NCBI GenBank assembly: GCA_903825645.1
Contig: CAIKBL010000018.1
Location: 1-46,125 of the forward strand
DNA length: 46,125 bases
Reading direction: 5' to 3'
DNA from: an uncultured Pseudomonadota bacterium
GTDB taxonomy: Bacteria; Pseudomonadota; Gammaproteobacteria; Ga0077536
In this document: positions 1-46,125 of the stretch, one piece after another
Numbering within the stretch: the first letter of the stretch is position 1
How the letters are laid out: each line of letters begins with the position of its first letter
Position numbers and translations under genes: made by a program
Notes under the pieces: generated by a model
Databases searched by the model: none
What the model saw: the letters and a program-made list of their open reading frames with translations, nothing else
What the model was told of the DNA's origin: nothing

Positions 1-248
1 ACCCGAAAACAGATATAGTTATCCACAGCTGGCCGTGGTCAGGTCAGCAAAAGCCCCTGGTCAAAATTCAATCGGCACAGGTGGTCAATATTCGCTCGGC
101 CGCAACAAATCAAAGCCCTTTCTGGAAAAGATCAGTTTCACTCGCTTGCCTCTACCTATTCTCTACCGACAGCAATTCGGGCGACGACAAGCAACTGATT
201 CTCGTATGGGTTCCGGCTTGCCATGTGATTGTCGATCATAGAATTCGG
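1..248. other. Gene-free left edge with a short direct repeat
   Basis: No convincing gene is seen here. Two copies of an 18-base sequence starting GGTCAA and ending TCGGC lie at 59-76 and 83-100, 24 bp apart, with three mismatches. Repeated GGTCAA-type motifs are typical of the multiple terminal repeats of IS21-family elements, so this may be the end of an element continuing left of the window. No transposase is visible to confirm it. Confidence 0.25.
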
Positions 249-566
249 CTAATCGGCCAAGATGCACAACTCGCCGGTCTTTTTGATCGATCCTTTGCAG
301 CAGGGGCACGGATCCCCAAATCGCCACAGTACGAGTTGCTTGCTACCGCAGCTACGGCACTGACCAAACTCTAGCGACTCGCCCGGCGTAGGAGACGACT
401 CCGGGTGAGTCGGGTCATTGGCGTACTTGACCAGCACATCGCTGAGCGTGCCGCACGATTCGCAGTACATCGTATCTGACCAGCACAGAAATCCTCGATC
501 TCGCCCACCGCTCACGGTTGCCGTCAGGCCGCATCCCCCGCATTGGACCTCGAATAGTTCAGCCAT
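249..566 (-). CDS. Small multi-zinc-ribbon protein, function unknown
   Basis: Predicted 105-residue cytosolic protein starting MAELFEVQCGGCG. It has cysteine pairs typical of zinc ribbons: CGGC near residue 9, CESC near residue 36, CRSC near residue 71 and a CPCC group near residue 88. That is enough for two structural zinc sites. I do not recognise a named family. Possible roles are nucleic-acid or protein binding, but none is supported directly. It lies alone on the minus strand downstream of tRNA-Ser, beyond a block of inverted repeats, so it could belong to a former island at that tRNA. The regular cysteine spacing is the main reason to believe it is real. Confidence 0.55.
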   Translation of the reverse strand: MAELFEVQCGGCGLTATVSGGRDRGFLCWSDTMYCESCGTLSDVLVKYANDPTHPESSPTPGESLEFGQCRSCGSKQLVLWRFGDPCPCCKGSIKKTGELCILAD

Positions 567-650
567 TTCCTATCTCCGATTCGCGCCGGATTGATGTCGA
601 CTTGCTAGTTACAAATGCCAAAATCCGATTTGCCGTCTTTCGCGACCCAT

Positions 651-702
651 GTGGTGGTACTTTTCGAGACCCCCGAAGGGATGTACCACCAAAAATACCA
701 CC
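651..702. repeat. Inverted/direct GGTGGTA repeats downstream of tRNA-Ser (possible integrase arm sites)
   Basis: On the plus strand GGTGGTAC (653-660) is followed after 22 bases by its perfect inverse GTACCACC (683-690). A third related copy, ATACCACC, lies at 695-702. Several GGTCTC/GAGAC words follow towards the tRNA (about 725-805). Short repeats of this kind next to the 3' end of a tRNA gene are typical of integrase arm-binding sites left by an island. No integrase gene remains here. Confidence 0.35.
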
Positions 703-816
703 AGAGCCGGGAGACTGAAAGAGCGTCAGTGAGACGCCATGAGACTCTGAAGTGCCTGTTTTTTAGACGTTTTCGACCAATTTCGAGACCGTCTGAGACC
801 GCTTGAGAAAGGTAAT

Positions 817-907
817 TGGCGGAGAGAGAGGGATTCGAACCCTCGATGGGCTTTTGGCCCATACTCCCTTAGCAGGGGAGCGCCTTCAGCCACTCGGCCA
901 TCTCTCC
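817..907 (-). tRNA. tRNA-Ser(GCU)
   Basis: The reverse complement folds as a class II tRNA. The acceptor stem is GGAGAGA/TCTCTCC and the anticodon arm CTCCC-CTGCTAA-GGGAG carries anticodon GCT. A long variable arm is built from ATGGGC/GCCCAT, and the T-arm contains GGTTCGAATCC. The 3' CCA is encoded: discriminator G at 820, then CCA at 819-817. It reads AGC/AGU serine codons. It sits just downstream of csrA, as in many Gammaproteobacteria. Confidence 0.97.
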
Positions 908-958
908 GGAAGTGCCAAGGATACCGGGGCCACGATGCCTCGTAAAGGTGGCCGTGGC

Positions 959-1153
959 TCATTCATCGAGAGTCACCACTGTTTTCGGATGTTCCTTCTG
1001 AATTCGCTCATGAATTTCTTCCCGATTAACCGCCACATCCTTGGGCGCACTGATCCCTATCCTGACCTGGTTGCCTTTGATTCCTAGGACGGTGACATTC
1101 ACTGCATCGCCGATGATCAACGATTCCCCCACCCGTCTAGTCAAAATAAGCAT
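959..1153 (-). CDS. csrA: Carbon storage regulator CsrA
   Basis: A 64-residue RNA-binding translational regulator of the CsrA/RsmA family. It begins [16 protein letters not shown] and retains the conserved GNQVRIGI strand and the NREEI segment of the C-terminal helix, so length and sequence are full. As a dimer it binds GGA motifs in mRNA leaders, repressing or stabilising transcripts of carbon storage, motility and biofilm genes. It lies 12 bp downstream of lysC on the same strand and before tRNA-Ser. This alaS-lysC-csrA-tRNA-Ser order is widespread in Gammaproteobacteria, which supports both identity and lineage. Confidence 0.97.
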
Positions 1154-1165
1154 CGCCTGCCTGCT

Positions 1166-2386
1166 TTATTCGTCCCGCGCCAAACCAAACTCACTGTGTA
1201 GTATTCGAACCGCGAGCTCACCATACTTTTCGTCGATGACCACAGAGATCTTGATCTCAGAGGTCGAAATCATCTGGATATTAACGCCTTCGGCCGCCAA
1301 GACGCGGAACATCCGGCTTGCAATCCCGGCATGGGAACGCATGCCAACGCCGACAATGGATACTTTGACAATACGCTTGTCACCCTGCACAGCACGGGCT
1401 TGCATCTCGCCGTTGGTCGCCTGACAAATCGTCAGCGCCTTATCGTATTCGTTGCGGTGGACCGTGAACGTGAAATCAGCCGAGCCATCAGCACCCGAGT
1501 TCTGCACGATCATGTCGACTTCGATATTCGCATCGGCGACTGGCCCGAGGATCGTGCTTGCCACACCGGGGCGATCCGGCAAACCGAGAAACGTGATCTT
1601 CGCCTCGTCACGATTGAGGGTGACGCCCGATATTAAGGCGGCTTCCATAATGTTCTCCTCAGTAGTAATCAGCGTGCCAGGCCCATCTCCGAACGAAGAC
1701 AACACTCTCAATGTCACCTGGTATTTACTTGCAAACTCGACCGAACGGATCTGCAGTACCTTGGCACCGAGACTCGCCATCTCGAGCATCTCTTCATAGG
1801 TAATCCGCTCCAGTCGTCGGGCCTCTGGTACGATGCGCGGGTCGGTCGTATAGACACCATCCACGTCGGTATAAATCTGGCACTCATCGGCCTTGAGCGC
1901 CGCCGCAAGGGCAACGGCCGTGGTATCCGAACCTCCCCGCCCAAGCGTGGTGATACTGCCGCCGGCATCGACGCCCTGGAATCCCGCCACTACAACGACA
2001 CGACCGGCCGCAAGGGCGGCGCTGACCCTAGTCCCATCAATTTCAAGAATGCGCGCCTTATTAAAGGCCGAGTCGGTAACAATCGGGATTTGTGCGCCGG
2101 TAAACGATACGGCGGGCACACCGCGTGCCTCAAGCGCCATCGCGAGTAGACCAATCGTGACTTGCTCACCCGTCGAGAGCAACGCGTCAAGCTCGCGGGC
2201 TGGCGGCGGATTATTGAGGGCACGGGCAAGGTTTAGCAGTCTGTCTGTCTCTCCGGACATCGCAGAGACCACCACCACCAACTGATGTCCTGCTGCGCGC
2301 GCTTGTTCAACACGAGCGGCGACTGCCTGAATGCGCTCGACCGTACCGACCGAGGTACCGCCATATTTCTGAACGATCAAACTCAT
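1166..2386 (-). CDS. lysC: Aspartate kinase
   Basis: A 406-residue aspartokinase (ATP + L-aspartate to 4-phospho-aspartate), the first step towards lysine, threonine, methionine and diaminopimelate. The N-terminus has the kinase signature KYGGTSVG (residues 7-14), followed by the amino-acid-kinase fold with GRGGSDTTA near residue 150. Two C-terminal ACT regulatory domains follow, the first around LPDRPGVA and the second around [11 protein letters not shown]. The length matches the monofunctional, lysine/threonine-sensitive class. It is 30 bp downstream of alaS and 12 bp upstream of csrA on the same strand, so co-transcription is likely. Confidence 0.97.
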
Positions 2387-2416
2387 GCCCGTTCTATCCT
2401 TCGAATTCTGTTGACC

Positions 2417-5044
2417 TTAATCGCTGCTGCCCAAGCGCGCCGCGACCCACGCGCGAACACCGGCGAGTGCCTGCGCCAGTCCCGCCACATCTGTGCCACC
2501 GGCCTGTGCGAGATCAGGCCGCCCACCACCTTTACCGCCCAGCTGCACAGCGACGAAATTTGCGAGCTCGCCAGCATGCACCTGCGCGGTCAGATTTTTG
2601 GTAACGCCCGCAACGAGCCGCACCTTATCGTCCTCGACAGTCGCGAGCACGATAACGGAGCGGGCGAGCTTATCCTTCAATTTATCCATCGCCTCGCGCA
2701 ACGCCACAGCATCCGCACCAATTAGGATTTCACAGAGCAGTTTGACATCACCGATGTCGACAGCGTTGTCGGCGAGATCGCGGCCAGATTGGCCGGCAAG
2801 CTTGGCCTTCAACTGCTGAATTTCTTTGTCCTGTGCACGCACACGATCGTGCAACTGTGTAACACGAATAACCGCATCCTCGGGCGCTCCCTTCACCAAG
2901 GTCGCTACTTTTCGTAAGATTTCGGCATTCCGCAAGCCCTCATCCACCGCTGCGGCAGCGGTAACCGCCTCGATACGACGTACTCCCGCGGCGACGCCGG
3001 TTTCTGCCACAATTCGCAGCGCGCCAATATCCCCCGTCCGCGTCGCGTGGGTCCCTCCGCACAACTCAACCGAGAAATTCCCCATGCGCAGCACCCGGAC
3101 TTCGTCTCCGTATTTTTCTCCGAACAAGGCAATCGCCCCTAGTTCGAGCGCCTGCTGATAACTGGACAGTGCTGTCTCGACAGGGTGATTAGTCCGAATC
3201 TCCGCGTTCACAATGCGCTCTATTTCCTGCAGATCCATAGGCGCCACGGCGCCATTATGGGAGAAATCAAAGCGCAGTCGCTCCGCATCGACGAGCGAGC
3301 CTTTCTGTTCGACGTGGGTGCCCAACACTTTGCGAAGCGCCGCATGCAGCAGGTGAGTCGCCGAATGGTTCTGGCGGGTAGCCTGTCGACGGACCGCGTC
3401 GACCTCAGCGCGTACCATCTCACCGATTGATAACCGACCGGTCTGAAGCGTGCCGTAGTGTAAATGCAGCCCACCCTGCTTTCGGGTGTCCTCGACGGCG
3501 AATAGGTCGTGATCGCCCCGCAACTGTCCACGGTCTCCGATTTGGCCACCGGATTCCGCATAAAAAGGCGTCGTGGCTAGCACCACGATCCCGGTTTCAC
3601 CTGCCGCCATAGTCGTCACGGGCTCTCCGGCCCGAAACAGACCGATGATAGAGGTCTCGTCGGTAGTCCTCTCGTAACCCGTGAATACCTGGCCATGCCC
3701 GAGGCCGGCAAGGGCCTCTCCACTGATCGCTTGGGTGGTATCCACATTGGTAAAATGACTCGCCGCGCGAGCACGTTCCCGCTGGATGTCCAGGGCGCTC
3801 TCGTATCCCGCGAGGTCAACGTCCATCCCGCGCTCCCGCGCGATATCCGCTGTCAGATCTACCGGGAAACCGTAAGTATCATTGAGCTTGAAGGCGAGCG
3901 CGCCCGGAATGGTCTTTCCTGACAGCCCACTCACGGCAGTTTCGAATATCTTGAGTCCTTGGTCGAGAGTTTCGGCAAAACGTTCTTCTTCCTGCAGCAG
4001 GACCTGCTCTATTCGGGCGACGCGTGGCGTTAATTCAGGCATGGCCTGGCCCATTTCGATGACCAGCGGCTTGACCAACCTGTGGAAGAAGGGCTCATTA
4101 AAACCCAATTTATTCCCATGTCGAAGCGCGCGCCGCATAATTCGGCGCAAAACATAGCCACGCCCCTCATTGGAAGGGATTACGCCATCCATCACCAAGA
4201 ACGCGCAAGCCCGGATGTGATCGGCAATCACCCGCAAAGAGGTTGTCTCGAGATCGCCACGGGGCGCGATGTTGCGAATTGCCTCAATCAGATGTCGGAA
4301 AATGTCGATATCGTAATTATCGTGCACCCCCTGCATCACCGCAGCGATCCGCTCCAGCCCCATGCCGGTATCTACAGACGGCTTCGGGATACGTTTCTGG
4401 TTACCCTGAGCATCCCGCTCAAACTGCATGAACACCAGATTCCATATTTCGATAAAGCGATCGCCGTCCGCGTCCACCGTGCCGGGAGGTCCGCCGGAAA
4501 TATGCGGTCCGTGATCAAAGAAAATTTCGGTACACGGTCCGCAGGGCCCCGTGTCACCCATCATCCAAAAATTGTCTTTTTCACCGCAGCGCGTCAGGCG
4601 GCCGGGATCAACCCCGATGTGATTTAGCCAAATATCCGCCGCCTCGTCATCCGACTCAAAAACCGTGACCCAGAGCCGCTCTGCCGGTAGGTTAAAACGC
4701 TTGGTCAGCAGTTCCCACGCGAACTCGATAGCCGCCGGTTTAAAGTAATCTCCGAAGCTGAAATTGCCCAGCATTTCGAAAAACGTATGATGCCGCGCCG
4801 TGTAGCCTACGTTATCCAGATCATTATGCTTGCCACCGGCCCTGACGCAGCGCTGACTGCTCGCAGCCCGCTTGAAATCACGCTCCTCCAATCCCAGGAA
4901 AACATCCTTAAACTGCACCATGCCGGCGTTGGTAAACAGCAGGGAAGGATCGTCAGCCGGCACCAGCGGGCTACTCGCCACAGTCCTATGCCCCTGACTG
5001 GCGAAGTAATCCAGAAATGCTTGGCGGATATCATTGCTCTTCAT
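2417..5044 (-). CDS. alaS: Alanyl-tRNA synthetase
   Basis: An 875-residue class II synthetase that charges tRNA-Ala, almost the length of the E. coli enzyme. The N-terminal catalytic domain includes [11 protein letters not shown] (residues about 37-47) and the GMGLER motif near residue 236. The editing domain has the zinc-binding HSATHLLH motif and the downstream CGGTH motif that hydrolyse Ser/Gly-tRNA-Ala. The C-terminal part ends in a glycine-rich [15 protein letters not shown] segment of the C-Ala domain. Start ATG gives the canonical [14 protein letters not shown]. It lies 46 bp downstream of recX and is followed by lysC. Confidence 0.98.
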
Positions 5045-5090
5045 GGCTCAATGTCTCATATCATGTAGCGGTCAGCTGCCGTCGCTCGAA

Positions 5091-5552
5091 TTAGTAAGAT
5101 TCGTGCTCAGGCTTTAGCGCGGCTTTGATTTGGTCGGAGGAGAACCCGCGGTATTCCAGATAACGCCGGCGTTTAACGAGCACTGCGAAATTCCCGTCCT
5201 GCGTGTCGCCGAATTTTTTCCGATCAGCTTTTCGGGCCAGCACCAACCAGTCGCACTCGGTCTCATTCAATGCCTGTTGAATAATTTCCACGCTGGCCCC
5301 GCGCTGACGAAGTTCAATGGCAATGCGCTGAGGACCATAACCACGCTCAGCGCGCGAACGCAGGTAGATCTCGGTATATCGCACATCACTTTGCAAGTTT
5401 TCCGCGGCCAACCGATCAAGTACAGCCGAGACCTCGCCCGCCGCGTGTCCACGGGCGCCCAGCTTGCGCTGCAACTCAGCCCTGGAATGTTCGCGGCGCG
5501 CGAGCGCCGCAATTGCGTGCGTCCGCAGACGGGCGTCCGGTTCTTGGCTCAG
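5091..5552 (-). CDS. recX: RecA regulator RecX (probable non-ATG start overlapping the recA stop)
   Basis: RecX binds RecA filaments and limits recombinase activity. The reading frame from TTG at 5474 (MQRKLGARG) gives only 127 residues and omits the first conserved helix. The same frame continues upstream for 26 codons encoding [19 protein letters not shown] and EHSRAEL, which matches the usual RecX N-terminus and gives about 153 residues. An in-frame TGA at 5558-5556 limits the extension. No ATG, GTG or TTG lies between that stop and 5474, so the likely start is CTG at 5552-5550. It overlaps the recA stop as CTGA, behind a GGAGGCTGAGG-like purine run. Translational coupling to recA is inferred. 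If the rare start is wrong, the TTG form is the fallback. Confidence 0.85.
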
Positions 5553-6583
5553 CCCTCAGCCTCCAGATCGCCGTCAGATTCAACAGCCACAGCTTGCGGC
5601 AGGGCCACTTCTCGGATCTTGGCCTCCAGCTCTGTGCAGATTTCAGGGTGCTCTTTTAAGTAGACTCGCACATTTTCTTTACCCTGGCCGAGCCGCTCAC
5701 CTTGGTAGCTATACCAGGCACCCGTCTTTTCCATGAACCCCTGCGCAACCCCAAGCTCAATGATTTCGCTTTCTCGGGAAATACCCAAGTCATAAAGGAT
5801 ATCGAACGTCGCCTGCTTGAAGGGCGGAGCGACTTTGTTCTTGACAACTTTCACCCGGGTTTCATTACCGATAATCTCATCGCCCCGTTTCAGCGAGCCA
5901 ATGCGTCGTATATCGAGGCGCACCGACGCATAGAACTTCAGGGCATTACCGCCCGTCGTCGTTTCGGGATTACCAAACATGACCCCTATTTTCATGCGGA
6001 TCTGATTGATAAAAATCACCAAGGTATTTGCGCGTTTGATGACACCTGTCAACTTGCGCAACGCCTGCGACATCAGACGGGCCTGCAAACCCATGTGACT
6101 GTCACCCATATCCCCTTCGATTTCAGCCTTTGGCGTCAAGGCTGCGACGGAGTCTACGATGATCACGTCGACCGCACCGGAGCGCACCAACATATCCGTG
6201 ATTTCGAGGGCCTGCTCTCCGGTGTCCGGCTGGGAGACGAGGAGCTCGCTGACATTGACACCCAGTTTCGCTGCGTAGAGCGGATCGAGCGCATGCTCAG
6301 CATCAACGAATGCGGCCGTGCCACCCAGTTTCTGGATTTCGGCGACCACGTGGAGCGCTAGGGTGGTTTTACCAGAGGACTCGGGCCCATAAACCTCGAC
6401 GATGCGCCCCCGGGGCAGGCCACCAACACCGAGCGCCAGGTCAAGACTGAGAGAGCCCGTGGAGACAACCTGAATATCGTGCGTGGTCCCACCGTCGCCA
6501 AGCCGCATGATTGAGCCGGCCCCGAACTGCTTTTCGATTTGGGCCAGCGCCGCTCCCAGCGCCTTTTTTCGGTTGTCATCCAT
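5549..6583 (-). CDS. recA: Recombinase RecA
   Basis: A 344-residue DNA-dependent ATPase that forms filaments on single-stranded DNA, drives homologous recombination and triggers LexA and UmuD self-cleavage. The Walker A motif GPESSGKTT lies near residues 66-74. [14 protein letters not shown] and the Walker B segment [20 protein letters not shown] follow. The L2 region [17 protein letters not shown] is intact. Start ATG gives [13 protein letters not shown], with GAGAGGG about 8 bases upstream. It overlaps recX. I found no perfect CTGT-N8-ACAG box in the upstream gap, so SOS control is not shown by sequence. Confidence 0.98.
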
Positions 6584-7019
6584 CGTTGATATCCCTCTCG
6601 TGGAAAGTTTTTTGAAAATCTCTCATTATTTCAGGCAATTGAGTGCCAAAGGCAGGGCGCTTCCATGCGTCCGCCGGCATTGCAGCGCGATACCGCCCGA
6701 CCGAATTCCTGGCTCCGCGATTATGGCATAGGAGACTCGCCGGTTTAACCGCGCTGCGTGTGTCCGGAGGGGATGTTGCACGCCGAATCTGTCCCTCGAC
6801 ACCGCGTTAAGCGCGATCTTATCCCGGTGCGACGTCCACATTTCGAGATCGTCTTGCGGGCCGGTCCGCTGGAGTATCGCGCGCGACCGCCCTTCTTGCC
6901 CCTTGGCCGCGACCGGGGCATCACCTAACGACACAAGAGCGCCGCTCTGGCACGATAGTAAAGCCCGAGCCGAAGGACATAGGCGCTCTTGTTGCGCAAC
7001 GTTACTAAGGAGCCCGTCG
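6584..7019. other. Intergenic region upstream of recA and of the GFA gene
   Basis: This 436-bp divergent gap should hold the promoters of recA (minus) and the GFA-family gene (plus). A reading frame of about 100 codons on the minus strand (6626-6934) has no recognisable domain and was not called. The closest LexA-like word, CTGT-N8-ACCG near 6786, is imperfect and distant from recA. I see no other structure. Confidence 0.4.
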
Positions 7020-7433
7020 ATGCCGATTACCGGAGGATGTTTATGTGGCGCCGTGCGCTACGTTATCTCGGAGGCGCCATTGGCAGCGCGCACCTGCTGG
7101 TGTCGACTGTGCCAATACCTCGGGGCAGGTAGCGGCACGGTCAACGCCGTTTTTCGCCGCGGATCCGTCGCGATTGCGGGGATACTCCAGCATTACGACA
7201 GTCTTGCTGAAAGTGGCAATCATATGTGTCGACAGTTCTGCGGCCAGTGCGGCACGCAGGTATGTGGCTACGCTGAAGAGCGGCCCGAGGTAATCGTGAT
7301 CAGGGTGGGAACTCTCGACGACCAAGAGGCCATCCGTCCCACGTCAACCATCTGGGTAAGCGCCGCCCCCACCTGGGCCTGCATAGATACCACGCTGCCG
7401 CAGATTTTGGCGCAGCCGCCTCCAGTCGGCTAG
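7020..7433 (+). CDS. GFA-family (Mss4-like) zinc protein
   Basis: A 137-residue protein of the GFA family, named after glutathione-dependent formaldehyde-activating enzyme. Most members have unknown substrates. The zinc ligands are visible: CLCGAVRY (residues 7-14), the CWCRLC group near residues 27-32, and CGQCGTQVCGY near residues 77-87. This arrangement defines the Mss4-like fold. An upstream in-frame start at 6903 would add 39 residues without homology, so ATG at 7020 is preferred. It is convergent with pncC (stops 6 bp apart) and separates pncC from recA, which are often adjacent in related bacteria. It may therefore be a later insertion. Confidence 0.85.
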   Translation: MPITGGCLCGAVRYVISEAPLAARTCWCRLCQYLGAGSGTVNAVFRRGSVAIAGILQHYDSLAESGNHMCRQFCGQCGTQVCGYAEERPEVIVIRVGTLDDQEAIRPTSTIWVSAAPTWACIDTTLPQILAQPPPVG

Positions 7434-7439
7434 CCGGAC

Positions 7440-7955
7440 TCAGTCCGGCGGGAGCTGTCCCGTGGCAAGCCCGAGGAGACCTTCGAGCGCGTAGCGCACC
7501 GCCTGTGCACGCACTGCGGTCCGATCGCCGCTGAAACGACGGTGGCGGGCAAGGTGCCGGTCATCCCGGGCGGCAAAGCCGAACCAGACCGTACCGACCG
7601 GCTTCTGCTCACTCCCTCCGGTAGGGCCTGCGACCCCGGTGATCGCGACGGCTATCGCGGCGCGGGAGTGCCGCAAGGCCCCCTGCGCCATCGCCGTGGC
7701 GGTCTCGGCGCTCACCGCGCCATAGGCGTCGATCGTCGCCGCAGGCACACTGATTTGTTCTTGTTTGGCCGCGTTGGAATAAGTGACAAAACCCCGGTCA
7801 AACCATTCGGAGCTGCCAGCCACACCGGTGATTGCCATCGCAACCCACCCGCCGGTACAGGACTCCGCCGTGGCGGCGGACAGGCCTCGAGATTTCAGCG
7901 CGACGCCGAGATCTCGCGCAAGCCCCTCAATCACCGCATCTATGCCGTCTGCCAT
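7440..7955 (-). CDS. pncC: Nicotinamide-nucleotide amidase (CinA C-terminal domain)
   Basis: A 171-residue stand-alone CinA C-terminal domain, which deamidates NMN to nicotinate mononucleotide in the pyridine nucleotide cycle. The catalytic-serine motif TAESCTGGWVA lies near residues 30-40. It is followed by the typical SSEWFDRGFVTYSN, GAVSAETA and AITGVAGPTGG stretches. The N-terminal molybdopterin-like COG1058 domain of full CinA is absent, which is normal for PncC. It starts 4 bp downstream of tadA on the same strand, suggesting a two-gene operon. Confidence 0.94.
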   Translation of the reverse strand: MADGIDAVIEGLARDLGVALKSRGLSAATAESCTGGWVAMAITGVAGSSEWFDRGFVTYSNAAKQEQISVPAATIDAYGAVSAETATAMAQGALRHSRAAIAVAITGVAGPTGGSEQKPVGTVWFGFAARDDRHLARHRRFSGDRTAVRAQAVRYALEGLLGLATGQLPPD

Positions 7956-7959
7956 CGCG

Positions 7960-8415
7960 TTATCTCCGTGCCTTGAAAAAGCGCTGCAGGCGTGAAGCGG
8001 CCTCGCCGCTCTCCACGCCCCCCAAGACCTGCACCCGATGATTCAGGCGCTCACCCGTCAAGATATCGAAAACACTGCCCGCCGCCCCCGCGCGCGGATC
8101 AGTCGCGCCATAGACCACTCGCGCAATCCGCGCATGAATAATCGCCCCGCTGCACATCGCACAGGGCTCCAACGTCACGTAGAGCGTAGTGCCGGGCAAT
8201 CGGTAATTACCCAGCCGAATCGCGCCGGCTCGTAGCGCCACGATTTCTGCGTGCGCGGTCGGATCATGGGACTGAATTGGTCGGTTCCATCCTTCACCGA
8301 GGATCTCCCCTTCCCGCACCAGCAGGGCCCCCACCGGGACTTCGCCAAGGGCTTCTGCCTCGTCCGCCAACCTCAGGGCGTGCGCCATCCAGTATTTGTC
8401 TACGTCGTTGTCCAA
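7960..8415 (-). CDS. tadA: tRNA-specific adenosine deaminase TadA
   Basis: This enzyme converts adenosine-34 of tRNA-Arg(ACG) to inosine. The cytidine-deaminase-fold motifs are complete: HAEIVALRAG carries the zinc histidine and catalytic glutamate, and PCAMCSGAI supplies the two zinc cysteines. The C-terminus ends in the usual basic LQRFFKARR. The frame stays open up to 8514, but homology begins near DKYWMAHALRLADEAE. Candidate starts are TTG at 8415, preceded by a GGGGGTGA-type purine run, or ATG at 8388 (MAHALRLA). I chose TTG because it keeps the conserved DKYW. The gene precedes pncC by 4 bp. Confidence 0.93.
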   Translation of the reverse strand: MDNDVDKYWMAHALRLADEAEALGEVPVGALLVREGEILGEGWNRPIQSHDPTAHAEIVALRAGAIRLGNYRLPGTTLYVTLEPCAMCSGAIIHARIARVVYGATDPRAGAAGSVFDILTGERLNHRVQVLGGVESGEAASRLQRFFKARR

Positions 8416-8730
8416 ATCACCCCCTATCCATCCGGCATCGTGGCCTCTGGGTATGCACGCGACGCCGACGAAACGGCGCTCACCCAGCGTGTTATGGCGT
8501 AATCCTAACGGCACCGGTTCTTCAGCCCAAGTGTCCGAGGAGATCTGATGTCGGGATGACGATGGGCGCTTGCCACAGGGGACGACGCAAAGGCCTACTT
8601 CCTCCCTACAGACGCGCGCATAGCGATCTCCGACAGTCGAGCAAAGCTCTTGACCTTATTTTAGACAGCCCCGGTGAGGGCAATTCTGGGCCTCCGTAAG
8701 CCAATCCTGTCACGCTAGAACTCGCCGGCG
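8416..8730. other. Intergenic region without a recognisable gene
   Basis: The tadA upstream region and the start of the next plus-strand gene share this gap of about 315 bp. I see no RNA gene, strong repeat or conserved protein fragment in it. Confidence 0.4.
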
Positions 8731-9492
8731 ATGTCTGTAAGATGGCACGACTCGTTGAAACTTTCGCCGGACGGCCCTGACGTGGTCGAAGAAAGACAAC
8801 TGGCTGGCAGAAATATCAATTTAATTGAGCCGACAATGGAGTCGAAAAAAACGAAGAGTCTCGCAGAGATCGCCGCCGGGAGCGCACATGCGTTGAATAA
8901 CGTCACCAGCGTTCTCTATGCGGCTTCTGCGTATCTCGGAAACTTGCCGGAGAGCAAAACGCTCAATCGGGCGCGCGTTGCCGTCGAAAAAGCGGCTGCT
9001 GATGCACTCTCTCTAGGCGCGGCCTTCACGCTACTGGCTTTGGACCCATCAACCGATGAGCGAAGTTCGCAAGAGCCTGTGCGGTTCGAGGCACGCGATC
9101 TCGGCCGCATTTTTCAAGAAACTCAGCATGTCGCCAACACCGATTTTGCTGCGCCCGAGGAGACTTGGTCGCCACGCCCGATTTTAGTCACCCCGGAAAC
9201 TTTGATGAGTGTCTTAGTTTGCGCCAGCGTCACCATCCGGCGTCGGATATCTGGAGAAACCGTCTTGCGTTGTACCTGGCAGGAGCAACGAGCGGGTTCT
9301 CCCGAGGCAACAGGTCTTGTGTTCGAACTGCATGCATCCGAAGTTCCAGCCCCGTCGGAAGACCGCTTACTGTCGCGTCATCCCTGCGAACTCGCGCTGG
9401 ACCATGCGACTGCCCCGCTGCTGGCGAAAGGCCTAATAATCGAACAACCGACACTAGGCAACGTTAGAATAATCGCCTGTTTTAGTCCGTAG
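8731..9492 (+). CDS. Degenerate histidine-kinase-like / phosphotransferase-like protein
   Basis: A 253-residue cytosolic protein. Residues about 47-65 (LAEIAAGSAHALNNVTSVL) closely resemble the H-box of a HisKA dimerisation domain, with a histidine in SAHALNN where kinases have IAHDFNN. The C-terminal half resembles a weak ATPase fold (RIISGETVLRC-like strands, ending APLLAKGLIIEQ) but lacks clear N, G1 and G2 boxes. This pattern fits a ChpT-like histidine phosphotransferase or a kinase that has lost ATP binding. No response regulator is adjacent. An internal ATG at 8836 (MESKKTKSLAEI) is an alternative start that removes a featureless leader. Confidence 0.55.
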   Translation: MSVRWHDSLKLSPDGPDVVEERQLAGRNINLIEPTMESKKTKSLAEIAAGSAHALNNVTSVLYAASAYLGNLPESKTLNRARVAVEKAAADALSLGAAFTLLALDPSTDERSSQEPVRFEARDLGRIFQETQHVANTDFAAPEETWSPRPILVTPETLMSVLVCASVTIRRRISGETVLRCTWQEQRAGSPEATGLVFELHASEVPAPSEDRLLSRHPCELALDHATAPLLAKGLIIEQPTLGNVRIIACFSP

Positions 9493-9555
9493 GTGATGTA
9501 ACTCGCCGCCCTCGGGTGCGCGACAGCTCCGCCGCCACGCACGTTTCCAGTCAGT

Positions 9556-10050
9556 CTATTTATAGGCCGTCCCGCGGGGCGTCCCGTTCCCCGTGCAGAA
9601 GTTCCAACCCGCGCCGGCCAGATATCCTTCGTTAGGTCCGCAGTCACCATTGCCGATATTCGTAAAACCGGCGGGGTTGCCATATGTTTTTGTCAACTCA
9701 ACAGCACTGAACAAACTGAAACTACCGGAAAGATTGCGGATCCCAGCCACCACAGGGGTAGCCACGCTGGTGCCGCCCACGATGTACCAGTTGCCATTCT
9801 GAAGGACCCAGGCACCCGTCGCGGGATCGGCGACTGCGGCGACCTCCGGGGGTGCGCGATGCGCAAATCCAATACTGCTGCCAGCTTTGGATTGGAAGGC
9901 TGGAATAGGCGCAAAGACACTAGGTCCGCCGCCAGTTTGCTGCCAGGCAAGCTCTTGTTGGAAATTACCTGTGACTGGACCGCGACTCAGAGCCGTTCCG
10001 CCTACCGACACCACGTTGAGGGTGTCGGATAGCGAGCGGTGATTCTTGGC
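9556..10050 (-). pseudogene. C-terminal relic of a subtilisin/sedolisin-type serine peptidase
   Basis: The protein reads NVVSVGGTALSRG near its start and GGTSVATPVVAGI about 80 residues later. The latter is the catalytic-serine block of S8/S53 peptidases (GTSxAxP). The open frame begins only about 12 codons before the first motif, because a TGA lies just upstream. The catalytic acid and histidine regions of a full-length enzyme are therefore missing. A cysteine pair follows near the end (DCGPNEG, FCTGNG). I interpret it as a 5'-truncated, non-functional remnant. Confidence 0.6.
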
Positions 10051-10315
10051 GACCTTCCGAAATCAAAAATGGCTAGCCATTCTCAAAACGAACATTTGCG
10101 CCGAACTGGGGGACAGCGAACAGGCAATTTAGCGGGAAGGAGGTAGCGTTTTGACGAATCGATCATGATCAGTGAGCGACCTCATCACGCGCCGAGACGA
10201 CGTTGCCGGCATCCGTATCTTAGGATAGACGCGCGGCGGCTACCTTATTTGGGGTGCAGTATAGGGGGCGAAAAAATCCGCGGAGCGCGAACAGTGTTGG
10301 CTGCGCGGATGCAGT

Positions 10316-10344
10316 AGCGCTTTCCAGCAGCGCTGGAAAGCGCT
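10316..10344 (-). terminator. Strong hairpin directly downstream of amtB
   Basis: AGCGCTTTCCAGC (10316-10328) and its perfect reverse complement (10332-10344) form a 13-bp stem with a 3-base loop, 7 bp past the amtB stop. No clear U-run follows in the amtB direction, so it may act as a transcript-end stabiliser or as a terminator that does not need a long U tract. The rest of the gap 10051-10315 shows nothing. Confidence 0.5.
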
Positions 10345-10351
10345 TGACGTG

Positions 10352-11809
10352 CTACTCGATGCGCTCGCCGTGGATGGCAAGATCCAGGCCTTCACGCTCC
10401 TGATCTTCCGTTACACGGAGTCCGATCGTCATATCGATAACTTTCAGGATGATAAAGCTCATCACGAACCCGTAGACCAAGGTTGTCCCGATCCCGATTA
10501 ACTGTGTCATCACACTGCCGTCCAGGCCGCTGATCTCGTGACTGGCAAACACGCCTGTCAGCAAGGCGCCGACGATACCTCCGATACAATGCACACCGAA
10601 GGCATCCAGCGAGTCATCGTAGCCAAGCATCGATTTGAGGGACGTTGACGACAGGAAACAAATCACGCCAGCAACCGCACCGATGATGACCGCAGGTGTC
10701 GGGCCAACAAAGCCGGAAGCCGGGGTGATGGCAACCAGACCGGCAACGGCGCCAGAGGCGATCCCGAGCACACTGGGTTTACCCTTTACGAGCCACTCCA
10801 CAAACATCCAGGCAAGCGCTGCAGCGGCTGTCGCAATCTGCGTGGCAGCGAACGCCATCCCCGCACGGCCATCAGAAGCGACCGCCGAGCCGGCGTTGAA
10901 CCCGAACCAGCCTACCCACAGCAATGAGGCCCCGATGACCGTCAGAACCAAATTATGTGGCGGCATGGGCTCTTTGCCGTAGCCAACACGCTTGCCGAGC
11001 ACAAGGGCTGTTGCCAAGCCAGCGATACCCGCGTTGATGTGCACGACCGTACCACCGGCAAAGTCCAGAACGCCTTTCGCATTCAACCAGCCGCTACTTT
11101 CCCAGACCCAATGCGCGATAGGGCAATAAACGACCAGCAACCAGATCGACATGAACCAAAGCATGGCGGAGAACTTCATGCGCTCAGCAAAGGAACCGCA
11201 GATGAGCGCCGGCGTGATGATGGCGAACGTCAACTGATACATCGCATAGACGGTCTCAGGAATCGTGGTCGCAAGGTGCGATACGCTAAGCTTGCTGGTG
11301 TCATGCATGTAGACCATTCCCTGCATCATCAGTCGACTGAGTCCACCGAGATAGGGACTGCCCGGTGTAAAGGCCCAGCTGTAACCCACGATCCACCAAA
11401 GGATGGTGACCACACAGCAGATAGCGAAGCTCTGCATCAGGGTCGCGAGGATGTTTTTCTTCCGGACCATTCCGCCATAGAAGAGTGCGAGGCCAGGAAT
11501 AGTCATCATCAACACCAACGCCGTGGATGTCAGCATCCAGGCCGTGTCACCTGAATTAATCTTGTCGAAAGTGACTATAAACGGCTCAGTAGGTGCCGGA
11601 GGGGCTGCCGCTGCGGCCGGAGCAGCCGCAGCGGCGTTATCCGACGCTGCCGGAGCCGCTGCCGGAGCCGCTGCCGGAGCCGCTGCCGGAGCCGCAACCG
11701 TTGCCGCAGGGGGCGCCGAAGCATCATCGGCACGTGTGAATGCCGAGACGGTAAGAAGACCTGCGAACGTTAGGATCGCTACGCTCGCAAATCGGTTGGT
11801 TGGAATCAT
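10352..11809 (-). CDS. amtB: Ammonium transporter AmtB
   Basis: An Amt/MEP/Rh-family ammonium channel of 485 residues from ATG at 11809 (MIPTNRFASVAI), preceded by AAGGGGGT. The N-terminus is a signal peptide, then a roughly 50-residue Ala/Pro linker, then about 11 membrane helices starting at DTAWMLTSTALVLMMTIPGL. Family motifs are present: ALFYGGMVRKKN, the pore region DFAGGTVVHINAG with its histidine, and FNAGSA. The second pore histidine lies in DAFGVHCIGGIVGALLTG. The end, EDQEREGLDLAIHGE, matches the PII-responsive tail. A longer frame reaches 12112 but lacks homology. No glnK lies next to it, unlike the usual glnK-amtB pair. A sigma-54 promoter and an NtrC-type site lie upstream. Confidence 0.96.
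   Translation of the reverse strand: MIPTNRFASVAILTFAGLLTVSAFTRADDASAPPAATVAAPAAAPAAAPAAAPAASDNAAAAAPAAAAAPPAPTEPFIVTFDKINSGDTAWMLTSTALVLMMTIPGLALFYGGMVRKKNILATLMQSFAICCVVTILWWIVGYSWAFTPGSPYLGGLSRLMMQGMVYMHDTSKLSVSHLATTIPETVYAMYQLTFAIITPALICGSFAERMKFSAMLWFMSIWLLVVYCPIAHWVWESSGWLNAKGVLDFAGGTVVHINAGIAGLATALVLGKRVGYGKEPMPPHNLVLTVIGASLLWVGWFGFNAGSAVASDGRAGMAFAATQIATAAAALAWMFVEWLVKGKPSVLGIASGAVAGLVAITPASGFVGPTPAVIIGAVAGVICFLSSTSLKSMLGYDDSLDAFGVHCIGGIVGALLTGVFASHEISGLDGSVMTQLIGIGTTLVYGFVMSFIILKVIDMTIGLRVTEDQEREGLDLAIHGERIE
11649..11696. repeat. 12-bp tandem repeat encoding an Ala/Pro linker in amtB
   Basis: Four head-to-tail copies of a 12-mer (GCCGGAGCCGCT, the last ending GCA) lie inside amtB and encode repeated AAPA units between the signal peptide and the first channel helix. 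The copy number is likely to vary by slippage without breaking the frame. Confidence 0.85.
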
Positions 11810-11943
11810 TCGCACTGGATACCCCCTTAGGAAAGCCGGAAAAACGTTGACACATCTCATTGCGCTGAGCGGCTGACCTTCCCTGCGTACCTTGAGGCAG
11901 GGTCCTCGGTACGCAATGCCGCACAGCTTCTGTGAGAGGGGTT

Positions 11944-11959
11944 TGCATAACCCGTGCCA
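11944..11959 (-). promoter_or_regulatory. Sigma-54 promoter of amtB
   Basis: The reverse complement reads TGGCACGGGTTATGCA. It has the invariant GG and GC dinucleotides separated by 10 bases and differs from the TGGCAC-N5-TTGCW consensus at one position. It points towards amtB, whose start is 135 bp downstream. Sigma-54 control is the rule for ammonium transporters under nitrogen limitation. Confidence 0.75.
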
Positions 11960-12055
11960 GCACTCTTCCTCTCCGTGTGTGCCAACGGTGAGGCACATTC
12001 CGGACATCCCGGTCGATCTCGTCTGCCCCGACATCGCGCACTTAACGACAAGGCC

Positions 12056-12070
12056 GCACAAAAACGGTGC
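12056..12070. promoter_or_regulatory. NtrC-type enhancer site upstream of amtB
   Basis: GCAC-N7-GTGC (12056-12070, followed by A) matches the dyad of NtrC sites and lies about 100 bp upstream of the sigma-54 promoter, the expected enhancer position. The second base of the left half-site flank departs from the best consensus. Confidence 0.55.
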
Positions 12071-12229
12071 ATCGTCTCGCCGCGCAAATAGCCGCCGGAG
12101 GCGATCGCCCAACTCGCGACGCTTCTCCTATTTGGAAACTAAAACGAAGTGTTATTTGGGAAGACGCCGTTTTTCTCTAAAATCGCCGGCGCCCGGCCGG
12201 CACAGCGGACCCATCGGAGCGCCGCGGAT

Positions 12230-13705
12230 TTAGTCTCGGGTAAAACCGAAACGTGACGGTCGCCCCCAATCACACCGTCCCCTCAAGAAAGCGATCCAGC
12301 CAAGCATCGCCCCCAGATGTCGCAATAACTGGAAACTAAGGGGCTCTATGAGGGCGGCACCCAGGGCCCGGCCGAAGCGCGCGCCGTTTTGATTGCCGAC
12401 CCATCTGCCGTACAGGTAGACCGACCAGGCATGAAAGGCGAGATCCAACACCAGCTTACCGCTGACGATCCCGGCCACCGGAATCAAGACATCGAAGCGA
12501 CCGGTTGCCAGATAACCGAAAAGCAAAAAGAAGGCCGTCAGACCGTACAGCGGCTGTAAGGTATCGAAAGCCTTCACCGGCAGCATGAACAGGCCAAGGC
12601 AACCGTATCGCCTGTCTCCCACCATCGCACGATACCAATACTGGGTTTCCAGAAAACCGCCGAACCAACGTCGACGTTGCCGCAAGAACGCGGCGATAGT
12701 CCCGGGCGCTTCGGTACGCGCGCGCGCGTCGCCCAGAACCCGGAATCGCCAGTCTCGGCCGGAATCCACAGCGTAGCGACGCATCCGGTGGATCAACTCA
12801 TAGTCCTCGACCAGACATGCGGGATCGAACCCCCCCACCGCGAGGAGCGCATCGCGCCGAAACCCGGCGAAAGCCCCCGACACCAGTAACAAACTGTTTG
12901 CCTGCATCCAGGCATAACGTGCGAGGAAATTTCGAATATATTCATGCGTTTGAAACCATTCGAAAATTCGGCCACCCAGCGTGGATTCGCATACGGGGGT
13001 AATCACGCCGGTTGCCGCAACCAGGCCTGGCTCGTTGCCAAAAGCCCGACGAACGGCCGCGATCGCCCCAACGTCCAGCAGCGTATCCGCATCGACCGTA
13101 AGCACCACCTCCGTATCAAGCAATAAGATGGCCGCGTTAAGCGCCCGCGCCTTGCCGCCATGCGGAAGACGAAGCCAGAACAGCCCAGGAAACTGCGCGC
13201 TCGACGCGCTCAACTGACCCATCGCCGGTGCGACTAAGCCGTAACGCGCTGACAACAGCGTCGCGGACAGATCGCTCGACCCATCATCCGCAATCACAAT
13301 CCGATCGGGCGGCTCATGTTGGCTGCGCAATGCCGAAATCATCGCCGAGAGCACACGCGCCTCATTGTGCGCGGCGACAATAACGCCGACGCGGCACGGC
13401 TCCCCGGCAGGGCGGGCGCCACGGCTCTCCCGCAGCAGCGGCCAAGTCTGTCGGACCACGAACAACTGTAGACAGCTGTCGTACAGCACGTAGACGATGC
13501 CAACCGACCAGGCAAGTACGCCTCCACGCAGAAATCCGACTAACAGCAACAGCGTCCAAGCAAGAAAAATTCCCACGTGGATCAACGCGCTACGCAGTGG
13601 TGTCACCGGCGGCGAAAGCCGAGAAGATGCACGGGTGAGTGCCGAGGTAAACGAATCTGTCAATGCAGGGATCCCGAAGCGGCAGTACACGCGCCGCATG
13701 GGCAC
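12230..13705 (-). CDS. Membrane glycosyltransferase, family GT2
   Basis: A 491-residue processive-type GT2 enzyme of the IcaA/BcsA/NodC class. Two membrane segments lie near residues 40-85 (SALIHVGIFLAWTLLLLVG and the next hydrophobic stretch). They are followed by the GT-A domain: VGVIVAAHNEARV, IADDGSSD, the metal-binding TVDADT (DXD), LVEDYEL (catalytic base region) and the acceptor/product motif RQRRRW. Further membrane helices follow near residues 380-420 (LYGLTAFFLLFGYLA). Such enzymes polymerise or transfer sugars at the inner membrane. The polysaccharide cannot be deduced, as no partner genes are adjacent. It is divergent from the cytochrome b561 gene. Confidence 0.88.
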   Translation of the reverse strand: MPMRRVYCRFGIPALTDSFTSALTRASSRLSPPVTPLRSALIHVGIFLAWTLLLLVGFLRGGVLAWSVGIVYVLYDSCLQLFVVRQTWPLLRESRGARPAGEPCRVGVIVAAHNEARVLSAMISALRSQHEPPDRIVIADDGSSDLSATLLSARYGLVAPAMGQLSASSAQFPGLFWLRLPHGGKARALNAAILLLDTEVVLTVDADTLLDVGAIAAVRRAFGNEPGLVAATGVITPVCESTLGGRIFEWFQTHEYIRNFLARYAWMQANSLLLVSGAFAGFRRDALLAVGGFDPACLVEDYELIHRMRRYAVDSGRDWRFRVLGDARARTEAPGTIAAFLRQRRRWFGGFLETQYWYRAMVGDRRYGCLGLFMLPVKAFDTLQPLYGLTAFFLLFGYLATGRFDVLIPVAGIVSGKLVLDLAFHAWSVYLYGRWVGNQNGARFGRALGAALIEPLSFQLLRHLGAMLGWIAFLRGRCDWGRPSRFGFTRD

Positions 13706-13791
13706 TCTACAGGCTGGGCAGGCTTATTCACAATAATGAGCGGAGGCCCTAGGTATCTGCTGTCCAAGCGATACCGTATCATCTACCGACC

Positions 13792-14349
13792 ATGGTTATC
13801 GTCCGCTACACACGCATTGCCGTTGTTCTGCACTGGCTCATCGCCACGCTAATGATTGGTAACGTTACGCTCGGTCTCAGCGTCGACTTCCTTCCCGACC
13901 CTTGGATCAGATCCGTGATAGACACCCACAAGGCGACCGGCATCACCCTGCTCGGCCTCGTGCTGCTCCGTCTACTATGGCGCGCGACCCATTCGCCACC
14001 GCCATGGCCGGCTCGCTACGCAAACTGGGAGCGACGGGGTGCGGCCATCGCGCACGTGGGCATGTACGCCCTCATGTTAGCCCTGCCGGTCTCCGGTTGG
14101 CTGCATGATTCGGCTTGGAAAGATGCGGCAACCCATCCCATGCGCCTATTCGGTTTGGTGCCATGGCCACGGATCAGCGCAATCAGCAACCTCGAGCCGA
14201 CTCTAAAAGAAACGCTACACACGCTGTTCGGCGTTTGGCACCGGGACTTCGGTTATGTGCTCTATGCGATGGTCATGCTGCACGTAATGGCCGCACTCAA
14301 ACATCAATATCTGGATGGCGAGCCAGAGCTTCAGCGCATGTCTTTATAA
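13792..14349 (+). CDS. Cytochrome b561
   Basis: A 185-residue inner-membrane di-heme cytochrome b of the prokaryotic b561/CybB family, with four membrane helices. The helix starts are VRYTRIAVVLHWLIATLMIGN, then THKATGITLLGLVLL, AAIAHVGMYALMLALPVSGW and RDFGYVLYAMVMLHVMAAL. Candidate heme histidines are His in VLHWL, THK, IAHVG and MLHVMAALKH. It probably moves electrons between quinol and a periplasmic or superoxide-type acceptor. The function is inferred from family only. No clear ribosome site precedes ATG at 13792. Confidence 0.9.
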   Translation: MVIVRYTRIAVVLHWLIATLMIGNVTLGLSVDFLPDPWIRSVIDTHKATGITLLGLVLLRLLWRATHSPPPWPARYANWERRGAAIAHVGMYALMLALPVSGWLHDSAWKDAATHPMRLFGLVPWPRISAISNLEPTLKETLHTLFGVWHRDFGYVLYAMVMLHVMAALKHQYLDGEPELQRMSL

Positions 14350-14430
14350 TCTAAGACGCCTGTCTTCCTGTCGATCGCGACAGGGCTATTCGGGAACGGC
14401 AATCAGCAACCGCGACCGCAATGTACTGGC

Positions 14431-14798
14431 TTATGTCTCGGGGGGACTGCGCACCGGGGTCAGAAGAAAATGACCGTGGCAGAGCGCAATCGGTGACGCG
14501 CGATCCTCTTGCCAAAACTCACTGCGAACATTCGCGACTGCGCCTTCCTTGCCGGATGTATTTTAGATAGTCAAACGGCGCATCAGCCGTTTCGGGCAAT
14601 CGCTCGCAGGAGGTGTCGTAGAGAAGCGGCAGAATAGCGGTCATTTCAAGCATGGCGCGAACGGCAGAACGGTCATGATGAGATTTTATTCGACGTCCAC
14701 CTGCATTCCAATAAAACGCGCATACGGAATTCTGTTTAACAGCTCACCCAAATCACGCCCTTTCCCGGCGTCACCACCATAAACGTCGCGTTACTCAC
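14431..14798 (-). pseudogene. Decayed second PaaI-type thioesterase
   Basis: The remnant begins at a GTG overlapping the stop of the intact thioesterase (GTGA, 14798) and reads MSNATFMVVTPGKGRDLGE, then LLNRIPYARFIGMQVDVE, and then stops. Further along the strand, in other frames, come LYDTSCERLPETADAPFDYL and later EFWQEDRASPIA followed by CHGHFLLT. These match the body and end of a hotdog thioesterase, but the central HGG segment is missing. Internal deletions and frameshifts have therefore inactivated it. Paired PaaI-like genes are common, so this was probably the second gene of the pair. It occupies what otherwise looks like a 445-bp gap. Confidence 0.7.
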
Positions 14799-15121
14799 GG
14801 CGGTAGGCTATCAATTGTTTCCTGAAATGCCTGCGCACGCACAAATACGATCTCTCGGGTTCGCTTGATGCAGTCCGCGCGCACAAAAAGCGGCTGCCCC
14901 GGGCGTGCTGACGCCAAGTCATCGATGCGCATATCCAGTGTCGCGACGGCCTCCTCCCGATGATGGCGATCCTTGCGATAAGCCACCAGACCGGCGGCGT
15001 TATCCAGCAAAGCGGTCACGACGCCACCATGAATAACGCCCGTATCCGGATCGCCAACGAGGTGTTCGGCGTAGGGCATGGCCAGTTCCCAGCGCGAATC
15101 AGAAAGCCCGACTAAACGCAT
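14795..15121 (-). CDS. PaaI-family hotdog thioesterase
   Basis: A single-domain hotdog-fold acyl-CoA thioesterase. The signature GVIHGGVVTALLDNAAG (residues about 28-44) carries the HGG motif and the catalytic acidic residue on the central helix. ATG at 15121 gives 108 residues (MRLVGLSDSRWEL), but family members usually have a preceding helix. The same frame upstream encodes DIGSHLEQLPYAQALG, which fits that helix, yet contains no ATG, GTG or TTG before a stop. The true start may therefore be non-canonical, or the 5' end may be damaged. It is followed by a decayed paralogue. Confidence 0.8.
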   Translation of the reverse strand: MRLVGLSDSRWELAMPYAEHLVGDPDTGVIHGGVVTALLDNAAGLVAYRKDRHHREEAVATLDMRIDDLASARPGQPLFVRADCIKRTREIVFVRAQAFQETIDSLPP

Positions 15122-15550
15122 GCCCAGTGCCTGCGCGTAGGGCAGCTGCTCAAGGTGCGACCCAATATCGCGGCCATCATCTATCCGTATCTTGAAAACC
15201 CCTGTATCGAATCACCGAAATGGGCGTCACTCGACCGTATCGTCGCGGTTTAGATCTTGCACGATTAGTCTTCGACGACAACGACATATGGAGATTTCCT
15301 TGTGCGAGCAGTACCGATGGCGCCGACCACGCACCTCCAGCCGCCCAGCGAGCGCGCCATGGGCGTAGGTCCAGACTCGCATCTGGTCGTCCTTAGCAAG
15401 CCTATTCCCTCGCCTCGGCGCGGCGTCTACACCTCGCCAAGGGCTTTCGAGTATAACGCGGGCCTTTCCATCGTTCCGGGCATTCCGCGCCATCGTCTAT
15501 ACTCCCTCTATCGTTTAACGCACGCGCAAACGCCTCGGAGATTGACAGAT

Positions 15551-17176
15551 ATGAACAGCAGCGAGGCCACGGCACCACCGAAGAAAGTGAAAGTGGATGC
15601 CGTGGTCATCGGAGCCGGCTTCGCGGGACTTTACGCGGCCTATAGATTGCGCGGCATGGGTCTTTCCCTACGCGCTTTCGAGCGTGGTCAGGACGTGGGT
15701 GGGACTTGGTACTGGAACCGCTACCCTGGCGCCAGTTCGGACTCCGAAAGCTGGGTTTACGCCTATACATTTTCTCCAGAACTCGAGCAGGAGTGGGAGT
15801 GGAGCTGTCGGTTTCCAGGCCAAGCGGAGATACTCCGCTATCTGCAGCATGTCGCTACGCGTTTTGACCTGAGAAGGAGCTTTGATTTTGGCACGCGCGT
15901 GACCCGCGCCATTTATGACGACGCCTCGCAGCGCTGGCGGATACAGACCGATCAGGGCGAAGAAGTCGAATGCCGTCACCTCATCACGGCCGTGGGGTGC
16001 CTCTCCGCGGCTCAAGTACCCACCCTGGCGGGGCTAGAAGATTTTAACGGCCGCTGGTTTCATACCGGCGAGTGGCCCCATGAGGGTGTCGACTTCAGCG
16101 GGATGCGCGTAGGGATCATCGGCACGGGTTCTTCCGGCATCCAGTCAATACCAGTCATCGCCCGTGAGGCGGCACATGTCACGGTCTTTCAGCGTACCCC
16201 AAACTTCAGCGTGCCCGCCCGAAATGCACCGATTTCGGCGGCGCATCGCGCCACTTTGAAGAAGAAAATAATGGAAATTCGGGAAACCTGCCGTTGGTCG
16301 ACGATCGGTCAACCTTATGACTGGCGCGATGTCGATGCGCTTTCCGAAGATCCGACGGCACTTCGTCGGCAATTTGAAGCTGATTGGAAAAAAGGTGGGT
16401 TCGAATGGATGTTCGGCAGCTATCGTGATTTGATGGTTGACCCCAAAGCAAACACGCTGGCCGCGGATTTCGTGCGCGAAAAAATCACCGAGATCGTCAA
16501 AGATCCGGACACAGCCCGTAAACTCACGCCGCAGGGATACCCGATTGGAACTAAACGTCTCCCCTTGGACATGGGATATTTCGAGACCTTTAACCGGGAT
16601 AATGTGACGCTGGTCGACTTGCGGGAAACCCCCATCGACACCATCGTGGCCAACGGCATCCGCACAAGCGAGCGAACGTATCCCTTGGACGCCATAGTGT
16701 TCGCCACGGGCTTTGATGCCCTCACGGGTCCCCTCACACGCCTAAACATCTACGGTCGGGACGGCGAGCCACTGGCCGCAAAGTGGTCAACTGGCCCGCA
16801 GACTTATCTTGGGATTTGCACGCATGGCTTCCCCAATCTATTCATGATCACGGGCCCCGGGAGCCCGTCCGTGCTAGGCAACATGCCCACCTCAATCGAA
16901 CAACACGTGGATTGGATCTGTGACTTGCTCGGTCATCTGGAAGCAACCGGTGCAAGCCTGGTAGAGCCTACCCCTGAAGCAGAGCTTGTTTGGGGTGCAC
17001 ACGTGAAGGCGTTGGCGGACGCGACTCTTTTCCCACAGACTGACTCCTGGTACATGGGGGCCAATATCCCCGGGAAACCGCGTGTCTTTCTGCCCTACAT
17101 CGGTGGTTTCGGAGCTTACCGCAAGGTCTGCGATGATATTGCAGAGAACAACTACGAGGGGTTCCGAATCGAATAG
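15551..17176 (+). CDS. Flavin-binding monooxygenase, Baeyer-Villiger type
   Basis: A 541-residue FAD/NADPH monooxygenase of the cyclohexanone/phenylacetone monooxygenase group, which inserts oxygen next to a ketone to form esters or lactones. The N-terminal FAD Rossmann motif GAGFAGLYAAYRL is followed by VGGTWYWNRYPGA. The type I BVMO fingerprint is seen in FNGRWFHTGEWP (FxGxxxHxxxWP), and the NADPH Rossmann motif is GTGSSG. ATG at 15551 (MNSSEATAPPKKV) is preferred over an in-frame start at 15302, which would add 83 residues without homology. The substrate cannot be inferred. Such enzymes are not expected in a strict lithotroph. Confidence 0.92.
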   Translation: MNSSEATAPPKKVKVDAVVIGAGFAGLYAAYRLRGMGLSLRAFERGQDVGGTWYWNRYPGASSDSESWVYAYTFSPELEQEWEWSCRFPGQAEILRYLQHVATRFDLRRSFDFGTRVTRAIYDDASQRWRIQTDQGEEVECRHLITAVGCLSAAQVPTLAGLEDFNGRWFHTGEWPHEGVDFSGMRVGIIGTGSSGIQSIPVIAREAAHVTVFQRTPNFSVPARNAPISAAHRATLKKKIMEIRETCRWSTIGQPYDWRDVDALSEDPTALRRQFEADWKKGGFEWMFGSYRDLMVDPKANTLAADFVREKITEIVKDPDTARKLTPQGYPIGTKRLPLDMGYFETFNRDNVTLVDLRETPIDTIVANGIRTSERTYPLDAIVFATGFDALTGPLTRLNIYGRDGEPLAAKWSTGPQTYLGICTHGFPNLFMITGPGSPSVLGNMPTSIEQHVDWICDLLGHLEATGASLVEPTPEAELVWGAHVKALADATLFPQTDSWYMGANIPGKPRVFLPYIGGFGAYRKVCDDIAENNYEGFRIE

Positions 17177-17201
17177 CGCCCTGCGCCCAAAAATAGCGTC
17201 A

Positions 17202-17236
17202 GGCAGTTGCCGCGGCTCAGAAGGGCGGCAACCGCC
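17202..17236 (+). terminator. Hairpin downstream of the BVMO gene
   Basis: GGCAGTTGCCGC (17202-17213) and GCGGCAACCGCC (17225-17236) can pair as a 12-bp stem with one mismatch and an 11-base loop, 25 bp past the BVMO stop. No U-run follows, so a terminator role is tentative. The remaining bases to 17433 show nothing. Confidence 0.3.
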
Positions 17237-17433
17237 ACCGCGCCACAGAATCATCGCGCGAAAGGCGAGCTTCGCGCATGAATTTTTAAATACCCTGAGT
17301 GTGACCTTATCTCACACTGTCACACCCCATTTCCGCGATGTTTTTTTTACCGCGAGCAGTCGGTCCGACCTTCCTCTTCGAGAACATGGACCTGCGGCCG
17401 GGTCTGCGGCGGCGTCTGCCGCGGTCCCACCCG

Positions 17434-17817
17434 CTAACTCGCTGCCTCCGTCGCACCACCTGCATCTACCCAGTCTTTGATCGATCCGAGGTTATATACC
17501 TTCGTGTAACCGAGATCCTGCAGCAACTTGCCACCTAGGGCGGCCCGCCCGCCTGAGGCACAGTAGACCAGCACGGTCTTGTCCTTGGCAAACCGTTGGT
17601 TCCAGGTCGGCAGTTCAGGATCGGCCCGAAACTCAAGCAGCCCCCGGGACACATTGAGGGCTCCCGTTATTTTCCCGGTTTTTTCTACTTCCGGTGCGTC
17701 CCGCACATCTAAAACCAAGGTCTCTCCTTCCGCCATTAACTTCATCGCGTCAGCGGGCGTTACGCGCGGCACGCAATCATTTGCGACCGCTAACATTGCT
17801 TTGACAGTCGTGGTCAT
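17434..17817 (-). CDS. Single-domain rhodanese (sulfurtransferase)
   Basis: A 127-residue rhodanese-homology protein, cytosolic with no signal peptide. The substrate/active-site loop is CASGGRA (CxxGxR), with the catalytic cysteine near residue 86. VLDVRDAPEVEKTG marks the first half of the fold, and WVDAGG closes it. Such proteins carry persulfide sulfur between donors and acceptors. It is transcribed divergently from an ArsR-type regulator that precedes the sox genes, with a short AT-rich region between them, so it probably handles cytoplasmic sulfane sulfur under the same control. Confidence 0.92.
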   Translation of the reverse strand: MTTTVKAMLAVANDCVPRVTPADAMKLMAEGETLVLDVRDAPEVEKTGKITGALNVSRGLLEFRADPELPTWNQRFAKDKTVLVYCASGGRAALGGKLLQDLGYTKVYNLGSIKDWVDAGGATEAAS

Positions 17818-17895
17818 GTTTTAACCTCCTTTGTTTGTGTCCTATCTATCGTCGCCACAGACCCACCAATTGTTGAAAATTTGGCGGAGAATTAG

Positions 17896-18252
17896 TTGAT
17901 TGGCATATCCGAATATACTAATGTACTCATTATGAGGAAAAATTCTAACCAAACGTTATTGTTCGCGCTAGAGGCCAAGGCAGAGGAAGCCTCACGGCTG
18001 CTCATGTCTATGGGAAACACGAAACGACTTCTCGTGCTGTGTAATCTTGTTGATGGAAAAAAATCGGTGGGCCAGTTGGCGGAGATAGTCGGTCTATCGC
18101 AGCCAGCGTTATCTCAACACCTCGGCAAGATGCGAAACCTCGGTCTCATTTCGCCCCGACGCGACGGCCAAACAATTTATTACCAATTGGCGAGCCGCGA
18201 AGCGCGCAGCGTTTTGAAAACGCTATATCGGCTCTACTGTACCCCGGCATGA
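17896..18252 (+). CDS. ArsR-family regulator, probable persulfide sensor
   Basis: A winged-helix repressor of the ArsR/SmtB family. The recognition region reads VGQLAEIVGLSQPALSQHLGKMR (helix-turn-helix), followed by the wing SPRRDGQTIYYQL. Two cysteines sit at the positions used by BigR/SqrR/YgaV: VLCNL before the DNA-binding helices and LYC at the C-terminus. There a reactive sulfur species makes a di/tetrasulfide bond and releases DNA. No metal-site motif is evident. TTG at 17896 has GGAGA about 8 bases upstream. ATG at 17932 (MRKNSNQ) is the alternative, without a clear ribosome site. The gene lies between the divergent rhodanese and soxC and probably controls both, by inference. Confidence 0.88.
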   Translation: MIGISEYTNVLIMRKNSNQTLLFALEAKAEEASRLLMSMGNTKRLLVLCNLVDGKKSVGQLAEIVGLSQPALSQHLGKMRNLGLISPRRDGQTIYYQLASREARSVLKTLYRLYCTPA

Positions 18253-18572
18253 ACTATTTGTTGATGAGGGCGCTGCGTTTTGACCTGCCGTGGACAGGTG
18301 GCGACCTATCGATAGTAGACGCCGCCAATCGAAAATCGGCTCTCCGTCCGGGATGGTTGATGGGCAGTGCACGTAGATTCGGTAGCGCCAACTCATGGTC
18401 TCCAAGGAAGATTCCTTGTCTGCGTCACTCCTGGGTCAAGGATAGACGCAGCAAGACAATAAAAAGCAACAGCGGTGCGATGTCATCACTGCATCTAGCC
18501 TCTATCAATTTCACAAAGGCCCGTGGGCACTGCGGTGGATCCTACTCCACTGACTAGATCCGGAGTCGTTCA
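18253..18572. other. Intergenic region between arsR and soxC
   Basis: This 320-bp region is the likely sox promoter region. An open frame of 102 codons (18249-18557) overlaps the arsR stop as ATGA, but its sequence has no domain or normal composition and is not called. I could not pick out a clear operator dyad. Confidence 0.35.
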
Positions 18573-19937
18573 ATGTTAAACGAAGATAACGCCCTCCCCC
18601 TCTCCCCGCAGGAACCCGCAGTGCGCGGGTCTTACGGCCGGGTGGCACCGGCACCCACGCACTTTCTCGTGCCGGGCGGGGATACGCGGCGACGACTCTT
18701 GGGTGGCCTACTCGGCGGAAGTGCCACCCTATTCGGTGCGGCTTCGTTTGCGCAGCAAAAAACCGAGAGGCAGGTCAACCCGCCTCCCAGTACTGGCCTG
18801 CCCCGCTGGTCGCAGGCGCTGGGCCAGCCCGTAAACACAACCTATGGCACGCCATCCGAGTATGAAAAAAATATTGTGCGTAGGCAAAGTCCGGGCCTGA
18901 CCACCACCAATCAGTCGTCTATCGCCTTTGCTCCGCTCCAGAATTTATTTGGCATCATCACGCCGTCAGGACTTCATTTCGAACGTGACCACAGCGGCCG
19001 CCCGGACGTCGATCCCGACCAGCATCGCCTGCTGATACACGGATTGGTTCGAGAAGCCAAAATTTTCACGATGGCCGATATCTTGCGCTACCCCTCGGTT
19101 TCCCGCATACATTTCATAGAATGCGGCGCCAACACGGGGATGGAATGGGCCAACGTCGCGGTTCCCACCGTGCAGTACTCCCATGGCATGCTGTCATGCA
19201 GTGAATACACTGGCGTATTGTTGTCTACGCTACTCGACGAAGTCGGCTACGATTCAAAAAAATCCCGATACGTTTTAGCCGAAGGCGCAGATGCCGCGAG
19301 TCTTACGCGTTCAATACCAATCGAGGTGGCGCTCAATGATGTCATGGTGGTCTACGGGCAGAACGGTGAAATGCTGCGTCCCGAAAACGGTTACCCCTTG
19401 CGTCTGCTCGTGCCCGGCGTTCAGGGGGTCTCCAGCGTAAAATGGCTGCGTCGGTTAAAAGTGGGCGACGCGGCTTTTGAGACGCGCGAGGAAACCCGGC
19501 ACTATACGGATCTCATGCCCGATGGAATCAGCCGCCAATACACCTGGGTCCAAGAGGCGAAATCGGTCATTACCTCTCCTTCAGGCGGGCAAAAGCTGCT
19601 CGACCATGGTTACTATGAAATCACCGGCCTCGCTTGGTCCGGACGCGGCGCCGTGAAGCGCGTCGACGTGTCCACTGATGGTGGCCGCAACTGGAAAACC
19701 GCGTCGCTCCAGGCGCCCATCCTGTCGAAAGCATTGACGCGATTTCGGATGGATTGGCGCTGGGGTGGCGACTCGGCACTCCTGCAAAGCCGTGTAATTG
19801 ACAGTACTGGCTACGTGCAACCGCTGATCAAGCAGCTACGTGCAGTCCGTGGGGCGCGCTCGATTTACCACAACAATGCCATCCAGACTTGGCAGGTCGA
19901 TCCACTCGGGAACGTTAGTAATGTCCAACTTTCCTAA
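18573..19937 (+). CDS. soxC: Sulfane dehydrogenase molybdenum subunit SoxC
   Basis: A 454-residue periplasmic molybdopterin protein of the sulfite oxidase family. With SoxD it oxidises the sulfane sulfur bound to SoxY and delivers electrons to cytochrome c. A twin-arginine signal is visible (DTRRRLLGGLLGG, residues 36-48, then a hydrophobic stretch ending FAQQ). The molybdenum domain includes HFIECGANTGM with the cysteine that ligates Mo, and SCSEYTGVLLSTLLDEVG. The C-terminal dimerisation domain contains GLAWSGRGAVKRVDVSTDGG. It opens the sox run and overlaps soxD by 17 bp, which implies coupled translation and a 1:1 complex. Confidence 0.96.
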   Translation: MLNEDNALPLSPQEPAVRGSYGRVAPAPTHFLVPGGDTRRRLLGGLLGGSATLFGAASFAQQKTERQVNPPPSTGLPRWSQALGQPVNTTYGTPSEYEKNIVRRQSPGLTTTNQSSIAFAPLQNLFGIITPSGLHFERDHSGRPDVDPDQHRLLIHGLVREAKIFTMADILRYPSVSRIHFIECGANTGMEWANVAVPTVQYSHGMLSCSEYTGVLLSTLLDEVGYDSKKSRYVLAEGADAASLTRSIPIEVALNDVMVVYGQNGEMLRPENGYPLRLLVPGVQGVSSVKWLRRLKVGDAAFETREETRHYTDLMPDGISRQYTWVQEAKSVITSPSGGQKLLDHGYYEITGLAWSGRGAVKRVDVSTDGGRNWKTASLQAPILSKALTRFRMDWRWGGDSALLQSRVIDSTGYVQPLIKQLRAVRGARSIYHNNAIQTWQVDPLGNVSNVQLS

Positions 19938-20928
19938 CTTTAAATTGCACGGAAGCGGCCTCGCCCTTCTATTCTTGATGCTACTCGCCGATCCGGCCCT
20001 TGCGGCAAGTGACCGGCCGCCGAGCCTAGGCCTCGGGTCCCCTGCCAGCCGTTCACAAATCGCGCGCTGGGATATCGATGTCCGGCCAGATGGCATCGGT
20101 CTACCCGTCGGCCACGGCTCGGTCGAGGAAGGACAGTTGGTGTACGACGAAAAATGTGCGGCGTGCCATGGGACCTTTGGCGAAAGTGGTGACTACGCGC
20201 AACTGGCAGGTGGCGTCGGTTCCCTCCACAGCGCCCAGCCAGTTCGGACTGTAGGCAGCGTGCTCTCTCATGCGACCACCCTTTGGGATTATATCAATCG
20301 GGCAATGCCGTTCCCGAATTCGAAATCGTTGACCCCTCATGAAGTTTATGCCGTTACGGCGTATGTCTTGAGCCTGAATGATATCGTTCCACCCGGGACT
20401 GTGCTAAATGAACGCTCTCTACCGGGTATCGCCATGCCGAATCAAAGCGGCTTCACGACCCATCATGGTTTCATGGCGATCCGAGGTGAGCCCGACGTGA
20501 AAAATTCTGCCTGCATGAAAAACTGCACTACCTCAACTACCATCATCTCGCGACTTCCGGCGGACTTCACGGCAAAAAACTATGGCAATATTTCGCAAGA
20601 ATTTCGAAGTCTCAATAGGGACACGTTACGCGCCGAAACACCCATTCCATCGATGCCGACCACGCCAGAATCAGGCCCCAAATTAGCCCTCATCAATGGG
20701 TGTACGGCCTGCCACCAAACGGAACAAAAAATCGTCGGACCGTCTTTTAAAGACATCGCCCAAAAATATCGCCAATCGCCCGACGCATTGAAAAATCTTA
20801 CTCAAAAAATTCGCGCCGGCGGCGCAGGGAATTGGGGCGAAACGCCCATGCCCCCGCAAACGAAGCCAAGTGCGTTGGATCTGGATATCCTTGTGCGCTG
20901 GATTCTGGCCAGCCCGTCACACTCGTGA
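19921..20928 (+). CDS. soxD: Sulfane dehydrogenase diheme cytochrome c SoxD
   Basis: A 335-residue periplasmic electron-accepting subunit of SoxCD. ATG at 19921 gives MSNFPNFKLHGSGLALLFLM with a Sec signal ending PALAA. A frame start at 19840 lies deep inside soxC and is rejected. Two heme c sites are visible: CAACHG near residue 78 in a first domain with conserved GSL and LWDYINRAMPF, and CTACHQ near residue 262 in a class I-like second domain with GPSFKDIAQKY and PMPPQ (methionine ligand). An extra pair in ACMKNC lies between the domains. It overlaps soxC and is followed by soxY. Confidence 0.95.
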   Translation: MSNFPNFKLHGSGLALLFLMLLADPALAASDRPPSLGLGSPASRSQIARWDIDVRPDGIGLPVGHGSVEEGQLVYDEKCAACHGTFGESGDYAQLAGGVGSLHSAQPVRTVGSVLSHATTLWDYINRAMPFPNSKSLTPHEVYAVTAYVLSLNDIVPPGTVLNERSLPGIAMPNQSGFTTHHGFMAIRGEPDVKNSACMKNCTTSTTIISRLPADFTAKNYGNISQEFRSLNRDTLRAETPIPSMPTTPESGPKLALINGCTACHQTEQKIVGPSFKDIAQKYRQSPDALKNLTQKIRAGGAGNWGETPMPPQTKPSALDLDILVRWILASPSHS

Positions 20929-21008
20929 ATGCCAGCCGGTTCGCTTTATTTAACGAGCGTCTCTGGAACATGCCCATGCTATCTCGACTATTCACCTTGG
21001 AGATGACT

Positions 21009-21482
21009 ATGCAGATAACCCGCAGAAAATTGTTAAGACTCGGCAGCGCTCTTTCTGTCCTCTGCATAACCGCTGGCTCCGCGCTGTTCCGCACGGGAAG
21101 TGCTTGGGCATCTGACATTTGGAATAAGAATGCCTTTAGCGCCAAAGCCGTCGACGAGGTCTTAAAAGCGTTTGGCGGCACCCACGCTCAGCCCTCCTCG
21201 GAGATCACACTGACGGTTCCCGAAATCGCGGAAAATGGCGCCGTCGTGCCTGTGATCATCGAGAGCAAACTCCTCAACACACGTGCCATCCATATTCTCG
21301 TGGAAAAGAACCCTTTCGCGTTATCTGCAACTTTTGATATCCCGCCGGGCACGGATCCATACATTGGTGCTCGCATTAAAATTGGAAGTACCTCCAATGT
21401 CTACGCGTTGGTCCGCACTGACAGTGGATTTTTTATCACGCAGAAGGAAGTCAAGGTCACACTCGGTGGCTGCGGGGGTTGA
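21009..21482 (+). CDS. soxY: Sulfur carrier subunit SoxY
   Basis: A 157-residue carrier whose C-terminal cysteine holds the sulfur intermediates of the Sox cycle. The terminal KVTLGGCGG swinging arm is intact. The N-terminus has a twin-arginine signal (TRRKLLRLGSALSVL), by which SoxYZ is exported folded. ATG at 21009 follows GGAGATGACT. Upstream in-frame codons starting at 20832 overlap soxD and are not homologous. The middle region reads as the immunoglobulin-like SoxY domain (TVPEIAENGAVVPVIIES). Confidence 0.96.
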   Translation: MQITRRKLLRLGSALSVLCITAGSALFRTGSAWASDIWNKNAFSAKAVDEVLKAFGGTHAQPSSEITLTVPEIAENGAVVPVIIESKLLNTRAIHILVEKNPFALSATFDIPPGTDPYIGARIKIGSTSNVYALVRTDSGFFITQKEVKVTLGGCGG

Positions 21483-21519
21483 GTAGACCAATTTTGTACA
21501 CTCCAATGGAGAGGCACGC

Positions 21520-21831
21520 ATGTCATATCCGATGAAAATACGGGCAACGTTGAGCGGCGATAAGGTCGAGGTAAAAGCACTTATTGCCCATGAAATGGAG
21601 ACCGGCTTCCGAAAAGACACGGCGGGGACATTGGTGCCTGCGCACTATATCCAGCTTGTGACGATTCAATGTAATGGAAAGAGCGTTTTGTCCGCGCAGT
21701 GGGGACCTTCCGTGTCTAAAAATCCTTTTCTCACCTTCCGTTTCAGCGGCGCGAAGAAGGGCGAGAAACTCAATATTACCTGGCAAGACAACCTGGGCGA
21801 GACGCGCAGTGATGAGGTCGCGATTACCTAA
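21520..21831 (+). CDS. soxZ: Sulfur oxidation protein SoxZ
   Basis: A 103-residue immunoglobulin-like partner of SoxY, with full family length. Conserved features are KIRATLSGDKVEVKALIAH at the start, METGFRKD, PAHYIQ, and NPFLTFRFSGAKKGEK followed by ITWQDN. It has no signal peptide, as usual, because it leaves the cell bound to Tat-exported SoxY. It begins 37 bp after soxY, with GGAG about 10 bases before ATG. Confidence 0.97.
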   Translation: MSYPMKIRATLSGDKVEVKALIAHEMETGFRKDTAGTLVPAHYIQLVTIQCNGKSVLSAQWGPSVSKNPFLTFRFSGAKKGEKLNITWQDNLGETRSDEVAIT

Positions 21832-21983
21832 GCGGTTGGCCGTTGCCTCCTAGGGTTCTGTTGGATGGGGCCTGATTTTTGCAGCAATCGCAACCGCTCA
21901 GCGGGCAAGTCACAGTGGATCTAGAGCAGGCATTTGATTTGTCGGGGTCTAGGACGGGTGTCTTTTTTTTGAGGGAAAATCCT

Positions 21984-22799
21984 ATGGTCTATTTTTCAAA
22001 GCGCTGTGCGATGGCGATTCTGCTGGCATGGGGAGCAGTTGCGCCACTCAGCGCTGCAGAGGCAGTAGCAGATCCATTGTCACAATATCGGGAAATGCTG
22101 GGAGGCGACAATCCGGCAGACTTGTGGGTGTCCCGAGGCGAGGCACTCTGGACGGAGCCTCGCGGTCCCCGTAAAGCAACGCTCGTCCAATGCGATCTGG
22201 GGCTGGGAGCTGGTGTCGTGAAGGGTGCCTACGCCAGACTACCTCGGTATTTTTCGGAAACGGGCGCAGTCGAAGATCTGGAATCACGTCTAGTTTCGTG
22301 CATGGTTCAGTTCCAGGGGTTTAAGCGTGAAGAAATCTTGGCGAGCCGATTCGGTGATGGCGAGAGGCATTCCTCCGATTTGGAAGCGCTGGTCGCCTAT
22401 GTCGTCACCGCCTCCAAGGGAGAGCGGATGGCCGTTCCCCAGAATACATCGCAGGAAAAACGCGCCTATTCGATGGGCAAGGCGATTTTCTTCTACCGGG
22501 CTGGCACGCATGATTTCTCATGTGCCACCTGTCATAGCGCGGACAACAAGCGGATCCGCCTTCAGGCACTCCCCAACCTGACCACTCCGACCGGTGCCCA
22601 GGCAGCGTATACAACATGGCCAGCGTACCGCGTCTCTCAAGGAGAGTTTCGCACCATGGAGTGGCGTCTCAACGACTGTTTCCGCCAGCAGCGCTTGCCT
22701 GACTTGAAATATGGTTCACCGGCGGCAATCGCGCTGACAGAATATCTGGCCCGGAACGCCAACGGCGCCGTCCTCGCCGCCCCCGCCATTAAGCGCTAA
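21984..22799 (+). CDS. soxA: Cytochrome c SoxA (thiosulfate-coupling)
   Basis: A 271-residue catalytic subunit of SoxAX, which joins thiosulfate to the SoxY cysteine. A Sec signal (MVYFSKRCAMAILLAWG, ending LSAAEA) follows ATG at 21984, preceded by GAGGG. An earlier in-frame start at 21879 would bury the signal peptide. One heme site is present, SCATCHSAD near residue 178. The N-terminal domain keeps only a cysteine pair (VQCDLG and VSCMVQ), so this is the monoheme type. The persulfidated heme-ligand cysteine is in RLNDCFRQQ. It is followed by soxX after 13 bp. Confidence 0.95.
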   Translation: MVYFSKRCAMAILLAWGAVAPLSAAEAVADPLSQYREMLGGDNPADLWVSRGEALWTEPRGPRKATLVQCDLGLGAGVVKGAYARLPRYFSETGAVEDLESRLVSCMVQFQGFKREEILASRFGDGERHSSDLEALVAYVVTASKGERMAVPQNTSQEKRAYSMGKAIFFYRAGTHDFSCATCHSADNKRIRLQALPNLTTPTGAQAAYTTWPAYRVSQGEFRTMEWRLNDCFRQQRLPDLKYGSPAAIALTEYLARNANGAVLAAPAIKR

Positions 22800-22812
22800 C
22801 GGGAAAAAATCA

Positions 22813-23442
22813 GTGCACAGCAGACGTCACCCAATACGGAACGCTATCCTAGTCATCGTCGGTTTTGTCGCGCTCGCAGGCGAGGTAGGCGCAGCCGATC
22901 TCGTCGCGCCTTCTGTACAAAAAACCTTAGAGGCATCTTTCTCGGCAAAAGGGCAGGCCACGCTTGCGCGTCTTGCGCAAGATAAGACGCAAGGGCTTTG
23001 CACCCACTACGCGACCTCCCCGATACCAGCCAAAGTCGTGACGGAAATCACCGCGATGGGTTTCGCTACAATTAAGTATCCGGCCGATGGGGAATACCTC
23101 GGTGACTGGCAACGCGGAGAGCAGATCGCGCAATCAGGGTTGGGAAAGCAATCCAGTGACGATGTCGAAAAACCAGCAGGCGGAAATTGTTATGCCTGCC
23201 ATGAATTGACTAAAGCGGAAATTGCGCACGGAAATTTGGGCCCGAGTCTCTATCACTACGGAAAATTGCATGGCGACAATGACGTGGTGAAAAAATACAC
23301 CTGGGGGAAAATTTATAACGCGGAGGCCTTTACGGCATGCTCGAGCATGCCGCGTTTCGGCCACAAGGGAATTTTGACCGCAGCACAAATGAAAGACTTG
23401 ATGTCCCTGCTGTTCGATCCTCGCTCCCCTGTCAATCAGTGA
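22813..23442 (+). CDS. soxX: Cytochrome c SoxX
   Basis: A 209-residue monoheme periplasmic cytochrome that takes electrons from SoxA. It starts at GTG (22813) with a signal peptide (RNAILVIVGFVALAGEVGAA). The heme motif is NCYACHELT, and the likely methionine ligand is in CSSMPRFGHKG. An insert between the signal and the heme domain (residues about 25-95, including LCTHYATSP) makes it longer than minimal SoxX, as in the larger SoxX type. It lies between soxA and soxB with very short spacers. Confidence 0.94.
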   Translation: MHSRRHPIRNAILVIVGFVALAGEVGAADLVAPSVQKTLEASFSAKGQATLARLAQDKTQGLCTHYATSPIPAKVVTEITAMGFATIKYPADGEYLGDWQRGEQIAQSGLGKQSSDDVEKPAGGNCYACHELTKAEIAHGNLGPSLYHYGKLHGDNDVVKKYTWGKIYNAEAFTACSSMPRFGHKGILTAAQMKDLMSLLFDPRSPVNQ

Positions 23443-23452
23443 GGCTGAGTCG

Positions 23453-25162
23453 ATGAACCGTCGAGAACTCCTCCGATTGCTCTCCCTCGCCATGGCCTCA
23501 GGGCTGAACGTGTTCAGTCCAAAGACGCTTGGCGCGGGAGATGGCGAGACGCTTTACGACGTCCCGCCGGTGGGCAATGTGAGTCTTCTGCATTTCACGG
23601 ACAGTCATGCGCAGTTACTCCCCGTGTACTATCGAGAACCAGATACCAATATCGGCGTGAGCGCTGCGCGGGGATGTGCGCCGCATCTCGTTGGTGATGC
23701 GCTGTTAACCCATTTCGGGCTCCCCGCCGGGGCGCGCGACGCCTACGCATTCACAGAACTTGACTTCGTGCATGCAGCGCAAGTCTATGGGAAGGTCGGC
23801 GGCTTTGCGCATTTGGCGACGCTGGTCAAGCGCCTGCGGATGAGTCGTCCTAATGCTTTACTGCTCGACGGCGGGGATACCTGGCAAGGCTCTGCAACGG
23901 CCTTGTGGAGCCAGGGGCAGGACATGGTAGACGCGCAATTGGAACTCGGGGTTGACGTCATGACCGGCCATTGGGAATTTACCTATGGTGCAGAACGTGT
24001 CCAGGAAATTATCGCCAAAGATTTTCACGGCAAGATTGATTTCGTCGCGCAGAACGTCCGTACCAATGACTTTGACGATGGGGTCTTCCCGCCCTTTGTG
24101 ATTCGCACCGTTAACGACGTCGCGGTCGCGATTATTGGTCAAGCGTTTCCCTATACACCCATCGCCCATCCTCGTGCATTCGTCCCGGATTGGCGTTTCG
24201 GCATTCAAGAGAAAAATCTCCAAAGTACCGTCCATGAGGCGCGAAAAAAAGGCGCACAATTGGTTGTGCTCCTCTCACACAATGGGATGGATGTCGATCT
24301 AAAACTCGCGAGTCGGGTGACCGGCATTGATGCGATCCTAGGGGGACACACCCACGATGGCATCCCACAACCGACGCTCGTCCGAAATGCCGGTGGACAG
24401 ACGTTAGTCACAAATGCCGGCAGCAATGGCAAATTCCTGGGCATTCTGGATCTCGAGATCCGCGGCGGCACAGTAAAGCAATGGCAATATAAGTTATTGC
24501 CGGTATTTTCTAATTTGCTTGCCGAAGACAAGGGGATGCAAGCGATCATTCAGCGGCATCGCGCACCACACCGAGCAAAATTGGACGAAGTATTGGCAAC
24601 AACCGAGGGGCTTCTCTATCGACGCGGGAACTTCAACGGGACCTTTGATCAACTCATCCTAGATGCTTTGCTTTCCGTCAAAGAGGCTCAAATCGCGTTC
24701 TCTCCCGGTTTTCGTTGGGGCACCACGTTACTACCGGGTTCGCCCATTACGCTAGAACACTTGATGGACATGACGGCGGTGACCTATCCCAGCGTAACGG
24801 TGAATGAATTAAGTGGCGATCGAATAAAAACCATACTGGAAGACGTCTGCGACAATCTATTCAACCCAGATCCTTACCTGCAACAAGGCGGGGACATGGT
24901 GCGCGTGGGTGGCCTGAGTTACACCTGCGAACCAAATGCTGCAAGTGGACGCCGAATTAGCGATTTGCGTCTAAACGGTGTCCCGCTTGGCGCATCAACG
25001 ACCTATAAAGTAGCCGGCTGGGCACCCGTCGGCGACACCGCACCGAGCGAACCCATCTGGACGGTCGTTTCGGAATATTTGCGCCACGAAAAAACTATTC
25101 TCCCCAAACAGTTGAACCTACCTAAGCTTGTCGGCGTGACCGACAATCCCGGCATTGCATGA
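23453..25162 (+). CDS. soxB: Sulfate thiol esterase SoxB
   Basis: A 569-residue periplasmic di-manganese hydrolase that removes the terminal sulfone of SoxY-bound thiosulfate as sulfate. It belongs to the metallophosphatase/5'-nucleotidase family. It begins MNRRELLRLLSLAMASG, a twin-arginine-like signal. Metal-binding motifs are visible: HFTDSHAQL, LLDGGDTWQGS, GHWEFTYG, LLSHNGMDVD and GGHTHDGIPQP. A C-terminal 5'-nucleotidase domain follows (GNFNGTFDQLI, VGGLSYTC). It is the last gene of the soxCDYZAXB run. No soxV, soxW or soxT follows within the window. Confidence 0.97.
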   Translation: MNRRELLRLLSLAMASGLNVFSPKTLGAGDGETLYDVPPVGNVSLLHFTDSHAQLLPVYYREPDTNIGVSAARGCAPHLVGDALLTHFGLPAGARDAYAFTELDFVHAAQVYGKVGGFAHLATLVKRLRMSRPNALLLDGGDTWQGSATALWSQGQDMVDAQLELGVDVMTGHWEFTYGAERVQEIIAKDFHGKIDFVAQNVRTNDFDDGVFPPFVIRTVNDVAVAIIGQAFPYTPIAHPRAFVPDWRFGIQEKNLQSTVHEARKKGAQLVVLLSHNGMDVDLKLASRVTGIDAILGGHTHDGIPQPTLVRNAGGQTLVTNAGSNGKFLGILDLEIRGGTVKQWQYKLLPVFSNLLAEDKGMQAIIQRHRAPHRAKLDEVLATTEGLLYRRGNFNGTFDQLILDALLSVKEAQIAFSPGFRWGTTLLPGSPITLEHLMDMTAVTYPSVTVNELSGDRIKTILEDVCDNLFNPDPYLQQGGDMVRVGGLSYTCEPNAASGRRISDLRLNGVPLGASTTYKVAGWAPVGDTAPSEPIWTVVSEYLRHEKTILPKQLNLPKLVGVTDNPGIA

Positions 25163-25659
25163 CGGACGCTTTTTATGCTTTCAGCTAAAATGAGCGGCAC
25201 GCATGCAACCGACTCTAATCGCGCTCACGTCGTAGGTTTTGCTCGGTACAAACTCGTCGTCGGGTTTGGCTATTTCAGGACCGCGAGGTTTCAAGCCCAT
25301 TGTTTGATTTGTCCCATCTTTTCGACGAGCCGATGCGCTTGAATTCTGAGAAATTCCCGTCTCGCAAGTAAAATCTATGCGGTTTTTCTCGGAGGGTGAT
25401 GAGTAATCGCGTAATTAGTACATATGCCGAAAGCATCATCAACACCGGTCGCGCGCCTACCTGAAAATAGGAAGCCGCCACAGACCTTTTTTAGCTAATC
25501 GGATTATCTACTGAGCGCTCTTCGTCCGAAGCATAGAAGCGGACAGTCTGCAGGGGAAGATAGTCTGACTGATGCCTATGATCCTGCGGATTGATAGTCT
25601 TGACCCGCAGGATTTCGTTGTTACATTAGAGCGATAACTGCAGGAACTGAGTAAACGTC
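25163..25659. other. Intergenic region after soxB with one hairpin
   Basis: No gene is supported in these 497 bases. ATCCTGCGG (25581-25589) pairs with CCGCAGGAT (25605-25613) across a 15-base loop, just upstream of the next gene. It could be a leader hairpin or a terminator remnant. A small minus-strand frame near 25275-25481 has no homology features. Confidence 0.4.
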
Positions 25660-26349
25660 GTGAACATGAGTACAGCCACTAATCTGCTATCGGCATTAAT
25701 TGCCATCATCGGCTACTTTTGGCCCGTATGGCACGGCATGATTTTCGACGTCGGTATCTTCGCCCTGTGTGGTGCGATTACGACCTGGATCGCGATTTAC
25801 ATGTTATTCGATAAAGTGCCCTTCCTCTATGGATCGGGGGCAATTCCGATGCGCTTTGAAGAATTCAAGGCGGGCATGAAACATCTCATCGTGCAGGAAT
25901 TCTTCACACGAGAGCATATCGAGCGATTTTTTAATCAAAACGGATTGAGCTCGCTAGAGAAATTAAGCGCGAATATCGATTTCGACCGGGTATTCGAGCA
26001 CCTCGTCGACGCCATCACGGACTCGCCACTCGGTGGATTCCTGAAAATGGCGGGGGGACGTAAGGCACTCGATCCGCTTAAAGAGCCGATCATCCTCAAG
26101 CTGAAGGAGGTGATCGCGGATCTGGCGCAATCGTCCGTTGCCGGTGAAGGCGGGAAAAGTTTTACGGATACCCTGATTGAGCAGGTAGAACACATCATTG
26201 ACAGTCGCCTGGCAGAACTTACACCACAGAAGGTCAAGGAAATCGTTGAGACGATGATCCGTAAGCATCTCGGTTGGCTAGTCATGTGGGGGGGGGTTTT
26301 TGGCGGCCTTATGGGTATCGCGGACAACATCCTCAAATATTATGGATGA
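25660..26349 (+). CDS. DUF445-family membrane protein
   Basis: A 229-residue protein with two N-terminal membrane helices (LLSALIAIIGYFWPVW and FDVGIFALCGAITTWIAIYMLF), an amphipathic, coiled-coil-prone middle and a final membrane helix. The C-terminus LTPQKVKEIVETMIRKHLGW followed by LVMWGGVFGGLMGI is the characteristic end of DUF445 proteins. These are found in inner membranes of many bacteria and have no firm biochemical role. GGAACTGAG lies upstream of the start region. MNMS... at 25660 is a plausible start. It stands alone between gaps. Confidence 0.85.
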   Translation: MNMSTATNLLSALIAIIGYFWPVWHGMIFDVGIFALCGAITTWIAIYMLFDKVPFLYGSGAIPMRFEEFKAGMKHLIVQEFFTREHIERFFNQNGLSSLEKLSANIDFDRVFEHLVDAITDSPLGGFLKMAGGRKALDPLKEPIILKLKEVIADLAQSSVAGEGGKSFTDTLIEQVEHIIDSRLAELTPQKVKEIVETMIRKHLGWLVMWGGVFGGLMGIADNILKYYG

Positions 26350-26682
26350 GCGCTCAATAAGCGCGTGGAACACAAAAATGACGTTGCTACACGCCGTGTC
26401 ATGAATTCGCCCCACGGCATCGTGCCCGTCAATTCAGGCGCGAGACAGCAGCAAAATCGAATGGGGCTCCCGCAAATGGCGTGGCGTTTGCCACCGCTGT
26501 ACAGGACCCGCCCCTCGCAGTCGAGTCCCAGCGCCGAGGGCCAGGAGGACCGCTAGGTTCCCTCTACCCTGCGGGAAAGCGGACACGCCAAACTGTCGTT
26601 GGTGCGCCGGGCGCCGGCAGCATTTCTTTCGCGTGGCGCAAAAGCGAGCCGCTCCTCAGGGGAGGAATTCTCGCGTTTTGAA

Positions 26683-27045
26683 CTAATGACGGTTTTGTCC
26701 GGTCCGTCACAGACCACTCTTGCTGGAACTGAAACGACGCACAGTCTTTTCGTTAACGAGACGCCTCATCGGGCCTATGTAAATTGGGTCCGCGCGGTTG
26801 AACGCGCCGAGTAGACCTCGCAACTGTCGAGGATCGACGTGCCGATCCTGATCCTTATTCCCGAGGATGATCGCCTGATCTGCAAGGAAGCCGCCAGAAT
26901 CCTGCGGGGCCACATCAGGGGATCACGCGAGGTGGTCCTATCAGGGACTGGCCAAATGTTCAGATTCCCACACCCCGGCCGGTATTCCGAGGCGGTGCGC
27001 ACGTTTCTTCAATCAGCTGTATCTAGCGCAGGAGCCGCGCAATGA
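26683..27045 (+). pseudogene. Alpha/beta-hydrolase C-terminal relic
   Basis: The frame after 26839 reads VPILILIPEDDRLICKEAAR and then VVLSGTGQMFRFPHPGRYSE. This matches the strand carrying the catalytic acid and the end of an alpha/beta hydrolase, with Gln where the catalytic His would be expected in GxGH. The same frame upstream (NETPHRAYVNWVRAVERAE) is separated from it by TAG at 26812-26814, and no nucleophile-elbow region is present. It appears to be a dead fragment. The preceding 26350-26682 shows no recognisable gene. Confidence 0.5.
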
Positions 27046-27280
27046 AAAACAGCCACGCAAAACCCCACGGCACATGGCCGACGCCGACAGCCCGACCGCT
27101 CAGAACAATCTCGACAACGTTAACACCACTGCAGCTTCGCCGGTACAGATCGCAATCGCGGTGTCGCCTAACCGGGTGTAAGATTTGCCGAACAGTTGGT
27201 GGTCCAGCTTTCAGGCTGGCGAGCGAGAATGGCAGCGCAAGAGGGAGCGAGTTTGAACACAAAAGGAAAGGTCTGCGTCA

Positions 27281-27733
27281 GTGGAAGCTGCTGAAACCAA
27301 GGTCCCCTCAGCCGCCGGATGGCTGGGCGGATTTGGCGCGGTGCCCTTCATAGGGATCGCTGGCGCCATACCTCTTTTAGACGGTGCGCCGCGAATATGG
27401 GCTGCCCATGCACTGGTGGCCTATGGCGCAACGATCTTGTCGTTTCTGGGAGGTATCCACTGGGGGCTGGCGATAGGATCCGAGAACAGAAGCGATAACT
27501 GTCATAGCCTAAACAGACTAGTCTTGAGCGTCATGCCGTCATTAGTCGGATGGGCCGCGCTCTTGGTCTCAGAAAAAATCGGACTGTTTATCTTGGCTAC
27601 GGCCATCGTGGCGATGCTCTGGATAGATCTTCGGGCAACAAAGGCAGGCTATGCTCCGCCATGGTACCCGAAGCTTCGTATTCCGCTGACCTGCATAGTA
27701 GTCGCAGCCCTGCTATGGGGCGCTATCGCTTAG
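27281..27733 (+). CDS. DUF3429 membrane protein
   Basis: A 150-residue protein with four or five membrane helices starting at GTG 27281. The family signature is GATILSFLGGIHWGLAI near residues 50-66, preceded by GGFGAVPFIGIAGAIPLL. Further helices are LSVMPSLVGWAALLV, LFILATAIVAMLWIDL and LTCIVVAALLWGAIA. DUF3429 proteins are common in Proteobacteria near flavoprotein and photolyase-type genes, but their function is unknown. Its position close to the flavoprotein/photolyase cluster fits that pattern. Confidence 0.82.
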   Translation: MEAAETKVPSAAGWLGGFGAVPFIGIAGAIPLLDGAPRIWAAHALVAYGATILSFLGGIHWGLAIGSENRSDNCHSLNRLVLSVMPSLVGWAALLVSEKIGLFILATAIVAMLWIDLRATKAGYAPPWYPKLRIPLTCIVVAALLWGAIA

Positions 27734-28040
27734 TTGAGTGGATTTAGCGAAATGCTGCCGAATCGAATTGAATGTCGGCGCCAGCGAGGCCATAGCAGAA
27801 CTTATATGAAGAGGCTTCCGACGGCGCAATTACGCCGACCGGCGACATTCTCGATATCGAATTTATCCTTCCCATAGATACCGAGAATGCTGTTCGCGCT
27901 CCCCAACCGATCTCCAAAATTCAACTGGCCATAGACCGGATCCATCATTTTGGTGGTCCGGCATCCGATAGAGATGTATCGCAGGCTACCACGACGACAA
28001 TGTCTGTGCGCGCACCAATGAACCCTACGCCAAGTATCGC
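27734..28040. other. Intergenic region without a recognisable gene
   Basis: The plus strand has open stretches but no conserved protein, and the minus strand carries only the tail of the flavoprotein gene. I see no repeats or RNA genes. Confidence 0.35.
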
Positions 28041-29012
28041 CTACGGGACAGGCTCAATGAGACCACTACCTTCGTCCAATCTGATCTGCTCCGCGAGTGC
28101 TTTGCCAGAGAGCCAGGCCGCTTCCACTCTTGGACCGAGCAGCCAGTCGCCGCAGAGTCCAATACGACGATTTCGATCGAATAGTGCACCCGATCCGTCA
28201 GCGCCGGACCGTGCAAAGCGCCATCGGTGGCAGATTTCTCCGACAACAGGCGGTAGCGGAATCGCCAGCATGTTCGACAACGCTTCTTTGAGTACAGTGG
28301 TGATCCACACCGGCTCCGCCTCAACGTGAAGCCTCGACCAACCTGGGCTTGCTTGCACGACCCAACTCTCCAGGCCGATACGGCCCGGCTTAGCGCTGTT
28401 GCGTGCGGCCCACCCAATGATGTCCTCACCTCGCCAACAGTCCTGCGGGACGGCGACGGCTTCCGCGAAGGCGAGCATCAACGTCCAGCAGGGCGCGCTC
28501 ACCACCGTACGTGCTTGTGCTGAGAAATCCGGCGCCACGGAGACGAGTAGATCGGACGCCTGTTCGGAGGGCGTTGCGACGACTACGATGTCGACATCTA
28601 CAGCGTCACTCCCATCGAGAACCAGTCGCCACCGCCGACCCTCCAATGCTTCGATCTGCATAACTTGCATTCCCCATTGAACGGTCTGTCCATCGGCAAT
28701 GAGCCGGACAGGCGCATTCATCGCAGGAACGCCGACATAAGCATCACTACCTGCGGACGGCCAGACAGCGACCACGCCCTCGGACACCCACGCGGTGACT
28801 TGCCGTCGAAAAGAATCGTCCCGGACCGTGAAGTATTGCGCGCCATGATCGAAATAGGCTTCGCCCGCGGATGTTTGGATCCGGCGCGTGGACATGCGAC
28901 CGCCAGGTCCACGGCCCTTGTCGAACAGCAGCACGGCGTGGCCAAGGCGGGTCAATTCCTCTGCGCACGCGAGTCCTGCTATGCCTCCACCGACGATCCC
29001 AATCCGCATCAT
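28041..29012 (-). CDS. Renalase-like FAD-dependent oxidoreductase
   Basis: A 323-residue NAD(P)/FAD-binding protein of the amine-oxidase superfamily. The N-terminal dinucleotide fold reads IGIVGGGIAGLACAEEL, followed by FDKGRGPGGRMSTRR and FDHGAQYFTVRD, the hallmark start of the bacterial renalase-like group. Near the C-terminus GLCGDWLLGPRVEAAWLSG closes the FAD site. Renalase relatives oxidise isomeric forms of beta-NAD(P)H. The actual substrate here is not known. Many bacteria carry this gene beside photolyase, DUF2256 and DUF3429 genes, as here. Confidence 0.88.
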   Translation of the reverse strand: MMRIGIVGGGIAGLACAEELTRLGHAVLLFDKGRGPGGRMSTRRIQTSAGEAYFDHGAQYFTVRDDSFRRQVTAWVSEGVVAVWPSAGSDAYVGVPAMNAPVRLIADGQTVQWGMQVMQIEALEGRRWRLVLDGSDAVDVDIVVVATPSEQASDLLVSVAPDFSAQARTVVSAPCWTLMLAFAEAVAVPQDCWRGEDIIGWAARNSAKPGRIGLESWVVQASPGWSRLHVEAEPVWITTVLKEALSNMLAIPLPPVVGEICHRWRFARSGADGSGALFDRNRRIGLCGDWLLGPRVEAAWLSGKALAEQIRLDEGSGLIEPVP

Positions 29013-29170
29013 GAAAAACTCCGAAGTCGCTAAAAGTCACTCATCGTTGCCCACAGAACAACCGGGAAGATGGAGATGCCACACAGAAACCGATGAAGAA
29101 CCCATCCCGCACCAGGCAACTCGATGAAATTGAGAAAGTCGTGAGCCCATGAGGATGGCCAAAAGCTCCC

Positions 29171-29437
29171 TTAGCGGCAGCATTCCCCTGTAACTGGTCG
29201 TCGCGCGCTGCATTGAAGCGAGGGATCAGCGCCTGACGCGCAAATGACGCCAGCGGAGTTGGCAAGCGTCAGCGCGGCCGCCTGATAATTCGATAGCGCG
29301 AGGATAGCACCACTGAAGGCGACGGTGACGATAATCAATCGACAGTACGAGAGAAACGCTGAGCAGATGAAAGGGCCTACATCTTCTATCGATAGGACGC
29401 TAAAGACCGTCGGCGCACGAGCGAAGGAAAGAAGCAT
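29171..29437 (-). CDS. Possible small membrane protein, unknown
   Basis: A frame of 88 codons with one strong hydrophobic segment (LIIVTVAFSGAILALSNYQA) followed by a short cysteine-containing tail (VICASGADPSLQCSARRP). It lies between the flavoprotein and photolyase genes on the same strand. I recognise no family. The first 30 residues are of unusual composition, so a downstream start is likely if the gene is real. Confidence 0.3.
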   Translation of the reverse strand: MLLSFARAPTVFSVLSIEDVGPFICSAFLSYCRLIIVTVAFSGAILALSNYQAAALTLANSAGVICASGADPSLQCSARRPVTGECCR

Positions 29438-29481
29438 TCATTCCACCGAAGTGCCCGGAAACTATAAGTACGGCAGCTGTA

Positions 29482-31029
29482 TTAATCACGGGTCAACGCC
29501 GGGATTGGATGGTGTGCCTCGAGTCGATCGAGAAATGCGTCTGCCTCGGCGAATATCTCGGCGGCGCGTTCTGGCGGCCATTCTGCAAGAGCGCGATAAG
29601 ACATCGCCATTCGGGGGTTATCTGAAAGTCGATCTTTTTGTCGGATCAGGAAAGCCCAGTAAAGATAGTTGAACGGACAAGCGTTCGGACCTTTTTTTTG
29701 ACTAACATCATAAGTGCAGCCGGTACAGAAATTCGACATTCGGTTGATATAGGCACCCGAAGCGGCATAGGGCTTTGACGCCATCTGCCCGCCATCCGCA
29801 AAGATCGCCATACCGAGCGTATTCACCATCTCCACCCACTCGAACGCATCCGCGTAAACGGCGAGGTACCAGCGCTCGATTTGCCGCGGCGCGATGCCCG
29901 CGAGAAGGGCGAAGTTGCCGGTCACCATCAGTCGCTGAATATGATGGGAATAAGCGTGTCTCGTCGTACTGCCGATCGCCTCGCGAAGACAACGCATATC
30001 CGTAACGCCAGTCCAATAGAACGCCGGCAGATTGCGGGTCGCTTGAAGTGCGTTTTGCTCCGCATAGCCGGGCATCAGAGTCCAGTAGACACCGCGAACA
30101 TATTCCCGCCATCCCAGAATTTGGCGCACGAAGCCTTCCACGGCGTTCAGCGGGGCTGCGCCTTCCCGCCACGCGGCTTCTCAAACTTCGAAGGGGGAAA
30201 GCAGACCGAGATTCAATGCTGGCGCGAGCAGCGAGTGGTACAAGAACGGGGCCTCGGCCTTCATGGCATCCTGATAGTCACCGAAATGCGGTAGCCCGTG
30301 CGCCACGAAATCGTCTAGCGCAAGCAAGGCATCGGCACGCGTCACCGGCCAGCCGAATTCTTGGAGCTCTCCAAAATGATCGGGAAAGCGGCGTTCGACA
30401 AGCGCAATCACCTCTCTTGTTATTGCGTCCGGCGAGAACCGTTGCCGCGCAGGTGGAACAGTGCGCGCCGGAAGCCTTTTGCGATTTTCCCGATCATAGT
30501 TCCACTCACCGCCAGCCGGCCGATCGCCATCCATCAGGAGTCCATGTTCGCGCCGCATCTCGCGATAAAAATGTTCCATACGCCAAAGACGGCGCCCCGA
30601 AGCCCAGGCGGAAAATCGCTCACGGGACGCAAAAAAACGGTGATCCGAAAGGGTTTCAACCGGCGTGCCGGTGAAATCAGCCCAGCCATCGACCATTGTC
30701 TGAACGCGCCATTCCGAAGGCGCCGTCACGACAATACGACTCGGCCGATGTCGTGCAACGGCGCGTCGAACCTCTGTAGTGAAGCTGCCTGTATTGTCGA
30801 GCGCGTCGAGCTGTACATAGTCAACGGTCAGACCGCGTTGACGGAGCGTCTCAGCGAAATGGCGCATTGCCGCCAGCACTAGTACGATCTTCTGCTTGTG
30901 ATGCCAGACGTAGGTGTTTTCTTCCATTACCTCCATCATCAGGAAGATGTCACACCCTGGATCGAGGGCGTCCAGTGCTGACAAGTCCAGAGACAGCTGG
31001 TCGCCGAGAATAATTCTCAGGACAGTCAT
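29482..31029 (-). pseudogene. phrB: Fe-S bacterial cryptochrome/photolyase (PhrB type), interrupted by an in-frame TGA
   Basis: It would encode about 515 residues of the prokaryotic 6-4 photolyase/FeS-BCP family. ATG at 31029 gives [20 protein letters not shown]. The first 281 codons run to SPFEV, where TGA occurs at 30183-30181. The same frame then continues EAAWREGAAPLNAVEGF and RQILGWREYVRGVYW to the end. The four cluster cysteines are intact: DMRC, then CTGC 88 residues later, then NACPFN, matching the PhrB spacing. Either a nonsense change or a small deletion split it. GTG at 30141 could start a separate C-terminal piece. It is translationally coupled to the DUF2256 gene (ATGA). Confidence 0.85.
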
Positions 31030-31202
31030 GCCGGGGACGCCCCCGGCCTCGCGGCGGGTCGAGGGGTAGCCGCGCGGCAGCGCTCCGAACAATATTTAAC
31101 GTTAGGCCAGTCGCGCGCCCATTTCTTTCGCCAGACGAAGGGCCTATCGCAAACAACGCAGGGTTTAGTCGGCAGATCAGTTTTGCAACGCATCCTAGCC
31201 AT
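31026..31202 (-). CDS. DUF2256 zinc-finger protein
   Basis: A 58-residue protein not obvious from length-filtered gene calling. It reads [20 protein letters not shown], then [20 protein letters not shown] and RCRAA. This is the DUF2256 pattern: CxxC, then a basic/aromatic WRKKW stretch, then CSxRC, probably binding one zinc. DUF2256 genes typically accompany photolyase/cryptochrome genes. It starts 5 bp after the SDR stop, and its TGA overlaps the phrB ATG. A second ATG at 31193 is an alternative start. Confidence 0.9.
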
Positions 31203-31206
31203 CGGA

Positions 31207-31956
31207 TCACCAAGGCACTGGCTGGCCGCGCCAGTCGAAAAAACCGCCGTTAGAATCTGCGGTGAGTTGATCGACGACGGTGAGCAGATGTTGAGCCGCT
31301 GCCGCCGGAGAATGAACCTCCAAGCCAGTCAACGCGAACGGCGCGGATAGTGCCGTGGCGACCGTGCCGGGATGTAAGGCGATACAAAGTGCGTCCGGAG
31401 CTCGACGGGCCAATTCAACAGCCGCCGTCCGTACCACTTGATTAAGCGCAGCTTTGGAAGCCCGGTAGGAATACCAGCCGCCCAGCCGATTATCGCCAAT
31501 GCTTCCGACCCTCGCGGACAGTGTCGCGAAAACGGCTTTTCCTGTCCGCGGCAACCGCGGTAGCAGATGCTTCATGATCAGCGCTGGTCCGATCGTATTC
31601 AGTGCAAAGGACCGCGCGAATTTGACGGCATCGAGTTCCCGCCAGCTCTTCTCTGGTCCGTGTCGATTATCGTGCAGAAATCCGGTGGCATCAATCATTA
31701 GGCGAAGCTCCCCCTGAGCGGCGGCAAACGCCACGGCGCGTTCGAGACTTACCTCGTCCAGCAGATCGATCGGTGGCGAAGTGCTGCGACTGAACGCAAC
31801 GACATGCTCGAATCTTTCTGTGGCCTGGATGACCTCGACCAATGCCTCTCCGATGCCACCGCTCGCGCCGAAGATAACTGCCACGCCAGCCTGAGGAAAC
31901 GACCTGAGGCCAGATTTGGCGACAGTTGCCGCATGGGGTTGGTCTCGATCAGTCAT
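31207..31956 (-). CDS. Short-chain dehydrogenase/reductase (CsgA-like)
   Basis: A 249-residue SDR from ATG at 31956 ([14 protein letters not shown]), whose ATGA overlaps the stop of the upstream DCC gene. An earlier in-frame start at 32001 is less likely. The NAD(P) motif is [13 protein letters not shown], the catalytic tyrosine/lysine sit in [14 protein letters not shown], and [15 protein letters not shown] precedes them with the serine region. The C-terminus ends [13 protein letters not shown], typical of the C-factor-like SDRs found next to photolyases. The substrate is unknown. Confidence 0.9.
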
Positions 31957-32363
31957 CGAGGCTTTGCTCTGTTTAAGGCCGATTGAAGCTTCAAAAACCA
32001 CCTAAAAATCCATGCAATTACCGGCCGGAGAGGAAGAAAAATTCGGTAGCCCAACTCCAGGACGGCCAGCGTACCCGGTAGCGACGTGGCTCTCGCCACC
32101 CAACGCCATTTGAGTAAACGAGTCCAAACCTCGACAAACGCAGCCGCACCCGAGAGAACACGTCCATCGCATGCGCGGACATGAAAACGTTCTAGCGCTC
32201 GCTGCCGGGTAATCCCCTCCGGCGTTGCAGCGCCGGTTTCAGAGACATCAACAAAGCAAAAAGCACCGGTTTTATCCCTGCGGCGATAATATTCGATCTC
32301 CGCCCGGCAGAGAGGGCAGGAACCGTCAAAAAATACGGTGGATTTTGGCACATCAGAATCCAC
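31953..32363 (-). CDS. DCC-family (DUF393) thiol-disulfide-like protein
   Basis: A 136-residue DUF393 protein. The family motif is VFFDGSCPLCRAEIEYYRRRD near residues 10-30, with a thioredoxin-like CPLC pair. The rest contains FHVRACDGRVLSGAAAFVEV and a hydrophobic C-terminal segment (IFLPLRPVIAWIFRWFL) that may associate with membrane. The enzymatic role is unproven for the family. It overlaps the SDR gene by 4 bp and lies 24 bp downstream of the decayed NmrA-like gene, so it is the first intact gene of this operon. Confidence 0.88.
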   Translation of the reverse strand: MDSDVPKSTVFFDGSCPLCRAEIEYYRRRDKTGAFCFVDVSETGAATPEGITRQRALERFHVRACDGRVLSGAAAFVEVWTRLLKWRWVARATSLPGTLAVLELGYRIFLPLRPVIAWIFRWFLKLQSALNRAKPR

Positions 32364-32387
32364 CCGGATCTCCTGGATATCGAACGA

Positions 32388-32927
32388 TTAGTTGACCAGC
32401 ACCTGCGCTTGACGATCGTACGCCTGATCCTTGATCTGTCGCACAAGAAATTTTGCTACGTCCGACCGCGAGATGATCCCGCGGCGCCACTGAGAGGCCT
32501 CGGGAAGAATCTTGCTGCTGCTTGTCATCTGTTCGCCGAAAAGACGATCAGCAACGACAAACTCTGCGGGCAGCTGATGCTTACAAGACTATCGCCAGCC
32601 CCAAACTCATTCACACCGACCAGCAGTTTGACTGCAGTGTCACTTATGCCGGCGAACCGTACCCGGGTCGCGTCCGAGAACAAGCGCACGGGCTGTATCA
32701 AGCCGCCTGATCCGACGCGTCAGGTCTGGTCCACGAAGTCCACCCCAACATCTTGGGTGTTCAACGCGTCATCCCGCACCTTCCTGAGGGTTAGGGCCAG
32801 AGTTTGAGATCGAAATGGCGGCGGTGGACCGCGCCAGGGCACGCACATAATGACCGGCCGGTGGGGTCCGGCGGGTCGATTCCAGCCCGGTCTTCTGACT
32901 CGCGCCGACAATCAGTACACCCCTCAT
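32388..32927 (-). pseudogene. NmrA-like NAD(P)-binding oxidoreductase, frameshifted
   Basis: The 5' end reads MRGVLIVGASQKTGLESTRR and then GHYVRALARS, a normal NAD(P)-binding start, and the frame is then lost. Further along come LFSDATRVRF and GVNEFGAGDS. In the last part WRRGIISRSDVAKFLVRQIK continues to VLVN and a stop at 32388, matching the end of atypical SDRs. At least two frameshifts and deletions separate these segments. It was probably the first gene of the DCC-SDR-DUF2256-phrB operon. Confidence 0.65.
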
Positions 32928-33187
32928 GAACGCCTTCTCACGGAACGCGGGCAACACCCGACAAATGGCAACGGGATCGATATTCGCTATATGTTCAGGC
33001 GGGACGCCTGGACCAGTCGCAGCCGAGGTCAAGGACGTTGGCGATCTGTTCGGCCTGAATAGGCGCGCAGGGCAACCCAAAAAGTAATTTCTTCTTAGCA
33101 TGCTGCGTGCAGACACTCAACCTAGTTGCCAGGGCCCGGCCCTGAGAAACGATAACGAACTCACAACAAGCCACCGCTGAGCTGGTC

Positions 33188-33193
33188 TATAAT
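33188..33193 (+). promoter_or_regulatory. Perfect -10 hexamer upstream of CIA30 gene
   Basis: TATAAT lies 45 bp before the CIA30 start. No good -35 is seen at the right spacing, so this is a weak promoter call. Confidence 0.3.
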
Positions 33194-33237
33194 GGAACTG
33201 CGTTGACGACGCGCTGCATTAATCAGTCGCGGGGGGA

Positions 33238-33789
33238 ATGTTGATCTGGCCTTTCGTTATAGACGACCTAAGTTGCGAGCCGCCCATGGCTACAATCGGG
33301 AGCAACTGGCAGCTCATCACCGACCAGGTCATGGGGGGTATCTCCGAGGGAAGCGTGATCAGGGAGGTAGTCGCCGGCCGGGCCGCCCTGCGCATGCGTG
33401 GCGACGTCAGTCTCGAGAACAATGGCGGCTTCGTTCAGATCGCCCTCGATCTCTCACCTGAGAGTGGCATCGTCGATGCCCGTGTCTGGAGCGGTATCGA
33501 ACTCGACGTATTTGGCAATGGTGAAGAGTATGGCGTTCATCTCCGGACGGATGCCCTCACCAAGCCGTGGCAATCCTATCGGCAAAGCTTCAAAGCCGAC
33601 GCGCGGTGGCAGACGGTTCAGTTGCCGTTCAACCTGTTTATTGCGCATCGGACGGATATTATCCTAGACACGCATAGGCTGCGGCGCATCGGCGTGGTCG
33701 CCATTGGCCGCGCCTTCTCGGCCAATCTCGCCGTCGGCGGGCTGCGGTTCATGACATTGCCGCGCTCAGTAAAGGAGCGGTCTTTATGA
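33238..33789 (+). CDS. CIA30-family protein
   Basis: A 183-residue protein of the CIA30 (NADH:ubiquinone oxidoreductase intermediate-associated 30) beta-sandwich family. Conserved elements are WQLITDQVMGGISEGSV near residues 23-39, LRMRGDVSLENNGGFVQIAL, and the central WSGIELDVFGNGEEYGVHLR. The end reads RIGVVAIGRAFSANLAVGGL. Bacterial members are soluble and of unknown role, possibly carbohydrate-binding-like. ATG at 33238 follows a G-rich run. Its stop overlaps the DUF427 start (ATGA), so the two are co-translated. Confidence 0.88.
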   Translation: MLIWPFVIDDLSCEPPMATIGSNWQLITDQVMGGISEGSVIREVVAGRAALRMRGDVSLENNGGFVQIALDLSPESGIVDARVWSGIELDVFGNGEEYGVHLRTDALTKPWQSYRQSFKADARWQTVQLPFNLFIAHRTDIILDTHRLRRIGVVAIGRAFSANLAVGGLRFMTLPRSVKERSL

Positions 33790-34280
33790 AAGTGATTCGC
33801 GATCCGATCGGTCCAGGACAGGAAAGCGTCTGGTCCTATCCAAGGCCGGCGGTGGCTCAGCCGAGCCATCGCCGCCTCAAGATTCTGCATCGCGATTTCA
33901 TTATCGCCGACACGCGGCAAGGCATACGCACGCTGGAAACCAGTCATCCGCCCACCTACTACTTTCCATCGGCTGATATTGCACCATCGATCTTAAAGCC
34001 GTCTCGTCGTCGTTCTTTTTGCGAGTGGAAGGGCGAAGCGATCTACTTCGATGTCGTCGTGTACGACGAAACGCTGCGCGATGCGGCATGGAGCTATCCC
34101 GATCCAAGACCGGCCTTCAGGTCTTTGCGCTATCACGTGGCTTTTTACGCATGGTGTTTCGATGGCTGCTTTGTAGATGACGATCGCGTTACGCCGCAAC
34201 CCGGAAATTTTTACGGGGGGTGGATATCTTCCGATGTCGCCGGCCCCTTCAAGGGAGCACCGGGTACCACATCCTGGTAA
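33786..34280 (+). CDS. DUF427-family protein
   Basis: A 164-residue protein with the DUF427 domain. It shows the family features VWSYPRPAVAQPSHRRLKI, TSHPPTYYFPSADI, FCEWKGEAIYFDV, AWSYPDPRPAF and a final FYAWCFDGCFVDDDRVTPQP followed by GNFYGGW. The function is unknown. The fold is small and beta-rich. Compact CIA30-DUF427 pairs near photolyase clusters support a shared context but not a role. It is the last intact chromosomal gene before the degraded island. Confidence 0.9.
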   Translation: MKVIRDPIGPGQESVWSYPRPAVAQPSHRRLKILHRDFIIADTRQGIRTLETSHPPTYYFPSADIAPSILKPSRRRSFCEWKGEAIYFDVVVYDETLRDAAWSYPDPRPAFRSLRYHVAFYAWCFDGCFVDDDRVTPQPGNFYGGWISSDVAGPFKGAPGTTSW

Positions 34281-34429
34281 CCAGCGGGTCCACCGCTCAC
34301 GATTGGCGCGGCACAGCGCTGACGATCCAAAGACCTGAACTGGATCAGGTATCCGCATTAGCTTCTGATCCAGAAAACCGCAGCCGATGGCTAAAAAAAA
34401 GGGCCGCAGGCAGATCAATAGTCAATACG

Positions 34430-34753
34430 TGACGGGTACCTAGCTGATAGCTTGTTGATCTGCATCGGTGGCACGTGGCAGCCAAATCCGCGTGGCGCGG
34501 GAACTTGCGAAATTCGCCCGCGTTACTCGTAACCACGTACAGCCCCTGACTTCGGGAATACCCCGCAATTAAGAGATCTTGTTCCTGTCATGTTATCAGC
34601 GCGTTCGAGGTGATCGCGAATGTCTGCCACATGATCCGCCGCCTGCGCATGGAATTCGAGGACGCCTAATCGCGCCACAAAATTCTCAACGTGACATTGG
34701 TTTTCATCGCCATGTACTGCTTTAAGAGCAACCGCCACCAAATCGTGAAACAC
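34430..34753 (-). pseudogene. vapC: VapC-type PIN-domain toxin relic
   Basis: Two frames together give the C-terminal half of a PIN toxin. The first reads ENFVARLGVLEFHAQAADHV and then ADIRDHLERA. After a frameshift near 34580 the second reads QEQDLLIAGYSRSQGLYVVT followed by SNAGEFRKFP. The N-terminal half with the first acidic residues is missing, and no VapB antitoxin is adjacent. This is the left-most toxin-antitoxin remnant of the island. The stretch 34281-34430 has no gene. Confidence 0.65.
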
Positions 34754-34884
34754 AGCCGCGAGTGTAGAAAGACTCGCGGTCGGTCGCGCATATGAGCGGC
34801 TGAGAGGAAGTACGTGTTTTTGGCTTTAGGATTTGTGCCAAAACAACTTGACGAAACTTAAAAAGGAGATCCGCCTTTTTTTCG

Positions 34885-35215
34885 ATGAAAACCGAAGAGC
34901 AGATCAGAGAGCAATCTCACTTGATCCGAAGTTCACTGGACGAGCGTGGACGGCGGGAATGGGCGGCTATCGGAAGCGATGGCGCTGGGCCATGGAGGGA
35001 TAGCGCGGGTGCATCGGGGCACGGGCATTGTGCCGTCGACGATAGAGAAAGGCATCCAGGCGCCGCGTAAGCGAGTGGAGGGAGAGCCTGAAGGGCAAAG
35101 ATGAGTGCGCGAGCCGGGTGGTGGGCTGCCGAGCGAGCGGGCGCAAGTTCCGGGTTTGCTGGGAGCACTGGCGGAAACCGTTATACGGACATCAGGCCTG
35201 GGCATCGGTCGATGA
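34885..35215 (+). pseudogene. ISAzo13-family transposase relic
   Basis: It starts MKTEEQIREQSHLIRSSLDE, then RGRREWAA. After a frameshift near 34970 it continues as EAMALGHGGIARVHRGTG followed by IVPSTIEKGIQAPRKR, the N-terminal helix-turn-helix pattern of ISAzo13-type transposases. A further shifted piece near 35110-35160 resembles the PGGG linker. The DDE catalytic part is absent. The fragment ends at the first attachment-like repeat block. Confidence 0.6.
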
Positions 35216-35336
35216 TAACCCGCCGAAACCGGGTCGACCGCGTCAGGTGCTGCATATCTACATGCCAAACTTACCGTCATATCTACCGCCAAAATATTCC
35301 GCTTGGGAGCGATAGATAACGCTAGATGCCGAAAGG
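35201..35336 (+). repeat. Attachment-site-like block 1 (next to integrase relic)
   Basis: Paired 10-mers CTTACCGTCA (35270) and TCTACCGCCA (35282) are 12 bp apart. After 18 bases come three 7-mers at a 10-bp period: CGATAGA (35310), CGCTAGA (35320) and CGAAAGG (35330). A TCGATGAT word at 35209 corresponds to the degenerate core of block 2, 69 rather than 71 bp ahead of the pair. From 35270 to 35336 it is nearly identical to block 5 (45638-45704). Confidence 0.75.
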
Positions 35337-35445
35337 GTCGAAACGCTTTGGCGATTACGCGATGCAAGCTGCGATCAATCGATTAGCGGCTACCAAAAAC
35401 GTCGGTCCTCTTGATTGCTGATCTATTCAGCCATGGAGTCTAGTG

Positions 35446-35745
35446 TGTACCGCCGTCAAGCCAGCTCGGCCTGGCGCTCAGCACCATCAAGAACCGGATG
35501 GCCGAACTGCGCTGGTGGGCCGAGAAGATCGGCAAACAGAAAGTCATCGCGCGCGACAACGACCACTACGGCATCGGCAACCGGCAGTACGTCACCAACG
35601 TCAGCAAGGCGCGCGAGCTATCCGGCACCGAGCTCGACCGCATCACCGACCCGTACACCGCGATGTCCTTGCGACTGCAGGCAGCATTCGGTCTGCAGCG
35701 AGGAGAGTCGATCAAGATCCCGCCAGAATGGGCCGACGGGGGCGG
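35446..35745 (+). pseudogene. Tyrosine integrase N-terminal/central fragment
   Basis: The frame reads SQLGLALSTIKNRMAELRWW, then KIGKQKVIARDNDHYGIGNR and later LQAAFGLQRGESIKIPPEWA. This matches phage-type integrases with separate N-terminal and catalytic Integrase_1 domains, which are common on ICEs and islands. It stops where the catalytic domain begins, so the Arg-His-Arg-Tyr residues are mostly missing. The frame runs without a break into a dabB fragment, which shows a deletion joint. It lies about 110 bp downstream of attachment-like block 1. Confidence 0.65.
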
Positions 35746-35749
35746 CACG

Positions 35750-35908
35750 ATTACCGCGGTGATGTGGTCCATCCTTCCCGCTCAATTGGCTCGCGATGCC
35801 GCAGATTCGATCGGCTTGATGGTTGCTACACTCATCGCCCTGATTGGGTGGGTGATCGTGCGTTTCTCCCGATGTTATTTGGAGGGCGAACCTGGACAGG
35901 CGCGCTAG
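35750..35908 (+). pseudogene. dabB: DabB-like proton-channel subunit, N-terminal fragment
   Basis: In the same frame as the integrase piece, the sequence continues ARDAADSIGLMVATLIALIG and then WVIVRFSRCYLEGEPGQAR, ending in TAG at 35906-35908. The motif VxRxSRxYLxGxPGxAR is the first conserved region of the NuoL-like DabB protein. Only about 40 residues of it remain. It sits between integrase and dabA relics, so an internal deletion has removed nearly all of dabB. Confidence 0.5.
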
Positions 35909-37540
35909 AGGTTTCCGACAAGGCGACAACCGAAGCACAGGCGGTCTGGCAGCGTGCCCAGGAAATCGCCTACCAATGGCCGCTGCTGAACGCACCGGCG
36001 CAGAGCCGTCCTCCGGCCGCGTGTGCTACCGCCGCCGTGCAAGCGGCGTTTTGCATCGATGTGCGTTACGAGGTCTTCCGGCGCGCGCTGGAGAGTGTCG
36101 CGCCGAATATCCAAACCTTGGGTTTCGCTGACTTCTTCGGTCTTCCCATTAGCTACACGCCAATTGGCACGGAAGCGACGCGACCACAGTTGCCTGGACT
36201 TCTGGCCCATTCGTTGACCGTCACCGACAGTTGCGGACAGCCCGACGAGGATCTAAAAATCGCAAGCCAGCGACGGGTGCGCCTGCACCGGACCGCGAGC
36301 TGGCAGCCATTTCAGCGCTTACCTGGTTCGGCGTTCACTTTGGTGGAGTCATTGGGTCTCGGTTACCTCGGCAAGCTCATCCGCCGCAGCCTTCCGATTG
36401 GCACCGACGGCCCCATGACGGATCTGTTTGCCCTCACCCCGGTGCAGACCCAGCAGCTTCGTCCCCAATTGGTCATGCCCGACGCGCAGGTGTCAGGCGA
36501 GCGGGTGGCTCTGGCTAGAGGCATTCTGGGAGCGATGAGTCTGACCGAGGGCTTTGCTCGCCTTGTACTGCTGGTAGGCTACGGTAGTCAAAGCGCCAAC
36601 AACCCACATGCGGCCGGGCTCGACTGTGGCGCCTGTTGCGGACAGACCGATGAGGTCAACGCCCGGGCGCTTGGCGAGGAATCAATCCTGATCCCCGATA
36701 CAACCTACTTCCTGACCGCCCTGCACAACACGACCACGGATGAAGTGGTGATCTTTGACCGGAAGATCGTGCCAGCTAGTCACGAGGGCGATCTGGAGCA
36801 ACTGGAAACGTTGCTATCTGCAGCAGGCCAGCGCGCGGGCAGAACGTGCACCTGCCTTGGGACTCGCCCACCTGGCCGAAAAGCCCAAAGTGCTGGCGAT
36901 TGCGATCAAGACACGTGCTCACGACTGGGCACAGACGCGCCCGGACTGGGGCTTGGCAAACAATGCCGCTTCCATTGTTGCGCCGCGTTGGCGTTCTCGC
37001 GGAATCGATTTGAAGGGGCGCTCTTTCCCGCATCATTACGATCATCGGCGCGATGTCGATGGCAGTATGCTGGAACTCATCATGACTGCCCCCATGATCG
37101 TCACGCACTGGTTCAACATGCAGTACCATGCATCCACCGTCGACAACATGCGTTACGGCAGCGGCAACAAAGTGCTCCACAACGTAGTCGGCGGGCGTAT
37201 CGGTGTGTTCAAGGGGAACACCGGTGATCTGCGCATCGGCTTGCCCAAGCAATCGATACATGACGGCATGCGCTACATGCATACACCGCTGCGCCTGTCT
37301 GTATTCATAGAAGCGCCACAGGCTGCTATCGATGTGGTTATCGCCCAGGACGCCATGGTTCGCAAGGTGCTCGACCATGTATGGCTGCATCTGTTTCAGA
37401 TCGACTCCGGTCTGCACACCCTGTCGCGCTACCGCGGTACCCGCTGGCAGGTGGTTACCGCCGGCGATGTCGCGGGGCGGACACAGGGCGCCGCCACGAT
37501 GTGCATACGGAGAGAACCAGTAGCCTCAGCGTTGGCGTAA
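35880..37540 (+). pseudogene. dabA: DabA (DUF2309) inorganic-carbon transporter subunit, truncated and frameshifted
   Basis: DabA is the carbonic-anhydrase-like cytoplasmic subunit of the DAB CO2/bicarbonate-accumulating complex. The remaining C-terminal two-thirds contains FCIDVRYEVFRRALE (zinc Cys and Asp) and LVGYGSQSANNPHAAGLDCGAC (zinc His and Cys). After a frameshift near 36830 it continues in another frame: RAERAPALGL, DIDLKGR-like FPHHYDHRRDVDG, WFNMQYHASTVDN, KVLHNVVGGRIGVF and WLHLFQIDSG. The N-terminus is replaced by the dabB/integrase joint. Zinc ligands are conserved, but the frame is broken, so no function is expected. Chemolithoautotrophs use this system for carbon supply, which fits the host. 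Confidence 0.85.
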
Positions 37541-37689
37541 ATTGAATGAGCAATTGCTCGAACACTTTCCATCCCGCACCGCGCGACACCATGCCCCATT
37601 CGGACAAAGCGAACCTTCCGAGCCGCCATGTCACTGCCGGGGCCGGACGCGTGTCCGCTTCGCGCTTGGCAGCCCAAACGCCCTTTTGC

Positions 37690-38580
37690 CGGCCGGAGGT
37701 TCTCGCGATGGATTGGAACGCGTCTGCCGGATCCGGGGATCCCTGCGCTCGACTGTCTACGCACAGCAAACGCGCGAATCGACCAGGACGGTACCGTTGG
37801 CGCGGTAACGACGGGGGCCAAAGCCCGCGCGGACCGATGCCGAGTTGTTGGCTGCGATTCGGGCTGATCTGGAAGCCTCACCTTTCACGGGCGAAGGGCA
37901 TCGCTAGGTTTGGGCTCGGTTGCGTATCCTGAAGGACATTCGTGTCTCCCGTACCCGGGTGTCGCGCCTGATCGTGAGCACGCGTTGTTGTCGCCTCACC
38001 GCCGGCCGCAGGGCGCGCCGCACGGGCACGATGGCACGATCACGACGGCTTGTCCTAACGACCTGTGGGGCACGGACAGAATCCGCATCGAAACCGGGGA
38101 TCAAGGCTGGGTCTGGGTATTCGCCGCGGTCGACCACTTCGATGCTTGCTGTGTCGGCGTCCATGCTGCCAAAACCGGCAATCGCTTCGCTGCCTTGCAG
38201 GCGATTGCCCAAGGACTCAAGACTGAATTCGGCTCGACAAGCGCCGAGGCGTGACGCGGCCTGAGCTTGCGCACGGACCACGGCGCGCAGTACACCGCAG
38301 ACGACTTCATCAATCAGATTAAGTTCTGGGGCATCGCGTCGAGCTTCGCCTTCGTCGCCTAGGCGCAAACCAACGGCGTCGACGAACGTTTCAACAGGCC
38401 CCTTAAGGAGCAAGCGATTTACGGTCGTGTCTTCAGAAACGTCGAGGAGGTTTGCGTCGCGGTCACCACGTTCAAGGACCCTTACAATCGCCATGGGCGT
38501 CGCGAAAAATCAGGCTTCAGATCACCCATTGAAGTCCGTCACGCTTATGCCTTGCAAAGGGCCGCCCAAGTCGCAAAACC
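37690..38580 (+). pseudogene. IS3-family transposase (OrfB-like) relic
   Basis: Pieces in two frames reconstruct the integrase-core transposase. One reads TDAELLAAIRADLEASPFTG followed by EGHR and a stop, then RLRILKDIRVSRTRV. The other reads ITTACPNDLWGTDRIRIETG, FAAVDHFDACCVGVH and, after TGA at 38252, LRTDHGAQYTADDFINQIKF. After TAG at 38360 it gives GVDERFNRPLKEQAIYGRVF and SPIEVRHAYALQRAA. The D, D and E catalytic residues are present, but at least two stops and one frameshift inactivate it. No terminal inverted repeats were identified. 38581-38693 is its tail or unassigned. Confidence 0.8.
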
Positions 38581-38693
38581 CTGTCCAATCAATCGGAGCT
38601 GGTACACCTTGTGGCGAAAAACACCATGCGCAGTCAGGCTGCGACAGATGTTGCCCATGCACACGAAAAGTACGGAGTACGATTTCGTTTTGG

Positions 38694-39032
38694 TCACGAT
38701 GTCCTGCGTCTCTGACTTTTTCGGGTTCGTTCCATAAAGTCATCAGGTTTGGTTTTTACCCACGCCACAAAATGCGCCATGTCCGAGTGTGTCAAAAGCG
38801 CGTCGACCGAGTTGAATTGCTTTGCCAACTCTGTTTCCGTTAACAGGGCATGAATCTGGCGGTGACAGATCCGGTGCAGGTACTCGGTGTATCTGCCCCC
38901 TTTGGACTTGGGCACCAGATGGTGCGCATCCCGCTGGCTGAGTGGAATCTTGCGCTCACACAGTGGGCAAATCAGGTCTAGCTGCGCAATCACCGGTCGT
39001 TCCTGCTGAAGCATTCGTCGGATGCGTCCCAT
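38694..39032 (-). CDS. HNH endonuclease-family protein
   Basis: A 112-residue protein with an HNH fold: CPLCERKIPLSQRDAHHLVP (Cys pair and the catalytic His pair), KSKGGRYTEYLHRICHRQIH and a C-terminal helical tail. The zinc-finger cysteines and the H-N-H-type residues are intact. Small HNH proteins of this kind accompany SRAP and umuDC genes in Burkholderiales plasmids and islands. It follows the decayed SRAP gene on the same strand by 24 bp. A role in DNA repair or cleavage is inferred. Confidence 0.8.
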   Translation of the reverse strand: MGRIRRMLQQERPVIAQLDLICPLCERKIPLSQRDAHHLVPKSKGGRYTEYLHRICHRQIHALLTETELAKQFNSVDALLTHSDMAHFVAWVKTKPDDFMERTRKSQRRRTS

Positions 39033-39055
39033 GGCTGAAGTGTGGCCTTCGCTGC

Positions 39056-39560
39056 TCAGGTGGTCCGCAGCTGCTCAGCAGGAAACTGTCGCATAAGACC
39101 CATGCTCTCTAATGGCTTGGTGCTGAGCCAGTCCGTGTACAGGTCCCGGGGCAAAACCACGACCATGCGCTTCTCATCTGTGGGCTTGTGAAACCCCATG
39201 ATCATATCATGGTCGTCTGCATTGATGGTCAGCATGGTGTAGCTGCCGGACCAGTTCACCATCAGTGCATTCAATCCGGGTGGCAATGGCCTTGCCGCTA
39301 CACCAGCCCGGCTCAGAGATGGTCTCGGCGGGAATGATGCAGTGCTGGCCTTGTTTTCAAGCATCCCGTAAGCGGCGCTTCTCTGCCACAGTTTCTGACC
39401 TTGCGTTGTAGGTGCTCCGGGTGATCTTTGTGTCCGTTGCCCAATGCGGCACAAGCCCAAAGAGGCCGTTCAAGGCTTCGAAGAAGCTGCCCATGTAGCC
39501 CGGCCTCGGGTCGTATTTTCCTGACTCGGGGGGAGGGCGCACACCGAAAGCTGCGCTCAT
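39056..39560 (-). pseudogene. SRAP (HMCES/YedK-type) abasic-site protein, frameshifted
   Basis: One frame gives FGVRPPPESGKYDPRPGYMG and then LFGLVPHWATDTKITRSTYN followed by ARSETVAEKRRLRDA, a conserved SRAP core, but then stops. Another frame gives the C-terminal part: YTMLTINADDHDMIMGFHKP, DEKRMVVVLPRDLYTDWL and MRQFPAEQL. The start lacks the catalytic MC dipeptide that forms the DNA-protein crosslink, and the middle is lost. The gene is therefore inactive. It is divergent from umuD. Confidence 0.75.
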
Positions 39561-39644
39561 AGCGCTACGCTTCTTGGAGAGATTGGTAATGGCTGCACAT
39601 GGGCAAATCGTAATCTCACGGTGACTTTTTCAATGGCTCAAATA

Positions 39645-39664
39645 TACTCGATCAATGAACAGTA
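39645..39664 (+). promoter_or_regulatory. LexA-like SOS box overlapping the umuD start
   Basis: TACT at 39645 and ACAGTA at 39659-39664 occupy the two ends of a 20-base window. The right half matches the LexA consensus exactly and the left half lacks the GT of CTGT. The ATG at 39655 lies inside it. An operator across the start codon would repress umuD directly. Confidence 0.45.
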
Positions 39665-40083
39665 TTAATTGCAGTGATTCACCGGCGCCGGTTTCCACCG
39701 TGTCGCTTCAGGGGCTGCTCCTGAAAAACCGGGTGTGTGCTGGCTTTCCCTCGCCGACGGAAGACTTGGGCGCGCAGCGGATCGATTTGGCGGCGCTGCT
39801 GATCAAGCACTCCGAGGCCACCTACTTTCTGCGCGCCAACGGGCACTCCATGGTCGAGGCGGGGATTTTCGACAACGACATTTTGATCGCAGATAAAGCA
39901 GTCAAGCCTCGACAAGGCTACATTGTGGACGGTGACTTCACCGTCAAGCAGTTGTACCAGCGCGCAGGTCGCGTCAAGCTCAAGGCAGCGAATCTCACCT
40001 TTCCCGAGATAGTCCCCAAAGACGGTCAGACCGTCGAGGTCTGGGGCGCAGTGACGGCCACCCTCAAACAGTTTCAGGACTGA
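39655..40083 (+). CDS. umuD: UmuD-like SOS mutagenesis protein / LexA-fold autoprotease
   Basis: A 142-residue S24 peptidase-fold protein. UmuD self-cleaves on RecA filaments and then forms DNA polymerase V with UmuC. The cleavage region reads VCAGFPSPTEDL, with Ala-Gly at the cut site. The nucleophile is in ANGHSMVEAGI and the general-base lysine in DGDFTVKQL. About three residues usually found before DGDFTVK are missing, shortening that strand. An alternative GTG start inside (VSLQGLLLKN) would avoid overlap with the SOS box. It is followed by cho and umuC on the same strand. Confidence 0.9.
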   Translation: MNSINCSDSPAPVSTVSLQGLLLKNRVCAGFPSPTEDLGAQRIDLAALLIKHSEATYFLRANGHSMVEAGIFDNDILIADKAVKPRQGYIVDGDFTVKQLYQRAGRVKLKAANLTFPEIVPKDGQTVEVWGAVTATLKQFQD

Positions 40084-40102
40084 GCGTGAGAACGCAGTCG
40101 CC

Positions 40103-40972
40103 ATGCAGCTGAACCAGCGCCGTCGCACAGAGTTCGACGCCACGCGGGTTTACGAGTACCCGGCGCATTTGCGTGCGGCCGTGGGAGAGATACCAACTGC
40201 ACCGGGGGTGTACGTCTTTCATGGAGAGGAGGGCGACTTGCCCCTGTACATCGGTAAGAGCGTGAACCTGCGCCACCGGGTGCTGTCCCACCTGCGCAAT
40301 GCCGACGAAGCCTTGATGCTGCGCCAAACTAAGCGCATCAGCCACATCCGCACTGCAGGGGAGATTGGTGCACTCTTGCTGGAAGCCAGCATGATCAAGC
40401 AGCAACAACCCTTGTTGAACCAAAAGCTTCGCCGAAGCCGCCAGCTCTGCTCCCTTCAAATGCAGGACGGCAAGCTGCAGGTGGTTTATTCCAAAGACCT
40501 GAATTTCGCCACCCGGCCCGATCTGTATGGGCTGTTCGCCAGCAGGCAATCGGCGTTGCAGGCCCTGCGTGACTTGGCTGATCTTCAAAAGCTCTGTTAC
40601 GGGGTGCTCGGGCTGGAGAAATTGGCGAAGGGGAAACCTTGCTTCAGGGCCATGATGCGGCAATGCGCCGGGGCCTGTAGGGGCGGCGAGAGCCGAGAAG
40701 TGCACGATGCGCGGCTGATGAATGCGCTCGATCGGATGCGTGTGAATTGCTGGCCATTCTCTGGAGCCATTGGCTTGGTGGAGCGACATGGAGAGGATTA
40801 CCAAATGCATGTGGTTCGCAACTGGACGTACCTTGGCAGCGTCGTGGATCCAAAATCTGCGACTGCAGAGGCCAAGAAGCTCGCTCGCATGGCCGCTGGC
40901 TTCGATGCAGATGGCTACAAGATTTTGTGCAGGCCGATCTTGAGCGGTACCGCCGAAATCGTTCTACTGTGA
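40103..40972 (+). CDS. cho: Excinuclease Cho (UvrC-like GIY-YIG nuclease)
   Basis: A 289-residue homologue of the UvrC N-terminal domain that makes the 3' incision in nucleotide excision repair. The GIY-YIG domain is visible: TAPGVYVFHGEEGDLPLYIG, then KSVNLRHRVLSHLR, ISHIRTAGEIGALLLEASMI and KQQQPLLNQKLRR. A cysteine-containing C-terminal region (CFRAMMRQCAGACRGGE) follows. Length matches Cho. It sits between umuD and umuC, 19 bp after umuD, forming an SOS-type repair cassette, and looks intact. Confidence 0.9.
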   Translation: MQLNQRRRTEFDATRVYEYPAHLRAAVGEIPTAPGVYVFHGEEGDLPLYIGKSVNLRHRVLSHLRNADEALMLRQTKRISHIRTAGEIGALLLEASMIKQQQPLLNQKLRRSRQLCSLQMQDGKLQVVYSKDLNFATRPDLYGLFASRQSALQALRDLADLQKLCYGVLGLEKLAKGKPCFRAMMRQCAGACRGGESREVHDARLMNALDRMRVNCWPFSGAIGLVERHGEDYQMHVVRNWTYLGSVVDPKSATAEAKKLARMAAGFDADGYKILCRPILSGTAEIVLL

Positions 40973-40992
40973 CCCCATCCGAATCTGGTCCG

Positions 40993-41196
40993 ATGTTTGC
41001 ACTTTTCGATGGCAACAACTTTTATGTGCGCTGTGAACGCGTGTTCCGGCCCAGCCTCAATGGTCGCCCGGTTGTGGTGCTGTCCAACAATGACTGTTGT
41101 GCAATCGCCCGATCCAACGAAGCCAAAGCACTCGGGATCGCCATGGGCGCCCCCCAATTGAGACCTCTCAACGTCCCATCTCACAACGTTGAATAG
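40993..41196 (+). pseudogene. umuC: UmuC DNA polymerase V subunit, truncated N-terminus
   Basis: ATG at 40993 gives MFALFDGNNFYVRCERVFRP and then PVVVLSNNDCCAIARSNEAK followed by ALGIAMGAP, the normal Y-family polymerase start including the first catalytic Asp. Homology ends after about 57 residues. It is followed by 10 unrelated residues and a stop, and then by attachment-like block 2. The palm acidic pair, fingers and little-finger domains are gone. GTG at 40969, overlapping the cho stop, is an alternative start. The island repeats have probably replaced the rest. Confidence 0.85.
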
Positions 41197-41217
41197 TCGC
41201 ACCTCCATTCGTGCGAA

Positions 41218-41631
41218 TTTTACCGTCACATCCTGTTCCAGCCTTACGGTAAAAAATTTTCGTGGTGCACGTCTCGATTTTTTGTCGTCAGATTTACGGT
41301 CAGACTGGAGCCATCCCCCCGATAGATCTCGACAGATATTCCCTATGCGAGACAAGCACTTGGCATTTATTTTCGATAGCTCTCGATAGACCCTGAAAGA
41401 CGCTGAATCATTTCCGCTCGATGATCAACGAGCCTGCCAAGTTATGGATTTGCAAGGTACTGGCCGCCGACTCCGCGCTTTTTACCGTCACTTTTACTGT
41501 CAATCTGATCTGAGCCTCAAAACTCGCTCTCAGGATCTATCGGCATCTATCGACGGCTGTCGGCGCCCCCTTGAGCCCCGTCTTTCGCGGTCTATCGAGG
41601 TCAATCGGATGGTTCGTCGATAGTCGATACC
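41218..41631. repeat. Attachment-site-like block 2 (core and arms on both sides)
   Basis: In order: an inverted pair, TTTTACCGT (41218) with ACGGTAAAA (about 41246). Then 10-mers TTTGTCGTCA (41281) and TTTACGGTCA (41293). Then 7-mers CGATAGA (41320) and CGACAGA (41330), and triplet CGATAGC/CGATAGA/TGAAAGA at 41374, 41384 and 41394. A degenerate core, ATTTCCGCTCGAT, is at 41410. Then 10-mers TTTACCGTCA (41481) and TTTACTGTCA (41493), followed by inverted triplets at 41536/41546/41556 and at 41581/41591/41601. All pairs have a 12-bp and all triplets a 10-bp period. Confidence 0.75.
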
Positions 41632-41727
41632 GACGGTGAGCGTCCATATCGGGTTCTGGAAGCGCAGAAATGGGGCCGGCATAAAACACATCAAGCTACT
41701 GTTCCAAAAAACTTTTATGCCAATTTT

Positions 41728-41937
41728 TTTACTGTCATGTCGCTGGGCCAGCAGCGCAGCACAGAGATCTCGTCATCGTGATCACGTCGGGTGCCGTCGA
41801 GTCATCCGGTCTGGTAACCGTAACCGTCAATCAGCAATCACTGACCCTGCGCCAGCAGACTCTCGTAGGGAATCTTCAGCCCGTCATGCAGGCTCTTGAC
41901 CATGCGCAGGCTCAAGCCTCGCTTGCGATTAAGCACT
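41728..41937. repeat. 210-bp direct repeat, copy 1 (truncated antitoxin 3' end)
   Basis: It aligns without gaps to 43587-43796. Over the gene part (from about 41755) the copies differ at very few positions. The repeat begins at TTTACTGTCATG and covers the last codons of the HigA-type antitoxin (VLNRKRGLSLRMVKSLHDG to SLLAQGQ), then stops abruptly inside that gene. A second boundary motif, TTTACCGTCATGG, follows at 41956. Confidence 0.85.
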
Positions 41938-41995
41938 GACTTTTCCCCAACCTTTTTTACCGTCATGGCGGAAAGGGGCCACTAGAGCGAAAACA

Positions 41996-42310
41996 TCACA
42001 CCGCGACCGGCTGAAAGACACGGATCCTCGGCGTGAGCTTGCCTCGCAACTCCCGGTCCGCGACCCGCATGTCGTACTCGGACTGCAGGTTCAGCCAGAA
42101 CCGGGGCTCCATGCCGAAGAACAACCCGAGCCGAAGCGCGGTGTCCGCAGTGATGGGTCGTTGCCCGTTCACCAGCTCGCTGATCCTGCTCGGCGAGACA
42201 TCGATGTCCGAAGCGAGCTGGCGAGCACTGATGCTCATGGGCTTCATGAAATCCTCCAGCAGGATCTCGCCCGGATGAATCTCTTCGAGCAACTTGGCCA
42301 TGTTTCGCAT
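41996..42310 (-). CDS. higA: HigA-type antitoxin (XRE helix-turn-helix)
   Basis: A 104-residue antitoxin of the HigA/VapI addiction-module family. MRNMAKLLEEIHPGEILLED leads into the helix-turn-helix ISARQLASDIDVSPSRISEL, then VNGQRPITADTALRLGLFFG and MEPRFWLNLQSEYDM. It binds its own promoter and neutralises the adjacent toxin. ATG at 42310 lies 2 bp after the toxin stop, and ATG at 42301 is an alternative. A longer frame to 42625 reads through the toxin gene and is not real. The toxin-first order is typical of hig operons. Confidence 0.93.
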   Translation of the reverse strand: MRNMAKLLEEIHPGEILLEDFMKPMSISARQLASDIDVSPSRISELVNGQRPITADTALRLGLFFGMEPRFWLNLQSEYDMRVADRELRGKLTPRIRVFQPVAV

Positions 42311-42312
42311 TC

Positions 42313-42591
42313 CTAGTGGTAGTCCACGATCTCGACGCGGTGCGCTCCATCGGTCTTCCAGACAAAGCAGATCCGCCACTGGTCGTTGATGCGAATGCTG
42401 TGCTGTCCCTTTCGGTCGGCCTTCAGGGCCTCCAGCTGGTTGCCCGGCGGGACGCGCAGGCTGGCCAGCTCGGTGGCAGCATGGATCTGCAGCAACTTGC
42501 GCCTGGCGACGCGCTCGATGTTCCGGAAGCGGGATACCGCGCGGCTGTGAAACAAGGCCTCCGTATCGGCGCATGCGAACGAGCGGATCAT
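42313..42591 (-). CDS. higB: HigB/RelE-type toxin
   Basis: A 92-residue ribosome-dependent mRNA interferase of the RelE/ParE superfamily (plasmid maintenance killer group). It reads MIRSFACADTEALFHSRAVS, then RFRNIERVARRKLLQIHAA and ELASLRVPPGNQLEALKADR. The C-terminal sheet is HSIRINDQWRICFVWKTDGA, then VEIVDYH. Length and motifs are complete, so this pair appears intact. It lies just upstream of higA on the minus strand, 31 bp from the end of unassigned sequence trailing the traD relic. Confidence 0.93.
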   Translation of the reverse strand: MIRSFACADTEALFHSRAVSRFRNIERVARRKLLQIHAATELASLRVPPGNQLEALKADRKGQHSIRINDQWRICFVWKTDGAHRVEIVDYH

Positions 42592-42859
42592 AGCTAATCC
42601 TGATCCGTATGAGAGGTTCCGTCAAGCGGAACGGGCCATCCAGACCATAGATACGGTCCGGCGGCTACGGTGGCTGAGCCGGCCCGGGCGCACGAAGCGC
42701 CCAGGCTGCCAGACTGCATCCGACCCGCGCCACTCAAACGTGTCGCCGATTACCGAGCTTGGCGGCACTGTCGCGCCGGTTCCTATCACCACTTCGATGC
42801 TCGACCGCTGTAGAACATCTCCTTGGCGAACGCCGGTTCGATCAGACACCCCTGGCGAA

Positions 42860-43198
42860 GATGGAACCATCTGCTCGGCGACCGAATCGTTCGTGTCGGA
42901 GACCGACGACACGACGGTCGAGACCACGTGCACCTCGGGCAGCTGGCTGATCAACCGCTCGGCGGTGGCCACCTCCTTCACTCGCAACATGATCAGGGGT
43001 GTTGAAGTTGCCGGCGATCTGTCCGGCCTCGGCGAGTGAGCCGATGCGGGCTTCCACGTCCGAGCAGGTCTGCGTGTACGCCGATACCTGAAACCCCGCC
43101 CCGCCCGCCTTGTTGAGCAGCGGGATGAACTCGTCGCCGAATAGCTCGTTGAACTGGTCGGCGTGGATCACGATGTGCCGCGGCCGCGGCCGAGTCAA
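42860..43198 (-). pseudogene. traD: TraD-type conjugative coupling protein fragment
   Basis: One frame reads HIVIHADQFNELFGDEFIPL and then LNKAGGAGFQVSAYTQTCSD followed by VEARIGSLAEAGQIAGNFN. After a frameshift near 42995 a second frame reads MLRVKEVATAERLISQLPEV and HVVSTVVSSVSDTNDS. These are the C-terminal ATPase segments of ICE-type TraD (TraG/VirD4 superfamily). The 5' part is cut at about 43200 by attachment-like block 3. The unassigned frame continues to 42622 without recognisable homology. This is evidence that an integrative conjugative element once lay here. Confidence 0.75.
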
Positions 43199-43226
43199 AG
43201 CTTCTCACGAATTCTGGAGCGGCTTC

Positions 43227-43466
43227 CGATAGTCCACGATAGACCTCGATAGATCTCAAAAGCCCCCTACTCCCACTCGATCATCAATAAGCCTTTCAAG
43301 CTGTTGATTTACAAGGAACTGGCCGCTGCGCCCGAACTTTTTACCGTCACTTTTACCGTCAATCTGATTTGAGCCTCAAAACTCGCTCTCAGGATCTATC
43401 GGCATCTATCGACGGCTGTCGGCGCACCTTTGAGCCCCACCTTTCGGGGTCTATCGGGGTGTATTG
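43227..43466. repeat. Attachment-site-like block 3 with guaA-like core
   Basis: Triplet CGATAGT (43227), CGATAGA (43237), CGATAGA (43247). Core CTACTCCCACTCGATC (43267-43282), whose reverse complement reads ATCGAGTGGGAGTAG, encoding IEWE-stop as at the end of GuaA. Exactly 71 bp after the core A (43269) are TTTACCGTCA (43340) and TTTACCGTCA (43352). Inverted triplets follow at 43395/43405 and 43440/43450/43460. From the core to 43466 it is closely similar to block 2. Confidence 0.78.
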
Positions 43467-43586
43467 ACTTGCGCAGTGCCAATGAGGAGCGGTTACATGC
43501 GCTGCCGGTCCTGTGAAATAGGCTGCGAAATGCGACACCATCAAATGACTTAAGTCCTTGCCATGGATGGTTTATTTCGCACTATT

Positions 43587-43796
43587 TTTACCGTCATGAC
43601 GCCGCCCTGGCGGCACAGCACAGAGATCTCGTCATCGTGATCACGTCGGGTGCTGTCGAGTCATCCGGCCTGGTAACCGTAACCGTCAATCAGCAATCAC
43701 TGACCCTGCGCCAGCAGACTCTCGTAGGGAATCTTCAGCCCGTCATGCAGGCTCTTGACCATGCGCAGGCTCAAGCCTCGCTTGCGATTAAGCACT
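43587..43796. repeat. 210-bp direct repeat, copy 2 (within higA of the second pair)
   Basis: It is the counterpart of 41728-41937, starting with TTTACCGTCATG and running into the intact antitoxin gene. Here the gene continues beyond the repeat, so this is the parental copy. Confidence 0.85.
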
Positions 43797-44056
43797 TCGG
43801 ACACGCGGCCGCTCGGCCCGATGAAAGGCTCGAGATCACGCGCGGTCAGGCCTTGCTGCTCCATGCGGAACTTGATGGCCTCGACGGGGTCGGCCGGGCC
43901 GAAGTCGTAGTGCTTGCTCTCGTAGGCCTCGACGAGCGTCACCAGCACATCACGCTCGTCCGCCTCCGGGGTTTGTTCCTCGGCCTGGAATATGGCCTCG
44001 AGCCGGCGGAACACCGCCCTCAGGTCGTCGTCGTTTCGGATCGGCTTAATAGTCAT
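43697..44056 (-). CDS. higA: HigA-family antitoxin (XRE)
   Basis: A 119-residue antitoxin from ATG at 44056 (MTIKPIRNDDDLRAVFRRLE). It has the acidic linker typical of the larger HigA group (EQTPEADERDVLVTLVEAYE) and a helix-turn-helix near TARDLEPFIGPSGRVSEVLN, ending RKRGLSLRMVKSLHDGLKIP. An upstream start at 44104 overlaps the toxin more and is less likely. It overlaps the toxin end by 11 bp. Its 3' end is duplicated as a dead fragment 1.86 kb to the left. Confidence 0.93.
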   Translation of the reverse strand: MTIKPIRNDDDLRAVFRRLEAIFQAEEQTPEADERDVLVTLVEAYESKHYDFGPADPVEAIKFRMEQQGLTARDLEPFIGPSGRVSEVLNRKRGLSLRMVKSLHDGLKIPYESLLAQGQ

Positions 44057-44354
44057 TGACGTTCTCCACATCGATGCGGTCGTACTGGGCATGGGTGCCC
44101 ACAAACTTCACCCAGGCGATGCCTGCTCGGTACTGCATTTCCACCACCAGCCGGTACTTGTTGCCGCCAATGTTAAACACCACGCGGTTGTTGCCACAGA
44201 TGCTGGCGTTGGCGTGCTGGTCCTTGACATCCTGCGGTGAGGCCCAAGTCGCCTTGACGGCTTCGTTGTACCAACTGTGCAACGGACCACGCGCATCACC
44301 GCAGCCGGGTCGGCCCCAAGATTTCTTCAGACTGCTTTTGGCGATGACCCTCAT
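44046..44354 (-). CDS. higB: HigB-family toxin (mRNA interferase)
   Basis: A 102-residue HigB toxin (the family partnering large HigA). ATG at 44354 gives MRVIAKSSLKKSWGRPGCGD, then PLHSWYNEAVKATWASPQDV and ANASICGNNRVVFNIGGNKY. It ends RLVVEMQYRAGIAWVKFVGT followed by HAQYDRIDVENVNDY. These are the conserved RNase fold strands with GNNRVVFNI and the final FVGTHAxYD motif. An upstream extension to 44417 shows no homology. The pair seems intact and autoregulated by its antitoxin, by family knowledge. Confidence 0.93.
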   Translation of the reverse strand: MRVIAKSSLKKSWGRPGCGDARGPLHSWYNEAVKATWASPQDVKDQHANASICGNNRVVFNIGGNKYRLVVEMQYRAGIAWVKFVGTHAQYDRIDVENVNDY

Positions 44355-44402
44355 GCGGACGAATTTCTCCCTTTTTGGGAGCTTCGTCAATCGCAGCCAT
44401 TC

Positions 44403-44640
44403 GCCTCCTCGCCCCAAACCTTGTTCAGCATGGGCTGGGCGCTGATGGTCTGGTCCAGAGCAGCCCTTGCCAGGGTCAAAACAGGGCCAAGCCCCCCTGC
44501 AGTGCCTCGATCTGGGCCCTTCAGCCCCTGCACCGCGCGGTGTCGGCAGTTCCTGGATCGATGGGGGGAGAGTCGATCATGCTCGCAGCCGCGGGCCGAG
44601 AACTAGGTTTGGGCCATGAGATGTTCAGGTCGTGATCCCG
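44403..44640 (-). pseudogene. Unrecognised gene remnant
   Basis: The minus strand carries a short start-like MIDSPPIDPGTADTARCRG, then a stop. In another frame a plausible helical C-terminus, VLTLARAALDQTISAQPMLN, is followed by KVWGEEANGCD. The second piece reads like a real protein end, but I do not recognise the family. It may belong to the same mobile element as traD or to a restriction system. Bases 44641-44827 show nothing more. Confidence 0.3.
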
Positions 44641-44827
44641 ACACTGATCGGCTTGCCAGTCGGCCTATCGGAATATCGCACCGTACCCGTCGTGAATCGA
44701 CCCGACACTTTTCCGCGCAAATCCGTATCTACAGCTAAGGGCTTGTGGCGTGTCCACGTGCCTAGCCAACCAGACTCGAGCACATGATGAAACTGCTACC
44801 AAACACTTCGTGTCACGGTGCGGGAGA

Positions 44828-44894
44828 CTTACCGTCAAATCTACCGCCAAAAGAATCCGCTTGAACGCGATAGACGGCGATAGACCGCGAATGG
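44828..44894 (+). repeat. Attachment-site-like block 4
   Basis: Paired 10-mers CTTACCGTCA (44828) and TCTACCGCCA (44840), 18 bases, then CGATAGA (44868), CGATAGA (44878) and CGAATGG (44888). It has the same spacing as blocks 1 and 5. No convincing core lies 71 bp upstream. It forms the 3' boundary of the orphan toxin gene, whose frame runs into it. Confidence 0.75.
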
Positions 44895-45236
44895 CTGGAA
44901 CGGCCTCGCAGGAGCCGGCAGAGAGACCATGCTCAATCGAAGAAACAAGCATGCGCATCCTCGCCTATCTGATTGCTGTCGGCGCTTGTTTCCACCGCCA
45001 AAGAACACAATCAGCGATTCGCCGTCCTTCGCCAGACAAATCCGATAAGCCGAACCCCAATCGATCACGTATTCGCCGATACCCGCAAACCACTTCACAT
45101 TGGACGTGTTGCCGAGTTCCATGCGCAGTTTCGCGGTCGTAACTTTCGCCGCCGCCTGCGCCTCTAGGCTGTCAAACCATTCGGCGTACGGACTTAACCC
45201 ATCCGGGCGAATGTATTCCTCTACCCGGATTTTCAT
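44841..45236 (-). CDS. Orphan RelE/HigB-type toxin with altered C-terminus
   Basis: The first 85 residues match addiction-module killer proteins: MKIRVEEYIRPDGLSPYAEW, FDSLEAQAAAKVTTAKLRME and IDWGSAYRICLAKDGESLIV, then FFGGGNKRRQQSD. The usual end (a helix such as DI..AxxYWxDY) is lost. In the main frame it reads on for about 45 residues into block 4, and in the next frame a short GEDAHACFFD ending is visible, which indicates a frameshift. No antitoxin gene follows. A perfect palindrome lies upstream. It is probably inactive or weakened, otherwise an orphan toxin would be harmful. Confidence 0.65.
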   Translation of the reverse strand: MKIRVEEYIRPDGLSPYAEWFDSLEAQAAAKVTTAKLRMELGNTSNVKWFAGIGEYVIDWGSAYRICLAKDGESLIVFFGGGNKRRQQSDRRGCACLFLRLSMVSLPAPARPFQPFAVYRRLSRSSGFFWR

Positions 45237-45245
45237 TGGGATATA

Positions 45246-45261
45246 GTAACGTTTACGTTAC
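45246..45261. promoter_or_regulatory. Palindromic operator-like site upstream of the orphan toxin
   Basis: GTAACGT-TT-ACGTTAC has two perfect 7-bp arms and lies 10 bp before the toxin start. A site of this type fits autoregulation by a toxin-antitoxin complex. The cognate antitoxin is missing here. Confidence 0.5.
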
Positions 45262-45394
45262 CTATTGGCAAGCAACGAACGGATCATGGTGTGGGGGAGT
45301 CGGCGATGTTACTCGAGGATTCTCGAAGCGCCGTGAGACACCATTGCGAATATGCCTTTATTTATAGGCTTTGACGTCGCCTCGCAGTTCATCT

Positions 45395-45704
45395 GACGGT
45401 AAATACCACGAGCAAACTGCTCAGAAAACTTTTACCGTCAGATTTACCGTCAAAAAGTTTCGCTAGGGGGTCGGAGGCCAAAAATACGGCATAGCACCAA
45501 CCGTTATTTTTCAGAGGCTTGCGCGTTCACGCAATAGATCGCGATAGATGCCGAAAGGCCCTTTTCACTCCCACTCAATTGTCTCCGGCAATTATAAGCG
45601 CCTGAAACTGTTAGTTTTTTCCTAAGCGTACAACGAACTTACCGTCAGATCTACCGCCAAATAATTCCGCTTGGGGACGATAGACGGCGATAGATGCCGA
45701 AAGG
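45395..45704 (+). repeat. Attachment-site-like block 5, most complete, with guaA-like core
   Basis: An inverted TGACGGTAAA lies near 45394. Then TTTACCGTCA pairs at 45431 and 45443, and triplet CAATAGA/CGATAGA/CGAAAGG at 45532, 45542 and 45552. The core TCACTCCCACTCAATTG (45565-45581) in reverse complement reads ACAATTGAGTGGGAGTGA, encoding TIEWE-stop. Exactly 71 bp after the core A (45567) the pair CTTACCGTCA (45638) and TCTACCGCCA (45650) follows, then 18 bases and triplet 45678/45688/45698. This is a full arm-core-arm arrangement. Confidence 0.8.
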
Positions 45705-45797
45705 GCCAAGGCTCTTTGGCAGCCATGCCAAGCGACTGGGGCTTCATTGGTCAGGATTTTCAGTTTCGCCATCTTGGGCGAGCCGCTGCGGGGGAGA

Positions 45798-46125
45798 TCA
45801 AACACCCAGACCCGCGGCCGAGTTTCCAACTGACAACCGATATCCCATTGCCCGGTAGCCGCGCTGCCGCTTCACCCACATCCGCAGCAACGCCGGGTGA
45901 CCGGTGTCCACGAAATCGATGATCCGCACATCGACCTTCCCCGCATGCTCCCGATGGAGGCGCCCCGCATATTGCTGCAGTGTGCCTTTCCAGGAGACCG
46001 GCATCGCCAGTATCAAGGTGTCCAGCGGAGGATGATCGAAGCCTTCTCCGACGAGTTTCCCGCTAGCCAACAGTATGCGTGGGGCATCTGCCGGAAGTGA
46101 GTCCAATTCCGCGATGACGGCCGCG
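45798..46125 (-). CDS. DEAD/DEAH-box helicase, C-terminal part (runs off the right edge)
   Basis: The frame is open to the window end, reading AAVIAELDSLPADAPRILLA, then GKLVGEGFDHPPLDTLILAM and PVSWKGTLQQYAGRLHREHA. It closes with DVRIIDFVDTGHPALLRMW. GEGFDHP, Q(Q)YAGRLHR and DFVDTG correspond to helicase motifs IV-VI of SF2 restriction/DEAD-type enzymes. In complete members the end continues past YRAMGYR by a conserved tail, which here is replaced by RLSVGNSAAGLGV, so the 3' end may be altered by the adjacent block 5. The start lies outside the window. Confidence 0.8.
   Translation of the reverse strand, partial: AAVIAELDSLPADAPRILLASGKLVGEGFDHPPLDTLILAMPVSWKGTLQQYAGRLHREHAGKVDVRIIDFVDTGHPALLRMWVKRQRGYRAMGYRLSVGNSAAGLGV

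Follow-up and report, generated by a model that had tools for sequence, protein, structure and literature searches.

The 3' end of guaA is an established integration site with the core GAGTGGGA, as set out in the excerpts of two papers (PMC9376610 and PMC7775301, citing Harmer et al. 2017 and Song et al. 2012). The guaA islands and ICEs described in those excerpts, among them GIsul2, ICERspD18B and the islands of Song et al. 2012, have features in common with the sites considered here: insertion at the guaA 3' end, the core GAGTGGGA, a P4-type integrase, an alpA gene nearby and toxin-antitoxin (TA) cargo. GIsul2 also contains a third, internal att site that bounds a mobile sub-unit. The guaA 3' flank is likewise the target of the epsilon15 cluster of the IntSXT subgroup, which includes the epsilon15 phage and CMGI-3 (PMC8138268). 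The window discussed below is the whole 46,125-nucleotide stretch that was analyzed, from an uncultured gammaproteobacterium (contig CAIKBL010000018.1). Its right end holds an array of repeat blocks that very probably represents stacked, partly decayed scars of islands integrating at the guaA 3' end, among which a fragment of an Integrase_1 gene would be a passenger only.

Block 1 (35270-35336) and the right half of block 5 (45638-45704) agree at 58 of 67 bases and are co-oriented, in line with the original prediction of near-identical repeats in the same orientation, and over 35268-35352 and 45636-45720 the identity is 71 of 85 positions. The background for such a 67-mer match is far lower: the best other match in positions 1-35000 reached 33/67, and the best in 200 shuffled windows reached 36. 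In both stretches, a TTACCGTCA-type dimer comes first and a CGATAGA-type dimer second. The window holds six TTACCGTCA dimers, all on the plus strand, and a genome-wide scan with the dimer TTACCGTCANNTYTACCGYCAAA at ≤2 mismatches recovered six copies in the 4.1-Mb genome, each of them within the window and all on the same strand; the backward control of this pattern had no match in the genome at the same tolerance. Related blocks lie at 41.2 to 41.6, 43.2 to 43.5, 44.8 and 45.4 to 45.6 kb.

An att profile was built from six sites of other genomes, five beside guaA and one (L136) in a stretch without guaA. The strongest nhmmer matches in the window were 41273-41430 (E value of 1.9e-21), 45430-45589 (2.1e-14) and 45638-45703 (1.9e-12), followed by block 1 itself at 35270-35336 on the plus strand (an att arm consisting of the TTACCGTCA dimer and a GATAGA dimer; 4e-11), an isolated att arm at 44828-44887 on the plus strand (9.1e-9), 43218-43284 (5e-6) and weaker pieces of these sites. 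The controls reached 0.026 at best for the reversed window and 0.076 for 20 pair-shuffles, and a seven-site profile that included the genome's own guaA gave the same picture. Judged by sequence, there is little doubt in our view that the blocks are attL-, attR- or attP-type sites, or halves of such sites, of genomic islands that would integrate at the guaA 3' end.

The distribution of these sites in other genomes is narrow. A class-wide scan with the dimer at ≤1 mismatch found it in 7 of 369 genomes, the backward control giving one match in one other genome, and among 36 genomes of the same order only the window's own genome carried it at this tolerance. In the six genomes besides its own, the dimer lies at guaA (G241, G234, G360 and G168) or near tadA (G061 and G272; G168 has both). 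The viral contigs held no exact match to the dimer pattern, and a DNA search of plasmids returned five weak records. In the window's own genome, such sites occur at guaA and on a third contig. The former lies directly after the guaA stop codon on contig C74, with an E value of 1.1e-30 against a model built without it; the latter, on contig C62 (12750-13030, corresponding to L201 3750-4022), is a further far-side (P') arm with a perfect core and several extra CGATAG motifs. Islands with these att sites at guaA/tadA carry QatA-D (L121 2079-7069), QatA-C (L118 2201-6211), an E2/E1/JAB protein with a metallo-hydrolase-like protein (L122 1220-4409) or HipBA (L199 2943-4716); the Qat islands, in two other genomes, lie near tadA, and the HipBA pair of G004 lies between guaA and tadA.

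In G241, the integrase next to guaA shows the domains Arm-DNA-bind_3, Phage_int_M and Phage_integrase. Homologues of this guaA-type integrase were drawn from genomes, plasmids and viral contigs at 60 loci, 27 of which could be scored; at 32 loci, all of them on viral contigs, the upstream stretch was too short, and L175, a partial match, was set aside. Arm motifs were present upstream of 10 of the 27, each with three to five TACCGTCA-type motifs within up to 600 bp, and 17 had none. Their presence follows identity to the G241 integrase, with 10 of 13 at 58 to 100% and 0 of 14 at ≤41%. The control word for TACCGTCA was found upstream of none of the 27 integrases; for CGATAG a clean control is lacking, since its control word, GATAGC, shares bases with the motif and reaches scores of up to 3. 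These arms are missing from three relatives at 58 to 60% identity (L126, L127 and L181), of which two stand beside guaA, and the arms therefore mark only a subset of guaA integrases. In a quick tree, 9 of the 10 arm-bearing integrases cluster (0.92) and L137 falls outside; at L137, four of the five TACCGTCA motifs lie between core and integrase, and there are no CGATAG dimers. The best-conserved islands show the order guaA, core (GAGTGGGA), CGATAG dimer, CGATAG dimer, TACCGTCA dimer, further TACCGTCA motifs and integrase start. The cognate integrase stands on the TTACCGTCA side of the block in the nine arm-bearing loci whose order was read, and the Integrase_1 relic of the window stands on the opposite side. 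One sampled plasmid, the circular, 3975-bp p5 of Sphingomonas parapaucimobilis (L180), is annotated only with guaA, a guaA-type integrase and an AlpA-family gene, and is possibly an excised mini-element.

Within the genus, G004 has an att site at guaA; at the guaA ends of G002, G003 and G005 no arms were found, the model matching the guaA end only. In two genomes of the genus, one of them G004, guaA and tadA share a contig and a strand, separated by 7.2 and 9.5 kb. In the window, tadA lies at 7963-8388, oriented as expected, and guaA with its att site sits close to the end of a different contig, which is not joined to the window in the assembly; the right ends of the window and of the guaA contig share no 15-mers. 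No recognizable guaA-type integrase or piece of one was found in the window (best tblastn E value of 0.62), and none in the genome at E ≤1e-60, so we regard the array as a remnant and not as an active island. As for how it arose, islands would have been integrated at the guaA 3' end by a tyrosine integrase of the P4/epsilon15-like type that carries an arm-binding domain at its N terminus, with TACCGTCA and CGATAG as the words that this arm domain and/or an AlpA-like excision factor would read. Repeated integration at one site was probably followed by loss of the integrase and transfer genes. The function of the arms, the recombination and the sequence of steps are all inferred.

Extended cores lie on one strand at 45565 (0 mismatches), 41408 (2) and 43267 (2), each with arm sequence on both sides, and the core GAGTGGGA is exact at 43271 and 45569 on the minus strand. 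As part of the same strongly favored explanation, and as far as sequence can tell, the right end of the window would comprise three or four tandem units, each ending in a core. Unit I is best read as spanning about 35198-41430, with the Integrase_1 relic, dabBA debris, an HNH gene and SOS-like genes. A doubtful candidate for its degenerate guaA-type core lies at 35198-35220 on the minus strand, spaced from the arm roughly as expected, and differs from the 41408 core by one 1-base gap and one mismatch; its score near 35205 against the 41408 motif is equalled by 0.1% of 5000 random 36-mers, and four other core motifs find nothing (25 to 96%). Its right end, at 41273-41430 on the plus strand, consists of an integrase-side (P) arm and a core, which is the best match of the six-site profile. 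Unit II is best read as 41408-43284, with HigBA and a TraD relic. Its left end, a core with a P' arm (41403-41612, plus strand), aligns with L119 4391-4191 at 67% identity (1e-14), and its right end is a P-arm remnant with a core (43218-43284, plus strand; TCCCACTC at 43271). Unit III is best read as 43267-45589, with a HigB pair and a small TA-like open reading frame (ORF). At its left end, a core with a P' arm (43268-43471, plus strand) is an 87% repeat of 41414-41601 and aligns with L119 at 61% (4e-15); at its right end stand a P arm and the perfect core at 45565 (45430-45589, plus strand). Units II and III start with stretches that are 87 to 94% identical.

The fourth unit is best read as starting at 45565, where a core and an arm, the right half of block 5 (45565-45704, plus strand), form the left end of a unit that leaves the window. 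A P' profile was built on four copies, two from the window, one from G168 and one from C62, and its matches on these four are no test; this applies to 41403-41612 (2.3e-62) and to 43268-43471. The stretch 45565-45663 lies outside that model and matches it at 1.8e-6. The core-to-dimer distance at 45565 is 75, as at 41408 and 43267. The arm at 45638 has a P-like spacing to its GATAGA dimer, yet lies at P' distance from its core, and for this reason the P and P' labels at 45638 and 35270 are uncertain. Block 1 and 45638-45704 look like half-sites of one type. It had been proposed that these two blocks once bounded a single element of 10.4 kb; one full and one partial att junction, with the cores at 41408 and 43267, lie between them, and because of these junctions and of the likeness of the two half-sites, the 10.4 kb are best read as three tandem units.

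The dabBA genes, SOS-like genes and TA modules expected between the two blocks are all present there. In unit I, the start of dabB is fused to dabA at 35804-37387 on the plus strand; Proton_antipo_N matches just below the cut-off (7.2e-5), and DabA matches in two frames, at 4.5e-87 over profile positions 244-570/747 and at 3.8e-81 over 567-747/747, with a frame change near 36830. This operon for inorganic carbon transport is decayed, since the dabB start is joined to dabA at about residue 244 and dabA shifts frame further on. An HNH protein is encoded at 38694-39032 on the minus strand (PF01844, 1.3e-4). The SOS-like cassette at 39655-41196 on the plus strand comprises a umuD-like S24 peptidase gene (PF00717, 1.1e-19), a putative UvrC/Cho-like ORF and a truncated start that is presumably umuC; the ORF at 40103-40972 in this cassette has no Pfam match. 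The umuC fragment breaks off immediately ahead of the arm motif at 41221, in the place expected for an integrase. Unit II contains a remnant copy (41721-41937, minus strand; direct repeat D1, 94%) of the stretch containing the 3' end of the unit III antitoxin gene, covering residues 104-135 of its product. There follow a HigBA pair at 41996-42591 on the minus strand (PF05015, 4.4e-14; HTH_3, 6.9e-8), which is 88% identical over 637 bases to the unit adjoining guaA in G168, and a relic of the ICE coupling protein TraD at 42842-43198 on the minus strand (TIGR03754, 5.6e-27 over 493-552/643). Unit III has a HigB toxin gene (PF09907, 6.9e-30) paired with an antitoxin ORF without a Pfam match at 43697-44360 on the minus strand, and a small ORF at 44950-45236 on the same strand with no Pfam match at 0.01, which we presume to be RelE/HigB-like. 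The guaA-tadA interval may be a defense hotspot in which TA and anti-phage modules gather, with Qat (two genomes), AbiE, HigBA and HipBA as instances.

The original prediction placed an integrase fragment about 110 bp after block 1, and one is found there, starting about 126 bp past the block. It is a Phage_int_SAM_2/Integrase_1 tyrosine recombinase relic, truncated at both ends, at about 35462-35747 on the plus strand. It matches residues 65-159 of a homologue of 287 residues at 88% identity and complete genes at up to 91% over residues 2-93; DNA identity over 35468-35747 reaches up to 93.6%. Its 95 residues match Phage_int_SAM_2 (65-90/91) and then Integrase_1 (4-53/149) in the correct order, weakly (E values of 0.21 and 0.12), and both domains are clear in complete members of its family. 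The catalytic domain is incomplete, with residues 65-159 of 287 covered and a conserved Arg replaced: position 141 is Gln in the relic and Arg in 97 of 97 homologous loci scored, an Arg that we take to be catalytic Arg I. A search of the own genome with PF12835 was uninformative, with no match there but none in 14 controls either. The relic's relatives were surveyed at 100 loci, 80 kept with flanks from 140 relatives found in the scan and 20 from relatives of the genome. PFGI-1-type genes surround one of them: the L008 gene lies near STY4534-type (just below the cut-off), PFL_4669, PFGI-1 ParB, DUF932 and RadC genes. TraD relatives occur at 6 of the 100 loci. The relic probably derives from an ICE, for which we infer the PFGI-1 type as the likely source, and it plausibly arrived, like the TraD piece and some of the TA genes, with ICEs of this type.

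Could the repeats be sites of this Integrase_1 recombinase, the two blocks having bounded one 10.4-kb element? The closeness of relic and block, and the near identity and shared orientation of the two blocks, fit such a pairing, and TA and SOS-like genes do occur near Integrase_1 genes elsewhere: the unit III HigB pair has counterparts at 81 to 83% DNA identity in 5 of the 100 loci, and at L057 a 62% homologue of the HNH protein and a umuD-like gene share one contig with an Integrase_1 gene. The check proposed with the original prediction, a search for the repeat block upstream of intact homologues, speaks against it. Upstream regions were scored at 90 loci (eight had no usable gene start, one had too short an upstream region, and in L025 the gene starts at the locus edge), and none has the block. 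More than one TACCGTCA-type motif was found upstream of none of the 90, a single one upstream of 2 (control word, 1), and CGATAGA upstream of 4 (control, 5). Across whole loci, the six-site att profile matched 1 of 100 (L015, 3.9e-48; next best, 0.2), and there the block lies between the guaA 3' end and the start of a different integrase, with the Integrase_1 gene 2.5 kb away. Since the homologues lack the block upstream, the pairing of the repeats with Integrase_1 is refuted, and together with the two junctions with cores between the blocks this makes the single-element reading very improbable. That the blocks are element-related stands, in the sense of recombination (att) sequences of integrative elements, but not those of the relic's integrase family; the relic is most likely passenger debris and not a recombinase using these repeats. 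Inverted repeats, mostly flanking the gene and by eye unlike the blocks, occur at 13 Integrase_1 loci. In ICE-like loci, the Integrase_1 gene lies about 600 to 800 bp inside one of two 44- to 128-bp inverted repeats, about 4 to 9 kb apart (L007, L008 [8969-13384], L011, L012, L013, L016, L020, L031, L036, L037, L039, L043 and L047); in L008, the module bounded in this way includes DUF932, RadC and STY4534-type genes. An integron-like array run by the Integrase_1 recombinase, which would have joined the blocks, the TA genes and the integrase scrap, was dropped because the homologues lack the blocks; an integron with attC hairpins and IntI was dropped as well, as direct-repeat dimers make up the blocks and their connection with guaA accounts for them.

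A different way to account for the TA genes between the cores would be integron-like cassettes at proteobacterial guaA 3' ends: short att-bounded TA or anti-phage units, with guaA cores and P' arms, that would be stacked, lost and swapped singly by a guaA-type integrase acting in trans from visiting islands, in the manner of CIMEs. G168 has a 1.35-kb unit of core, HigBA, P' arm and core directly after guaA, and the window has a close HigBA between cores; on C62, an AbiE pair (L201 4074-5761) starts right after a P' arm and core. In G168, the second guaA core is directly followed by a module of two genes (L119 4482-6262) that is AbiE-like by eye only, PADLOC giving no match. However, only a handful of units were seen, excision and exchange are hypothetical, and the window cores are partly decayed, a pattern that simple accretion and deletion would give as well; we consider singly exchanged cassettes unlikely. 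Several window blocks adjoin TA genes, as would be expected if they were iterons or regulatory repeats that had been copied together with TA operons, but the site directly after the genome's own guaA, the fixed spacing to the guaA core and the position upstream of integrases make this explanation extremely improbable. Stacked scars of guaA islands remain the preferred reading.

How does this array compare with known systems? It shares with PFGI-1/SPI-7-type ICEs, which carry Integrase_1 genes (the L008 gene set), a TraD relic, but the window keeps scattered fragments only, and the blocks are absent from 99 of the 100 Integrase_1 loci. CIMEs and island accretion yield tandem att-bounded units without an integrase of their own, and the units of the window are likewise att-bounded, tandem and without integrase, although their mobility here is hypothetical. 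The likeness to epsilon15 was assessed on the integrases, that of epsilon15 being 53% identical to that of G241. For guaA islands and ICEs, the published excerpts describe 19- to 20-bp core repeats only (PMC9376610 and PMC7775301), whereas the window has longer arms with TACCGTCA and CGATAG dimers, decayed units and no integrase. L181, which we take as GIsul2-like by its neighbors alpA, repA and repC, belongs to the loci without these arms. The arm words are not mentioned in the titles or abstract starts of the literature searched, which is no proof of their absence from the full texts. An arm and core profile locates such scars even where no integrase gene is present. What appeared to be a pair of repeat and integrase becomes a readable scar of repeated guaA integration: guaA islands are a known kind, of which the window is a decayed example, and the arm layout and the att-bounded TA units are modest additions to it.
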